This document shows positions 1-64,000 of a stretch of 64,000 nt of DNA, piece after piece. The notes beneath the pieces were generated by a model that was not told where the DNA came from, searched no databases, and saw nothing but the letters and a program-made list of their open reading frames with translations. Every line of letters starts with the position of its first letter. Within the stretch, counting starts at the first letter, position 1. Made by a program: the position numbers and the translations under genes. This stretch comes from Metridium senile (lineage: Eukaryota; Cnidaria; Anthozoa; Actiniaria; Metridiidae): the NCBI GenBank assembly GCA_949775045.1, contig OX459101.1, forward strand, positions 14,816,942 through 14,880,941. Reading direction: 5' to 3'.

Positions 1-134
1 TTATACCTGTACGAATGCGTCTTTTGTCAAATTGTACAGCGGTGCTAGATATAAACATGAAACAGGAGTATTTTGTGTGTACACCGCCCATGATTAAACG
101 GAATGATGTCATTAATAATTATAAAAAAACATAC

Positions 135-2522
135 CCCAGTGGTTTTTTCGTATTGTCCAATCTCGTAGACGTCACGTGACATACCAAAGTCAGAGACCAA
201 GGCAATCATGTTCTTTCCCAGTAGTATATTACGAGCAGCCAAATCACGGTGAACATACTGATTGAAAAATAAAAAAAAATTGTTGATAGAACTTTGTCAT
301 AAATAGCGGAAAATGACTAAATATTTTAACATGTTAGCACTGTCACATGAAATAATTATCATAGATAGACCTTGATGGAAAGTTTCGCTGCTTTGTGCAA
401 AATGCTAATACAGATATACTAAATTGAAAATGTTAGGATTTGTATATAATTTTCTGTTGAGGGTATTGTGGCAACGTTTTTGTGTATTTTCCAATTTTTA
501 ATTTCTTATATCTTGAATTTTTAACCTCTTTTTCTCAAACGTTTACAAATTATTCTTATAATGAATGTCTACAATATGATAGAGATTACCCGATATGATT
601 ACTCAATATTTTATCTTAGATACAATTACCCGGTATTTCAAGGTATGATTGCCCGACATTCAGTTGTCTTACATGTGATTACCAGATATTTTATCTAAGA
701 TTACCCGATATTCTATCTAAGATTACCCGATATTTTTCAAGATGTGCCATCCCTTCGGCAATCTCATAGGCAAACTTGAGTCGTTCTTTCTCGGTGATGG
801 CTTTGCGAGGTGGTTCGTGTGCAGTGTTCTCATATTCAGGCAATGGACGGTTCTCTTTGATGTATTCAAGAAGACAACCATTTGGTGCAAACTTTACAAC
901 CAGCAAAGGAGGACCTATGAAGCATATATTACTTTATAATCACAAGGTCATTATAATCACAGGCTACATTTAATCATAAAATATACTCATTGCTGATGCA
1001 TGTTCCTTATGTACACTGCATATCGCACGCTGCATATCAGTTCATATTCCACACTTTATATTGCATATTGCATATTGCATGCTTCATTCTGGATATTGCA
1101 TGCTGTAAATCAGTGCATATTCCACACTTTATATTGCATGCTACATCAGTTCATATTCCACTCTTTATATTGTATATTGCATGCTGCATATCAGTATATA
1201 TTGCATATTGCATATTGCACGCTGCATTCTGGATAATGCATGCTGCATATCAGTGCATATTTTACAGTTTATATTGCATATTTCACACTACATTTTGAAT
1301 ACTGCATGCTGCATATATATAACTGTATTTTGCATATCGCAAGCTGTACATTGCATAGTGTATATATTGTAAACTGCACTACTTATTACACTCTGAAAAT
1401 TGAATATTTCATACTGCTTATCAAATATTTACTTGTTGAACAATACTGCATATTGTAAACCGCCTATTTTTACATTGTAAACTGCAAAGGGCATATTGAA
1501 CACTACATATTGCACGCTACATATATTGCACGCTACATATTGCACGGTGCATATATATTGCACGATGCATACTACTTTTGCATATAGCAAACTAGCTATG
1601 TGACTTGGCATTTGTTGTTGACCTACCGTTTATGGTGCACGCGCCAATTAGGCTTACAATGTTAGGGTGATCTCCTATCTTCGACATGATGTTGATTTCG
1701 TTACATATGTCACGCAGTTCACATTCAGTTGGGTTGTCTAGAAACAGATTAAGTGGTTAGTTTTTATTAAAGAACTTCTGTATTGCTGTGGCAATACTCC
1801 CAAGGCCTAGGTCGTGACGAGGGATGTAGGATCAGTGATTACGTACATAGTCCAAATCGGCTGGAATCAAGAATCAAAGACGAGGGATCGGGATCGGGTG
1901 AATAAATTCAGGGATCAAGGATCAGGGATTAAAATACTCAAGCTTTATTTTGGGATCAGGGATGCACATGCAATGTTTGAACTACAAAACTTGGCAAAAA
2001 CCAGTGAGACACTTATAGTGTTTGTTTTTTGACCTTGAGCTATACGTTTTCGCTATCATCCTCTTTCCCCTTCCCACCATACAATGCTGTTTTTCGGTTA
2101 TAACATGTTTACTTGATGACATCCAGGCCAACATTGTGTAGTTAACATTGTGTTTTAACAAAAAATTGAAGGAGCACGCGCATTGCGGTAATGACTAGTG
2201 TCCCTTTTTTGTAGCGGTTGTCTCACTTAGGTTTGGCCGAGATTGTAGCTATAGGCCTAAGATAAGTATTTTGCTTGAAACAAATGTCTTTTTGCTATTA
2301 TTCCTTACCTTTCAGCATCTTGACAGCGCAGTACATGCCATGTTTGTCTTTTCCCTCTTCGCCTTTCTTTAAGAAACCTTTATGAACAACACCAAAGGCA
2401 CCCGAGCCAAGTCTGTTTTCGATCGTCAGATCATCACGTGGTATCTCCCACCATTCCTTGATCACGTCGATCTTAAGTAGATCAAACCAATCCACTGCTG
2501 ATTCGTAAGGGTTTTCACTCAG
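135..2522 (-). CDS. RTK exons: tyrosine kinase domain (N-lobe to activation loop)
   Basis: Four exons (2309-2522, 1627-1737, 727-914, 135-257) encode the start of a tyrosine kinase. Visible are the lead-in [10 protein letters not shown], glycine loop GSGAFG (671-675), ATP lysine in CAVKML (K699), the helix-C glutamate in CNEIN (E716), hinge [10 protein letters not shown], catalytic loop HRDLAARN (D807) and DFGMSRD (D825). HRDLAARN marks a receptor-type tyrosine kinase. All catalytic residues in view are intact. The next exon (WMAPE region) is outside the window or was not found in bases 1-134. Confidence 0.93.
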
Positions 2523-5500
2523 CTGTTCAAATAATATAAGGCTACGTTTAAGAAGTAGATTGCAAAAGAGAGAGTGCTTCTTTATGTTTCACGTTGGGCT
2601 AGAATGGGTCTAAAATGTTTCATTTAGGTAAAACTTTTTAGTATTTCAATGGAATTTCTTGAAACTTGGTAACGTTGAAGCCTTTGTCAAAACTCAAAAC
2701 TCTATCGTTTTACATTTTTGAATTTCGACATTTTTGGCGGGAAAATGACGTCATCATTTTCGACAGAAAATCGAAATATTGCTCAATGTAAAAATTAAGG
2801 TAGCGCATTTGAAAGAACGGCGTGAGAGAATTTCAAATATGGGAGAATAATTCCATTCCGAAATCGGAACCGAAAGATATGATTTTTTGAACATTCATGA
2901 ATCCGCCATTTTTTCTGTTAAAAATAGTAACAAAATGGCGGATTTATAAGTATTCAAAAAATCATATCTTTCGGTTCCGATATCGGAATGGAATTGTTCT
3001 TCCATGTTTGAAATCCTCTCACGCAGCTCTTTCAAATGCGCTACCTTACTTTTTACATTGAGCAATATTTCAATTTCTCTCGAAAATGATGACGTCATTT
3101 TCCCGCCAAAAAAGTCGAAATTCAAAAAAGCAAAACGATAGAGTTTTAAGTTTTGGCAAAGGCTTCAACGTTACCAAGTTTCAAGAAATTCCATTAAAAT
3201 TCTAAAAGTTTTAACCAGATGAAACATTTTAGACCCATTCTAGCCCGACGTGTTTCTAAATACGAAAGGCATCTGAAAGCATAAGGCTGAGTTCTTTTAT
3301 TGTTTTGGAGTGTTTGGAAACCCCAATTTAGCACGAAGCTCGAGTTTTTGGAATAATTTATATAAGAAGCTAAGCTATTCTAATATGCATGCAGTTTGAG
3401 AATATTTTGAAAATGATTGAAACCCGGGATTGAAACACTATTTGTAACCTGGTTCAAACGCGACGTTTAAACTAGGCCTTAGCTCTATGTACTATTTGTA
3501 AACTTACTCTTTCAATTCTTTCTTTGAGGTGTCTTTCTTCTTCTTTTTTCTTACGCCACCATCTCAAGAACAGTAGTCCAACTACAACCAATATGATGGC
3601 CATCACAACAACAGGAACAACTATTGCAGTTATAGGTGTCTTGGGCAGGATAGCAGCTGATAATAAGATAACAATATATCATCACCATCATCATCAATGT
3701 CATTATCACCATCAGTATTACCATTATCATCATCATCATCATCTTTATCATCACTATCATAATTTTTTGATAATCGTTACCAGTGATACCATCAACATCG
3801 TCCTTATCATCATCATCATCATCTTCATCCCCGTCAGCATCATCATCATTATGATCATTGATCATTATAAACATTGTCATCAATATCATCGTCATCATTT
3901 TCACCGCCACCGTCGCCACCACTGAATGGGCAGATCCAGACATTTATCAGTGGGTGTCCCAATTGTAAAACACAATTTTAATCGTTAACAACATATCATT
4001 GGTTTTGAATACAAACCTTTGGTAGTAACAGACAAAGGCTCACTTGGTTGCGATCCGTACGAGTTTACAGACGCAACACGCACAAGATAGTTGGTATTCG
4101 AGTCCAAATTCTCAACAGTTAATGAAGTTTCATCGGCACCGACAACCACAGCATTATAATACGGCATACTAGTGCCAGCCTTCTTGTACTGGATAGTGTA
4201 GTTAGTGATGCTGAATGTCACGTGATGAACTGGGGCCGACCAACTGATTGCTGCAGATGTGATAGTGACGTCACTTTGGCTTAGGTTCACTGGCGGTGGA
4301 GGACTAGCTATAAACAAAGTCATTTTATTCAAGCCATTTTGCTTTCGAAGTCATTTTATTCCAAATTATAGTTTTTATCGAAAGATTGACCTGGGTTAAA
4401 TTTGTTTGCTTATTTGTGGTGTCCAGATGGCATTTTTAATCCAAGTCCTTTTATCTCAAAGTAGAAAGTAGTTTGTATCGAGACATTGGCCTAGGCCCAT
4501 CAATTTGATTGCATATTTGCTGTATGGCGTCTGTTTTATGACACTTTAAATATCAGAACATTGGCAGTTAGCAAACACGAAACTGCCAAAAATAACGATA
4601 TTGTCAACTCCAAGATATATACCCGATTGCAGAAATCGATATGTCTAATTATTCAGTTTATTACATTATTATTAATGAAATACCGATATTTCTTTATTTC
4701 AAAAATTTGGATTTTTTTATATGTGAAAATGTCATTATTATGGTTACGGAGCATTACGGTAGCTTCTTGTGTCAGAAAAAAAGTTTTATTTTCTTTATTA
4801 TTGATATTTATATAATAAACATGATATTAAATGGACGCTTGGAGATTTTGGTCTTCTCGTGTTAGCTAACTCGTGAAAGTTCTCAGCGCGCCAATGTAAT
4901 ATCCTCTATCTATGATTCTCCAGAAATATCAAAAAAGAACTCGATCAGTGAGAGTCGGAATACGTTTTTCCGGATCTTCATTATATGTAGAAACACACCT
5001 TTAATGTTTTGAACATTTCAATACCTTTAACACTAACCGACGAATAAGATAAAGCATTTGATTTCTTCAAGATGTTCCCCGTGATGCTTTGCGTTGCTGC
5101 CCAGGACGTTGTGTTGATCAGTTCTGCCGTAATGTCAAACTCGACACCAACGCCTTGGCTGCAAACAATCAACCATTTTATAATATCAAGTAAGACCTAC
5201 AATCTAATTTTGGGGTTTTAGCACTGTATTAGGGGGCGAACCAAAACGCAGCTTTCGACTGGTGCTTGATTACTAAGCCACATAAGAATAAAAACAATGA
5301 CTCTCTCCTGCATTGCCAAGGGTGATGGAGATAGAAGCTAGCAGAATTGCATTAGCTAAACTATTTTAAATAACATATGATTTTTGTTTATATACATTTA
5401 GCAACCATAATCAAGAATGAGTTCCTAATGAGAAACAGAAATGCTGTACTTACAAGAATCTGATGACTTTTATCTGGTATATATTGTATTTTTCTGATTT

Positions 5501-8500
5501 GGTATTTTTAAATATCCCATTGAGCTGAAAGAAAGCAGTTTCATTAGATAGCTACAATCATGTGCAAAATTGTTGGGACATTGTCACTTTTTTATGAGCG
5601 TTTTCGTTTTCGTTTTCGTTTCAAAAAATATACAAAATCTATCAATTTGATTTGCAAACCCCCTTCCCCCCTAAGCAATGTTGATTGGTCTTTCAAATGA
5701 CAACCTTTTCACATTCCCACAATTCAACATTGGAACGGGGGAGAGGGGGAAACGGAAAAATGATGTTGAAATATTTTTCATGTTAAAACCAGATAATGTC
5801 CCAAGGTATTTTGCACATGATTGTCTGAGACGCAATTCCTTTGGTAAACTTGTGTACGCGCATAAGTGGCCTTGTAATATATATCAAAGTAAAGCATTTA
5901 AGCGGTAAATCATTCCGGAATAAAATATATTTGCAATAAACACAATGTTGATTAAATATAAGGAAAATAAATACACATAACAACAGTGCCAATTAATAGC
6001 GCGCGTCATTCATTTTAAAAGCAAACGTCGAAATGCTGTTTACGAGAGAGATAACTCCCGAGATTCGTACTCAACCACGTCTATATTACAAAGAGAGTAG
6101 TATATGCGCCTCTCCGTACCCCTCTAAAATCGAAATTTCACTGTCTATCATATAGTCTAAAAAATGAGTTTTCTCGCCATTAATTTTCAAATAGCTTATA
6201 GATTTTATTTATTTTTTCACATAATACGGGTTTTTATCGTTTACAGTGTTTCTAAAAGTGAAATTGTAGTGGCAATGAGATAAAAAAAGTTATGGTTGAA
6301 AAACTACCTCAGACAATCATGTGCAAAATTGTTGGGACATTGTCACTTTTTTATGAGCGTTTTCGTTTTCGTTTCAAAAAATATACAAAATCTATCAATT
6401 TGATTTGCAAACCCCCTTCCCCCCTAAGCAATGTTGATTGGTCTTTCAAATGACAACCGTTACACATTCCACAATTCAACATTGAAACGGGGGAGAGGGG
6501 GAAACGGAAAAATGATATTGAAATATTTTTCATGTTTAAACCAGATAATGTCCCAAGGTATTTTGTACATGATTGTAGCTATTACAATTCACGTTGATGT
6601 TTAAAAAGCCTAATCTTGTGATAGAAAGGGGCCATGGGATTCCTTTCATATTTTATGAATTGATTTCAGTTTTCCTTGATCAGCAATCGCAAACGTACGT
6701 TAGGTGACTCACTTGCCGCAATCGCCATGATGCCTGGATTGAATATACTACTTTACCAGGTAGACTGAATTTCAAACTCAAGTAACGTTTATATTTGGCG
6801 ACTTTCATTGTCAAATGTGATCACGTGATGCAACACCACGTAATGATATGTTTTGTGTATGTGATTTCTTCTCTTTGTATTTCTTTCATGGTTTTAGTGG
6901 TTTCGATCTGCACAGTATCAACGCTACAGTTCCTTTCTAATAAATCAATGTTACCTGTGATTTAACGGTCCTTTCCAAGGTTTTGAATCGTGTGGAATTT
7001 CGTTCCAGCAATGTAGCGCTATATTTTTCATTTTTAAGAATCACAGTAAACCTCACTGCAACAAAATCTAAAAATGAAAATAGAAACAGTTATAGTGGCA
7101 AACACTTGAAAACTACAGTACAGACACCATCAAAAGATCCAACTGACTCGACCATGCTACCTTCTTTCAATATTATATGCACCTATTTCAAAAGCTGTTG
7201 TCTCAACCAAAGCTACAGACCACTCTGAAACCTGCAAAGAATGTCGGTATTTTTTCTTTTGTTATCGATTTATCCATATAGCATATTTTGGTTGCAGGTA
7301 TTTGTGTTGTGTGACCATAACACATTGTTGCTGTGGTAGGTGATAAAATACATATTTCTTCAAAAAGTATAAGAAATCACAAAAATGTTTATATTACCGA
7401 TACTTTGCATTCTTCACAGTGTGGACTGTAGCTTGAACTGCCACAACGCTTTTTGAAACAGGCTTAGAGCGCAAACAATATACCAGTGAAATTAAATCAA
7501 ATTGCTTCTGCGTAAAAGTTCTTATTTATTGACTACTAAGCCCGATTTAAAAGGGCCGAACACGTCGGACCAGTATTGTTGGTCCAACACAAGTCTTTTA
7601 AAAGGGTCCTTAGTCACTATCAAAGACAAGGAAAGTTATAATGAGGTATTGTTTGCTTTTCTATTTCATGTTTCTGACTGAGAAATACTGACTAAATGGA
7701 CACTAAATATATAGAAACTATTAGTTAGTAACAATTTTTCATGGTTTTATTGCTTTCACTTTATATAGTACTACTATGCACTACTTACTTTGTGGCATTG
7801 TCTCAACATAAACAGGTACACTTAATGGCCCATGTCCATTCTTATTAAACTCTAGCACGGACACCGAGTAGTTTGTCAAAGGCTGTAGATTTTCAACTTC
7901 AAAATAGTTAGTTGCCATGCTTGTTGTGTTTATGATAGGATCATCCTCGCCAACTTTGGTAGTTCGAATTCTGAATCCAAGAGGTTCACCGTGAGCAAAT
8001 GGCAGGGGAATGGGCCTCCATTCGATAATTATTTTGTAAGGTCCAGTAGAAAAAGCTCGCACCACGTCAGGTGACCGAGTCGGGGCTGCAGAGTAAACAA
8101 CAATAGGTCAGTATTTTTTAGGAATATAAAACGGCACGCGTGTCTATATATTGGGATATAAACGCTCTGGGAGACGCTATCCACAACGTTTATATTTTGT
8201 TTAATACATCCCCTCCCATCATTACCTGGATCAGGACACTTCTTAACATTACAATACTGCCATCGAGTATTTTTATCGGTCGTGTAACACCAAGGACCAT
8301 TAGGTGCCTGGCCTCCAGGATTACGGCACCAATTCGAGGCATTAACGAGCTCAGGATATTTAGCCAATGAATGATCATGACGATGAGGACATTGGGATGA
8401 CCAAGACTGACATGCGTGACCTGATCGTGTCACACTGACACTTCCTCGGTATCCAAGGCCGTTTCCATAGTAACAGTCTAAAATGATTTAAAAAATGCAG

Positions 8501-11500
8501 AGTTCTAAAGTGATTTGAATAATTGATTTGTATTATATCACGTGATCTTACTTGGATTAACAGTGCGCATGCGTACACTAGGAATGGTTAATATACAAAT
8601 TAGGTAATACCTAATAGCGGAGCTCCCAGTTTAATTTTTTTCTTACAACATCAATATGTGCATGTAAATAGTTTTTGTGCACGGGTCATAAACACTGTAC
8701 ATGATGACGTAGGCGTATTTGTTCGTATTTGAAAGAAATACTATTTCTTACTGTTCAAGGTTACTCAAGAAAAAAAAGAAATATTAATCTGAGATATATA
8801 ATCCTCGGTAACCCAGGGGTATTCTTCTGTCGCTCGTTTCTCGCTTCCACAACATATACCCCTGGGAACGTAATCTGTTGGAGCTTGTTCCGGAAGTCAA
8901 AATTCAAACTTATTTAACGACTTTCTTTGAATGGTTATCTTGATTTTCATTGGTCGACCTAATAAGGTCGACCAATCAGGAAAGAGCTGAATTTTGACTT
9001 CCGGAACAAGCTCCAACAGACTACGTTCCCAGGGGTATATGTTGTGGAAGCGAGAAACGAGCGACAGAAGAATACCCCTGGGTTCCCGAGGATGGATATA
9101 TATATATATTTTCGACTGTAAGTCAACTATATTTTTTGAAGCTTTTTGCTAAAGATTATGAAAGAGATATCTTTTGTGCATAACGAATTGTTGACTAAAT
9201 ACCCAACCCAAACAATTTTTTTTTTAAAGTAAACTTGAAAAAAAATTAGATATCACTAGCGAAAAAAAGGTATCCACGCGTTTTTGAAAGATTAATTTTT
9301 AGATTTCAAGTTCTATTTTTGGCGCCAATCCGAAGGCACCTTTTTGCTTCAAATTTGCTTCAAACACAAGGCAAAACGCTGAGAAAAATCAAGATTTTGA
9401 GCTTCAAATTGACAAAAACATTATTTGAACTAAACCTCAATAGGATGGTATACGTAGTTTCTAAACAAATTATCAAATTGGATTTACTAAAAAGTAGTCG
9501 TGGCAAATCTTCAAAACAAAACAAAAAGTTCTTTTGAAATGGAATTAAAAGCCTCAAGAATTATAAGTTCTACCAACACAAGATCGATTTGAAAAGACAA
9601 GGATTTTAAAAAGAGGTATTTTATTATGAAAAACTTTGTGTAAAACATCATTTTGTGTTGTAAAAAAACTTTAACGACTTTGAAGAAAAAATAAACAACT
9701 AAAAAAGCTCGTTTAGTAGGCATAAAGTAGTCAATATTGCTAAATAAACAGAAGTTATTCAACCAATTTTAAATTATGTTTGTATTTCAATTCATCTTTG
9801 ATGTTTTCCGTTTATGAGGTTTAAAAAGTACATAAATAAACACCTTTTTCAATCGAACAAAGGCGAAGAAAAGTACAATTTACACATGCACAAACATTGT
9901 TTCATGTACGGTTTTTATCTCAAAAAGTAAATAAAATGGAGATAAACCTTTTCTCTTTTCTTTCAATAATAAAACAGAGAACGGAGTTTTCTTTTTTGAG
10001 GCTTAATTATTGCAAGTTTTTAGGTGTTTTTTTTTACGCTCGTTATATCAAACAGTTTTTCAGTATTAGAATACCGTCTCTAAATAACTTGAAACAAATA
10101 ATAATCTTGAACTTACTTTATCGGTGATTATTTTCCTGATGTTTTCTCTCTTCAATGACATATTTCCATCATATTTTGACGAATAAATGTATGTACTTGA
10201 ATTTTGATGGATTAAACATTTTTCATAGTTCAACTGCCAACCTTGAAAATCTTTCATTAAACTGTGCCGAGGAAGCGATTTGAAAACAGTTTTCATAACA
10301 AACAAAGTCGCTTCTTCATCTTTTTTTAAAGTTGCTGTAGTCTTTTAATATTCTTCCACGAAGGTATCTACAAACAAGTTTTCTTGATCTTTTGGAATCA
10401 GTCTTTTGCTTTTCTTTAGTATAATTTCTTCGTTTTTGTGTCCTTCAAGTTTATGTTCTTCTTCGGTCAAAACTCTGTTTATGTTCTTCGAAGTTCATCG
10501 TTCTCCGTTGATATTTTGTATTAATGAAAGCTCTGCTATTAGCGAGAAGTATTTTGTTGGTGTTTGTTTGACTTTTTTGTCGATAAAGAACAACTTTGCT
10601 TTGTTGATCTAGTGCTATTTGGCGCGCGCGTCACTATCCGTTCCCGCCAAAATGTAACCGCCCATCAGCATCGCGATGGGCTGGGACGTCGGACGTACGC
10701 TTGGGATTCCTGTGTGAAAACCATCGAAAATCAACTCGACCATTTTTTCTCAAGTATGGTGCTCCGTTCGCGCAATCCTTCGGCCCGCGCGCGGGAGCTC
10801 CGCTATAAATATGGCTGCACAAACCCATAGTCTTTATCGTGAGAATAACAAAACCGTTTGGTCTGAAATGTATTTCACTTACCTTTATCTCGTAGCTTGT
10901 CTGTCTCAGCTATGACAAAATATTAAGCGATTTTAGTTAACAATCAAAATACATCAAATATACTCGTATATATATGTATTCGTATGCTGAGAAAATCATT
11001 TGGCTATCAAGAGCGTGAAACATTTAGCTTTTAGCGTTAATGAACACTCTTCAACGGCTAATGGCTAAGATGGCCGAAAACTAAGCATCAAAAAGATAAC
11101 GAGAAGTGTTAAGATATGTCTCAACTTAAAAATGTATGTTGTTTATGATGATAAAGTATTTTTGATTAATGTTGATCAGATTATCTGTTAATAGCTGATC
11201 TGACACCAATGGGAATGATAGATGATAGAAGCTCATTTTTAAAATTCCAAGGCAGTGTTTTAATCACACTTGAATGGTGCTGAATTGTAGTTACCAGTAT
11301 TTCAGTAAAAAAATGATTCAACTTTCATCTTTATTCAAGCGTGATTATTGGTGGAACTGGTGGCCTAGCGGCGAGATAATTGTCTTTTTACCACTGTAAG
11401 TAAAATCACGCATTTCCTGACGGACTCAGATCAACCATTGACAGATGATCGTTAATTAAAAGAAGCATACATCCTTTTCGAAAAACGTGGTCACTCATGA

Positions 11501-14089
11501 ATAGAAAAGAAAATAACTTAGTGGCACGTGAAATTATTTAATGACTACTGAAGTGTGTTACTAACAATGACAGAGTTTTGATCGAATAACAAGAAAGATA
11601 GTTTTTAAACTGATCCAAGATTATCTGTGCTTTTTGCAGCATGAGTGACAAAGCTTTTCGGAATGGGTCCCCGGGAAAGCCGGGGTTTACACAAAAACGA
11701 AGCCTTACTGTTCAGTTCTTCAAAGTAGAAGCATTCTGGATTGTCCCCACCATTTCTATACTTGAAATCAGTGCAATTGATAACGTCCCAGTAAATTGGA
11801 TAACCAGATCCCTGTTGTTTATTGAATCCCTTTGCCATCTCCAACTCTTTGGCACAAACTCTGGTGGCATAATCACAACTCTCTCTGCAAAGAGGTCTCC
11901 CCATTGGTTGTGATGAGGTTAAGTCACATTTGGGGAAATACCATCGGCAGTAGCCAAGATAGAATATTCTGAGACATGGCTGGCTGACCAGAATATGGTA
12001 AGCCTCTAGCATCCTGCGACCATTTTCAAAAAGTTGTAAACTATTTTCTTTTGAATCCTGCCTACTCTTATCGGCAAAAAGTGGCGTGTTAGCAAGGACG
12101 TGCTTGCAGTAGCCATTTTGATATAAGTACGGGAAACAATGACTGCTTACCACGTTAGAATCGATAGACGGTTGTGCTGGAATACAACTACAAAAGATAT
12201 GGCTAACGTTACTGCTATCAGTAGACAATTATGTTTAACACTGTTCATGTTTGGACAAAATTGTAACATTTTTATGACTGTTTCTGTTTGAAGTTTAAAA
12301 CATTTACATAATAAAGACATTGTCGGCTCTCTGGAAGATTAGCTTCGGCTAAAGGGACTTCTGACATAAAATACTGTGCTTTATTTTTTCTTTAATATAA
12401 GCTTAATATTTTCAGTTGTATCTATTTAGCCGTTTTTGCAATGTTAAGTAATGATGTGTGTAAGAAGTAGGCAACGCTCTATTGTTCTGCGGCAATAGCA
12501 ACCTCCCAACAAAAGAATGTCTTAGTCTTCAGACTAAAAGTATATCAGCCTATAGGTAACACATTTTAAAAATAAAATGTGCAAAGACTCTGTTTTGGAA
12601 CAATGTTTCTTTTGTACTAAAAGATCTCGTCCAATCATAAGCGCTCACAACAATAGTCAAAATACGTTTACATTTAGACATGTTCCCCAGAAATTTTGAT
12701 ATATAAGGGCTCAGGAAATCTTAGATGAAAAGGAAACCAGATATCAAATTAAATAAAATATTAAAAAATCCGCTTAGTTTTTAAATTATATGGCAGATTT
12801 TCATGTTTTAACCAATGAGATGGATGGATTAAACAATACACAATACACAATTATCACTTTTCTGCATTCCATTGTCGTTTGCCTGCCTCGTTCCTACACA
12901 CATGATTACTTAATATTTGTATACAGTGGAACCCAAGTACTGAACCCTCAAAAAATTGGTTTCAAATATAATAAAAAAAAATTCAATCTCAATAAACAGG
13001 AATCCTAGCTAAACAGCATATGTTTCTTGGTCGCAGCGCTCTCCTGTAGAGAGGGGCTGCCCAGTATGTGTTTCATTCACTCGTATAACCTCCTTATTCC
13101 ATTATGGTAGAATGTTTATTGCTCTTCTTACCTGGCTTGAGTTGTATTTACATTTCCACCTGTAAAAAAAACACACACACACACTTAGTAACGTACCGTT
13201 CGCCCGTTTGGGGAATGATAAGAATAAGAATAATTGCAGCAAACACAGTTATAATTGACTTTAATCGTATAATTATGTCCAATTATAAACGCGTAGCTGG
13301 TATCTCTTAGGGGTAAAAATATATTGTTGCCACGCCCACCTTTGTAAGACTAAGGTATCTTTTAGGGATCATTTTTTAAATTTCTGACGAGCATCCCCAC
13401 CCTTTTCTGGCCGGAGTCCCCCCCCCCCCCCATTTTTTTCTCCATCAATGTGGTCCGAGTTTGAGATGGATGATTCAATGTGAGGTGAGTTTTTTTTCTC
13501 CTTGGCTTCACGAATATGAATATGTGAGTCAAATGTTTTATGCTGTAATATACTGAACAGCTGGTAGTGTTAATACAGCAAATCTTTCTCTAACTAGCGT
13601 CAAATTAAAAGTTGTAAAAACCCTTCCTTCAGGAAAATGCTCAGGGTCTTAAACTGATGAGCTGTAATGAATGTACCGACTTTGTAATTTCTATCTGCAA
13701 AATGATGACTACCTTATACTAGTTCTCGTCTCTCCACACTGCACTCATTAACTTGCATTGGGGGATTAACAGAGCGAATAATGACCCTTAACAAACTCTG
13801 CCCGCTACCACACTCGGTGACTATCTTATTGGTAATACATATTTACTAATAACGGATTCTCCCTTAGATTGTATGTCGCGTAGCTGCTGCATGGTGAACA
13901 AAATAGCCACCCGCACCTGATATGATTAATTGGAAAGCCTGTTGTCACATATGTAAAATGGAAAAAAAATTCTTCTTTGAATTTGCATCAAATATCAGTA
14001 GCTGTTACTTGTCTGTTTAGAAGAAAGAAGTGTTTACCTGTACCCTTCACAATGGTGACCAGAAATAAAAAGACTGCTGACCACTCCAT
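135..14089 (-). CDS. Receptor tyrosine kinase, Fz-kringle-FN3-SEA-FN3-TM-kinase; 3' end off window
   Basis: Predicted single-pass membrane receptor that would sense an extracellular ligand and phosphorylate tyrosines in the cytoplasm. I joined coding exons 14038-14089, 13132-13159, 11709-12187, 10883-10909, 8226-8477, 7789-8085, 6955-7067, 5454-5524, 5025-5158, 4017-4307, 3508-3656, 2309-2522, 1627-1737, 727-914 and 135-257. All have AG/GT borders and consistent phases, giving 843 residues so far. Order: signal peptide (1-18), Frizzled CRD (about 28-170), kringle (197-276), FN3 (280-378), SEA (380-484), FN3 (485-581), membrane helix (590-612), kinase from about 657. The Fz-kringle pair is ROR-like, but the kinase (WEIPRDDLT lead-in, HRDLAARN) is closer by eye to FGFR/VEGFR-type kinases. 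The kinase lobe after the activation loop is not in the window. Exons are supported by domain content and phase, not by transcript data. Confidence 0.9.
587..737. repeat. Tandem copies of the exon-intron junction
   Basis: Six degenerate copies of GATTACCCGATATT occur at about 584, 623, 647, 677, 699 and 721. The rightmost copy overlaps the 3' end of a kinase exon, so each copy carries, on the minus strand, a version of the splice donor ATCGG/GTAATC. Confidence 0.7.
1010..1585. repeat. Degenerate TTGCATA-type tandem repeat in RTK intron
   Basis: The intron between two kinase exons is filled by loosely tandem 10-25-base units built on TATTGCATGCTGCATATCAG and relatives. Open frames here are by-products of the repeat. 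Confidence 0.7.
2592..3250. mobile_element. Foldback element with about 320-bp arms in kinase intron
   Basis: The left arm (about 2592-2912) is nearly the reverse complement of the right arm (about 2932-3250), with a loop of about 20 bp. Ends read GGGCTAGAATGGGTCTAAAA and its complement. A short related fragment (ATTGATGACGTCATTTTCCC) occurs at about 58690. No coding potential; probably a non-autonomous DNA transposon. Confidence 0.8.
3508..3656 (-). CDS. RTK exon: transmembrane helix and juxtamembrane region
   Basis: The exon encodes a short extracellular stalk, a 23-residue hydrophobic helix ([10 protein letters not shown]...GLLFL), then a strongly basic stop-transfer [19 protein letters not shown]. 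The charge pattern puts the N-terminus outside and the kinase inside. It ends in phase 0. The intron before it begins with a CAT-rich trinucleotide repeat (3670-3905). Confidence 0.9.
3670..3905. repeat. CAT/ATC-rich trinucleotide repeat
   Basis: Imperfect (CAT)n microsatellite inside the intron next to the membrane-helix exon. The open frames on both strands are shadows of it. Confidence 0.8.
4017..4307 (-). CDS. RTK exon: second fibronectin type III domain
   Basis: The exon encodes 97 residues: a PPPPVNLS start, AAISWSAP with the conserved Trp, [11 protein letters not shown], and the tyrosine corner [15 protein letters not shown]. This is the membrane-proximal FN3. Phase 1 at both ends. 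The exon upstream in the transcript uses the donor AAAG/GTATTG at 5025, the only one that keeps the frame. Confidence 0.9.
5025..7067 (-). CDS. RTK exons: SEA domain
   Basis: Three exons (6955-7067, 5454-5524, 5025-5158) join in phases 0 and 2 to give about 106 residues with a SEA pattern. It opens [16 protein letters not shown], continues through [18 protein letters not shown] and [11 protein letters not shown], and ends GVGVEFDI. In self-cleaving SEA domains the turn reads GSVVV; here it is GVGVE, so the catalytic serine is missing and cleavage is unlikely. Two acceptors 12 nt apart (TTTTTAG at 7068, TTGCAG downstream) both keep frame at the first exon. Confidence 0.75.
5555..6575. mobile_element. 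Two MITE copies bracketing a 490-bp passenger, TAGCTA on both sides
   Basis: Two direct copies (5555-5823 and 6314-6575) of a foldback-ended element begin CAATCATGTGCAAAATTG and end CACATGATTG (or near). The sequence TAGCTA stands immediately outside both outer ends (5549-5554 and 6576-6581). The inner flanks are TCTGAG and CTCAGA, reverse complements of each other. It lies in the intron within the SEA domain. Confidence 0.75.
7789..8085 (-). CDS. RTK exon: first fibronectin type III domain
   Basis: The exon encodes 99 residues forming one FN3 domain: a proline start (PTRSPDVV), the conserved Trp in IIIEWRPIP, and the tyrosine corner [15 protein letters not shown] followed by GHGPLS. Phase 1 at both ends makes it a shufflable module. 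The 140-bp intron before it contains the end fragment of a foldback element (about 8118-8180). Confidence 0.88.
8226..8477 (-). CDS. RTK exon: kringle domain
   Basis: A single exon holds a complete kringle of about 80 residues. It starts [11 protein letters not shown], has the [10 protein letters not shown] block, the NWCRNPGG core and GPWCYTTD, and ends QYCNVKKC, giving the six conserved cysteines. In animals an RTK with a Frizzled CRD followed by a kringle is the ROR (and some MuSK) arrangement. Acceptor is CATTTTAG, donor is CCAG/GTAAT, phase 1 at both ends. Confidence 0.92.
8616..10804. mobile_element. 2.2-kb element with AGCGGAGCTCCC inverted ends
   Basis: AGCGGAGCTCCC at 8616-8627 is mirrored at 10793-10804, with TA/AT bases at both borders. 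The interior is AT-rich, contains a foldback (8801-9092) and has a GC-rich right end (10620-10804, GCGCGC stretches) not matched on the left. No transposase was recognised. It lies in an RTK intron. Confidence 0.5.
8801..9092. repeat. Inverted repeat with arms of about 110 bp
   Basis: Left arm starting CCTCGGTAACCCAGGGGTAT is mirrored by the right arm ending ATACCCCTGGGTTCCCGAGG; the centre is GGTCGACCTAATAAGGTCGACC. It is a small foldback element nested in the 8616-10804 element. Confidence 0.85.
10883..10909 (-). CDS. RTK micro-exon (27 nt)
   Basis: A 27-nt exon (TTTTGTCATAG acceptor, AAAG/GTAAGTG donor) that preserves phase 1 and adds nine residues, about TETDKLRDK, between the Frizzled and kringle domains. 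Because it is a multiple of three it could be a cassette exon; skipping it would also keep the frame. Confidence 0.55.
11709..12187 (-). CDS. RTK exon: Frizzled-type cysteine-rich domain
   Basis: The exon encodes about 160 residues with the cysteine spacing of a Frizzled CRD: an early [14 protein letters not shown], then [34 protein letters not shown] and a late C pair. The CLRIFY...FPKCD and PLCRESC blocks match the ROR/MuSK/Frizzled pattern. In those families this domain binds Wnt or other lipid-bearing ligands; that ligand is inference here. Acceptor is TTTTGTAG and donor is ACA/GTAAGG, phase 1. Confidence 0.85.
13132..13159 (-). CDS. RTK mini-exon (28 nt)
   Basis: A 28-nt exon between a polypyrimidine acceptor (TTTTTTTACAG) and the donor CAG/GTAAG. 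It enters in phase 1 and leaves in phase 2, which is what the exons on either side require. It encodes a short Asn/Thr-rich linker (GGNVNTTQA) between signal peptide and Frizzled domain. Confidence 0.65.
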
Positions 14090-14091
14090 AG
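14038..14091 (-). CDS. RTK exon: start codon and signal peptide
   Basis: ATG at 14089-14087 begins [17 protein letters not shown], a typical signal peptide with a hydrophobic core and small residues at its end. A good acceptor (TATTTTCAG) lies two bases before the ATG, so at least one untranslated exon must lie further right. The donor is CAG/GTAAAC, phase 1. I chose this start because nothing in frame precedes it within the exon. Confidence 0.8.
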
Positions 14092-15774
14092 CTGAAAATA
14101 TTAAAAACAATATTTTAATGAAAAACAAATAAATGAATTATGATAATTGAATTTTACAGAACAGAAATGGGTAAAAATCTCGTATCGTAGAATTAAACCT
14201 GAAAATTGCTCTTGTTCTGCTGTTATCATTGTGAAATTAGCGCTCCAAAACTCAGCATATCCCTTGTAATTATGGAATATATTGGCTAATATTCACACAT
14301 AATATAAGAGCGATTTAGACTATCAGGGGTTGTCGATAAACTATTTTCATGTTTACTCGAAATATCGTCCTGAATTGAATACATTTCATGTTAAAATCTA
14401 AAAATTGCAGATAAATAAAGTTTATTAGTTAGCAAACGCTTTTAATGTGGTTACTTTTCATTTTAAGTCCATTTTAGTGTAGCCTTGGATTTGATACCGC
14501 AAGCAACAGACTCCAATGGCACCTAATCTCAGCAAAATATAATTCCTTTCCTCTTTAAGGAAAGAAATTAAATATATTTTGACTATAGTGAAAAACATTT
14601 TAAAGACTAGAAAAATCAATTTTTTAGAAATTAATGTCAAGTCGGAGACTAGAGGTCTACCATTTATGTTATATATGTCACACTGCCACTTATGAAGGAA
14701 AGACTGTTTAAATAATCGTTCTATCTCCAAGCGGGACTCAGGTTTCTAAACAACCTTGTATTCGTGTTTATTCTTATGATTCATGGTCGATCTTCTAGTC
14801 AAAAGAGACTTTCTCATTACTTAATTATAGTTTAGGAAAATATATTAAGGATTGGCTGCCCATTGTGTGACTACTCTCACAACGATAATTCAGTATGCCC
14901 CTAAAAGTTAAACATATAGTTTTAAAGACAATTTCACACTAGCACCTGTCCCTTAATAAAGTCATGCCATTGCGGTTAGCCAATCAGAACCTTAGTTCAA
15001 GTTGTCAGAGCGAAAGGCTCATATTACATTGTATATCGATATAATATGAGTAAGTCTTAGCATGTAAATTGTAGGAACTAGTAGCACAGTCTCCTAGAGA
15101 ATTGAGTTAAAGAGCAATATTAAAAAACGATACCACCCTTCCTCAGAGCAGCAATACCTCCGTAACAGAACCTTTGAATATGGAGTTTCGGTAGAGCACA
15201 GCCTAATAATCGTTCCAGCTATATTCTGCGGTCTTCAGCTTCTCAACGCCACAATATACTAATCGACAAAGATTCGAAATCGATTTCCAAGTCCTTAATT
15301 AAATCCCCTTCCTCAATCTGATCCAAACATAAATATTCGTAGACGGTCAATTTTGTTTTACAGTGGGAGATTGGCAAGATGGGCAAGTTTGCAAGGTTTT
15401 CTAACAGAGCTTCTGATTGGACAGTTGAGGTTATATTTTATTACGTCATCATATGCATATTGAAAACTGATTAGCGGCTCGGTTCAGCAGACTTTGTCGA
15501 ATATTTTGAGCGCAAAAAGTCGAGTCTGCACAGCAGGCTATGGAAAGCTATATATTTTTAGATATATATTTTCACAATGCTTATTCACAAATCATTTAAA
15601 AATAGCTCAGCTCAGCTGCTATTTGGCCGATTCAACGTCTTTTTGATTGTCCATCAAAATTTGAAATCGAAAATTGCCAAAAGTCATTATTTGTTTGTCC
15701 TTGCGTCACACTTGAGTACTGTAATGGCCATGGAGAGTGCAATATTCACGTTCACGTTTTAACGACTTTTTTTA

Positions 15775-16072
15775 GCTCTTAGGTTATACGTGGTATTAAA
15801 ATAGAGAATAATTAATATCATAACTAATATATACATGCACATATATGTGTGCATGTATATATTAGTTATGATAATAATTATTCTCTATTTATCACGTATC
15901 ACCTAATTAAGAGCTAATATATAAACCGTTTCTTAAAAATTATGAGAATTTCATATATATATATATATATGCTTTTTGTCTCCCTATTGTTTGTGAGAGG
16001 TGAAACAATAGGAAACAACAGGTATATATATATATATGAAATTGTCATAATTTTTTAAGAAACGGTGTATAT
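15775..16072. repeat. Two adjacent palindromic elements
   Basis: The first foldback has arms of about 65 bp around GCACATATATGTGTGC (centre about 15845). The second runs from ACCGTTTCTTAAAAATTATG to its complement CATAATTTTTTAAGAAACGGT, with a (TA)n tract inside each arm. Both look like non-autonomous DNA transposons. Confidence 0.75.
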
Positions 16073-17255
16073 ATATTATTGTAGGTAGATTAACGACAAG
16101 ACATCACTTTTTCTGTTACTCAGAGTTTCACGCTTTCGCGATCTTCAGACAGACTTTAATGAATAATAATCACTGTAAACGAATGTGGATAAGATTTTAT
16201 ATGAAATTATTTCTTTCTGACTCGGAAAATCACTTGTTCTTTTATATGATATTTTTCTGTACTCAGTAGTTTTTCAAGAATATAAAGCGTCTAGCAAGTG
16301 AAGAAGACCTAAACGTCTAAAAATGTATTATTTCTGAAATAACAAGTATATTTCCATTTACAAATTACGGCTAACTAGTATATTAGTACCAATTATATGA
16401 TTCCAAAGTTAGACAAATATAATACTGAAACTATTGACTTTGGAATCAATTTTGTTTCATGATTTACTCTGTGTCAAAGACTTCCCTTTTGCACCAAGAA
16501 TTCACGATTGTGAAATACAAAAGTACAAAAGTAAATAAAGATGGGAACTAGCGAGTAAACAAGTATAGGCTGCGTCGGTGTTTGATATAAACGATAGGTT
16601 ACATATAATGAAATTTGTAACACCGTAAAAAATGTTAACTTAACTTTACTGAATTAAACAAAGAGATGAGAGATAATAATATAAGAACAAAAAATTGGGA
16701 TATTCGGGCTATGAAATTCATAAAGAATCTGTTTCAGATCATGTCTCTGCACATATTTAAATGTTTCAGATCATGTCTCTGCACATATTTAAATAAATAT
16801 ATATATTTTTTAGACTATCTACATTACGTGGACAGTTTCAGTACTACACATTGCGTTTGCGTATAATAAAACAACAACTCGATTAACGGATTAAATTGTT
16901 GTGCTGAATTGCAGAAGTTACTTCATGAACAGATACGTACATTACCAAAACAAAGACACAAGCTGCTATTGCATTCAAAATATTTTAAGAAGCGTTTTTT
17001 TGATTTTACCCAACGAATTTGTCATTACTCTATTAAATGATAAAATGCTGTGCTTAATTGAGTAGTTACTTTATGGATACGAATAATATTACGTTGTTGA
17101 ATCTTTTAAGAACGTTTGAAAAGCAGAAGAAGAAACACGTTCTTCTATCAAAATAATATTATTCATATACACAAGCATATACCCATGTTGTGAGCAATGC
17201 AATTTGATGAGAAAACTGACTAGATGATAGAGACGACTGTTAAACAATTACTTAC

Positions 17256-17520
17256 CAAAACGCTTCGTTCATCCAATATGTAATCTTGACATTGTAATAT
17301 TTCCCCTTGAAGCAATGAAACTTGTGTTTTCTTTAGTATAGATGTGTGAGACTAGAGTCTCCTTCGTGGTGAAATTAATGGTAATTTTCTGTACGTGTAA
17401 GCGTTTTTCAGCGAACTCAAATGTCACAAGATGACGTGACTGTCTCTCCTCTCGACTGAGTGCCTCAATTTCCGGCCCTGTATGTTGTGTTTGGCTGATA
17501 CGTTTCAATGCTCAATTCAG
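17256..17520 (-). other. Possible 5' untranslated exon of the RTK gene
   Basis: The coding start exon has an upstream acceptor, so an untranslated exon is needed. The stretch ending in the donor TTTTG/GTAAGT at 17256 is open for 79 codons and is of higher complexity than its surroundings, making it a candidate. No domain is recognised and no promoter was identified; it could equally be unrelated. Confidence 0.2.
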
Positions 17521-18214
17521 TGGCCGGGTTTCCTGTGTTATATTATGACTGTGTCAATTTTCCCGTCTGCCATTTCAAAACCCTGATTTCTAGTTTGAAG
17601 CGCATTAATTGACTACTTATGTGTAAAACGTTTTTTTAAGAAAAGGGAATATATGATCCTATAGTTATAGTTTGAGCGCTGAAACGTCCACATTAATGAA
17701 CAAGTCCTTGCCGCTGCTTTCGGTTTTGTTCAAATCGTTTGAGCGGATAAGCGATCTTTTGCAATTATAGTTTTATAGTTATGTTGTAGATTTATTTGAA
17801 ACAATTTTGTTTGAAGTTTACTGTTAAAATCTTTGTCGTAATAGTCAACTAGATTGTAGATTTATAAGGGTTGGGGTATGGACTGTGCAGCGGCAACCAG
17901 GGGCGCCTTTGTAAGCTCTCAATGTAAGTTGTTGTTTCATATTTTTTTAAACAAATGAAAGCAAATAGCTACACGTCCACCTCATTAACATGTTATTTTA
18001 CACATAAGCTCATTTTTATTTTAAAAGTGGGTTATACAAAAACGCTTTAATATTATAAAATTGTATTGTTATATTTATATATTGCCATATATCTCATTTT
18101 ATGTTTCTTAAAACTGATATCCATATAGTATTGCATTTCATATACATTGCAAGAATATAATGCAAGAATTGCAAGAATGTTGTCACATGAGAAATTAACA
18201 CTAATGATTTAGTA

Positions 18215-18740
18215 TAGAAATAGAAATAGAAATAGAAATAGAAATAGAAATAGAAATAGAAATAGAAATAGAAATAGAAATAGAAATAGAAATAGAAATA
18301 GAAATAGAAATAGAAATAGAAATAAATAGAAATAGAAATAGAAATAGAAATAGAAATGGAAATAGAAATAGAAATGGAAATGGAAATGGAAATGGAAATG
18401 GAAATGGAAATAGAAATAGAAATGGAAATAGAAATAGAAATGGAAATAGAAATAGAAATGGAAATAGAAATAGAAATAGAAATAGAAATAGAAATGGAAA
18501 TGGAAATGGAAATGGAAATGGAAATGGAAATGGAAATGGAAATGGAAATGGAAATGGAAATGGAAATGGAAATGGAAATGGAAATGGAAATGGAAATGGA
18601 AATGGAAATGGAAATGGAAATGGAAATGGAAATGGAAATGGAAATGGAAATGGAAATGGAAATGGAAATGGAAATGGAAATGGAAATGGAAATGGAAATG
18701 GAAATGGAAATGGAAATGGAAATGGAAATGGAAATGGAAA
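18215..18740. repeat. Hexanucleotide array (GAAATA)n changing to (GGAAAT)n
   Basis: About 525 bp of 6-bp units. GAAATA fills the left end, a mixed zone follows, and GGAAAT is uniform at the right. Period six yields long open frames on both strands; these are not genes. Confidence 0.97.
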
Positions 18741-18789
18741 TATTTTCATTTTCATTTCAAATTTATTTTCATTGCATTCTGTTCTAAAT

Positions 18790-19150
18790 TGTTTTATATT
18801 ATATTTATTTCATTTTAATGTTGTACAGTTGTAAAAATCCTTTTGTAATCTAATAAATTAAACATATGAAACTTGACACTAGAATCGATTTTTCTGTCTC
18901 GGCTTGTAACTCATGGTACTGAATAAATTGAATTGTTTGCGTCATCGTAAAATGAATTGATCAATTCGTTTGATCTCGCAAAGAAAACCATTCTTTAAGA
19001 GCTAATATCTTATAACTAATAGCTGTTAATCTAAATAAAATATTTTATCGAAGAAATTCATCATATGGAAGTTTAAAACGTGTTGTTTTAAATATGGCGT
19101 AAAAGTCGGGGATTCCCCGAAACATCCAGATCTTATTTACATAACAAAAT
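18790..19150. pseudogene. Orphan copy of the RHIM/TPR-family promoter
   Basis: This stretch parallels 42070-42420, the region upstream of the intron-bearing RHIM-like/TPR gene. Shared landmarks are AACATATGAAACTTGACACT, AAAATATTTTATCGAAGAAA, TTCATCATATGGAAGTTTAA and GTCGGGGATTCCCCGAAAC. No related coding sequence follows, so the gene has been lost or replaced. Confidence 0.7.
19108..19118. promoter_or_regulatory. NF-kappaB-like site GGGGATTCCCC (orphan promoter)
   Basis: Perfect palindromic kappaB-type site, identical to the one at 42369-42379 and in the same duplicated context. No gene is seen downstream. Confidence 0.55.
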
Positions 19151-19336
19151 AAACATTTAGACCGAAAAGAAATATGGCGACCAGCTTTTGTTCTTTACTG
19201 GCTAGTTTCATGTTCACTTTAGAACACAATAGAGTTTTCACATGTATGAGAGGATAGGCAGACAATAAGATTTGTTTATTCAGTTCAAATTTGTCGCTAT
19301 ATTTCGATTCGTTATATCAGTTTAATAAATTCAATA

Positions 19337-19485
<149 letters not shown>

Positions 19486-20239
19486 TTCCACAGCAGATCC
19501 ACATAGTTGTTATTCTTCTGCTGGCACTCACACTCACTACCTCTACATTAAATATTTCTCATACATCACTCCTCACATGTCAATATCAATATCAGTATCT
19601 CTTTACCTCCATATGCAAATTGCCCTTTTCAGACGTGTTATTCCCTTGAAAATTTTTCGTTTTATGATGAACGTACTATATCATTTACATGTGAAAGAAA
19701 CAATTCCCAAGGGTAGCACACGTGATCTGAAATCGGACAACAAACAAGGAAGGCTAAGAGGTATATTGACATAAAGATTCATAAACCTTTAAAGAGGGTA
19801 TCATGCAAATTGTCAAGCTGCCTTAAATTTAGCCGTCAAGCGTCTAGTGAAACATATGTAAACCGTTAAGCGTCAACAAAATCAATCGGTCAATGGAGAA
19901 AAAAATAAGCTGTAAAACATTGTTTTGTCAAAAAATATCGAAAAGGTCTCGACCCTTAAAAAACCTTTGAACGTGAAACACGGACAAAATATTATCCGCA
20001 AAAATGGTGATTTTGTAAAAAATAATAATTAATTTCCTTATATTGATATTTTTTTTTTAATATTGCCATAAAAGGATAATTTTTGACAAATATATAAACA
20101 CCCAAAATTCTGCTGCAGTGCAAACAGACCCCAAAGTCAAAACACCAAATTTGTCACCGTCAACTGTCAAAAAAGCGATTTTTTAGACGAATAAGCATAT
20201 TTATAATTGTCATAGTAACCGTGACCTCCCATCGAGACT

Positions 20240-20560
20240 ACTATAAACATTCCTTTTTAGAAAACCTTTCTTTTAACAAATTCATAAATAACAGATAAAC
20301 CTGGTACAGTGAAACTTACTAAGGACCTTATATTATTCGTGGTAATTTTAATTGTGTTTGCGGTTTGCACAAGTATTATATTACACAGAGACACATTGAA
20401 TAATTATTTAATTTTTTTAACCATTTCATAATATCAATATTTCTCATTAAATTCCATAATACATTGTTTTAGTAACGCTTCATGGTATTGAAATATAGAT
20501 ATCAGAAGTAAATAATGATACTCAATAATTAATGTGCTTTTAAAATTTTTATTTTTTCCC
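20240..20560. pseudogene. Orphan copy of the RHIM/TPR-family 3' flank
   Basis: It parallels the sequence after the stop codon of the 42651 gene. AACAAATTCATAAATAACAG with TAAACCTGG corresponds to 46168-46195, and TTTTAGTAACGCTTCATGGT to about 46790. With the orphan promoter at 18790-19150 it brackets about 1.1 kb that contains no TPR coding sequence. Confidence 0.6.
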
Positions 20561-20674
20561 TCAATTTCTATCGGATCTACAGATAAACATTTTAAAATAC
20601 AAATGTACAACTTTAAAATTTTACAAAGATGCTTTTATTATGATGAGAAGTATAGTGAGGGATTCAAAGTGAAA

Positions 20675-21750
20675 CTGCCCTTGTGAATTCCCAATTCCTA
20701 ATTCCTAGGAATTCCAAGATATTCCAAGTGATGGAAATGAGCTTACCAGATATAACCTTGGATTTTTTTGGAATGGCTTGGAATACAAACAACAGTTTTT
20801 GGAATTCTTAAGAATTCTTAGGAATTCCAAATAATTCACTATTAGCTACTTGGAATTTCTTGGAATAGTTTGGAATATCTTTCAGTGAAGTGACAAAGGA
20901 ATGTAGCACTTCATTGTCCCACCCATATTTGGAATGTGTCTCAGAAAAACTTCTTTGTGATTGGTTAAAAAGTTTGCTCTCACATGATTTGAATATGATA
21001 TGTGACAACAGCCGTTCAGTGCTTTCACTTTGACACAGAAGGTTTATAACAGACTTAAGCATGGATAATGGACCTTCCTGCCTTGAAACTTCATGATAAT
21101 GAAATGGACAATGTATCAATAAGTTACCTGTGTTAAACTAGCAATGATCCCATAGAAATTATCTTTGTTTGAGGTAAGAAACATTAAGAATGAGCTATAT
21201 GTTACAATGATTAGCTGCTTGGCATCCACTTAGCCATGTTATGAAGCAATTCAAAAGATTTCTATACAGTAACTATACCTAAGGTTACATGTAGAAATTA
21301 ATTGCTTGATTTATCAACACTAGTTGGTCTTATAATAAGTAACAGTATTCTGAGTAGTATGTAACTGATCATTGATTGATCATTAACTGTCAGGTGGTAA
21401 TTGCCAAGGTTTAACTCTTGCTGTTCAAAAGACATTCATTTACTAGCTAGTAGGATGATTTAATTCTATTCTTAAAATAATCATATCTTGAGCTTTCATA
21501 GTTCTGACACTTGTCTGCCATACTCTATATTGAAAAACAGATATAAACTTGTGTCTTTAATACATAAAGACTAGTATATAACATTCTCAATTATTCCCAG
21601 AAATTCCAAACTAATATAAAATTTCTATTGAACGCAAATACAAGCTTTGAATTCCTAGGAATTCCTAGAAATTCGATGTCCCAATTACCTTGAAAATTCA
21701 CACCTAAATCCTTAGCAATTTCTAAGCTTTTTTCGCAAGGGTGTAGAGCT
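20675..21750. mobile_element. Possible element rich in GGAATTCC palindromes
   Basis: Clusters of GGAATTCC/TTGGAAT motifs lie at both ends (20685-20880 and 21590-21690), and weak inverted ends (CCCTTGTGAA against CCCTTGCGAA) frame the region. A 103-codon open frame on the minus strand (20808-21119) is of unknown nature. I could not identify a superfamily. Confidence 0.35.
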
Positions 21751-21966
21751 GACTTTCTAAATTTTATATCCAAAAATGATGCACTCATTGACACTGTCAT
21801 ATTCTGTACATGTAGTCAATAAATTGTGTAAATGTTTATAATAAGAAAAGGATACAGTAAACCCCGTATATAAGAAACACTCATATAGTTATGATGATGT
21901 ATGGTTTCTTATAATTAAGTGCAAGCTCAATGTTTGAATCTGTTATTATTATTTTTCATATAAATT

Positions 21967-22545
21967 TATGCTTGCCATGCATGTTTGTAAGACATGTGGT
22001 TTTATGGAATACTGTAAAAAGACACAAATTCATGCTTGCCATGCATGTTTGTAAGACATGTGGTTTTATGGAATACTGTAAAAAAGACACAAAGTCATGC
22101 TTGCCATGCATGTTTGTAACACATGTGGTTTTATGGAATACTGTAAAAAAGACACAAATTCATGCTTGCCATGCATGTTTGTAAGACATGTGGTTTTATG
22201 GAATACTGTAAAAAAGACACAAATTCATGCTTGCCATGCATGTTTGTAAGACAATCATGTGGTTTTATAGAATACTGTAAAAAAGACACAAATTCATGCT
22301 TGCCATGCATGTTTGTAAGACATGTGGTTTTATAGAATACTGTAAAAAAGACACAAATTCATGCTTGCCATGCATGTTTGTAACACATGTGGTTTGATAG
22401 AATACTGTAAAAAAGACACAAATTCATGCTAGCTTGCCATGCATGTTTGTAAGACATGTGGTGTTATGGAATACTGTAAAAAAGACACAAATTCATGCTT
22501 GCCATGCATGTTTGTAAGACATGTGGTTTTATGGAATACTGTAAA
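21967..22545. repeat. Minisatellite, about 65-bp unit, nine copies
   Basis: Tandem copies of a unit that starts ATGCTTGCCATGCATG and contains ACATGTGGTTTTATGGAATA. Copies differ by single substitutions and a few small insertions. Confidence 0.95.
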
Positions 22546-22789
22546 CAATCAGTGAATGATATAATTTCATCTTATGGAGAGCTAAATAACACATTTATTT
22601 CTATTCATTTATTTTAGCAAATCAGCTCTAAACCTTTTTTCAGAATAAAGTACTTCTAAATTAATATATTAAATCCAACGGTTCTTAACATTTCAAATTA
22701 TGTTGTAGCATCAAAATGAATCCTGGTTTTGTGCTGGTAATGTATTGAATTAGAACTTATAGTTTCATTGATAATTCTAAATCAGTCAA

Positions 22790-24694
22790 TGGACTTTTGT
22801 ACTCATGTTTCAGACCACATGCCTGTATTTCATATTAAAAAAAACTAACAAATACAAAATCGGTACAAATCAACCTAACCAATACTCAAGAGTTATAAAT
22901 AACAAAAACTTGTAACATTTGTGTCAAAAGTCAGTAAACATCAGTGGAACCTCACTTACGACAATCCCAATGACGCCTATAACAGTTTTATCGATGAGTT
23001 AAATATTTTGTATAATGAATGTTTTCCACTTAAACAAAAACAGCATTCCAAGTTTAATAATAAACCATGGATAACAACTGGCCTACAGAAATTAAAAAAT
23101 AAGAATAAGCTTTACAAGAAATTTATTAAATCACCTACAGTTAAGAACCATGCAAAGGGAATTTAAAGAATATCGAAAAAATAAAATAAACAGCATGCTA
23201 AGAACGTCTAAAAGACAACATTATTTGTCAGCTATAGAAAAATCAAAATCAGATATAAAAGAAACACGGAAAATCTTGAAATCTTGCTTACTTAAAACCA
23301 ATAAACGTAGTGAAAACTGTCCTAACACTTTTGAAATTAATAACGTTAAATCCACAGCAAACCTCAGATGAATTTGCTGAATACTCTCCAAACATCGGCG
23401 CCAGCAAGTTATCAAAAAATATTCGAGAGATCAATATTTATGCTATAAGTGATCTAAAACAAAATTCTTAAAATGGCTGGGTTTTTTTTCAATCCCACTA
23501 CACCAGATGAAATTGAAAGAATAACAATATCACTTAAAAATAAAAATAAAAAATAGTTGTGGTTTTGATGGTCTGAATATTAAAGTTAGTAAGGCTGTAA
23601 CCCCACATTTATCAAACATTTTTAGTAACTTAATCAATCTCTCTTTTTAAACTGGGATAGTCCCTGATAAACTGAAAATTGCTAAAGTTATACCAACTAT
23701 ATATTTTACCATGTCTATCAAAACTATATGAAAATGTGGTTTATAATAGACTTATTTCATACATTAATAGCCAGAACATACTAAACAAAAATCAATACGG
23801 CTTTCGAAACAATCATTCAACACAAATGGCAATTATCAACTTCATTGAAAAGATTACAAATTCAATAGATAATGGTTTCACTTCAATTGGAATTTTCTTA
23901 GATCTTTCAAAAGCTTTTGATACAATAAATCATGATATATCACTAAAAAAGTTGAACTTCTATGGAATACGTGGTATACCATCAAACTGGCTGAATCATT
24001 ATCTATCAAATAGAAAGCAATTTGTTGATCTCAAATCACAAGTGGGGTATCGCAATTTCCATCCTTGGCCCATTGCTGTTCTTAATTCATATTAATGATG
24101 TCTGCCAATCAACTGACATCATGAATTTTACATTGTTTGCTGACGACGCAAATGTAATATATAAGTCAAAAAATTTGGCAACTTTTTATTCAACAATAAA
24201 TGAAGGGTTGAAAAAAATTATCTAACTGCTCAAATAAATTATCTGTCAATGTAAAGAAAACAAAATACATGTTTTTTGCATTTTTGCAACTCTAAAAAGA
24301 ATAAAAGTAAATCAAATAGCTTAGATGTAAAAATAAATGGTGTATTGTTGGAAACAAAATTCCTTGGTATCATAATTGACGATCAAATTAAATGGAAGTC
24401 ACATATAAATCATGTTTGCTCAAAGGGCATTGGTATCATCAGTAAAAAAATATTTCTTATTCCAAAATCTACACTTAAGACTCTCTATTATTCACTAATA
24501 TATCCATATTTGCATTATGGAATTATTGCATGGGGAAGTACATATCACAATAGACTAATATGTAGATTATGTAAACTTCAAAAAAGGTTATAAGACTAAT
24601 AACTAATTCGCCATATCGAGCTCAAATCAGAATCAATTCTCAAAATTAATGACATTATAGCAATGCAGATAGACAACAATCACAAAACAGGCCT
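22790..24694 (+). pseudogene. Decayed non-LTR retrotransposon (endonuclease end and reverse transcriptase)
   Basis: Fragments of a LINE ORF2 appear in shifting frames. The endonuclease C-terminus SDHMPVF is near 22813. The RT blocks are YGFRNNHST (about 23800), FLDLSKAFDTINHDI (23890-23940), ILGPLLFLIHIND (24060-24100), the catalytic FADDANV (about 24140) and KFLGIIIDDQIKW (about 24360). The style is that of the Jockey/CR1/L2 group. Several frameshifts and stops make it dead. It is interrupted at 24694 by an 8.3-kb element and resumes at 32999 with KLPHYFKEN. Confidence 0.88.
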
Positions 24695-25062
24695 ACTCTG
24701 GGGTCCAAAACCGTCGCGGCTAATGGCGGCATTAGGCGATATTGGGCGGTATTGGCCAAAAAAGAGCAAAATGTTGCAGTGGCTAATGGCAACATTAGGC
24801 GGTATTGGCCAAAAAGAGCAAAATATTGCAGCAAATGATGTTGATATCAGGCATATTAGGTGATGTTGGCAAAAAAGGAGCAAAATATTGCAACATTAGG
24901 TAATTTTGGGTGACTTAATTTAAACATTCATACATATATTTATATATACACAGGAAAAATTTTGAAATTTCCAACTTGGGAAAAAAATGGGATATTATTG
25001 GGATATTTGTGGGTTTTCCTTGGCATTTCCCATTATTGGAAAAGTGCTACCAAACCCAATTT

Positions 25063-25560
25063 GTGGACGAAATATTCCCAACTGAAATCCCATATTTGGG
25101 ATATCATTGTCCCAATGCATCCTTAAATTGGGTTTTTATGTGGACAAAATGTTCCCAGTAAAATCACATTATTTGGGATATCATTGTCCCAATGCATCCT
25201 CAAATTGGGTTTTTACGTGGACAAAATATTCCCAGTGAAATCCCATTATTTGGGATATCATTGTCCCAATGCATCATCAAATTGGGTTTTTATGTGGACA
25301 AAATGTTCCCAGTGAAATCCCATTATTTGGGATATCATAGTCCCAATGCATCATCAAATTGGGTTTTTATGTGGACAGAATGTTCCCAGTGAAATCCCAT
25401 TATTTGGGATATTATTGTCCCAATGCATCATCAAATTGGGTTTTTATGTGGACAAAATGTTCCCAGTAAAATCCCATTATTTGGGATATTATTGTCCCAA
25501 TGCATCATCAAATTGGGTTTTTATGTGGACAAAATATTCCCAGTGAAATCCCATCCATAC
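25063..25560. repeat. 77-bp tandem array, about six copies
   Basis: Units begin CCCAATGCATCATCAAATTG and repeat at exactly 77 bp (25111, 25188, 25265, 25342, 25419, 25496). Each contains TTCCCAGTGAAATCCCATTA, like the 84-bp array at the other end of the same element. Confidence 0.95.
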
Positions 25561-25992
25561 TAAATCCCAGCATTTACCAAATTGGGTTAATGTCTCAAAG
25601 ATGAAGCACACAGTAGGGCTAACAAACACCATCTTTTATTTAACATTAGCTCAGGTACTGTACTCAATAACTTGACAAATCATAATTACTAATAATAGAA
25701 AGTTGAACCTTAATAGTTTCATAATATTCAACAAACCTGAAAGTGTTCAATAATTTGTATTTACATATACCAGTACTAAACTAAGCTATGTATGTTACTT
25801 TTAAAGCGGCAATGAAACAAGCAAATAATGAACAAAACATACTGTATCTAACTCAAACAATGAACTTTCTTAAGATATGACTGTAGAATATATATGCTGT
25901 CAAAGTCTGTTTTTTGAAAACTAATAGTTAATGCAAACATAAACTAAGGTACTATAGGTTGATATACTCTTTCGTCAATTAAAAGAATGTCT

Positions 25993-28144
25993 TTAAATTT
26001 CAATCTCTTTTTGAACATGTAGATCGCTTTTCTTCAAGTTCTTATAGTTTGCACTATCATTGACTAATACATACTTACTAGAAATAAGTTTTTTAGCCAA
26101 AACTTGCATAAGTTTACTTGCAGTTAGAGAGATCAATACTTTGTTTTGAACCTGAAATTTTACTCTTAACAATTTAACTAGCTCATCTCTCCCCAATACC
26201 TTTCCTGTTACACTTTTTATCAATAAAGAAGCTGACATTTTTGTGATGCTATCAGCTGAAAGTGACCTCTCTAGTTTTGCAGGGGTTGATTCTTTTGACT
26301 GACTATCAAACAAAACCAACGTGTCATCAGTAGTATCCTGAGTATCACAATCCTGAGTATCACAATCCTGAGTATCATAATCCTGGGTTTCATAATCCTG
26401 AGAATCATCCTGAAATATATAGACAATTATGAGTGCACTTTTAACCTTAATTCTTATTATATTCAATTATATAATACATCCAAATGCCAATAGTATGTTA
26501 ATATTAAAGTGTAGTGTAGGATATACTATACATACTTTCATATGCTAACATGCCCACTTTTAGCATGTTTATCAGACAATGACACGTTAATTGGCGGTAT
26601 TCCTTTGATGTACTGTCGGGCAGTACAACAAAATAGGCTTGTCAGTATATGAAAGTAGGTGTGGCGACGGCACAAATTTTTCGTGGCCTGTCACAGTTCG
26701 GTGAGATCCGTAGTGGTACATAGGCGGATCCAGCACTAGTTCACTGATTTGCATCACAAAGCAAATTGGTGAAAATATCTACCATTTTATTTGGTGATGC
26801 AAATTTGTGCTGGATCCACCTGTGTAGTATGTGTCATATAATAATATTGTTTAGCAAATAAAGGTGCTGTCTTTATTTACATGTTTTAATATTACTTACC
26901 ATAGAAGGAAGGGGTGGACTTGACTTAATACTCTTTTTGACCTAGAATCAAATCAACCAAATTTTAAATAAAGCTTGTCAAATTTAGACAGAGTTTTTTC
27001 ATAAATACTAATACCTTTTTGGCAAACAGCAAGCTATCATGATCAGAGGAATTTGATTCATCAGGGGATTCATCTTCTGAACTGCTTGGTTGACTCTGCC
27101 AATTTTCAATGTAATGGCATCAATGTCAATATATTCACACAAGCACAAGATCAATCTGACTCTGACTATAAGTAACCTAGGGCAAACTACATATCATTAA
27201 AATTTTACTTACCACAACTTTAGGCTGAGAAGTTGCAGGTTTCTTGCAGTTTGACTTTTTTCTTTGGATCCCCTAATTTAATGAATTTTAAATAAGTACA
27301 ATTTTTATTGCTGTAAAACACCACAAGGTGAATTAGGTATCTTCAATAAAGATTATCATTATTAAATTGTTTATTTTTATAAATGCTATTAAATGCACAT
27401 AAAAATCTTACAATAAGACTTCATGGGAAAAGAGTTATGTTTATAGCTTTCTCTTGATATGATTATTATGATAAAGAAATAGTTAACTGTATTTTTGCAA
27501 GATATGTATACTTTCATCAGCTAGAATTTAAGGCCCTATATCCCTCTAGTAAAAATTAGTTCAAATAGTTATATTTCCGATGATAAGAATGTTTAATCCA
27601 TTGATCAACAACTCCCTGGTAGTATTTTTACCAATTAACTAGCCAAAATAGAACAAATTCAACAAATCGTGGATGGTACGTTATGGTAGTTTTCTTGGCG
27701 CCAAAAGTAGTGGTTTTAGTAACTTATATATTGGCTAACCAGGTTACGTTTTTCAACTCAATTCACCCCAAATTTTTGCAATCCTAAATAGTAAAAGGCT
27801 AAATAATAAACTGAATCTCATATCAAGTTAGGTTTGATTATAAACTTTCGCGTTTGAACTGCACATATTAATATTAAAGACGTGATAGCTGCAGGGAGGA
27901 CGGCACCAAACATACCTTCAAATTTCTTCGCGATAGCTTCGCCAAATAGCTTCTTCACTCTTTCAATTGGTGGTTTAATGCTTGTGTTTTCGGGTTGGTC
28001 ATTATCAAGATCCTGATCGGGTACTTGTTCGTTGTTGTTCATAATTATAATCGCCGTATTTATCCAAACTTCAGATCTATCTCGCCACAACTTTGCAAAT
28101 GGCCGGCAGATTGAAAGTCGGGTATAAAATTCTTTCCAAAGCAT
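25993..28144 (-). CDS. Spliced cargo gene of the nested element, function unknown
   Basis: Several minus-strand exons with good borders can be read. The first candidate (about 28040 leftwards) starts MNNNEQVPDQDLDND and has a donor AAG/GTATGT near 27917. Others are 27217-27274 (GIQRKKSNCKKPATSQPKVV), 27018-27095 (SQPSSSEDESPDESN...LLFAKK), 26900-26942 (VKKSIKSSPPLPSM) and the last, 25993-26410. The last begins DDSQDYETQDYDTQDC (an acidic repeat) and then has a helical region (LERSLSADSITKMSASLLIK...). The last four join in frame; the link to the first is uncertain. I recognise no family. Low-complexity acidic/serine stretches suggest a nuclear or regulatory protein, but that is a guess. Confidence 0.5.
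26715..26832. repeat. Small inverted repeat in the cargo gene
   Basis: TACATAGGCGGATCCAGCAC is mirrored by GTGCTGGATCCACCTGTGTA, with GATTTGCATCAC / GTGATGCAAAT continuing the arms. Likely a MITE. Confidence 0.7.
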
Positions 28145-28365
28145 GCCTATTTAGATGGTTAGTTCTGATTGGCTATGAACTCTATCCACATATAACCGAA
28201 ATGATGATTGGGTAAATCTTCCCGCCAAACAGCCTCGTTTTCAAGACTTTTTTCGAATAGATCCTTTTGTCGATAAAATTCTTTTCATGACGGATTTGAA
28301 AAAAAAAATTGTGATTACAAAATTTTCTATTTTTTGAAGAAAAGAAAGAAAGAAAAAAAAAACAA

Positions 28366-29970
28366 AGAAATATTTCCCAGAAATTCCCGATTATGGGATC
28401 TTATAGGGATATCAAAAACGATGTTTGACCCAATTTTGGGATTCTTGTGTGAAATATTTCCCAGAAATTCCCAATTATGGGATCTTATAGGGATATCAAA
28501 AACGATGTTTGACCCAATGTTGGGATTCTTGTGTGAAATATTTCCCAGAAATTCCCAATTATGGGATCTTATAGGGATATCAAAAACGATGTTTGACCCA
28601 ATGTTGGGATTTTTGTGTGAAATATTTCCCAGAAATTCCCAATTATGGGATCTTATAGGGATATCAAAAACGATGTTTAACCCAATTTTGGGATTCTTGT
28701 GTGAAATATTTCCCAGAAATTCCCAATTATGGGATCTTATAGGGATATCAAAAACGATGTTTGACCCAATGTTGGGATTTTTGTGTGAAATATTTCCCAG
28801 AAATTCCCAATTATGGGATCTTATAGGGATATCAAAAACGATGTTTGACCCAATGTTGGGATTCTTGTGTGAAATATTTCCCAGAAATTCCCAATTATGG
28901 GATCTTATAGGGATATCAAAAACGATGTTTGACCCAATGTTGGGATTTTTGTGTGAAATATTTCCCAGAAATTCCCAATTATGGGATCTTATATGGATAT
29001 CAAAAACGATGTTTGACCCAATGTTGGGATTTTTGTGTGAAATATTTCCCAGAAATTCCCAATTATGGGATCTTATAGGGATATCAAAAACGATGTTTGA
29101 CCCAATTTTGGTATTCTTTTGTGAAATATTTCCCAGAAATTCCCAATTATGGGATCTTATAGCGATATCAAAAACGATGTTTGACCCAATGTTGGGATTC
29201 TTTTGTGAAATATTTCTCAGAAATTCCCAATTATGGGATCTTATAGGGATATCAAAAACGATGTTTGACCCAATTTTGGGATTCTTGTGTGAAATATCTC
29301 CCAGAAATTCCCAATTATGGGATCTTATAGGGATATCAAAAACGATGTTTGACCCAATGTTGGGATTTTTGTGTGAAATATTTCCCAGAAATTCCCAATT
29401 ATGGGATCTTATAGGGATATCAAAAACGATGTTTGACCCAATGTTGGGATTTTTGTGTGAAATATTTCCCAGAAATTCCCAATTATGGGATCTTATAGGG
29501 ATATCAAAAACGATGTTTGACCCAATTTTGGTATTCTTTTGTGAAATATTTCCCAGAAATTCCCAATTATGGGATCTTATAGCGATATCAAAAACGATGT
29601 TTGACCCAATGTTGGGATTCTTTTGTGAAATATTTCCCAGAAATTCCCAATTATGGGATCTTATAGGGATATCAAAAACGATGTTTGACCCAATTTTGGG
29701 ATTCTTGTGTGAAATATCTCCCAGAAATTCCCAATTATGGGATCTTATAGGGATATCAAAAACGATGTTTGACCCAATTTTGGGATTCCTTTGTGAAATA
29801 TCTCCCAGAAATTCCCAATTATGGGATCTTATAGGGATATCAAAAACGATGTTTGACCCAATTTTGGGATTCCTTTGTGAAATATCTCCCAGAAATTCCC
29901 AATTATGGGATCTTATAGGGATATCAAAAACGATGTTTGACCCAATGTTGGGATTCTTTTGTGAAATACT
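28366..29970. repeat. 84-bp tandem array, about 19 copies
   Basis: Units start GAAATATTTCCCAGAAATTC and contain GGGATATCAAAAACGATG. Since 84 is divisible by three and the unit lacks a stop in one frame, a 603-codon open frame spans the array, encoding a 28-residue repeat. Single-base variants are distributed between copies. I treat it as satellite rather than a protein gene. Confidence 0.93.
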
Positions 29971-31005
29971 GCCAATTTACTCCCAATATTGGGAAATTGT
30001 TGTAAATTGCTTTATTCGTTGTTTTTTTCTCCAAAAAATTCCCAATTTTGTGCCAAAGATATCCCAACTTGGACCCAAAATTGGGAAATATCCCATTATT
30101 TTCCCAATTTTTTCAAAATTGGAAAATCAGATTTTTTTCCTGTGATATATACATAGTATTTTTCAAAAGTGTGACATATATATACAAGTGTGTGTGTGTG
30201 TATGGATATGTCTATTCTATAGGTAATATGACATATATAATGACATAAATATATAAAAAAAATTATAAGAATTTTGTAAAGTAATATATAGAAATAGATA
30301 TAACAACACATGACATCAATTATTTTTGTTTGTGCACACCAAGCAATTTTTTTATTCACAAACAGTTTTATTAACTGATGTTATGCTTTTCATAACATAT
30401 TGAATCATTTTATAAAACGTATTACTTTAGTAGTCAAATCAACACAATAGAAATATAAGATTAATTTAAGAGTATAGTAGTGCATCATAAGCTTAAGTGT
30501 ATTTCACATACATGAATAATGAAAGACCACTATGATTTGGCTTTAATCACCATATATCTGAATTATAATGCTTATCTTTGTGAAGTTTAAAGAAAGTTCC
30601 TTTGAACAGATGGAGCTTATTATAAAACATCTGACATTCTCTGCATTTATCATTTGTTCGTCTTATATGGTGACTAAAAAGAAGATAATATATTTCAGTT
30701 AAAGTTCAAACACAATAGAAAACAGAATAATTAATTAGATAATAATCTTAAATAATCTGAAGTGTACGTATTTTACGGGTTTATTTGTGTACACTTTTAG
30801 AGTAAAGGAGCTTGCTTACCTTTGGCATGGTGATTTCCCAATTCATTAGAGTAGAAAAGACTTAAGTTATGAAGCATTGCAGATGAAAAATTGACTGTAA
30901 CCTCAGACAAATGGTTCAGTGGATAATCTTAATTTGTTTTTAAAAGAAAATCTCATTTGCTTATCTACAAAAATGTATACAAAATACTAAACACAGTGAA
31001 AAATT

Positions 31006-31159
31006 ACACCGCTGATCAAAAGTAACGTGGAATTTACGTTGGTACTTCATGTACCATAACTAGTGTTTCATTTACACATACATATTTACTTGAAACCACA
31101 TAATATACCATACATGAAGTACCTACCTAAAATCCACACTACATTTGAACAGCGGTGTT
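31006..31159. mobile_element. MITE with ACACCGCTG ends
   Basis: ACACCGCTGATCAAA at the left is mirrored by TTTGAACAGCGGTGT at the right, with further pairing (TACTTCATGTA) inside; flanked by TA. Confidence 0.8.
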
Positions 31160-31604
31160 ACTTTTCACAATGGTAGTTGACACAAGTGACAAATTCTGTA
31201 GTTATGGGGAAATATAGGTTATTTTCAAAATGTGCCGGCCAGATATTGCCTCTTTGATGTCTTGATTTGATTTTGGAAATGTACAGGATCCTGGCTGATG
31301 ATAAGTATACCTTTTTACTTCTTTGTGAAATAAGATTATATAACTTCAACTCGATCACACGATGAGTGACTGCAAAATAATTAATCTAGTGAAATAGATG
31401 AACATTGTGTAATGCAACATACACGTTGATTTTACACCGTTTAATAGTCCAATGTTCTCTTTCCAATGAATCATTTTGCTCACTTTCATCAACAATATTG
31501 TGATACAAGCAACACTGCATCAGCATTAAAAATAGTGATTATTGACTTGAATTATTATTTCATTTTGTTTCATTTCACTATACAATCGTGAGGAATGCGT
31601 AATA

Positions 31605-31745
31605 AGTACAAACACTAAAAGTGTGCAGCACTTTGCACTATTTAGCAGTAAATAGTGTTGATTAGACAATAGAGAACAATAAAATTAGACTAATTTAGCA
31701 GTATTTAGTGGTATTTATGCTGCACACTTTTAGTGCTTGTACTCT
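31605..31745. mobile_element. MITE, AGTACAAACACTAAAAGTGT family, copy 1
   Basis: AGTACAAACACTAAAAGTGT at the left, ACACTTTTAGTGCTTGTACT at the right. Full relatives lie at 33429-33570 and 55193-55335. Confidence 0.85.
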
Positions 31746-31786
31746 AGTATTGTCTTGTACTCTAGTATGAATTAAAACGTTTAATT

Positions 31787-32276
31787 AGAGTGCTTACACT
31801 ATGTCCATGAAATAAAATGTAAATAGTAATACTAACTAATAGTTTTGACAGCTTTAGTAACAATACACAAGGGAAACCAAATACTCAAGACCATAGAAAG
31901 TTAATAGTTTATTCAATAGAGGCAAACTTTATTGTTTCATTATTCCATTTCAGCAGAGTAGTTTTCACAAACCCATGAAAAATGTAGTACTATTACAGTC
32001 TTAGAATTCTTTTGTTTTCTATTGTTTGAATCAGTCTATTACACTCTAATAAGTAAACTTTGCCAGTTTCATGGGTTATTAAATAAAGCATTAACTTTCT
32101 AAACTCTTGAATATTTGCATTGCTTTCCCTTTTGTATTGTTACTAAAGTTGTTCCAGTTGAGTGATAGTGACTCCAGGTAGTGACTTAAGCTACATGTAA
32201 TTATAGTCACTAAATAAAAACTATTAGTTAGTATTACTATTTAGTTTTTATTTCATGGACATAGTGTAAGCACTCT
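31787..32276. mobile_element. 490-bp palindromic MITE with AGAGTGCTTACACT ends
   Basis: AGAGTGCTTACACTATGTCC is mirrored by GGACATAGTGTAAGCACTCT. Pairing continues inward (GAAAGTTAAT, CAATAC) over much of the length. TA-rich borders. Confidence 0.85.
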
Positions 32277-32308
32277 AACTAGTAAATAGAGTAAACAGAA
32301 GGTATTTT

Positions 32309-32581
32309 ATGTATGTGGGTCTGATCCGCGGTTATATGATGTGTGTATGATTATGATTGTCGCGGAGAAATAAGCAATTTATGTAATTGCAATTATAGAA
32401 GCCCCCAAAAAAATTTGGGACTTCAACGGGATTTGAACCCATAGCTCAGTTGGTAGAGCATTGCACCGGTACTGCAAAGGTCATGGGTTCAAATCCCATT
32501 GAAGTCCCAAATTTTTTTCAGGCTTCTATAATTGCAATTACATAAATTGCTTATTTCTCCGCGACAATCATAATCATACAC
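32309..32581. mobile_element. Palindromic element with tRNA-like core and 14-bp direct flanks
   Basis: Arms from TGTGTATGATTATGATTGTC inward to TTGAAGTCCC are mirrored on both sides. The centre holds tRNA-like D-arm sequence (TAGCTCAGTTGGTAGAGC), a five-pair anticodon stem (TTGCA/TGCAA) with loop CCGGTAC, and a T-arm GGGTTCAAATCCC. The T-arm is also present, inverted, before the D-arm. The loop lacks the usual U33 and the acceptor stem is replaced by the palindrome, so it is not a working tRNA. ACAGAAGGTATTTT flanks it (32295-32308, 32582-32595). Confidence 0.75.
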
Positions 32582-32998
32582 ACAGAAGGTATTTTCTAAC
32601 CTGACCTTTTAATTCAGACCCATATTTTTGGTACATTTCAAGTACATGCATGTAAGAGTGAAGGAATATACAAATAGTATATTTGTAAGTCTCACTATAG
32701 CTAGAGTACTTGAGGTGACTATCAGAAATGTCCATATTTTAAATGCATTTATGCATGTGCATCCATGGTCAGGATCGATGGTCCAGTTGTTCCATATAGC
32801 TATAGGAGGAATTATTAATTCCCTTCTATAGCAGATATTTTTGAATTGATTTACCCAAAAGGAAAATAATGATGTTATAATATTAGATGATTTTAGAATT
32901 ATTACCGATAGGCGGCATTAAGTGGAATCAGGCGGTAATAGGCGGTATGTAGGCGGTAATAGGCGGTAATAGGGGAACATGGACCCCAGAGTAGGCCT

Positions 32999-33040
32999 AC
33001 AAAACTACCACACTATTTCAAGGAAAACTAGAATTTGTCA
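32999..33040 (+). pseudogene. LINE continuation after the 8.3-kb insertion
   Basis: Directly after the right-hand AGGCCT duplication the reading gives KLPHYFKEN then a stop. This resembles the LPxxF segment near the C-terminus of LINE ORF2 proteins and fits the broken retrotransposon left of the insertion. Confidence 0.5.
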
Positions 33041-33428
33041 ATTTGTCAATTGCTTACATGGGACCTTTGCTATAGAATGAGTATAGCAAATTAAAAGAAA
33101 AATGTAAAACATTAACAATTTCAAAAAATTAATCAAAAGTGAACTACTAGCTCAATACAATAGCAGCTAATTATTATTATTCTTAAATGGAAAATATGAT
33201 GATTTTGTGATTTAATAATTTATCAGACAGATTAAATAGTCATTTTTAATACAATAAATCAAAAATATACATTGTTATTATAAACAATTTCTATTAAAAC
33301 ATCTCTAACAAAAATGTATATTTTATATTTTATAATCTATACTTTTATATATAAACATACTATACAGTTATTTTATTATTTATCAAATGTTACAGTTCAA
33401 GAATTATATTATACATATTGTACAATTA

Positions 33429-33570
33429 GAGTACAAACACTAAAAGTGTGCAATACTTTGTACTATTTACCACTAAATAGTGTTGATTAAACAATAGAGA
33501 ACAAAATAATTTGCATAATTTAGCAGTATTTAGTGGTATTTATGTTGCACACTTTTAGTGTTTGTACTCT
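33429..33570. mobile_element. MITE, AGTACAAACACTAAAAGTGT family, copy 2
   Basis: GAGTACAAACACTAAAAGTG to CACTTTTAGTGTTTGTACTC, same interior (TAAATAGTGTTGATTAAACA) as copy 3 but inverted relative to it. Confidence 0.9.
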
Positions 33571-34314
33571 AGAATATACTGTACTAGTTAATTCATTATA
33601 TTTCAAATGTAAATTGTAAAAAGGGGTTTAATGCTTACAAACATTTTATGCTGTTTATTAGACTCCTATTCATAATCACCATAACACCTTATTAACTATG
33701 AATCAGAGATTATGTAATTAATTATGATGTGTGGGCAGTTGGTCAAATGATATTTTACCATGTATTAAGAAAATGTCCATGGTATAATTACAATGGACAT
33801 CTTCCAGTGCGGGCAGTTGAACATATGAAATGTTACCAAAATGCATTTGGTAGTTACTGGATACATTTTTATGATTTCTAACAATGTTTTCTAGTAATTT
33901 GTGTATACTTTTTAACACTTTTTTTGGTAATAAAATTATCTAAAACTGCATATATTTTCCAATTTTTGAAATCATGGTAAATAATTGAAAAATGGGTAAG
34001 ATTTGAATATTGGTACTTAAAAATTTAGATGTTATGTTCACTGAATGGCTAGTTCCCTCTGAAGTATTTATTAGCACGTGCTAGCACGTTTAACATACCT
34101 TTGCAAAGATACAATATTTGTACAAAAACTGTTGATAGCTAAACTTGAAATGTAAAGGAAAAGGGCTATAATTATATATATGTTTATTTGTTTATTTATG
34201 TATTTATTTAGTTATTTAGTGTTTTTTTTCAGCAAAATTTTCACTATTAGTGTACTCTTCTAGATTTTTATCAAATAATAAAAAATATATAAATGTAAAT
34301 ATAATAAATAGTTA

Positions 34315-34321
34315 TTTAGTT

Positions 34322-34363
<42 letters not shown>

Positions 34364-34372
34364 AGATTGATT
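34315..34372. repeat. (TGAT)n microsatellite
   Basis: About ten TGAT units downstream of the 34425 gene's stop codon. Confidence 0.9.
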
Positions 34373-34424
34373 ATTTTATAATTGTATCATTGTTTTTTTT
34401 ATAAATTCATTTTTTATACTTTTT

Positions 34425-35816
34425 CTACCAACTTGCCTCTAGATACCCGCTACCTGAGCTACTCGCATCACCGTCCACACCTGACGAATATGTTGAAGTA
34501 GGTTCGCCTTTGTCAGCCACTAAATGCTGTGGACACGAGGTAGTGTTTTTTCCTATCATAGTTTGAATGTCTTGTAGACGCTTTAAGCTGGGTCTTTCGT
34601 CGAAACCATGTTTTCTTGCCAAAGAAATAGCTGTTTCTATTATTTCTTTGGCTTCGTGATAACGTCCACAGCGAAAAGCTTGATCAGAGTTTGCTACAAG
34701 GCACTGCAGCTGTTCACTCGCTGGGATGTCTTTCCTTACTTTGTTTTCGCTCTCGAGTTCATCGAGGCATTTCTTTGCTTCTTTCAAGTTGTCGTCACTA
34801 ATTGTTCTTTTTCGCCCACCATTTGTGTTTGAATTAAGCAGCCACATTACTTTCTTGAGTTTTGCAAAGTCGCCTTTCTTGACAAAATCCCACTTCTTTG
34901 TTCTGTTAATTTCTTCACAAATTTCAGAGCACCGATCAAGACATGTTCTGATCGTTTGGGTGTTTGAACGGTCGTACTCCAGAAAAATACTACCTTGTTC
35001 GTAGTACACTGACGCCTCGTCGTACAAAAATATTGTGCCCTTCAGTCTCTGTTCTGCTTGAGCCAAACATTCATTGGCACTTCCAAGGAAGTTGCCTTTC
35101 TGGTGACGATAGGCCGAAGCAAGATAACAATACGCTCTCCCCTCGACTAATTGCCTTATTGATTGGTCAATACCTTTCAAATATTCTGGGATTTTCCTTA
35201 AAGTTTCCAATAATATCTCAACTGCTTGAACGATGTTGGATTCTGCAGACAAGTCATAGCACATTTGCTGGGCCTGTTCCAAGGTTAGAAGGGTATCCCA
35301 TACAGGATCAACGCCATGTTCAACACGGAATTCATTCAGTCTATCACAAAATAGGTCGAATTTCCCATCATCCCTCAGTGGATGTAGCACAGCAAGAACC
35401 TTTTCAAAAAATGTGTTGTATAATAAGACTCCCTTTTCGCTCACAGAACTTGTGAAAATTGTTGTTGGCTTTTTGTTAGGTGTCTCCTTTTGCCTAGGCT
35501 TTCGTCTGAGTTTCTTCCGAGATGTACGACTTGATTGACAACCCCTTTTTTGATCGTCTGTTGTTAAATTTAACACTGAATTGTTTCCGACTTGACAGGT
35601 ATCACAGTTCACGTTAATTGTAACATCATTGTGCCATGAATCGTCTCCCGGAATAACCTGAATAATGTCTGATGTTCTTCGCAAACTAGCGTCAACATAA
35701 GCCTTGTTGTCGTTCCCAACTTGTATATATTTCGCTTTAACTTCATAAATTACCTTTCTTTTTTTGTCTGTATTGTTCAGTACTAAAGTCTCTTCAGCCT
35801 TACCACAATTCGCCAT
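34425..35816 (-). CDS. RHIM-like/TPR protein, copy A (463 aa, intronless)
   Basis: No named family is certain. The N-terminus has two short motifs resembling the RHIM amyloid core: IQVGNDN (31-37) and CQVGNNS (74-80). Next comes an acidic IQVIPGDDSW segment, then a basic linker RKKLRRKPRQKETPNKK that could be nuclear-localising. From about 130 onward the protein is alpha-helical with TPR-like repeats, for example FRCGRYHEAKEIIETAISLA near the end. RHIMs in RIPK1, RIPK3, TRIF and ZBP1 drive amyloid assembly in cell-death and NF-kappaB signalling; a scaffold role is inferred. Most residues of the C-terminal part are identical by eye to copy C (51039). Intronless, whereas copy B has two introns. 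A kappaB-like site lies 270 bp upstream. Confidence 0.85.
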   Translation of the reverse strand: MANCGKAEETLVLNNTDKKRKVIYEVKAKYIQVGNDNKAYVDASLRRTSDIIQVIPGDDSWHNDVTINVNCDTCQVGNNSVLNLTTDDQKRGCQSSRTSRKKLRRKPRQKETPNKKPTTIFTSSVSEKGVLLYNTFFEKVLAVLHPLRDDGKFDLFCDRLNEFRVEHGVDPVWDTLLTLEQAQQMCYDLSAESNIVQAVEILLETLRKIPEYLKGIDQSIRQLVEGRAYCYLASAYRHQKGNFLGSANECLAQAEQRLKGTIFLYDEASVYYEQGSIFLEYDRSNTQTIRTCLDRCSEICEEINRTKKWDFVKKGDFAKLKKVMWLLNSNTNGGRKRTISDDNLKEAKKCLDELESENKVRKDIPASEQLQCLVANSDQAFRCGRYHEAKEIIETAISLARKHGFDERPSLKRLQDIQTMIGKNTTSCPQHLVADKGEPTSTYSSGVDGDASSSGSGYLEASW

Positions 35817-36085
35817 GAAGTTGCCTTAACGATCGTGTTATATATTCAGTAAATACTCAGGTATCGAATCTGAGAGTCGAAAATGCTCTTCAAAGCGCAA
35901 AACGAATAAATACTCGATTGCAAATCAAGAAAGTTGTCGGAATTCTTGAGTTGAATAATCCATCTTTAAGATCCATCACTTGAATTCTCTTAAAAATGAA
36001 CAAAACTCAAACAGTCGAAGCGAAGCGAGGCGAAGCGAAGCGAAATGAAGCTCTTTAATTATGCAAACTCGCAGGCAGCAAATTT

Positions 36086-36096
36086 GGGGAATTCCC
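36086..36096. promoter_or_regulatory. NF-kappaB-like site GGGGAATTCCC upstream of copy A
   Basis: Fits the kappaB consensus GGGRNWYYCC. It is 270 bp before the ATG, matching positions in copies B and C. A TATATAAAG on the minus strand (36158-36166) lies further upstream, so the site could sit just downstream of the start of transcription. Confidence 0.55.
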
Positions 36097-36374
36097 GCGC
36101 AGCCTCGCTGTCAAAAAAGATCGTCTGATCGTCACATTGTTTGCTTTTGACTGTCGGCTTTATATAGCACTCATAGAGATAACAGTAAAACGAATAAAGT
36201 GCTTTGGGATTTGGATGAATTCAATTAGCTGCAGTCAAAAATAATTTTAATGAACATTGCATTTGTATATTGTTACATTTGTAAATATCAATGTGAAAAA
36301 TGTCCAAAAATATAGTTAATAGATAATTTATAAAGAAAAAACGAAAAAATACTATAAATGAATTAACTGAAATA

Positions 36375-36570
36375 AATAAATAAACAAACAAACAAACAAA
36401 CAAACAAACAAACAAACAAACAAACAAACAAACAAACAAACAAACAAACAAACAAACAAACAAATAAATCAATGAATGAATGAATGAATGAATAGATGAA
36501 TGAATGAATGAATGAATGAATGAATGAATGAATGAATGAATAAATAAATAAATAAATAAATAAATAGGTA
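36375..36570. repeat. (AAAC)n, (AATG)n, (AAAT)n compound microsatellite
   Basis: Three adjoining tetranucleotide tracts. Open frames over them are artefacts. Confidence 0.95.
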
Positions 36571-37205
36571 AATAATTTTATAAAAAAATGTATGAATATA
36601 TAAATACATAAATACAAAAAAAAAAATAAAAAACACATAAAAAAATAAATTAACTACATATGTAATACCAAACGTTCATAACAAGAAGTGCCCATCTTGA
36701 TAATAAACATATATACGGTGGCCCACAAGGGCAAAACACAACTAAATGTTTGGTTGAAAACACAACAATCTTTCGCAGAACACAGCAATCTTTCGCAGAA
36801 CACAACAATCTTTCCCAGAACACAACAATCTTTCGCAGAACACAACAATCTTTCGCAGAACACAACAATCTTTCGCAGAACACAACAATTTTTCACAGAA
36901 CACAACAATCTTTCACAGAACACAACAATCTTTCGCAGAACACAACAATTTTTCACAGAACACAACAATCTTTCGCAGAACACAACAATCTTTCGCAGAA
37001 CACAACAATCTTTCAATCTTTCACAGAACACAACAATCTTTCACAGAACACAACAATCTTTCGCAGAACACAACAAAATTTCGCAGAACACAACAAAATT
37101 TCGGTGGACTAGTGACTAGTCACTCTACCAGGCTAAGCAGCCTGGCCGGCCTGGGTTGATCGAAGGCACATAACTGAACAAAAATGGCTTCCAACAACTG
37201 AGCTA

Positions 37206-38126
37206 ATGACGGAGATTAAGAAAGCATTATCTCGTATCATTTCTCCAGAGGGTTTAAGTACATTACCATCTTTTTTTTTTGTGGAAAAACATCATGGCAT
37301 CAAAATGTCTCTCAGAACGCTAAAGAACAGGCTAAAGAAATACAACTTTAAGAGAAAATTTCCATCCTTGCTTAAAGTAGCACTTGGACGAAAACGCCCG
37401 GATTTTGAAAAGTCCCAATAAACGAATTTGTATAGGTTAATATTACTCTAATGTGATTGCTTAAGAACTATGTATAAAAAAATAGCTTAAAATTCACCTA
37501 TTGCGGAGAAATAAGGCTTTGAAAACACGCCACTCAAACTCACGGCCAAATGAAATCTGTCCTGCGGTAATTGCGTGACGCGTGACTTATGACGTCAAGT
37601 ACTCCACGACTGATCTTCAAATCATGTGATTGTCTTGAAATAGAGAAAAAAAGTTCACCAAATCTTCTGACATTTCATAAACGTTCTTGATTATAATAAT
37701 TCCGGAGCATATCCTTTGAAGCCACGAATGTTGTTGTGAAACCATGGAGTAAATGACGTCATTCGTCACTCGACCCCATTCCTCTTGGTGTAATATTACT
37801 GATTACAAAAATACAATAGCAAATCGCGATTTTATCGGTCTTCGCGTACGAATTTCTACAAAAATACTTTAGCAAGGCATTTTTGGGTTAGTATTTGGTC
37901 TTAAACAAGCAAAAAAGTTCGTTTATTGGGACTTTTCAAAATCCGGGCGTTTTCGTCCAAGTGCTCCTTTAATGGAGGGGAAGATGATTTATTAAATTCC
38001 ATCTCAGGTGATGAGATAAAGTCTATGAGGGATAACTTGACATATGAGGAAGAGAAAAGCTGCTATCAAGAATACTTTGAATATGTTGTACATGTATTTG
38101 ATTTTTTTTTATACATACATAGCTAA
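37206..38126 (+). pseudogene. Integrase-type N-terminal HTH fragment, split by a MITE
   Basis: The first part (37206-37375) reads MTEIKKALSRIISPEG... then EKHHGIKMSLRTLKNRLKKY. This resembles the HTH that precedes integrase-type DDE domains in some eukaryotic transposons (HGI-x-S-x-RTLKxRLK). A MITE with TTAA duplications interrupts it at 37376-37968. The frame resumes at 37969 (NGGEDDLLNSISGDEI) and ends near 38126. No DDE core was found. The mirrored copy has one base fewer in a poly-T run and is frameshifted. Confidence 0.45.
37376..37968. mobile_element. MITE with TTAA target duplication
   Basis: AGTAGCACTTGGACGAAAAC at the left is mirrored by GTTTTCGTCCAAGTGCTCCT at the right, about 50 bp of pairing, with TTAA on both sides (37372-37375, 37969-37972). 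TTAA targets suggest the piggyBac or Kolobok group. The mirrored copy is 40838-41431. Confidence 0.85.
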
Positions 38127-38762
38127 CTCAACATGAAACAAAGTGTACATATAGATTACAAACACTATACATATGAAACAAAATGAAATTGTAATTATGA
38201 AGTGGTTGTAACTATGTATTGTTACATGTAGGCAGTTTATATATTAAACTATGTTGATTTCATTTCATATAAATTTAGTGTTTGTGCTCTATGAAAAGAT
38301 CAAGTATACATTGTTTTTGAAACATGATAGGAATTTGCAACATTATTTTTTACTGAATGTGCCACTTATTTATTTACAAACAAAACGAAAACACAGTGAA
38401 ATGCTCACACTTTACAGCTAAAACAATACTTATAAATTCCTGCTGCACATAACAGTGCATAAATTAATCTTTGCTAGTGTTTTGTCATACTCTTTAATAA
38501 TACCATAACCACAAACGTTCATTATTATTTGGGTTATGTTTCATAGTACTGCAGGAGCAATTTAACACAAACAGAAACAATTTGAATTCATGGTATAATG
38601 GTGATATATATCTTACACGTTTAAACAGTAGTAAAGGAACACCACTCCTTAAGATAACGATAGCTTTAAAATATTCTTACACGGCACCTTTTATAATTAT
38701 GTGGCCATCAAACATCACACACAAAACAAATGTGTAAAAAAAATTTTTTCACAGCCCTCCAT

Positions 38763-39041
38763 TTAGAACACTAAAGGTATCAACTGATTACTTTTGATTG
38801 ACAGCAGTACAAACTGCCTCGTTCTTGGTGGCATATAATAACTGGAGACTGATTCTCCATCTTCTGTTTTTTTAGTAACGGCCTTTCGTCGTGAAGTGTT
38901 TTCGTCTTCCTCCGACTTCTTTGCTTTAATTCGCTCGAAATTTTCCAGTGAAGTTGAACCTGTAGATTTTACTGCTATACCACATTTGGAACAAAATTTA
39001 CAACTGTTTTGAAGCCAAAGTTCACATTTCTCACAAAACAT
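38763..39041 (-). CDS. Transposon zinc-ribbon protein, copy 1
   Basis: A 92-residue open frame begins MFCEKCELW with C3/C6 and C17/C20 in CxxC pairs (a C14 lies beside the second), a zinc-ribbon pattern. A Lys/Ser/Glu-rich tail follows. It is a complete frame inside transposon copy 1, next to the right-hand 20-bp array, and is identical to 39765-40043. Probably a DNA-binding accessory of the element; expression unknown. Confidence 0.5.
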   Translation of the reverse strand: MFCEKCELWLQNSCKFCSKCGIAVKSTGSTSLENFERIKAKKSEEDENTSRRKAVTKKTEDGESVSSYYMPPRTRQFVLLSIKSNQLIPLVF

Positions 39042-39764
39042 GGCGGGCAGCGTAGAGAGAGAAGGAAAGAAAATTTACCCAAGATCCTTCTTGAGCGCTT
39101 TTTCTTGGTCCGCGCTAGGTACCATTCCTTCGAAAGATTGTTGTGTTCTGCGAAAGATTGTTGTGTTCTGCGAAAGATTGTTGTGTTCTGTGATAGATTG
39201 TTGTGTTCTGCGAAAGATTGTTGTGTTCTGCGAAAGATTGTTGTGTTCTGTGAAAGATTGTTGTGTTCTGCGAAAGATTGTTGTGTTCTGTGAAAGATTG
39301 TTGTGTTCTGCGAAAGATTGTTGTGTTCTGTGAAAGATTGGTGTGTTCTGCGAAAGATTGTTGTGTTCTGTGAAAGATTGTTGTGTTTTCGACCAAACAT
39401 TTAGTTGTGTTTTGCCCTTGTGGGCCACCGTAGGGCTTACTGTATCTTATTCTTAATAATTTCTGATAAGGTATATGTACGGTGGCCCACAAGGGCAAAA
39501 CACAACAATCTTTCGCAGAACACAACAATCTTTCGCAGAACACAACAATCTATCACAGAACACAACAATCTTTCGCAGAACACAACAATCTTTCGCAGAA
39601 CACAACAATCTATCACAGAACACAACAATCTTTCGCAGAACACAACAATCTTTCGCAGAACACAACAATCTTTCGAAGGAATGGTACCTAGCGCGGACCA
39701 AGAAAAAGCGCTCAAGAAGGATCTTGGGTAAATTTTCTTTCCTTCTCTCTCTACGCTGCCCGCC

Positions 39765-40043
39765 ATGTTTTGTGAGAAATGTGAACTTTGGCTTCAAAAC
39801 AGTTGTAAATTTTGTTCCAAATGTGGTATAGCAGTAAAATCTACAGGTTCAACTTCACTGGAAAATTTCGAGCGAATTAAAGCAAAGAAGTCGGAGGAAG
39901 ACGAAAACACTTCACGACGAAAGGCCGTTACTAAAAAAACAGAAGATGGAGAATCAGTCTCCAGTTATTATATGCCACCAAGAACGAGGCAGTTTGTACT
40001 GCTGTCAATCAAAAGTAATCAGTTGATACCTTTAGTGTTCTAA
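39765..40043 (+). CDS. Transposon zinc-ribbon protein, copy 2
   Basis: Identical in translation to 38763-39041, on the opposite strand, as part of the palindrome. The two copies are divergently transcribed, with start codons about 720 bp apart across the palindrome centre. Confidence 0.5.
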   Translation: MFCEKCELWLQNSCKFCSKCGIAVKSTGSTSLENFERIKAKKSEEDENTSRRKAVTKKTEDGESVSSYYMPPRTRQFVLLSIKSNQLIPLVF

Positions 40044-40837
40044 ATGGAGGGCTGTGAAAAAATTTTTTTTACACATTTGTTTTGTGTGTGATGTTTGATG
40101 GCCACATAATTATAAAAGGTGCCGTGTAAGAATATTTTAAAGCTATCGTTATCTTAAGGAGTGGTGTTCCTTTACTACTGTTTAAACGTGTAAGATATAT
40201 ATCACCATTATACCATGAATTCAAATTGTTTCTGTTTGTGTTAAATTGCTCCTGCAGTACTATGAAACATAACCCAAATAATAATGAACGTTTGTGGTTA
40301 TGGTATTATTAAAGAGTATGACAAAACACTAGCAAAGATTAATTTATGCACTGTTATGTGCAGCAGGAATTTATAAGTATTGTTTTAGCTGTAAAGTGTG
40401 AGCATTTCACTGTGTTTTCGTTTTGTTTGTAAATAAATAAGTGGCACATTCAGTAAAAAATAATGTTGCAAATTCCTATCATGTTTCAAAAACAATGTAT
40501 ACTTGATCTTTTCATAGAGCACAAACACTAAATTTATATGAAATGAAATCAACATAGTTTAATATATAAACTGCCTACATGTAACAATACATAGTTACAA
40601 CCACTTCATAATTACAATTTCATTTTGTTTCATATGTATAGTGTTTGTAATCTATATGTACACTTTGTTTCATGTTGAGTTAGCTATGTATGTATAAAAA
40701 AAAATCAAATACATGTACAACATATTCAAAGTATTCTTGATAGCAGCTTTTCTCTTCCTCATATGTCAAGTTATCCCTCATAGACTTTATCTCATCACCT
40801 GAGATGGAATTTAATAAATCATCTTCCCCTCCATTAA

Positions 40838-41431
40838 AGGAGCACTTGGACGAAAACGCCCGGATTTTGAAAAGTCCCAATAAACGAACTTTTTTGCTTG
40901 TTTAAGACCAAATACTAACCCAAAAATGCCTTGCTAAAGTATTTTTGTAGAAATTCGTACGCGAAGACCGATAAAATCGCGATTTGCTATTGTATTTTTG
41001 TAATCAGTAATATTACACCAAGAGGAATGGGGTCGAGTGACGAATGACGTCATTTACTCCATGGTTTCACAACAACATTCGTGGCTTCAAAGGATATGCT
41101 CCGGAATTATTATAATCAAGAACGTTTATGAAATGTCAGAAGATTTGGTGAACTTTTTTTCTCTATTTCAAGACAATCACATGATTTGAAGATCAGTCGT
41201 GGAGTACTTGACGTCATAAGTCACGCGTCACGCAATTACCGCAGGACAGATTTCATTTGGCCGTGAGTTTGAGTGGCGTGTTTTCAAAGCCTTATTTCTC
41301 CGCAATAGGTGAATTTTAAGCTATTTTTTTTATACATAGTTCTTAAGCAATCACATTAGAGTAATATTAACCTATACAAATTCGTTTATTGGGACTTTTC
41401 AAAATTCGGGCGTTTTCGTCCAAGTGCTACT
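40838..41431. mobile_element. Mirrored copy of the TTAA MITE
   Basis: Same ends and TTAA flanks (40834-40837, 41432-41435) as 37376-37968. Being present in both arms, it was inserted before the arms were duplicated. Confidence 0.85.
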
Positions 41432-42368
41432 TTAAGCAAGGATGGAAATTTTCTCTTAAAGTTGTATTTCTTTAGCCTGTTCTTTAGCGTTCTGAGAGAC
41501 ATTTTGATGCCATGATGTTTTTCCACAAAAAAAAAGATGGTAATGTACTTAAACCTCTGGAGAAATGATACGAGATAATGCTTTCTTAATCTCCGTCATT
41601 AGCTCAGTTGTTGGAAGCCATTTTTGTTCAGTTATGTGCCTTCGATCAACCCAGGCCGGCCAGGCTGCTTAGCCTGGTAGAGTGACTAGTCACTAGTCCA
41701 CCGAAATTTTGTTGTGTTCTGCGAAATTTTGTTGTGTTCTGCGAAAGATTGTTGTGTTCTGTGAAAGATTGTTGTGTTCTGTGAAAGATTGAAAGATTGT
41801 TGTGTTCTGCGAAAGATTGTTGTGTTCTTCGAAAGATTGTTGTGTTCTGCGAAAGATTGTTGTGTTCTGTGAAAGATTGTTGTGTTCTGCGAAAGATTGT
41901 TGTGTTCTGTGAAAGATTGTTGTGTTCTGCGAAAGATTGTCTAACATTTGTATATATGTAAATTCGAAATATCCTAATGACAGCACAATTTAATTATAAA
42001 GCTGATCTCAGTTTAATTTAATGAGAATAATTCCATTCTGTTTTATGTGATATTTATGTTTAAAAATCCTTATTACAATGTACAACCGAATGATATATGT
42101 AAACAAATCCTTTCGTTATCTATTGTATTTAAACATATGAAACTTGACACTAGAAGACTAGATTATTCTGTCTCGGCTTATTTGCTTCATCGTAAATTTT
42201 CTTGATCAATTCGTACAGCTTGATCTTCCAAGGAAAAACTTTTTTCTTTTAAAGAGCTAATATCCTATAACTAACAGCTATAACTCTAATTAAAATATTT
42301 TATCGAAGAAATTCATCATATGGAAGTTTAAGGCGTATTATTTTGCATATGACGTAGTTAAGAAGTCG

Positions 42369-42379
42369 GGGATTCCCCG
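42369..42379. promoter_or_regulatory. NF-kappaB-like site GGGGATTCCCC upstream of copy B
   Basis: Perfect kappaB palindrome 282 bp before the ATG of copy B, in a block also found at 18790-19150. Confidence 0.6.
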
Positions 42380-42650
42380 AAACAGATCTCATTTACATAC
42401 CATAATAAACATTCGAATTCTAGTCTGAAGGAACACCACGAAATTTAGTTCGTTCTTTCAGACGTTCAAATTTGGCGAAAATTCGATCGATCACTCCAGT
42501 TAATATTTCAGTCAAGTTTGGAAGACATATCTGGTCGAAAATAATCGAGAATCAGTCACAAACTACGAGCCCAGCGTCGCTGGTGCTTGTGACGCAGTTT
42601 AAATTCAGGTCGCCATTTAATTTTCGCGGAAAAATTTCGATTCGTGAAAG

Positions 42651-45600
42651 ATGCCTGGCATTAAACCTGAAAACGATCAATCTCTTTTAAGAAGGAAAGG
42701 TGAATATGAAGATGTTCCATCACCGGTCCATTCTAGGCGAGAAGAAAAGGAATTCAAACACAATGCAGTTGATGTAAACGGCGAAGGCTCTGTGGAACTC
42801 TCAACTTCCAAGATCAGTGATGCACAATCTGAAAGGACCGAGCTTCCGATGAGCAAAACGGATGGAGGGAATATGGTTTTCCGAATTAATATACTAGAAT
42901 CACTAGTTACACAGATTGGAAAGAACAACAGTGTGATATATACTTCTAACCAGAGAAACGAAGTAAACGACGTACAATCAGACCAGGCAAGCACCTCGTC
43001 CTCAGAAACAACGATAAAGCGTCACAGAAAAAGGTCAAAGAAGCGACGTAATAAACAAAGTCCTGTGACTTCAAAAGTGCTGCAAAAATTGGGACCTGCC
43101 GACCCTTCTCCCTCCGTTAAAGCCTTCATGATAATGTCAGATAAAATCATGATGGATTTACAAAAACTTCGCGACAATGGCAATTGGCAATCGTTTGAAG
43201 CTAAGACGAAAGAGTTGACTAAGGAATACAGCGGTAATGCGGATGCACAAATCGTAATTTTATTGGAGAAAAGCATGGCTGCGTGTTATCAAAATATGTT
43301 AACAGATTCAGAAGATATGTTAATGCAGGCCACCAAAGACGCTAAGGACTCTGAGAATTCCTCCTATCTGATAGGTAAATATCATCCTTCATGTATGTTT
43401 TTACATTTTTTAAAAGTATTACATGTAACATTTTTATTAGCTTATTTCATTAATGTTAATCAGTTAATCAGTTAATCAATTTATTAATGTTAATCAGTTG
43501 AACTTTGTCCTATAGATATCTTGTTTGTTTTGTTTTATTTATATTTTAATATTTAATTGTATTTAATTTTGATTTTATTTATCTCTTATCTTTTTTTGAT
43601 TGTCATCAAATAGATTTTACTCCATTTTACTCCATTTCACACAGGGAACCCGACTTTTGGTTGCTTTGCTTAAAATAATCGCTTTTGCATATACGCGTAG
43701 CTTTTTCTGGATTCCTGTGGTGCCTAGGAGACCTTTGTAAACAGTTTACGTAATCTATGAGATCCGACGTCCTCTGTGTGTGACACCCCTCCGCTCCGCT
43801 CCTTTCTCCCTAGGGCCGAGCTACGCAGGCTAGTGGTAATGCACTTGCATATCTCTTTAGTGTGTTTTAAGAGAGTGCGTTACTAAATTCGAATTTGTTT
43901 ACCACCGGATCTGATTACACGCCAACGACTGTCCAACTTTATTACGTAAACTGTTTAACAAAGGTCACGATATGTAGAGTATGGTGCCCAGTTTCGTGAC
44001 ATTACCAGTATCGTGAAACAAACAAACAAAAAATCGTTTTTAGCGACGGCTATTTGGTATTTCAAAAAAAACAAAGTCTACAGAGAAAACACTGAACATT
44101 CAGCTTCAGTATGCATGTTTCGACGGGCTTTTGCAAGCACGGATTTTTCGAAGAGAAGCAATTGTTGACAGAGTAGCGGAGGTTTCCTGGCTTAAATGTA
44201 TGACTTTTACTGCGCAGTAAACTGACATGGGCTCGAAAAAGAGGGATTTCCATCGTATATTCTCAAAGAACAAAGACAATATTTATACTGACGATAGCTA
44301 GAGAGTGTAACTTCATTTTACCACCCTTGAATGTTCAGCAATTTTGATATTTGCAAAAATATACATAATATTTAGTTCGTTTTAGATTAGGTGCCCAGTT
44401 TCGTGACACGCAAATGTCAGTGATTAAAAAAAGCCCGAATATACCGACAAGTATTGGCTTTAAAAATCATGGCTGGAAATTGTTTTGCAATCAAGTTTTG
44501 CTTTTGCTATGGAACACTACGGCAGATAAAGTCGCCTTTGCAGATCGTTTCAATGCAAATTAAGTTGATAAGTAGCAGGACTTTGAATATTTTCATATTC
44601 CAAAATTCTCAAAAAATAAAATAAGAAACAATCCAAATGTTAGCGCAAAATATAGTTTAAGGTAAGAAAATATGTTTTGGATTTGTTTTATCGAATTTTG
44701 TTGTGAACTACTTTGAAAACAATGCATTTTTACAACGTGTCACGAAACTGGGCCACCTGTCAGTAAACTGGGCACCTAAGTTGCCGTCGAAATATTCCTT
44801 TTATTTTATCAAATTGATAGATTCGAAGAAAATATCTAAATCATTATTTTACCTGATATATTTGCCTTTGAATGACAAAATTTCATAGACTTATTTTTCT
44901 CCGTAGAGAAAATATTGTATTTACAAACTGAAGTATCACGAAACTGGGCAACATACTGTAGGGCTTACCTCCTAGGCACCACAGGAATACCGAAAAAGCT
45001 ACGCATATATGCAAATGCAATTTTTTTAAGCAAAGCAACCAAGAGCCGGGTTCCCTGTGCATTTCACTCCATTTCACACCATTTCAATCCATTTCAATCC
45101 ATTTCAATCCATTTTAATCCACTTCACTCCATTTCACTCGATTTCACTCGATTTCACTCGATTTCACTCGATTTCACGTCATTTCTATCCATTTCACTCT
45201 ATTGCACTCCATTTTTTTCTATTTATTTCCTTTCTATACATATTATTCCCTTTCAATTCATTTCATTCCTGTATTTATAGGACGTATCCACTTATACTGG
45301 TCTTGTGTGTATCGTAAACAGCCCAGCCAAACAGGAAGTGCTGATGATCATACTGGAATCGCCGAACAAATGAATGACGGTCAGATCTTAACCTTAGATT
45401 CCACCTTCATTGCGTATGAACGAGCAAGCGTATACATGGAATTTAACGCAAAGTGTCTTACCACAAACATCAACATCAAAAATGAAGCCAAAGTTAACTT
45501 TAAGAAATGTATCGACGGATCTATGATACTAGAAAAAGACTGCTCCCATCCACGCTATGTCAAGAAAAACCAATTTGCTCTTATAAAGATTGCAATGTTG

Positions 45601-46124
45601 TGTCTAGATTGCCGTACGGCTGCAGGTCAGTATAGTGCAATAGCATGTCGAGATGACATGACCGCGTCGCTTATTTGAGGAAATTCGGTAACCGTATTGC
45701 TATGTTTTTTTAAACAATACCAATGTCTTTCACACCAGGTCGCAAGAAAGAAGTGAGTGCTGCAGATATCCGTGAAGCCAGTGATTCTCTTGAAACTCTA
45801 CGCAACAACTACTGGGACGGTATAGCTGAAGGGGAGAAAATCCAGTACTATCTCGCAGAGGCCGACTTAAACTGGCGCCAGAAACGCTACCCTGAAGCTG
45901 AAAAATCAGCATTAATGGCTCACAACATGGCAATAGAATTTGGCTTTGACACCGAGATCGAACCAGCAAAGGATCGTCTGGATGAGATCAAAGCAAAGCT
46001 CGATCCTCAACCAGTTGGCGAGTTTGTATCAGGGGCTGGTGCTATTGGTATGCTATCTGGTAGTGAGTTTGGCGACCTGTCAAGCTCTTGCGAGTCAGAT
46101 TGTTCGTGCTCCCCTTTACTTTAA
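42651..46124 (+). CDS. RHIM-like/TPR protein, copy B (484 aa, three exons)
   Basis: Exons 42651-43374, 45281-45625 and 45739-46124 join in phase 1 at both junctions (ATAG/GTAAAT...TTATAG/GA; GCAG/GTCAGT...CCAG/GT). The N-terminus carries one RHIM-like motif, TQIGKNNSV (87-95), followed by a basic run KRHRKRSKKRRNKQ and the helical TPR-like part, for example WRQKRYPEAEKSALMAHNMA. It aligns with copies A and C along its length (GRIHLYWSCVYRKQ against GRAYCYLASAYRHQ; FIAYERASVYMEF against LYDEASVYYEQ) but is much more diverged. Intron 1 hosts a 1.4-kb element. The start is the first ATG after in-frame stops. Function unknown; a signalling scaffold is inferred from the motif. Confidence 0.82.
43640..45059. 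mobile_element. 1.4-kb element with CACAGGGAACCC ends in intron 1 of copy B
   Basis: About 95 bp of inverted terminal sequence starts CACAGGGAACCCGACTTTTG and continues to GTGGTGCCTAGGAG. CATTTCA flanks both ends (43633-43639, 45060-45066), a possible 7-bp duplication, though the site is inside a CATTTCAC-rich repeat. A second element (43978-44957) is nested in it. Confidence 0.75.
43978..44957. mobile_element. Nested element with TGCCCAGTTTCGTGA ends, copy 1
   Basis: AGTATGGTGCCCAGTTTCGT at left, complement at right. Additional internal copies of GTCACGAAACTGGGC occur at about 44392 and 44738. A relative lies at 59666-60655. Confidence 0.75.
45060..45235. repeat. CCATTTCACT-type minisatellite
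   Basis: Tandem, roughly 10-bp units (CATTTCACTC, CATTTCAATC) before exon 2 of copy B. Confidence 0.85.
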
Positions 46125-48420
46125 ATATTTTTCTTTATATACATCTTCTTTTTGAATAACTTTTCAAACAAATTCATAAATATCAGTTAAACCTGGCTTT
46201 GTACAGTCAAACTTACCAACGCCCTCGTTATTTCATTTTTCGCGCTGATAGGTTCTCTGTACTTTTCGGCCATGCATTAATTACACATTTAAATTTAATT
46301 CATTTTTTATTGTTCATTCTTTTGTCATTTCATAATATAAATATTTTTTTTTACTTTTTTATTTTTATTTTTAGTATTATTATTTTTATACAACTGGAAG
46401 TATGTTATTTTGATAAAAGTATGAAATTATATTTATCCTAACAAATCCAGTGATTGATTACCTATAGTCCAATCAATTAAGTACATACACAGGAGACTGT
46501 CACGTTTCGAAAGGGACTATGAGTAAATGTCTTGGAATTTAATGACGTAGAGTTTTCGAACGTATCCATTTGCTACTGTCCACGGAAACACATCAACGGC
46601 AGTTTCAAAACCATGCATATTGGTGAGCACTTATCCTTTTAAAACGAGCGTTTTTTTAGTTATCCGGTTGACAAAAGGCCTAAATGCACAGACAAGAATA
46701 CACCTATTTCAATAAACGTTGAGCATCTGTAAATGGTTGATCTCAGACCGATAGGAATTGTGGGAGTTAATTAGATTCCAAATGAATTGTTTTAATAACG
46801 CTTGAATCGTATTGAATTACAGATAACACTTTTCCTTAAATCGTAAATTACAAATACCATCAAGAAAATGGCAAAAAGCACATAATTTTGATGTTTTGTG
46901 AATGAATTTTGACTTGAATTAAGAGCGTATAGTATAGTAATTTTAGCAGTAAAATTATGCCATTTTCAGCCGTTAAAATAAAAGTCTTGATGAAGAAAAT
47001 GACTAAAACTGTGGAGAATTTCGATGTGTTTTGAATACATTTTCACTTGCCGTCACACATCATTGAGCGCGCGCTCGGTATTTTCACTTTCAATTATCTG
47101 TCATTTTTTTTCAAAATAAAACGATTGAAATGTTATTTTTCTTTCAAAATATGGCAAAGTTTGACCTAATAGTTGGTTTATACTCGAAGACTCGGCCTTG
47201 TGGGCTATTGACTCGTAGACCATTCGGGCTGCGGGTCTAATTGTTAGATATATATCAATAATTATTGTGCATTTTCAATTTAATGTGATCCCACAATTCA
47301 TATCGGTCTTAGATTGACCATTTTTAGATGTTCGCTAATAGGACATTTGCATTATACCGTCATAAACTACCAGTGCCAAATTCAACTCGTGCCAATGGCC
47401 TATTGGAATAAGTGCATAAAATATGCGTTTATAAAATCGAGACTAAACGCCTTCGCAAAGATATTATATTTGTATATATTAAACTGTGGTAGCTAAACTT
47501 GAATTTGTATATATATAGTATAAAGGATTAACGATAATTAATATATTATTGTAATATAGGTTGAATCTATAAACCTAATCTATGAAAACTCTCTCGTTTT
47601 GTAAAGTTTATCCGTCACTTGACCAAGTATATATTGTGGATGCAAGTTTTATCTTACAGCGCAAAACCCAAAAGTATATGACCAGCGATAATTTATTCAT
47701 ATTTTCTCTACATCTTTTCAATCAACTCCTCTAGATTAAATGTCAACATTTTTCACTGTGAATCACAAGACAAGAATGATGTCAATCTTCAGATGAATTT
47801 TGAGGATTTTAAAATAGCTAGAATGAAGTCCATTTGAATCCAAAGCAGCTACAGACAAACATGTCAAAAGAATGTGAATAAATTATCTGCGGTCACACTT
47901 TTGTCAATGTCACATATGTCACGCAAAACTTTTATTTAGTATAAATACACAAGAGATTATAGAAAATCGCGAGCGGTGATTGGTCGAGAAATTCATAATA
48001 TTTCTCAATAATCACCTACAGCGTTTCAAGCGCTTTTTAAAATAAGAAATTGGTATTTGTACTTTTTGAAATAATCATGTTTGTATTTCTACTAAAACAA
48101 TTATCCACCTCAGGCTCAGTGAATATCGCCGAATGATAACCTTGACTCCGTCTCGGTTAATAATTGTTGAACATAAGTAATATAAGCTCCAAATAAACCA
48201 CCTGACTGTCTAGAGTTTAGCTGTATAGTATTTAAACAGTCATTGGATGTGATTTCACTTTCATGATCTCAAACAATAGGATATGTAAGTTGTTGTGAAA
48301 CATGATGTATTTCAGCTTTAATATTTTAATAAACGTCATTTTTAACACGTTTCTATTTTTGCACATTTCATTGTCTTTATATATTTATTTTATTTTATAT
48401 GTAATTAAAGTTAGTTATGG

Positions 48421-48530
48421 GCTAGCCTGAGAAAACAGACGTTGCTTTGCTCCTTGTCCCCCCGCGAAACTTTTTAGTTCCGTGGGGGGACGAGGAGCGA
48501 AACAACGTCTGTTTTCTCAGGCTAGTTATG
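48421..48530. repeat. Hairpin element, arms about 45 bp
   Basis: TAGCCTGAGAAAACAGACGT at left is mirrored by ACGTCTGTTTTCTCAGGCTA at right around a GGGGGG/CCCCCC stem. A second, ACAGTGGTAC...GTACCACTGT, lies at 48615-48707. Confidence 0.8.
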
Positions 48531-49164
48531 GGCTAATTGTTTTTTTTAATATTTTATTATTTATTGTTGTATTATATATGTTTGTTTATTTTATTTATTT
48601 ATTTATTCAGTTTAGCACAGTGGTACTTTTATTCAGCAGCCAACCTCTATTAAGCGGTCACTTTTGAAAGTACCGATGGTGACCGCTTAATAGAGGTACC
48701 ACTGTATTCATTTATTCATCTTTTGTTTGTTTATTTATTTTTATCATCTTTTTATTATTTTATTTATTTATTAATTAATTAATTAATTTATTTGTTTACT
48801 TATTTATTTATTTTTGTATTTTTATGTATTTATTCCAGTTTTTTTGCAGTTTTTTTCGTTTTTTCTTTATATATTTTATTGATAATATACTATTGTAATG
48901 TATTATGAATCTACAAAGCTAATCTGTGAAGACTGGATATTTCTGCTAGTAACCAGTGTTATCGTGTCTTTTGAGAACATTCTGGATGCACTTTGCTTCT
49001 TCTTTTATGTTGTAGCCACTACACTGATGAACTGCTACCACATGGCTAAAAAAATAGAAACAATGTCACGTATGTCACGCAATACATTTATTTTGTATAT
49101 GATTATATATAGAAAATCGAAAGAAAAAGTAAAGTAAAGTTTATATCCTCCATGGAACGGCTAG

Positions 49165-49425
49165 CCGATGGGAGGAGCTGGTCCGGCCCAAACGTCCAGC
49201 CAGCTATGAAATTATTTCTTCTTCATCATCATTTTCCTGATCTGGCCTCTGTCAAGGCCAGTCCATTTTTCTAATTTTAGCCAGCGATCGTGTGAGTATT
49301 TACGCTGGTTCTTCGCGAAGAGTATCTGCTTCTGTGGCATGAAATTTTCCATGCGGACCACATGACCGAGCCAACGCATCGTTTGTTTCCGGATGAAAAC
49401 GTCCAGAAAAGATGTGCTTGTTCGA
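49165..49425 (-). pseudogene. Fragment of a non-LTR retrotransposon C-terminus
   Basis: Reading the minus strand gives MRWLGHVVRMENF followed by PQKQILF and a Trp/Lys-rich tail ending in a stop. RWLGHVxRM with a following KQ is typical of the end of many LINE reverse-transcriptase ORFs. Only this scrap remains. Confidence 0.6.
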
Positions 49426-49754
49426 GAAATTCACACTATTCCTTGAATAGTTCTAAAACTAAAAGTGTCATTCAAAACAACCTGACTGTCTAGAGATGGG
49501 CTGTATAGTATGAAATTAGTCGCTGAATATCATTTCACTCTCAAGATCAGAAAAAAAATCAACTTATCAATTAATATAAAAAAATAGAATATGTATTTTT
49601 CAAAATAGAATATGAAACATTATGCATTGCAGCTATTGTTAATTCTGCGTTTGCGTATTTATTTTTGCACTCGATCTTCAGTTGACGTCATTTCTTTATT
49701 TATCTGATTTTATATGTAATTTAATATCATGTTTTTATCATGTTTTTTTTCTTT

Positions 49755-50030
49755 ATACAGCCGATCTCGAAAAGGTTGTCCACCTGAGAAGACATATATA
49801 CTAAAAGAAATATCACGTGACTCATTATAGATACACTTTCTGCGCGTGTAGACAGTCAGGTGCGTTTGAAAGTAATATGGCGGTGAATTCAAACAAGCAG
49901 TATCTTCCCTCGCTAGAAGTACCTGACTTTCTACACGCGTGGAAAGTGAATCTAAAATGAGTCACGTGATATTTCTTTTAGTATATATGTCTTTTCAGGT
50001 GGACAACCTTTTCGAGATCGGCTGTATGTT
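49755..50030. mobile_element. Foldback element, arms about 110 bp
   Basis: ACAGCCGATCTCGAAAAGGT is mirrored by ACCTTTTCGAGATCGGCTGT, and pairing continues through ATATCACGTGACTCAT. The loop holds TAATATGGCGGTGAATTC. Confidence 0.85.
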
Positions 50031-50034
50031 TCTT

Positions 50035-50222
50035 AATATAAATATTATTATAAGAACGATTCGACGTTTCGACACATCGAGCGTCATTTTCAAGAACGAA
50101 ATGAGAATAAAGTATAAACGAGTTTATACTTTATTTTCATTTCATTTTCATTTCGTTCTTGAAAATGACGCTCGATGCGTCGAAACGTCGAATCGCTCTT
50201 ATAATAATATTTATATTGAAAA
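50035..50222. repeat. Hairpin, arms about 75 bp
   Basis: TTCGACGTTTCGACACATCG is mirrored by CGATGCGTCGAAACGTCGAA, extending outward to AATATAAATATTATTATAAG and its complement. It directly follows the previous foldback. Confidence 0.85.
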
Positions 50223-50761
50223 CATTAACGAAAACTACAATTATATATGTTTTTTGTTGTATTTATTTATATGTCTTATTTTATATATCTCTTTATTTAC
50301 TTATTTTTTCATCTCTTTCATTTATTTGTTTATTTGTTTATATATTCATTTATTTATTTGTTTGTTTGTTCATTTATGTATATATGTATACCTTTATTTA
50401 TTTGCTTACTTTTTTATTTACTTTTTCTATTTAATTGTCTATTTACTTATTTATTTACTTATGTATTTTTATTTACCTATATTTTTTGTTTTATTTCAAT
50501 TTATTCCTTTCTTTCTTTTTTTCGTTCGTTTCTTGCATATTTTATTTTTTTATAACGCGCTATTTTTTGGATAAAGCGCCATATAAAATATTTTTGCGGT
50601 TACAATAACAATTATTTTGAACTATATACGTAGCCAAGTTAAATATTAATACATGAAAACCGAAAGCACTTATTTCATTGTTATCTCTATTAGTTCTATT
50701 TCGAGCCGGATGTCATAACAAAAAAACATGTGACGATCATGCGATCTCTGTTGATATCGAG

Positions 50762-50772
50762 GGGGAATCCCC
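50762..50772. promoter_or_regulatory. NF-kappaB-like site GGGGAATCCCC upstream of copy C
   Basis: Reverse complement of the GGGGATTCCCC site of copy B, 277 bp before the ATG of copy C. Confidence 0.6.
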
Positions 50773-51038
50773 GACAGCGTCATATTTTAAAGGAGTCGTT
50801 TCTCTTCGCTTCGAACGCTTGAGTATTGTTAATTTTCGAAGACAATTCCTTTTATTCTGCTTCTTTCAAGTGATGAATCTTAAAGATGGATTTTTCAACT
50901 CAAGAATTCCGACATCTCCCTTGATTTGGAGACGATTATTCATACGTTTTGGGCTTCAAAGAAAGGAAGACACTGGTCAGACTCGAATTCGAAACTCGAG
51001 CATTTCCTGAGTTATAGCAACATTTCTGTAGAAATTTC

Positions 51039-52502
51039 ATGGCGAACCGTGGTAAGATAACAAGGGTTTTATTACCGAGAAATAAAGACAAAGGAAGAAA
51101 GGTTATTTGTGAAGTAAACTCGAAAAATACACAAGTTGGGAATGACAGCAAGGTTTATGTTGACACTAGTTCCCGAAGAGCTATCGACAGCCTTCCGACT
51201 ATCGAGACATTAGATCTCGATGACTTTCCGAATGATAGCGAACGTCCACGAAATATCTCCGTAACATCAGATTTTATTCAGGTGATTCCGGGAGATGATT
51301 CATGGCCGGATTATGTTGAAACTAACGTGAACTTTCGCGGGGGAAATGGCACTTGCCAGGTTGGAAACAATTCAGATGTACATTTAAAAGCAGGTGGTCA
51401 AAATAGAGGAAAACATTCAAGCCGTAGATCTCGAGGTAAAATCAGACGAAAGCCTCAGAAAAAAGAGACACCTAACAAAAAGCCAACAACAGATTTCACA
51501 AGTTCTGTGAGCGAAGAGGCAGTCTCATTATACAACACGTTCTTTGAAAAGGTTCTTGCCGTGCTCCATCCACTGAGGGATGATGGCAAATGGGACCTAT
51601 TTTGTGATAGACTGAATGAATTCCGTGTTGAACATGGCGGTGACCCTGTATGGGATATTCTTCTAAACCTGGAACAGGCCCAGCAAATGTGCTATGACTT
51701 GTCTGCAGAATACAACATCGTTCAAGCAGTTGAGATATTATGCGAAACATTAAGGAAAATCCCAGAATGTTTGAAAGGTGTTGACGAATCAATAAGGCAA
51801 TTAGTCGAGGGAAGAGCGTATTGTTATCTCGCGTCGACCTATCGTCACCAGAAAGGCAACTTCCTTGGAAGTGCAGATAAATGTTTGGCTCGAGCAGAAC
51901 AGAGACTTAAGGGCACAATATTTTTGTACGACGAGGCGTCAGTGTACTACGAAAAAGCAAGCATTCTTCTGGAGTACGACCGGTCAAACACCCAAACGAT
52001 CAGAACATGTCTTGATCGGTGCTCTGAAATTTGTGATGAAATCAACATTGCAAAGAAGTGGGATTTTGTGCTGAAAGGCCACTTTGCAAAACTCAAGAAA
52101 GTGATGTGGCTACTTAATTCAAACACAAATGGTGGACGAAAAAGAACGATTAGTGACGATAACTTGAAAGAAGCAAAAAAATGCCTCGATGAACTCGAAA
52201 GTGAAAACAAAGTACGGAAAGACATCCCAGCGAGTGAAAAGCTGCAGTGCCTTGTAGCCAATTCTGATCAAGCTTTTCGCTGTGGACGTTATCACGAAGC
52301 CAAAGAAATAATAGAAACGGCTATTTCTTTGGCAAAAACACATGGTTTTGACGAAAGTCCTGGCTTGAAGCGTAAACAAGATATTGAAACTATGATAGGA
52401 AAAAACGCTACCTCATGTCCACAGCATTTAGTGGTTGACCAAGAAGAAATGTTAACCATTTCAACATGTTCTTCAGGCAAGGACGGTGATGCTAGTAGCT
52501 GA
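51039..52502 (+). CDS. RHIM-like/TPR protein, copy C (487 aa, intronless)
   Basis: Two RHIM-like motifs: TQVGNDSKV (31-39) and CQVGNNSDV (106-114). Between them this copy has about 24 more residues than copy A (around ETLDLDDFPNDSERPRN). A basic segment (SRRSRGKIRRKPQKKETPNKK) and the helical TPR-like region follow; that region is nearly the same as in copy A. Upstream sequence is also shared with copy A (AGATGGATTTTTCAACTCAA and TCAAGAATTCCGACA), so the duplication included the promoter. The coding sequence ends at TGA, and a 131-bp satellite begins at once. Function inferred only from motif resemblance. Confidence 0.85.
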   Translation: MANRGKITRVLLPRNKDKGRKVICEVNSKNTQVGNDSKVYVDTSSRRAIDSLPTIETLDLDDFPNDSERPRNISVTSDFIQVIPGDDSWPDYVETNVNFRGGNGTCQVGNNSDVHLKAGGQNRGKHSSRRSRGKIRRKPQKKETPNKKPTTDFTSSVSEEAVSLYNTFFEKVLAVLHPLRDDGKWDLFCDRLNEFRVEHGGDPVWDILLNLEQAQQMCYDLSAEYNIVQAVEILCETLRKIPECLKGVDESIRQLVEGRAYCYLASTYRHQKGNFLGSADKCLARAEQRLKGTIFLYDEASVYYEKASILLEYDRSNTQTIRTCLDRCSEICDEINIAKKWDFVLKGHFAKLKKVMWLLNSNTNGGRKRTISDDNLKEAKKCLDELESENKVRKDIPASEKLQCLVANSDQAFRCGRYHEAKEIIETAISLAKTHGFDESPGLKRKQDIETMIGKNATSCPQHLVVDQEEMLTISTCSSGKDGDASS

Positions 52503-52504
52503 TG

Positions 52505-54650
52505 TATATTATTATTATATTCATAAAAACGATGATTATGATAGTAATGATTATGATGATGAAGATACTAATAATAAACAATTTTTGATAATGCTAATGG
52601 TCATAATAACCAAAAACAATAACAATAATTATCATAACAATTACTGAATAATAATTATGAAGATGATAATGTTGATGATAATGGTTAAAATGATGAAGAT
52701 ACTAATGATGAAGATTTTGTTGATAATGCTGATGGTTATAATAATCAAAAAAAAAATAACAATACTTATCATGACTGAATAATAGTTATGAAGATGATAA
52801 TGTTGATGATAATGGTTAAAATGATGAAGATACTAATGATGTATATTTTGTTGATAAAATAATGGTTCAGTAATAATAAAAAAATAAATAAAAATAAATA
52901 TCACAACTGAAAAATAATTATGGAGATAATAATGTTGTTGATAATGGTTATAATGATGAAGATAGTAATGATGTAGATTTAATTTGTTGGTAATGCTAAT
53001 GATTATAATAACCCAAAAAATAATAATAACAATAATATTCATGACTGAATAATAATTATGAAGATGATAATGTTGATGATAATGGTTATAATGATGAAGA
53101 TCTTAATGATGTAGATTTTGTTGATATTGCTAATGGTTAAAATAACTAAAAAAATAATAACAATAATGATCATGACTGAATAATAATTATGAAGATGATA
53201 ATGTTGATGATAATGGTTATAATGATGAAGATCTTAATGATGTAGATTTTGTTGATAATGCTAATGGTTAAAATAATTAAAAAAATAATAACAATACTTA
53301 TTAAAAAAATAATAACAATAATGATCATGACTGAATAATAATTATGAAGATGATAATGCTGATGGTAATGGTTATGATGATGAAGATACTAATGATGAAG
53401 ATTTTGTTTATAATGCTGATGGTTAAAATAATTAAAAAAATAATAACAATACTTATCACAACTGAAAAATGATTTAAGATGATAATGGACCAGGTCAACA
53501 GGTGTAGATTTTGTGATAATGCTAATGGTTAAAATAACCCCAAAGATAATAAAAATAATTATCACAACTGAAAAATATTTATGGAGATAATAATGTTGAT
53601 GATAATGGTTATAATGATGAAGATACTAATGATGTAGGTTTTGTTGATAATGCTAATGGTTATAATAACCAAAAAAAATAATTATAACAATAATGATCAT
53701 GACTGAATAATAATTATGAAGATGATAATGTTGATGATAATGGTTATAATGATGAAGATCTTAATGATGTAGATTTTGTTGATAATGCTAATGGTTAAAA
53801 TAATTAAAAAAATAATAACAATACTTATCACAACTGAAAAATGATTTAAGATGATAATGGACCAGGTCAACAGGTGTAGATTTTGTGATAATGCTAATGG
53901 TTAAAATAACCCAAAAGATAATATAAAAATAATTATCACAACTGAAAAATAATTATGGAGATAATAATGTTGATGATAATGGTTATAATGATGAAGATAC
54001 TAATGATGTAGGTTTTGTTGATAATGCTAATGATTATAATAACCCAAAAAATAATAATAACAATAATGATCATGACTGAATAATAATTATAAAGATATGA
54101 TAATGTTGATGATAATGGTTATAATGATGAAGATCTTAATGATGTAGATTTTGTTGATATTGCTAATGGTTAAAATAACTAAAAAAATAATAACAATAAT
54201 GATCATGACTGAATAATAATTATGAAGATGATAATGCTGATGGTAATGGTTATGATGATGAAGATACTAATGATGAAGATTTTGTTGATAATGCTGATGG
54301 TTATAATAACCAAAAAAATAATAATAACAATAATGATCATGACTGAATAATAATTATGAAGATATGATAATGTTGATGATAATGGTTATAATGATGAAGA
54401 TACTAATGATGAAGATTTTGTTGATAATGCTGATGGTTATAATAACCCAAAAAAAAAAAATAACAATAATGATCATGACTGAATAATAATTATGAAGATG
54501 ACAATGTTGATGATAATGGTTATGATGATGAAGATACTAATGATGAAGATTTTATTGATAATGCTGATGGTTATAATAACCCAAAAAATAATAATAACAA
54601 TTAATAATGATCATGACTGAATAATGATTATGAAGATGATAATAATAATA
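52505..54650. repeat. 131-bp AT-rich satellite after copy C
   Basis: About 16 units containing ATGAAGATGATAATGTTGAT and AATGATCATGACTGAATAAT. Spacing is 131 bp where intact (for example 53043 to 53174), with variant units carrying GGACCAGGTCAACAGGTGTA. It starts just after the stop codon. Confidence 0.92.
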
Positions 54651-55192
54651 AGGAACGACTAATTTGAATTGAAATAATAATGATACTGGCTGTATTTGTT
54701 TGGACGAAAATTTCGTCTAAAGAAGTCAGTAACTCTCTTCGCGATTTCGTCACAAATATAGAGAAAAGATTTTGACTGTTTTGTGAGTTTAACGACAAAC
54801 CATTTGCAAATTTTTGTTCGAACAATTATTCGTGCAAGATGATATAAATACAGCCAATATTTCTAATCTAGTAATGCTCTACATCTACTATATATGAATT
54901 TAGGATTTAGATACTAGATAAAGGGTTTAAATATATATGCATGTATATACACCTAATTGCAATAACATTGTCATATAAGAAAGAAAATTACAATATAGGA
55001 ATTAATTAAAAGACAAAAGCAGAGTACTCAAGCTGAACTTCTTCTTCAGTCTTTTAATTAATTCGGTAATTTTCTTTTTTAAAGGATAATGTTATTGCAA
55101 TTAGGTGTATACACATATAAATAATACAGTACAAATATTATAGAGTGAAGACATTTTACCCGAGAAACAAAATTAAATAGTGAAGGTGTAAT

Positions 55193-55335
55193 AGAGTACA
55201 AACACTAAAAGTGTGCAACATAAATACCACTAAATACTGCTAAATTATGCAAATTCTTTTGTTCTCTATTGTTTAATCAACACTATTTAGTGTTAAATAG
55301 TACAAAGTATTGCACACTTTTAGTGTTTGTACTCT
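55193..55335. mobile_element. MITE, AGTACAAACACTAAAAGTGT family, copy 3
   Basis: Both ends intact (AGAGTACAAACACTAAAAGT / ACTTTTAGTGTTTGTACTCT), orientation opposite to copy 2. A diverged partial relative with a TTAATGTTTGTACTCTAA end occupies about 55425-55553. Confidence 0.9.
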
Positions 55336-55604
55336 AGTTAAATAGACACAAAAGAAAACAATGGAAATAGAGACTGCTAAGGTGTATTAGTCTAATATCT
55401 TTTTTTAAATGACTTCATCTTACCCGTGAAACAAGTAATACTAATTAGTACTAAATAGTGGTAATTAAACAATTATAGAAAACAATAGAATAGGCATAGC
55501 ATATTACTATTTAGTACTTTTTATGTTTCACGCTTTTAATGTTTGTACTCTAATAATGATATCAAATAACTAATAAAATTATTTGTTTTATATTTAAGAA
55601 ATAT

Positions 55605-55785
55605 AAAACGGCGCGCGTGTCTATGTACTGTGATATAAACACGCTGGGAGATGTAGAGCACGAGAGAAGCAAGCTTAGAAACACGAGCGCAGCGAGTGTT
55701 TCTCTTGCTTCTTGAGTGCTCTACATCTCCCAGCGTGTTTATATCACAGTACATAGACACAAGCGGCCGTTTTATATTTCTTTTA
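55605..55785. mobile_element. Foldback element, arms about 80 bp
   Basis: ATATAAAACGGCGCGCGTGT with GTGATATAAACACGCTGGGA is mirrored on the right (TCCCAGCGTGTTTATATCAC). The loop contains ACACGAGCGCAGCGAGTGT. One end of the same family is found at 8118-8180 in an RTK intron. Confidence 0.85.
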
Positions 55786-55799
55786 TGAAATTTTTTCGC

Positions 55800-57185
55800 A
55801 AAAAAAATGCAGAGAAAACTTTTTTACCGAATGTTCGTAAACACGTTAGAATCAGAGCGCGCGCGAGAGCATTCGTCATTTTCATTCTCTGTTCTCTCAT
55901 ATAGACATGGCCATCAACCAATCAGAGCGCGCGTTAGATACCAAAAATTTTATAAAACATATATAAATGACATAACTATAAAATACTAATAAATATATAA
56001 AAAACAAACAAACAAACAACAACTACATAAATTATAAATAAATAAATAAATAATTAGTTCACAAGAATCACTTAGGTCTAAAAAGGTTCAGCTAATAATT
56101 TTCTAAATATATCAGCTGGTGTTGGGGCTTGGACAATTAGAATGTGTTAAAAACCAGCATGCATTTGCATTAATGACTGGCAGTGTGTATTTCACTGTTC
56201 CATAAGGAATGTGTAGTAAAAAAACGGCATTTAATTAGTATTAGTTGTCAATTATTTCAATCATTGTACGTTTAAGGGAGAACTATTTTTGACTAAAATT
56301 TGACATGTATATAAATGGAAACTATCGATCGAGTAAACTAGTATAGACGGCGTCGGTGTTTGATATAAACGATAGGCAATAGAATGAAATTTCTAGCTCC
56401 GTAACACAGCTGACGTTTGGAGCTTTAGCCCTTCGATTTTCATTGGAGTAAAAGAGTCAAAATGTCAAGAGCCACTCTTTTACTAGGACGATGAGCTAAA
56501 CCTCGAATTTTCAGTTTTTGTTAAGTTAACATTTTTTACAGTGTTGCAGATTTCATTCTTTTAGCTATTATTTGTAAATATAGACAATATCTCAACGACA
56601 GATTATCTCAGTTTAATGTAAACATTCCAAAGGTTATTGATGGTACATATTATGTCAAATAAATCTGCCAACAGTCGTGTTGTAAATATATTGGGTTACC
56701 TGTGTCGATAATTAGACTAGTTATGATGTCATTAATTGTGCATGCAATTAATGACGTGTAGTATTAAAGCTAGAACAAGTGTAGAATAAATCTTCAGTCT
56801 AGGAAACCTGTACTGGTCTGATGTATGTTTTGTTGTATCTAAGGGTTTTCAAGATACTGGTGCCGAAACCCAGGAAGATTGCTTCTGATTGGTTCTGTAA
56901 TTGCGGACTTTTAATATATAAGTAATTGAAAGAGTGTTGTCGTCACATAAGTAGAACATAAGTTATGTAGTAAGAAAGGAATTATAACAAAAGAGTCCAG
57001 CTTTAGTGATCTCCTTATGTATTTTAATGAATTCCTTTCCAACTAAATTCCAAAAGTCAGGACAACGCTCTTGCAATAAATTGTACTCCTAATTATTTCG
57101 CAGCCGAAGATACAATCCACCGTCTGAAACATTTTAACTTCTTTAATGCTGTTCTTTGAACTGAAAAATTAGCAGGTGTTTTTCA
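55800..57185. other. Non-coding stretch, no gene seen
   Basis: Contains a GCGCGC-rich patch (55855-55935), a short AAAC/AAAT tract (56005-56055), and an interspersed repeat (56315-56550) shared with 16540-16655 and interrupted by about 120 bp. Nothing coding was recognised. Confidence 0.5.
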
Positions 57186-57192
57186 GGCTTAT

Positions 57193-58500
57193 TTAATAAG
57201 GAGAGCATGAGGTCAAAAACGACTTCAGTTTCAATTGTCTTTTGTCCGGCAAATCGTGGAATTCCTTAATCGTTGGAAAACCAGATTTTTGTAGAACAAA
57301 ATTGACTTCCTTAAGTTGCTGAGTGCTGAACTCCCGCACTTTGGTTTTTGATAGCTTTTTTCTTGCTAGAGGTGACCCTCTCTGAGAATCCTTCTCAAGA
57401 GCCTTGACAGCTTTGGTGGTATACTGCTTTGGAATGTCGAGAAAGGCGAACAGATCAGAAGTTGTGCGCTCGGGATCGTCCAAAAGGTCTTCGTATTTGA
57501 TCGGCTAGATATCTATGCCTTCGTGCTTGTATTCAATATAGCAAGCGATGTTGAGCACCCAATCCAACGTGAAGAAACCATACAAACTTAAACCTTTCAG
57601 AATTTGGTCGATCGGGATTAACTGGTAGTCACTGGTGTCTGGTATTGACAAGTTTGACTTCATGAACTCACGTGAAACTGGCTGAGCACCGGCCATGGAC
57701 AGCTGGGACAAAAAAGAACAAATGGTTTGTTTCGGATGACGGTACATGTACACGTGTTTGATGTACTTGCAGCAGGTATTAATTTTTTTAATTAGCTGTG
57801 AGCCCACGGATCCTGTTTTAATAACAATCCTGTCGATTTCCTTTTTGTTGTTGTTACTCTTACATTGTAATCGCACGATACTTCGAAGAAGTATACCTAC
57901 TTGCTCGTCATTTATCTTTCCCATCTTATGGTCTTGTAATGGTTGTACAAAAGCTTCCGGTTCTGATATCGCAATGGTATTTGGAATGGCTTCAAATATC
58001 TGAGCAAGGAGTGTTGAGCCACAGCGACCAGTGTTCGACAGAAGCACAGTTTGAGTTCTTGGGTCACCTATTGCTTCTGCAAGCCTGTGAAACGATCTGA
58101 TCGGCAGGACAACGATATGTGTAGCAAATCTAAACTGTGTGACATAAAAGAAGGGGCTAATATCCGAGCTGTAAACATCCACTTCTGGAGGAAGAACAGC
58201 AAAGTATGCCTGTTCTGTTCTTACAGTCAACAAAGTAATATTGTCACGACAAACAACATTTGGATGAAAATATCCAGAATGAAAAAGAAGAAACTGTTCT
58301 AGCGAATGAGGATGGAAGTCACCTTTCTTGGCTCTGAATCTTATTTTCAGGATCTGTGCAGAGGATTCATAATGGGTGCTTGCCTTCAGTTTTTCTTCTC
58401 TCCAACCAAAAGCAAATGAGTAACCAAGAACTGAAGAGATTAATAGATTAATGTTGTACATCAACCATTGTAGAATTCTGAGGATAATTACCTTTGACAT
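57193..58500 (-). pseudogene. Sulfotransferase-like protein with in-frame TAG
   Basis: A 331-codon frame stops at TAG (57505-57507) and continues in the same frame for 103 codons. An N-terminal hydrophobic segment (about 5-31) suggests a type II Golgi protein. The PAPS-binding P-loop SNTGRCGSTLLAQ (155-167) and the 3'-phosphate motif YMYRHPKQTICSF (251-263) mark the sulfotransferase fold. After the TAG comes PIKYEDLLDDPERTTSDLF, a typical sulfotransferase block, so the stop truncates the conserved domain. An acceptor TTTTTCAG lies three bases before ATG, implying an untranslated first exon. It could be a recent pseudogene, a null allele or a sequence error; the reading frame is otherwise clean. 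Confidence 0.8.
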
Positions 58501-58859
58501 CGTCTGAAAAACAATTATGAAAATGTGTCTTAAGCTTCAACCATAAAATATTTCATGATTGAAAAAAAATTATATAGTTAATGACGATTAAGATATCAAT
58601 CTACAACAGCTTTTGTATTTTTTTAGTACAAAAGAGTCTGAAATATAAATGGAAACTAGCGAGTATAGACCAAAGCCAAAACTTAGCAAAATTGATGACG
58701 TCATTTTCCCGCCAAAAATCGTAACACTTGTAAAAGTGAAAAGAAGACATTTTTTCTTTTGGTGTGTACTCTTCACATTTAAAACTTCAAGTTGATCAGA
58801 CTTGAGTATAAAAATTATTCAAAGTTATCTCCCCCCCTCAAAAATCTAATGGTCCGTAC

Positions 58860-59660
58860 ATTATAATTAGTATTTATTAGAAAAAAGCTATATAAATATG
58901 CATTTAAGTTATATAACTAAGCTCAAGAAGGCTGGCTATTTTTGTAAAATATATCTGTCACCTGATCAAGGATATTTTGTGGCTTAGAAGCCAATTTTAT
59001 TGTGTCTTTTGGGAATACACTACACTATGTTGTAGCTACTGGACTCAACTGGCAGCTACTACATAGCATAAGAACAAAATGATAATGTTGTGATATAAGA
59101 TATTTATATAAAAGTATATTTCATAACTTCCAACCTATAAAGAGAGAAATAGAGCTAAAGTGTTTAATATAGGTTGGTATTGTTAAAAAATTGAAATTAA
59201 ATTTCTGTAATAAGAAAAAAAAAATCAAGCTCTATTTCTTTCTCTAATATTATCCAGGGGATAACTTATTCAGGCTTCGTACAATCCTGGTTGATAAAAT
59301 TGATGTTAATAGTATAAATAAAGTAGCTGTTGACTCAAGTGTTGAACTTTTTTTCACAGCCACATACACTTTTGTATAATATATGTATAATATAATATAC
59401 GCGACGTAACCGACGACGAACAAAAAACCACAAACGGAATTAAAATTATTTTCAAAAGCGGGTTTCTGCTCGACAAATATCAAATGTTCAAAATCAAAGA
59501 GCTATGTTTTCCAATGATAATAGACTGTGTCTGGTCAAAAATGATAACAAAATAATAACAATGAATCCATAAATTAAACCAACTGTAACTACCCTAGCTT
59601 ACCTAAAATGAATTGGTACAAATACCCTGTCTAAATAATGAATTAATTCTATCTATACCT
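58860..59660. other. Non-coding stretch with a diverged repeat
   Basis: 58915-59060 resembles 47590-47640 plus 48950-49050 (TTTTGTAAAATATATCTGTC; TTGTGTCTTTTGGGAA; ATGTTGTAGCTACT), a dispersed duplication. The rest is AT-rich with no recognised gene. Confidence 0.4.
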
Positions 59661-59665
59661 ATATA

Positions 59666-60655
59666 CAGTATGTTACCCAGTTTCGTGACAGTACCAGTAT
59701 CGTGACACAAACAAATTAAACTCAATTTTAGCGACGGCTATTTGATAATTCAAAAAAACAAGGACTACAGAGAACACACTGAACATTTAGATTCAATATG
59801 CATGTTTTGACGGGCTTTTGCATGCACGGATTCTTCGAAGAGAAGCAATTGTTGACAGAGTAGTTGAAGTTTTCTGCCTAAAATGGATGGCTTTTACTGT
59901 GCAGTAAACTGACCTGGGTTCGAATAAGAAGGATTTACATCGCATATTCTCAAAGAACAAAGCCAAGATTTATATTGACGATAGCTAGATAGTGTAACTT
60001 CATTCTACAACCCCTGTATGTTCAGCAATTTTGATATTTGCAAAATATTTAGTCCGTTTTAAGATTAGGTAATACCAGCTGTAATTACAAAAAGCCCGAA
60101 TACACTGACAGTTAATGGCTTTAAACAAAATCATGACTGGAAATTTTTTGAAAATACACATGTTATGAATTGTGTCCGTTTCTGAATTAAGTATTGCTTT
60201 TGATATGGAACACTACGGCAGATAAAGTCGCCTTTGCAAATCGTTTCTATGCAAACTGAATTTGATGTTAAAAGTAGCAGGACTTTGAAGCATTTCGAAT
60301 AGTTTCACATTCCGAAATTCTCCAAAACATAAATAAGGAACAATCCAAATGTTAGTGCAAAATATAGTTAAAGGTAAAAAATGTGTATTTGATTTGTTTT
60401 ATTGAATTTTGTTGTGAATTACTTAATTGAAAACAATGCATTTTCGTGTCACGAAACTGGGCAAGCTGTCACGAAACTGGCACCTAAGTTACCGTCGAAA
60501 TATTCCTTTTATTTTATCAAATTAATTAAAAGATTAGAAGAAAAGATTTACATCAATATTTAAGCAGATAAATTTGCCTTTCTACGACAAAATTTCATAG
60601 ACTTATTTTTATTGTATTTACAAACTGAAGTGTCACGAAACTAGGCAATTATGTA
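59666..60655. mobile_element. Element with CCCAGTTTCGTGAC ends, copy 2
   Basis: Parallels 43978-44957 throughout (for example TTTTAGCGACGGCTATTTG, AGAGAAGCAATTGTTGACAG). Ends CAGTATGTTACCCAGTTTCG and complement; internal GTCACGAAACTGGGC copies near 60455. Not nested in a CACAGGG element here. Confidence 0.75.
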
Positions 60656-61086
60656 TGTATCAAGTTAAGAGAAGCAATCCAAACAGTGCCTCGCTTCAAC
60701 GTAACTTTTGTTTGAAAGTGACTAACTTGACTACATATAAATAGACATCAAATAAGAAATATTACACCGTAAATACTGTCACCGTTTTAAATAGTTATAT
60801 TGAAATCGAAGCTTAATCGAAACTCGGCAAAACTGGTGCCAATATGTCTCTGAGCATGCATGTCGAATTTATTCAAAAAAAGGTTTGGTAACCTTATGCA
60901 AATTGTGAGTATTTTTTAACAACCTATGTGTTCGAAAATATGAACAGTGCGGTTTCAAATCCATTAGTACCTGACAATTTCAAGTAAATAAGGAAAACGA
61001 ATTCGAAAAAAAACTAAGCATAATGTTTTTTTGTAAATAGACAAAATGACTATGATGACAACAATGTAGTAGATTTGAACCAACAT

Positions 61087-61229
61087 AGAGTGCTGTTCAT
61101 ATGACCGTGAACGAATAGGCAAACTAATAGTTAGTAGTAAACACTAAACCCATCGTTTTCTTTTGTTCTTTATCAACTACCACAAACTAAATGGTCTATT
61201 TTCTTGCACGGTCATATGGAAATCACTCT
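61087..61229. mobile_element. MITE with AGAGTGCTGTTCATATGACC ends
   Basis: The left end is mirrored by GGTCATATGGAAATCACTCT, with CACGGTCATATG pairing; TA on both sides. Related in its first bases to the AGAGT MITEs at 31787 and 33429. Confidence 0.8.
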
Positions 61230-63185
61230 ATCAAATATGTAGTACTGAACCATTGTACTACTCGAAGCATACTACATCAAGACAATGATACCCAATGACA
61301 GACAATGATAGACAATGATAATGATACAAATAAACTTTCGACTAAAGGCCTCTAAGGAATTGTCTTTGTTCTAATCTCATATAAGTTCACTTTATTATCT
61401 GACTGGTTAAAATAGCTTATTTCTTTCAACAAACAAATTAAAAACTAAAGTTTATACTCTAGCAATGACTTTGAAATTGTTTTAGAGTGTTATAAATCGA
61501 AACAAAACGTTTTAGAGCGGTTCATTTTGACTATGTTACGGTCAAGCTTGCATAAATATCGAAATAGGCTATTAGTAACAGTCACAATTTCACTTCAATC
61601 GACGAGAATTCCTCTTAGAATTTATGAAATCCAATAGATATAAATGAACCCATCTTACCTTGATATATTTGTAATCCTGATTAATATAAACCACGAGAAA
61701 CGAAGCCCTGTAGACTCAAAGAGGTTAAAGTCATATACCGAACTGTATCATGTGGATTGCGTTACTCCCAGTTACGACAGTCCTTGGTTTTGCTGCACTT
61801 GCTTGTCACGCAATGTTATTTCTGCGAGTAATGTTAAATTTCAAATGCTTTGATGTGCGGGACCTCGTTTTACATGGTTATATATTAATTAAAATTACAG
61901 CACATCAAACTATTAAAGATAGTTTCATGTATTATTTGTTGGATTTCATAAATGCAAAGTCAACCACAATGCTTTGCGCTCCTATATTGTTTTTACATGC
62001 GGGTTATGAAACAAATTGAGTCACGCGTACCGCAACAATCTGTAGATTTTATGAATGAATAGATAGATTATTGATAATATCTGATACCATACAAAAACTG
62101 AATTACATTTTCATCAATTACAGTTCAAATACAGTAATGTTTACAATAAATTCATGATTGAATTCACGATAAATGTTACGATAACAAATCGATAACGTTT
62201 TCATTAAAAAAAGAGTCATGTGCAAATGCATAGACCTGTATGTAAATAAAAAAAAATATATGTATGCGAATGGATAAAAATTTAGGTCAATGCTAAATGA
62301 CATGCTAAAAAGCAGGTATTCGTACCAACACATCAATTGAGGGAAGGTGTGTGTGGATGTAAGAGTTGTAGAGTGCAAGTCGTGGAAAGTAAGTGTGAAT
62401 ATAAGTGGAGTTTCAAATTGAGGTTGAATGGAACAGGTAAGTATGTGGAGTGAACAGTGGTATGATAATGGTATGATAATGGTGAAAGAAATTCATAAAA
62501 GAGAAGTGAGAATAAAAATATGTTATGAATAATAAATGATAATAATAATGATAACGAGTAAATAATAATAAATATATATATAAGAATAAAAAATAAGGTC
62601 AAAATAAAAATGTAAAAATAATGTAAAAATAACGGCAATATAAAATAACGATGTCAATAAAGAAAGGCGCAAAGTGAACTCGAGTTCGTGTGGATATACG
62701 TGACTGTCTCGAGGGAAGGAGGGGACGTAAAAATAGAAAGGGAAGGTGAGCCGAAGGGGAGATAAGTAGATAGTCCTACCATAAACTTATCATCAGGGAT
62801 TGAGGCAAATGGTAGAGGTTAGGACCAACACGTTTCATAACTCACGGCCGTAAGCCCACCCGACGTGTACTATCAACTTTACGAGACGGTCACGTATATG
62901 GATAAAAAAGCGTATATGATGGAATAAATTGCATGAATATCATGGTAATTGTGTAGTTGATATGATAATGGGTGGGAGTGATAGTGAATACTTACCGTAT
63001 CGTGATCGTACTGGCATAGAAATCCAGGTTAACAGCGTTGAGTTTGTTGTAGATGGCGTAGTCAAGCGAAGAAGGTATGTATGGAATGTCGGTGTATAGA
63101 GATGTTAGAATGATAAAAGCGGTGTCGGGTGGCTGGTGATGGGTGCCCTGTGTTATTCTGTATGTTTTCTGTATGTCGGGTAGCC
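61230..63185. other. Non-coding stretch, no gene seen
   Basis: AT-rich sequence; short open frames lack recognisable domains. 62340-63180 is purine-rich and of different composition from its left neighbour, but nothing specific was identified. Confidence 0.4.
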
Positions 63186-63199
63186 TGTGTGTTGCAAGG

Positions 63200-63200
63200 T

Positions 63201-63230
<30 letters not shown>
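63200..63230. repeat. Poly-G tract of about 30 bases
   Basis: An almost pure G run (GGTGGGG...) immediately before the truncated copy-C fragment. Such runs are prone to sequencing and assembly error. Confidence 0.95.
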
Positions 63231-63231
<1 letters not shown>

Positions 63232-63250
63232 ACATGTATGGGTACATGTA

Positions 63251-63300
63251 TAACCATTTCAACATGTTCTTCAGGCATTGACGGTGATGCTAGTAGCTGA
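63251..63300 (+). pseudogene. Truncated 3' end of RHIM-like/TPR copy C
   Basis: TAACCATTTCAACATGTTCT continues to the stop TGA and matches the last codons of copy C (TISTCSSG-x-DGDASS) with two base differences (GGCATTG for GGCAAGG). The sequence after the stop matches the start of the satellite after copy C. Only the tail of the gene is present. Confidence 0.85.
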
Positions 63301-64000
63301 TGTATATTATTATTATATTCATAAAAACGATGATTATGATAGTAATGATTATGATGATGAAGATACTAATAATAAACAATTTTTGATAATGCTAATGGTT
63401 ATAATAACCAAAAACAATAACAATAATTATTATAACTGAATAATAATTATGAAGATGATAATGTTGATAGTAATGAGTTATGATGATGAAGATAGTAATG
63501 ATGTAGATTTTGTTGATAATGCTAATGGTTAAAATAATTAAAAAAATAATAACAATATACTTATCACAACTGAAAAATGATTTAAGATGATAATGGACCA
63601 GGTCAACAGGTGTAGATTTTGTGATAATGCTAATGGTTAAAATAACCCAAAAGATAATATAAAAATAATTATCACAACTGAAAAATAATTATGGAGATAA
63701 TAATGTTGATGATAATGGTTATAATGATGAAGATACTAATGATGTAGGTTTTGTTGATAATGCTAATGATTATAATAACCCAAAAAATAATAATAACAAT
63801 AATATTCATGACTGAATAATAATTATGAAGATGATAATGTTGATGATAATGGTTATAATGATGAAGATCTTAATGATGTAGATTTTGTTGATATTGCTAA
63901 TGGTTAAAATAACTAAAAAAATAATAACAATAATGATCATGACTGAATAATAATTATGAAGATGATAATGTTGATGATAATGGTTATAATGATGAAGATC
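63301..64000. repeat. 131-bp satellite, second array, runs off the window
   Basis: Same unit family and same first unit as 52505-54650, including the GGACCAGGTCAACAGGTGTA variant; continues to the window edge. Confidence 0.92.

Follow-up and report, generated by a model that had tools for sequence, protein, structure and literature searches.

Three genes (A, B and C) in a 64,000-nucleotide stretch of Metridium senile DNA (the window) each encode a protein in which Q-[IV]-G motifs at the N-terminus are followed by a basic linker and then by a helical domain of TPR-like form. The motifs resemble the RHIM, an amyloid-forming tag of animal cell-death signalling with the core tetrad [IV]-Q-[IVL]-G. 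Together, the TPR domain and the conserved RHIM-resembling motifs suggest that these genes may belong to an unrecognised immune adaptor family. Our best reading is that their products are RHIM-type adaptors that lack a kinase and serve amyloid signalling in anemones, perhaps downstream of RNA sensors; that an anthozoan family of such adaptors exists, joining TPRs to amyloid motifs, we consider somewhat better than an even proposition. The features located in the window are as follows:

34425..35816, minus strand: gene A coding sequence, an intronless single open frame of 463 aa
34539..35441, minus strand: A TPR-like helical domain (approximate), placed by alignment to C
35577..35597, minus strand: A motif 2, CQVGNNS, residues 74-80, conserved columns
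35706..35726, minus strand: A motif 1, IQVGNDN, residues 31-37, conserved columns
42651..43374, plus strand: gene B exon 1, encoding the N-terminus, the motif, the linker, and the first TPR helices; GT donor at 43375
42909..42929, plus strand: B motif, TQIGKNN, residues 87-93 (TQVGNNN in homologue P0008, MQIGNDN in homologue P0009)
45281..45625, plus strand: gene B exon 2, encoding TPR sequence; bounded by an AG acceptor and a GT donor, supported by tblastn with P0008
45739..46124, plus strand: gene B exon 3, encoding TPR sequence and the C-terminal tail; AG acceptor, stop codon 46122-46124
51039..52502, plus strand: gene C coding sequence, an intronless single open frame of 487 aa, homologues P0001-P0005
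51129..51149, plus strand: C motif 1, TQVGNDS, residues 31-37, Q32 and G34 invariant, also recovered by pattern search
51354..51374, plus strand: C motif 2, CQVGNNS, residues 106-112, Q107 and G109 invariant
51513..52412, plus strand: C TPR-like domain, 13 helices, residues 159-458, from AlphaFold2 and Foldseek matches to TPR proteins

The open frames of A and C, together with a predicted spliced model for B (two introns, GT/AG junctions), confirmed three genes with N-terminal motifs, a basic linker, and a helical C-terminal part, as the first-pass annotation had described them. Its limit of three genes did not hold. A fourth copy, gene D, was located about 97 kb downstream with one in-frame stop, L008 is a decayed fragment of the family, and a distant paralogue was found on C1 of the same genome. 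Named homologues came from the sea anemones Exaiptasia, Actinia, and Actinostola. Proteins A and C were 82% identical; B was 26% identical to C, and about the same value (~26%) separated the B class from the A/C class. The TPR part is under purifying selection, with a dN/dS of 0.24 between A and C.

The sequences read bore out two motifs in A and C and one in B. Over residues 2-130 of seven A/C-class proteins (C plus six with 43-82% identity to C), only seven of 129 columns were invariant, and four of these were Q32, G34, Q107, and G109, which makes the motifs more than a chance pattern. Conservation in orthologues was also found more widely: Q-[IV]-G was retained in 11 of the 12 family proteins whose N-terminus is readable, including B-class proteins with N-termini that otherwise do not align. 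Examples are ITQVGNNNHMMI in Actinia tenebrosa, FMQIGNDNVLNF in P0009, and FTQIGRSSSVSL in gene D; the C1 paralogue has VQCG instead. The first core position had been reported as mostly Thr or Cys. Many copies do begin with T, C, or A, but among the 14 A/C-class copies, all with Q and G, six begin with V or I, and the canonical residue occurs within the window itself since A motif 1 begins with Ile. A recent study (PMC12119088) gives the core as V/I-Q-V/I-G and describes TQIG and CQIG as tetrads that occur naturally in RIPK3; both supported cell death once introduced into the human protein, though TQIG gave no NF-kB activation. Because of the IQVG of A, the six V/I copies, and these natural tetrads, the imperfect first position counts for less against a RHIM than it might appear.

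Profile searches placed the motif near RIPK3. When a profile of 15 motif copies was run against 177,635 PDB sequences, the RIPK3 RHIM ranked first (E 0.098, not significant), and RIPK3 was the top match, in register, in both motif-profile searches of the PDB (E 0.098 and 0.18). These searches give rank only, and a reversed-motif control returned a better E-value (0.024 versus 0.098 for the real motif) with matches to unrelated designed repeat proteins; a statistically significant RHIM match was accordingly rejected. No RHIM came up when the PDB was searched at full length, whether the query was C alone or the family profile. Ten N-termini, excluding those of gene D and L026, were scored for their best ungapped match to the 17-residue RIPK3 RHIM, and in every one it fell on a motif. 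Its score was reached by no more than 5 of 3000 residue shuffles in seven of them and was weak in C (179 of 3000), P0005 (73 of 3000), and P0008 (44 of 3000). Against Pfam, RHIM (PF12721, curated cut-off 20 bits) was the sole family matched by the motif peptides of P0008 (E 0.0068; 16.4 bits, the best of all) and P0003 (E 0.028, 14.4 bits), both under the cut-off, which no score exceeded. Pfam RHIM was matched in one of eight A1 members, in none of the five window pieces or three window peptides, and not in P0009, P0005, or P0004. The RHIM profile match that the first-pass annotation had asked for was obtained in rank only: RIPK3 RHIM sequences came first, in register, and RHIM was the sole Pfam family for two homologous motif peptides, all scores being below significance or cut-off. 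We regard a RHIM identity as supported, but not significant on these scores by themselves. Resemblance by chance within a functionless, fast-evolving N-terminus would fit RHIM E-values that are all 0.0068 or weaker and the dN/dS of 0.65 between A and C over this region. The invariance of Q and G in both motifs across the seven A/C-class proteins argues against it, as does recurrence of the motif in the B class at such low identity to A/C; we strongly disfavour chance as very improbable.

Structure models bear on what kind of unit the N-terminus forms. In the AlphaFold2 model of C it contained ten short strands, with block mean pLDDT of 47-75 over residues 1-120, and the motifs sat in short strands of middling confidence. 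This picture suits an ordinary folded, beta-rich binding domain with Q-[IV]-G in conserved inter-strand turns, in which case the RHIM likeness would be convergence on a strand-turn-strand form and the proteins would be plain TPR scaffolds. Such a domain is also favoured by the presence of three strand-QV units in the N-terminus, of which the central one (FIQVIPGDD) lacks a Gly directly after QV, and by the rank of SdrG, another beta protein, close behind RIPK3 (E 0.21 versus 0.098). However, the single motif of P0008 lies in a long region modelled as disordered (pLDDT <50, no secondary structure), yet the B class retains Q-[IV]-G, and in the A/C class the N-termini vary in most columns while the motif Q and G stay fixed. 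We judge a folded domain fairly unlikely. A few conserved residues in a diverging, probably disordered region would equally fit a short linear motif that binds a non-amyloid partner; the in-register likeness to RIPK3 spans 17 residues including the upstream strand, more than such a motif needs, and we find this distinctly unlikely.

The C-terminal half proved TPR-like, as first proposed. TPR_12 was matched in P0008 at 30.7 bits, above the Pfam cut-off of 30.1, which makes the identity firm for one homologue; TPR matches were sub-threshold in A, C, P0007, P0010, and L026, and no TPR family was matched in P0009, P0005, or the three B pieces. Most of the C domain was modelled at pLDDT 80-95, with dips. 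Foldseek aligned the C and P0008 models to TPR structures (E 2.1e-3 and 2.0e-4, respectively), with identities of 8-19% among the 50 matches listed per model. The TPR domains of LGN (LGN/Pins), KLC1 (kinesin light chain), and MalT were among the best matches listed, and the family shares the TPR fold with these proteins. To our knowledge, none of the three carries a RHIM. Pfam scans of A, B, C, and the homologues detected no protein kinase domain, which fits the description of the family as kinase-less, and no NB-ARC or NACHT domain.

As RHIM-type adaptors, the proteins would most likely work as follows. In the N-terminal part there would be RHIM-type units, a single one in the B class and two in the A/C class, each composed of a strand, a turn, [IVTCAM]-Q-[IV]-G, a turn, and a strand. 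The C-terminal TPR superhelix would bind a partner, either an upstream sensor or a regulator. Once the proteins cluster, their Q-[IV]-G units would assemble by stacking into a cross-beta (amyloid) filament, either among themselves or together with RHIM-type motifs that other anemone proteins carry. Such a filament could then recruit downstream partners, leading to immune or cell-death signalling. Amyloid assembly, partners, and immune role are all inferred.

Like the vertebrate RHIM proteins RIPK1, RIPK3, ZBP1, and TRIF, the family appears to have an extended unit of the form strand-turn-xQ[IV]G-turn-strand, the core of a RHIM having hydrophobic strands to either side; its register agrees with RIPK3 across 17 residues. 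Also shared are the one or two motif copies per protein and, in P0008, the location of the motif outside the folded domain. Unlike these four proteins, the family showed none of the kinase, death, TIR, or Z-alpha domains when scanned with Pfam. It differs from them, too, in that the motif is N-terminal, is partnered by TPRs, often begins with Thr or Cys, and scores below the Pfam cut-off. In the fungal NLR PNT1, a RHIM-related PP motif at the N-terminus is joined to TPRs at the C-terminus of one protein (PMC7889193, PMC7885112); the anemone proteins share this arrangement with PNT1 (effector HELLP) but lack NB-ARC and NACHT in Pfam scans. The bacterial BASS3 class uses a RHIM-related motif outside kinases (PMC7889193, PMC12261475), a feature that the family would share; unlike the anemone genes, BASS3 consists of bacterial NLR/effector gene pairs. 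RHIMs and related motifs have been described in vertebrates and in the viruses of vertebrates, in flies, in fungi as PP motifs, and in bacteria as BASS3 (PMC7889193). A 2025 study reports RIPK1 homologues in lancelets and in zebra mussel along with several further spiralians, with none in cnidarians (PMC12119088).

Motifs of canonical form were found elsewhere in the genome. Five exons, four on C11 and one on C3, encode [IMV]QVGDNNx[MI]. The C11 exons lay downstream of ZNFX1-like helicase exons in all three copies examined, the C3 exon lay near a HEPN-DZIP3-like frame, and the four exons whose ends were checked were bounded by AG and GT. A profile of these exons ranked RIPK3 first (E 0.18), a single-sequence search with one C11 exon returned no RHIM, and Pfam scans of three exon-bearing frames gave RHIM in the C3 frame only (E 0.22). 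In an ungapped comparison, six of nine identities between the C3 and C11 exons were the QVGDNN core, a likeness that is partly built in because the same pattern found both. A rather unlikely extension is an anemone RHIM-type amyloid signalling network lacking a canonical RIPK1, in which the RHIM would be carried, on a shuffled exon of symmetric phase (1-1), by RNA-sensor-like ZNFX1-type helicases and a HEPN-DZIP3-like protein, and the window's TPR proteins would serve as the adaptors that these filaments recruit or seed. If true, nucleic-acid sensing through RHIMs would be older than the ZBP1/TRIF-RIPK pathway or run parallel to it. If confirmed, a conserved RHIM-type motif in anemone TPR adaptors, accompanied in the genome by canonical motifs on helicase-linked exons, would provide a non-bilaterian animal in which to test the origin of amyloid immune signalling and its need for kinases.

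Scanning the genome with Pfam RHIM missed the window motifs; it gave four weak matches of chance-level strength, none above cut-off, and all were set aside: L012 has no RHIM-like core, L013 (VTIGDHNSM) lacks the Gln, L014 (VQFGHNNHM) is a minus-strand match whose frame has 79 residues, and L015 (VQLGLYNHM) looks canonical but occupies a 55-residue frame in which no sign of a gene was seen. The first of two pattern searches yielded 11 matches, against seven for the backward control: C motif 1, the four C11 places, the C3 place, four near-identical places in short frames on C13, and one on C1 with a stop directly after the motif. The second yielded seven matches against one for its control, comprising the five C11 and C3 places and two, on C2 and C6, that were judged to be chance, lying in frames of 54 and 14 residues.

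The Metridium senile set of the family comprises the window genes A, B and C, a fourth copy (D), a decayed N-terminal fragment (at locus L008), and a distant paralogue (L026) on contig C1.

Family genes in the 389-Mb genome (window: C7:14816942-14880941; A, B and C in window positions)
34425-35816, minus strand: gene A, intronless
42651-46124, plus strand: gene B, three exons in a gene model with GT/AG junctions
51039-52502, plus strand: gene C, intronless
L011 2105-5648, C7, about 97 kb downstream: gene D, motif intact in exon 1, one in-frame TAG in exon 2
C1:43405588-43406418, minus strand: L026, distant TPR-like paralogue, 588-aa frame, E 4.6e-12

Window proteins matched sequences of the sea anemones Exaiptasia diaphana, Actinia tenebrosa and Actinostola; the homologue search yielded five A/C-class homologues (P0001-P0005, 41-53% identity) and four of the B class (P0007-P0010; P0006 is B's own first exon). 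Gene D is probably a pseudogene, and the tblastn matches of B and D break at corresponding places. L026 and P0009 share weak similarity in the middle region. A conserved C-terminal tail resembling GD[AV]SS-x-ESD was seen in many members (A, B, C and homologues). TPR proteins with such RHIM-like motifs were without description among the matches listed in the open-licence PMC literature (RHIM or RIPK/MLKL with cnidarians; RHIM with TPR or ZNFX1).

Genes A and C encode proteins of 82% identity (26% for B and C) and look like a DNA-level duplicate pair, since their likeness reaches past the start codon into the DNA before it, as far as about 36190 for A (a 332-nt stretch across the start and a 91-nt stretch farther up each match at 76%). 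The introns of B are missing from both, which suggests an older retrocopy. The dN/dS ratio between A and C was 0.24 in the TPR part and 0.65 in the N-terminus. Two similar frames, 57193-58536 in the window and L008 6665-7978, the latter beside the decayed A/C fragment, represent a duplicated segment; both resemble a sulfotransferase.

When seven A/C-class proteins were compared over residues 2-130, the invariant positions were limited to E25, Q32, G34, Q81, T105, Q107 and G109. B-class N-termini lack an overall alignment, yet ITQVGNNNHMMI and FMQIGNDNVLNF recur, with FTQIGRSSSVSL as their counterpart in D. The first-pass annotation would have been refuted by motifs lost in orthologues, which was not the outcome: Q-[IV]-G was kept in 11 of 12 readable N-termini (A, B, C, D exon 1, P0001-P0005, P0008, P0009 and L026), the exception being L026 with VQCG (VQCGRNRLKF at the motif site). 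The count covers sequences that retain the motif region, and so leaves aside P0007 (labelled partial), P0010 (a fragment) and the L008 fragment.

The same annotation had called these motifs RHIM-like. With a profile of 15 motif copies, the RIPK3 RHIM took the top three places among 177,635 PDB sequences (E 0.098-0.14), with 17 residues in register, and the ranking was unchanged after P0008 and P0009 were added (E 0.18-0.26). A reversed profile matched other proteins, mostly designed repeat proteins, from E 0.024, so the E-values alone are no proof. RHIM was absent from the PDB matches to C alone and to a whole-family profile (five sequences each). Of 3000 shuffles of each of ten N-termini (D and L026 excluded), the numbers reaching the best RIPK3 17-mer score were 3 for A, 2 for B, 179 for C, 0 for P0001, P0002 and P0009, 1 for P0003, 5 for P0004, 73 for P0005, and 44 for P0008. 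Pfam RHIM (PF12721) matched the proteins P0003 (E 0.15) and P0008 (E 0.92) and their motif peptides (E 0.028 and 0.0068), all under the 20-bit cut-off, and had no match in six of eight motif peptides, including the window's three (B, A motif 1 and A motif 2). Fifteen motif peptides scanned singly gave one RHIM match (0.019) and one Curlin repeat (0.033). The family falls outside formal Pfam RHIM membership, its scores being under the cut-off. The Thr or Cys at the first core position has precedent in natural RIPK3 tetrads, TQIG in lamprey and CQIG in certain fish, according to PMC12119088; there, human RIPK3 with swapped tetrads gave ZBP1-dependent cell death for all those tested, TQIG without NF-kB activation. 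The RHIM-like reading stands as to the in-register rank of RIPK3 but not as to statistical strength (Pfam cut-off missed, E 0.098 at best in PDB), and the balance leans towards the family functioning as RHIM-type adaptors.

The TPR-like C-terminal domain, also proposed there, was supported. TPR_12 exceeded its cut-off in P0008 (30.7 vs 30.1 bits); in Pfam scans of other members TPR families were sub-threshold or absent, with none in P0009, P0005 and three pieces of B. In the AlphaFold2 models, residues 159-458 of C form 13 helices, and P0008 contains a helical repeat predicted with confidence. Foldseek matched both models to TPR proteins, LGN, KLC1 and MalT among them; for C the best E was 2.1e-3, with no match under 0.001, and for P0008 it was 2.0e-4, with 11 under 0.001. 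The N-terminus of C was modelled as ten short strands, with confidence ranging from middling to low, and that of P0008 as disordered. In architecture the family comes closest to fungal PNT1, a protein whose PP motif and TPRs occupy opposite ends (PMC7889193, PMC7885112).

Canonical motifs were found elsewhere in the genome. A degenerate motif DNA pattern occurred at 11 places (7 for the backward control) and a stricter canonical pattern at 7 (1 for the control); five were exon-like.

Exon-like motif places
C11:4399725 (L047), minus strand: [IM]QVGDNN[TS][MI] exon
C11:4447872 (L046/L031), minus strand: same motif
C11:4613925 (L038/L039), plus strand: same motif
C11:4773592 (L041/L042), plus strand: same motif
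C3:2202983 (L043/L044), plus strand: 84 nt, phase 1-1, encoding QHVQVGDNNIMNIS

The five encode IQVGDNNTM, MQVGDNNSM, MQVGDNNTM, MQVGDNNTI and VQVGDNNIM. AG and GT flank three of the C11 exons (87 nt each) as well as the C3 exon, and all four are of the symmetric 1-1 phase type. On C11 the motif exon is succeeded by a low-complexity tail exon; in the fourth C11 copy motif and tail lie within one frame, AG/GT bounds being known for the other three. A C11 exon peptide, searched against just 13 loci, matched the C3 exon at E 0.006 with 38% identity; their shared core is expected, since one pattern found both. RIPK3 was again top-ranked with a five-exon profile (E 0.18), a single C11 exon retrieved no RHIM from PDB, and Pfam RHIM matched one of three exon-bearing frames, that of C3 (E 0.22). 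Four near-identical places at C13:12579460-12613635 carry VQVGNDSR[FL] in short frames. At L014 (C3:17790068-17790094, minus strand), VQFGHNNHM lies in a 79-residue open frame whose weak Pfam RHIM match (16.3 bits, E 5.4) could be chance.

SF1 helicase exons lay upstream on the same strand in all three C11 copies examined; the fourth had none within the roughly 1.5 kb looked at. AAA_11 and AAA_12 were above cut-off in both copies scanned, and the one helicase frame searched had ZNFX1 as its best PDB match (8.7e-17 vs 3.4e-5 for the next). By our reading the last helicase exon identified has its 3' boundary in phase 0 and the motif exon begins in phase 1, so at least one additional exon must separate them; we infer that helicase and motif exons may form one gene. 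ZNFX1 is a proposed vertebrate dsRNA sensor, according to PMC11959080. About 1.7 kb upstream of the C3 exon lies a HEPN_DZIP3-like frame (E 2.2e-4, under cut-off).

Within the window, 36865-41940, between A and B, is a near-perfect palindrome (1836-nt arms, 100% complementary, 183 nt between them, and further outer arms), either a recent inverted duplication, a foldback element or an assembly artefact. A long minisatellite at 28277-30145 is in frame and has open frames on both strands. On the minus strand, 2298-12228 holds frames resembling kinase, Fn3, kringle and frizzled domains, presumably a ROR-like receptor tyrosine kinase gene.
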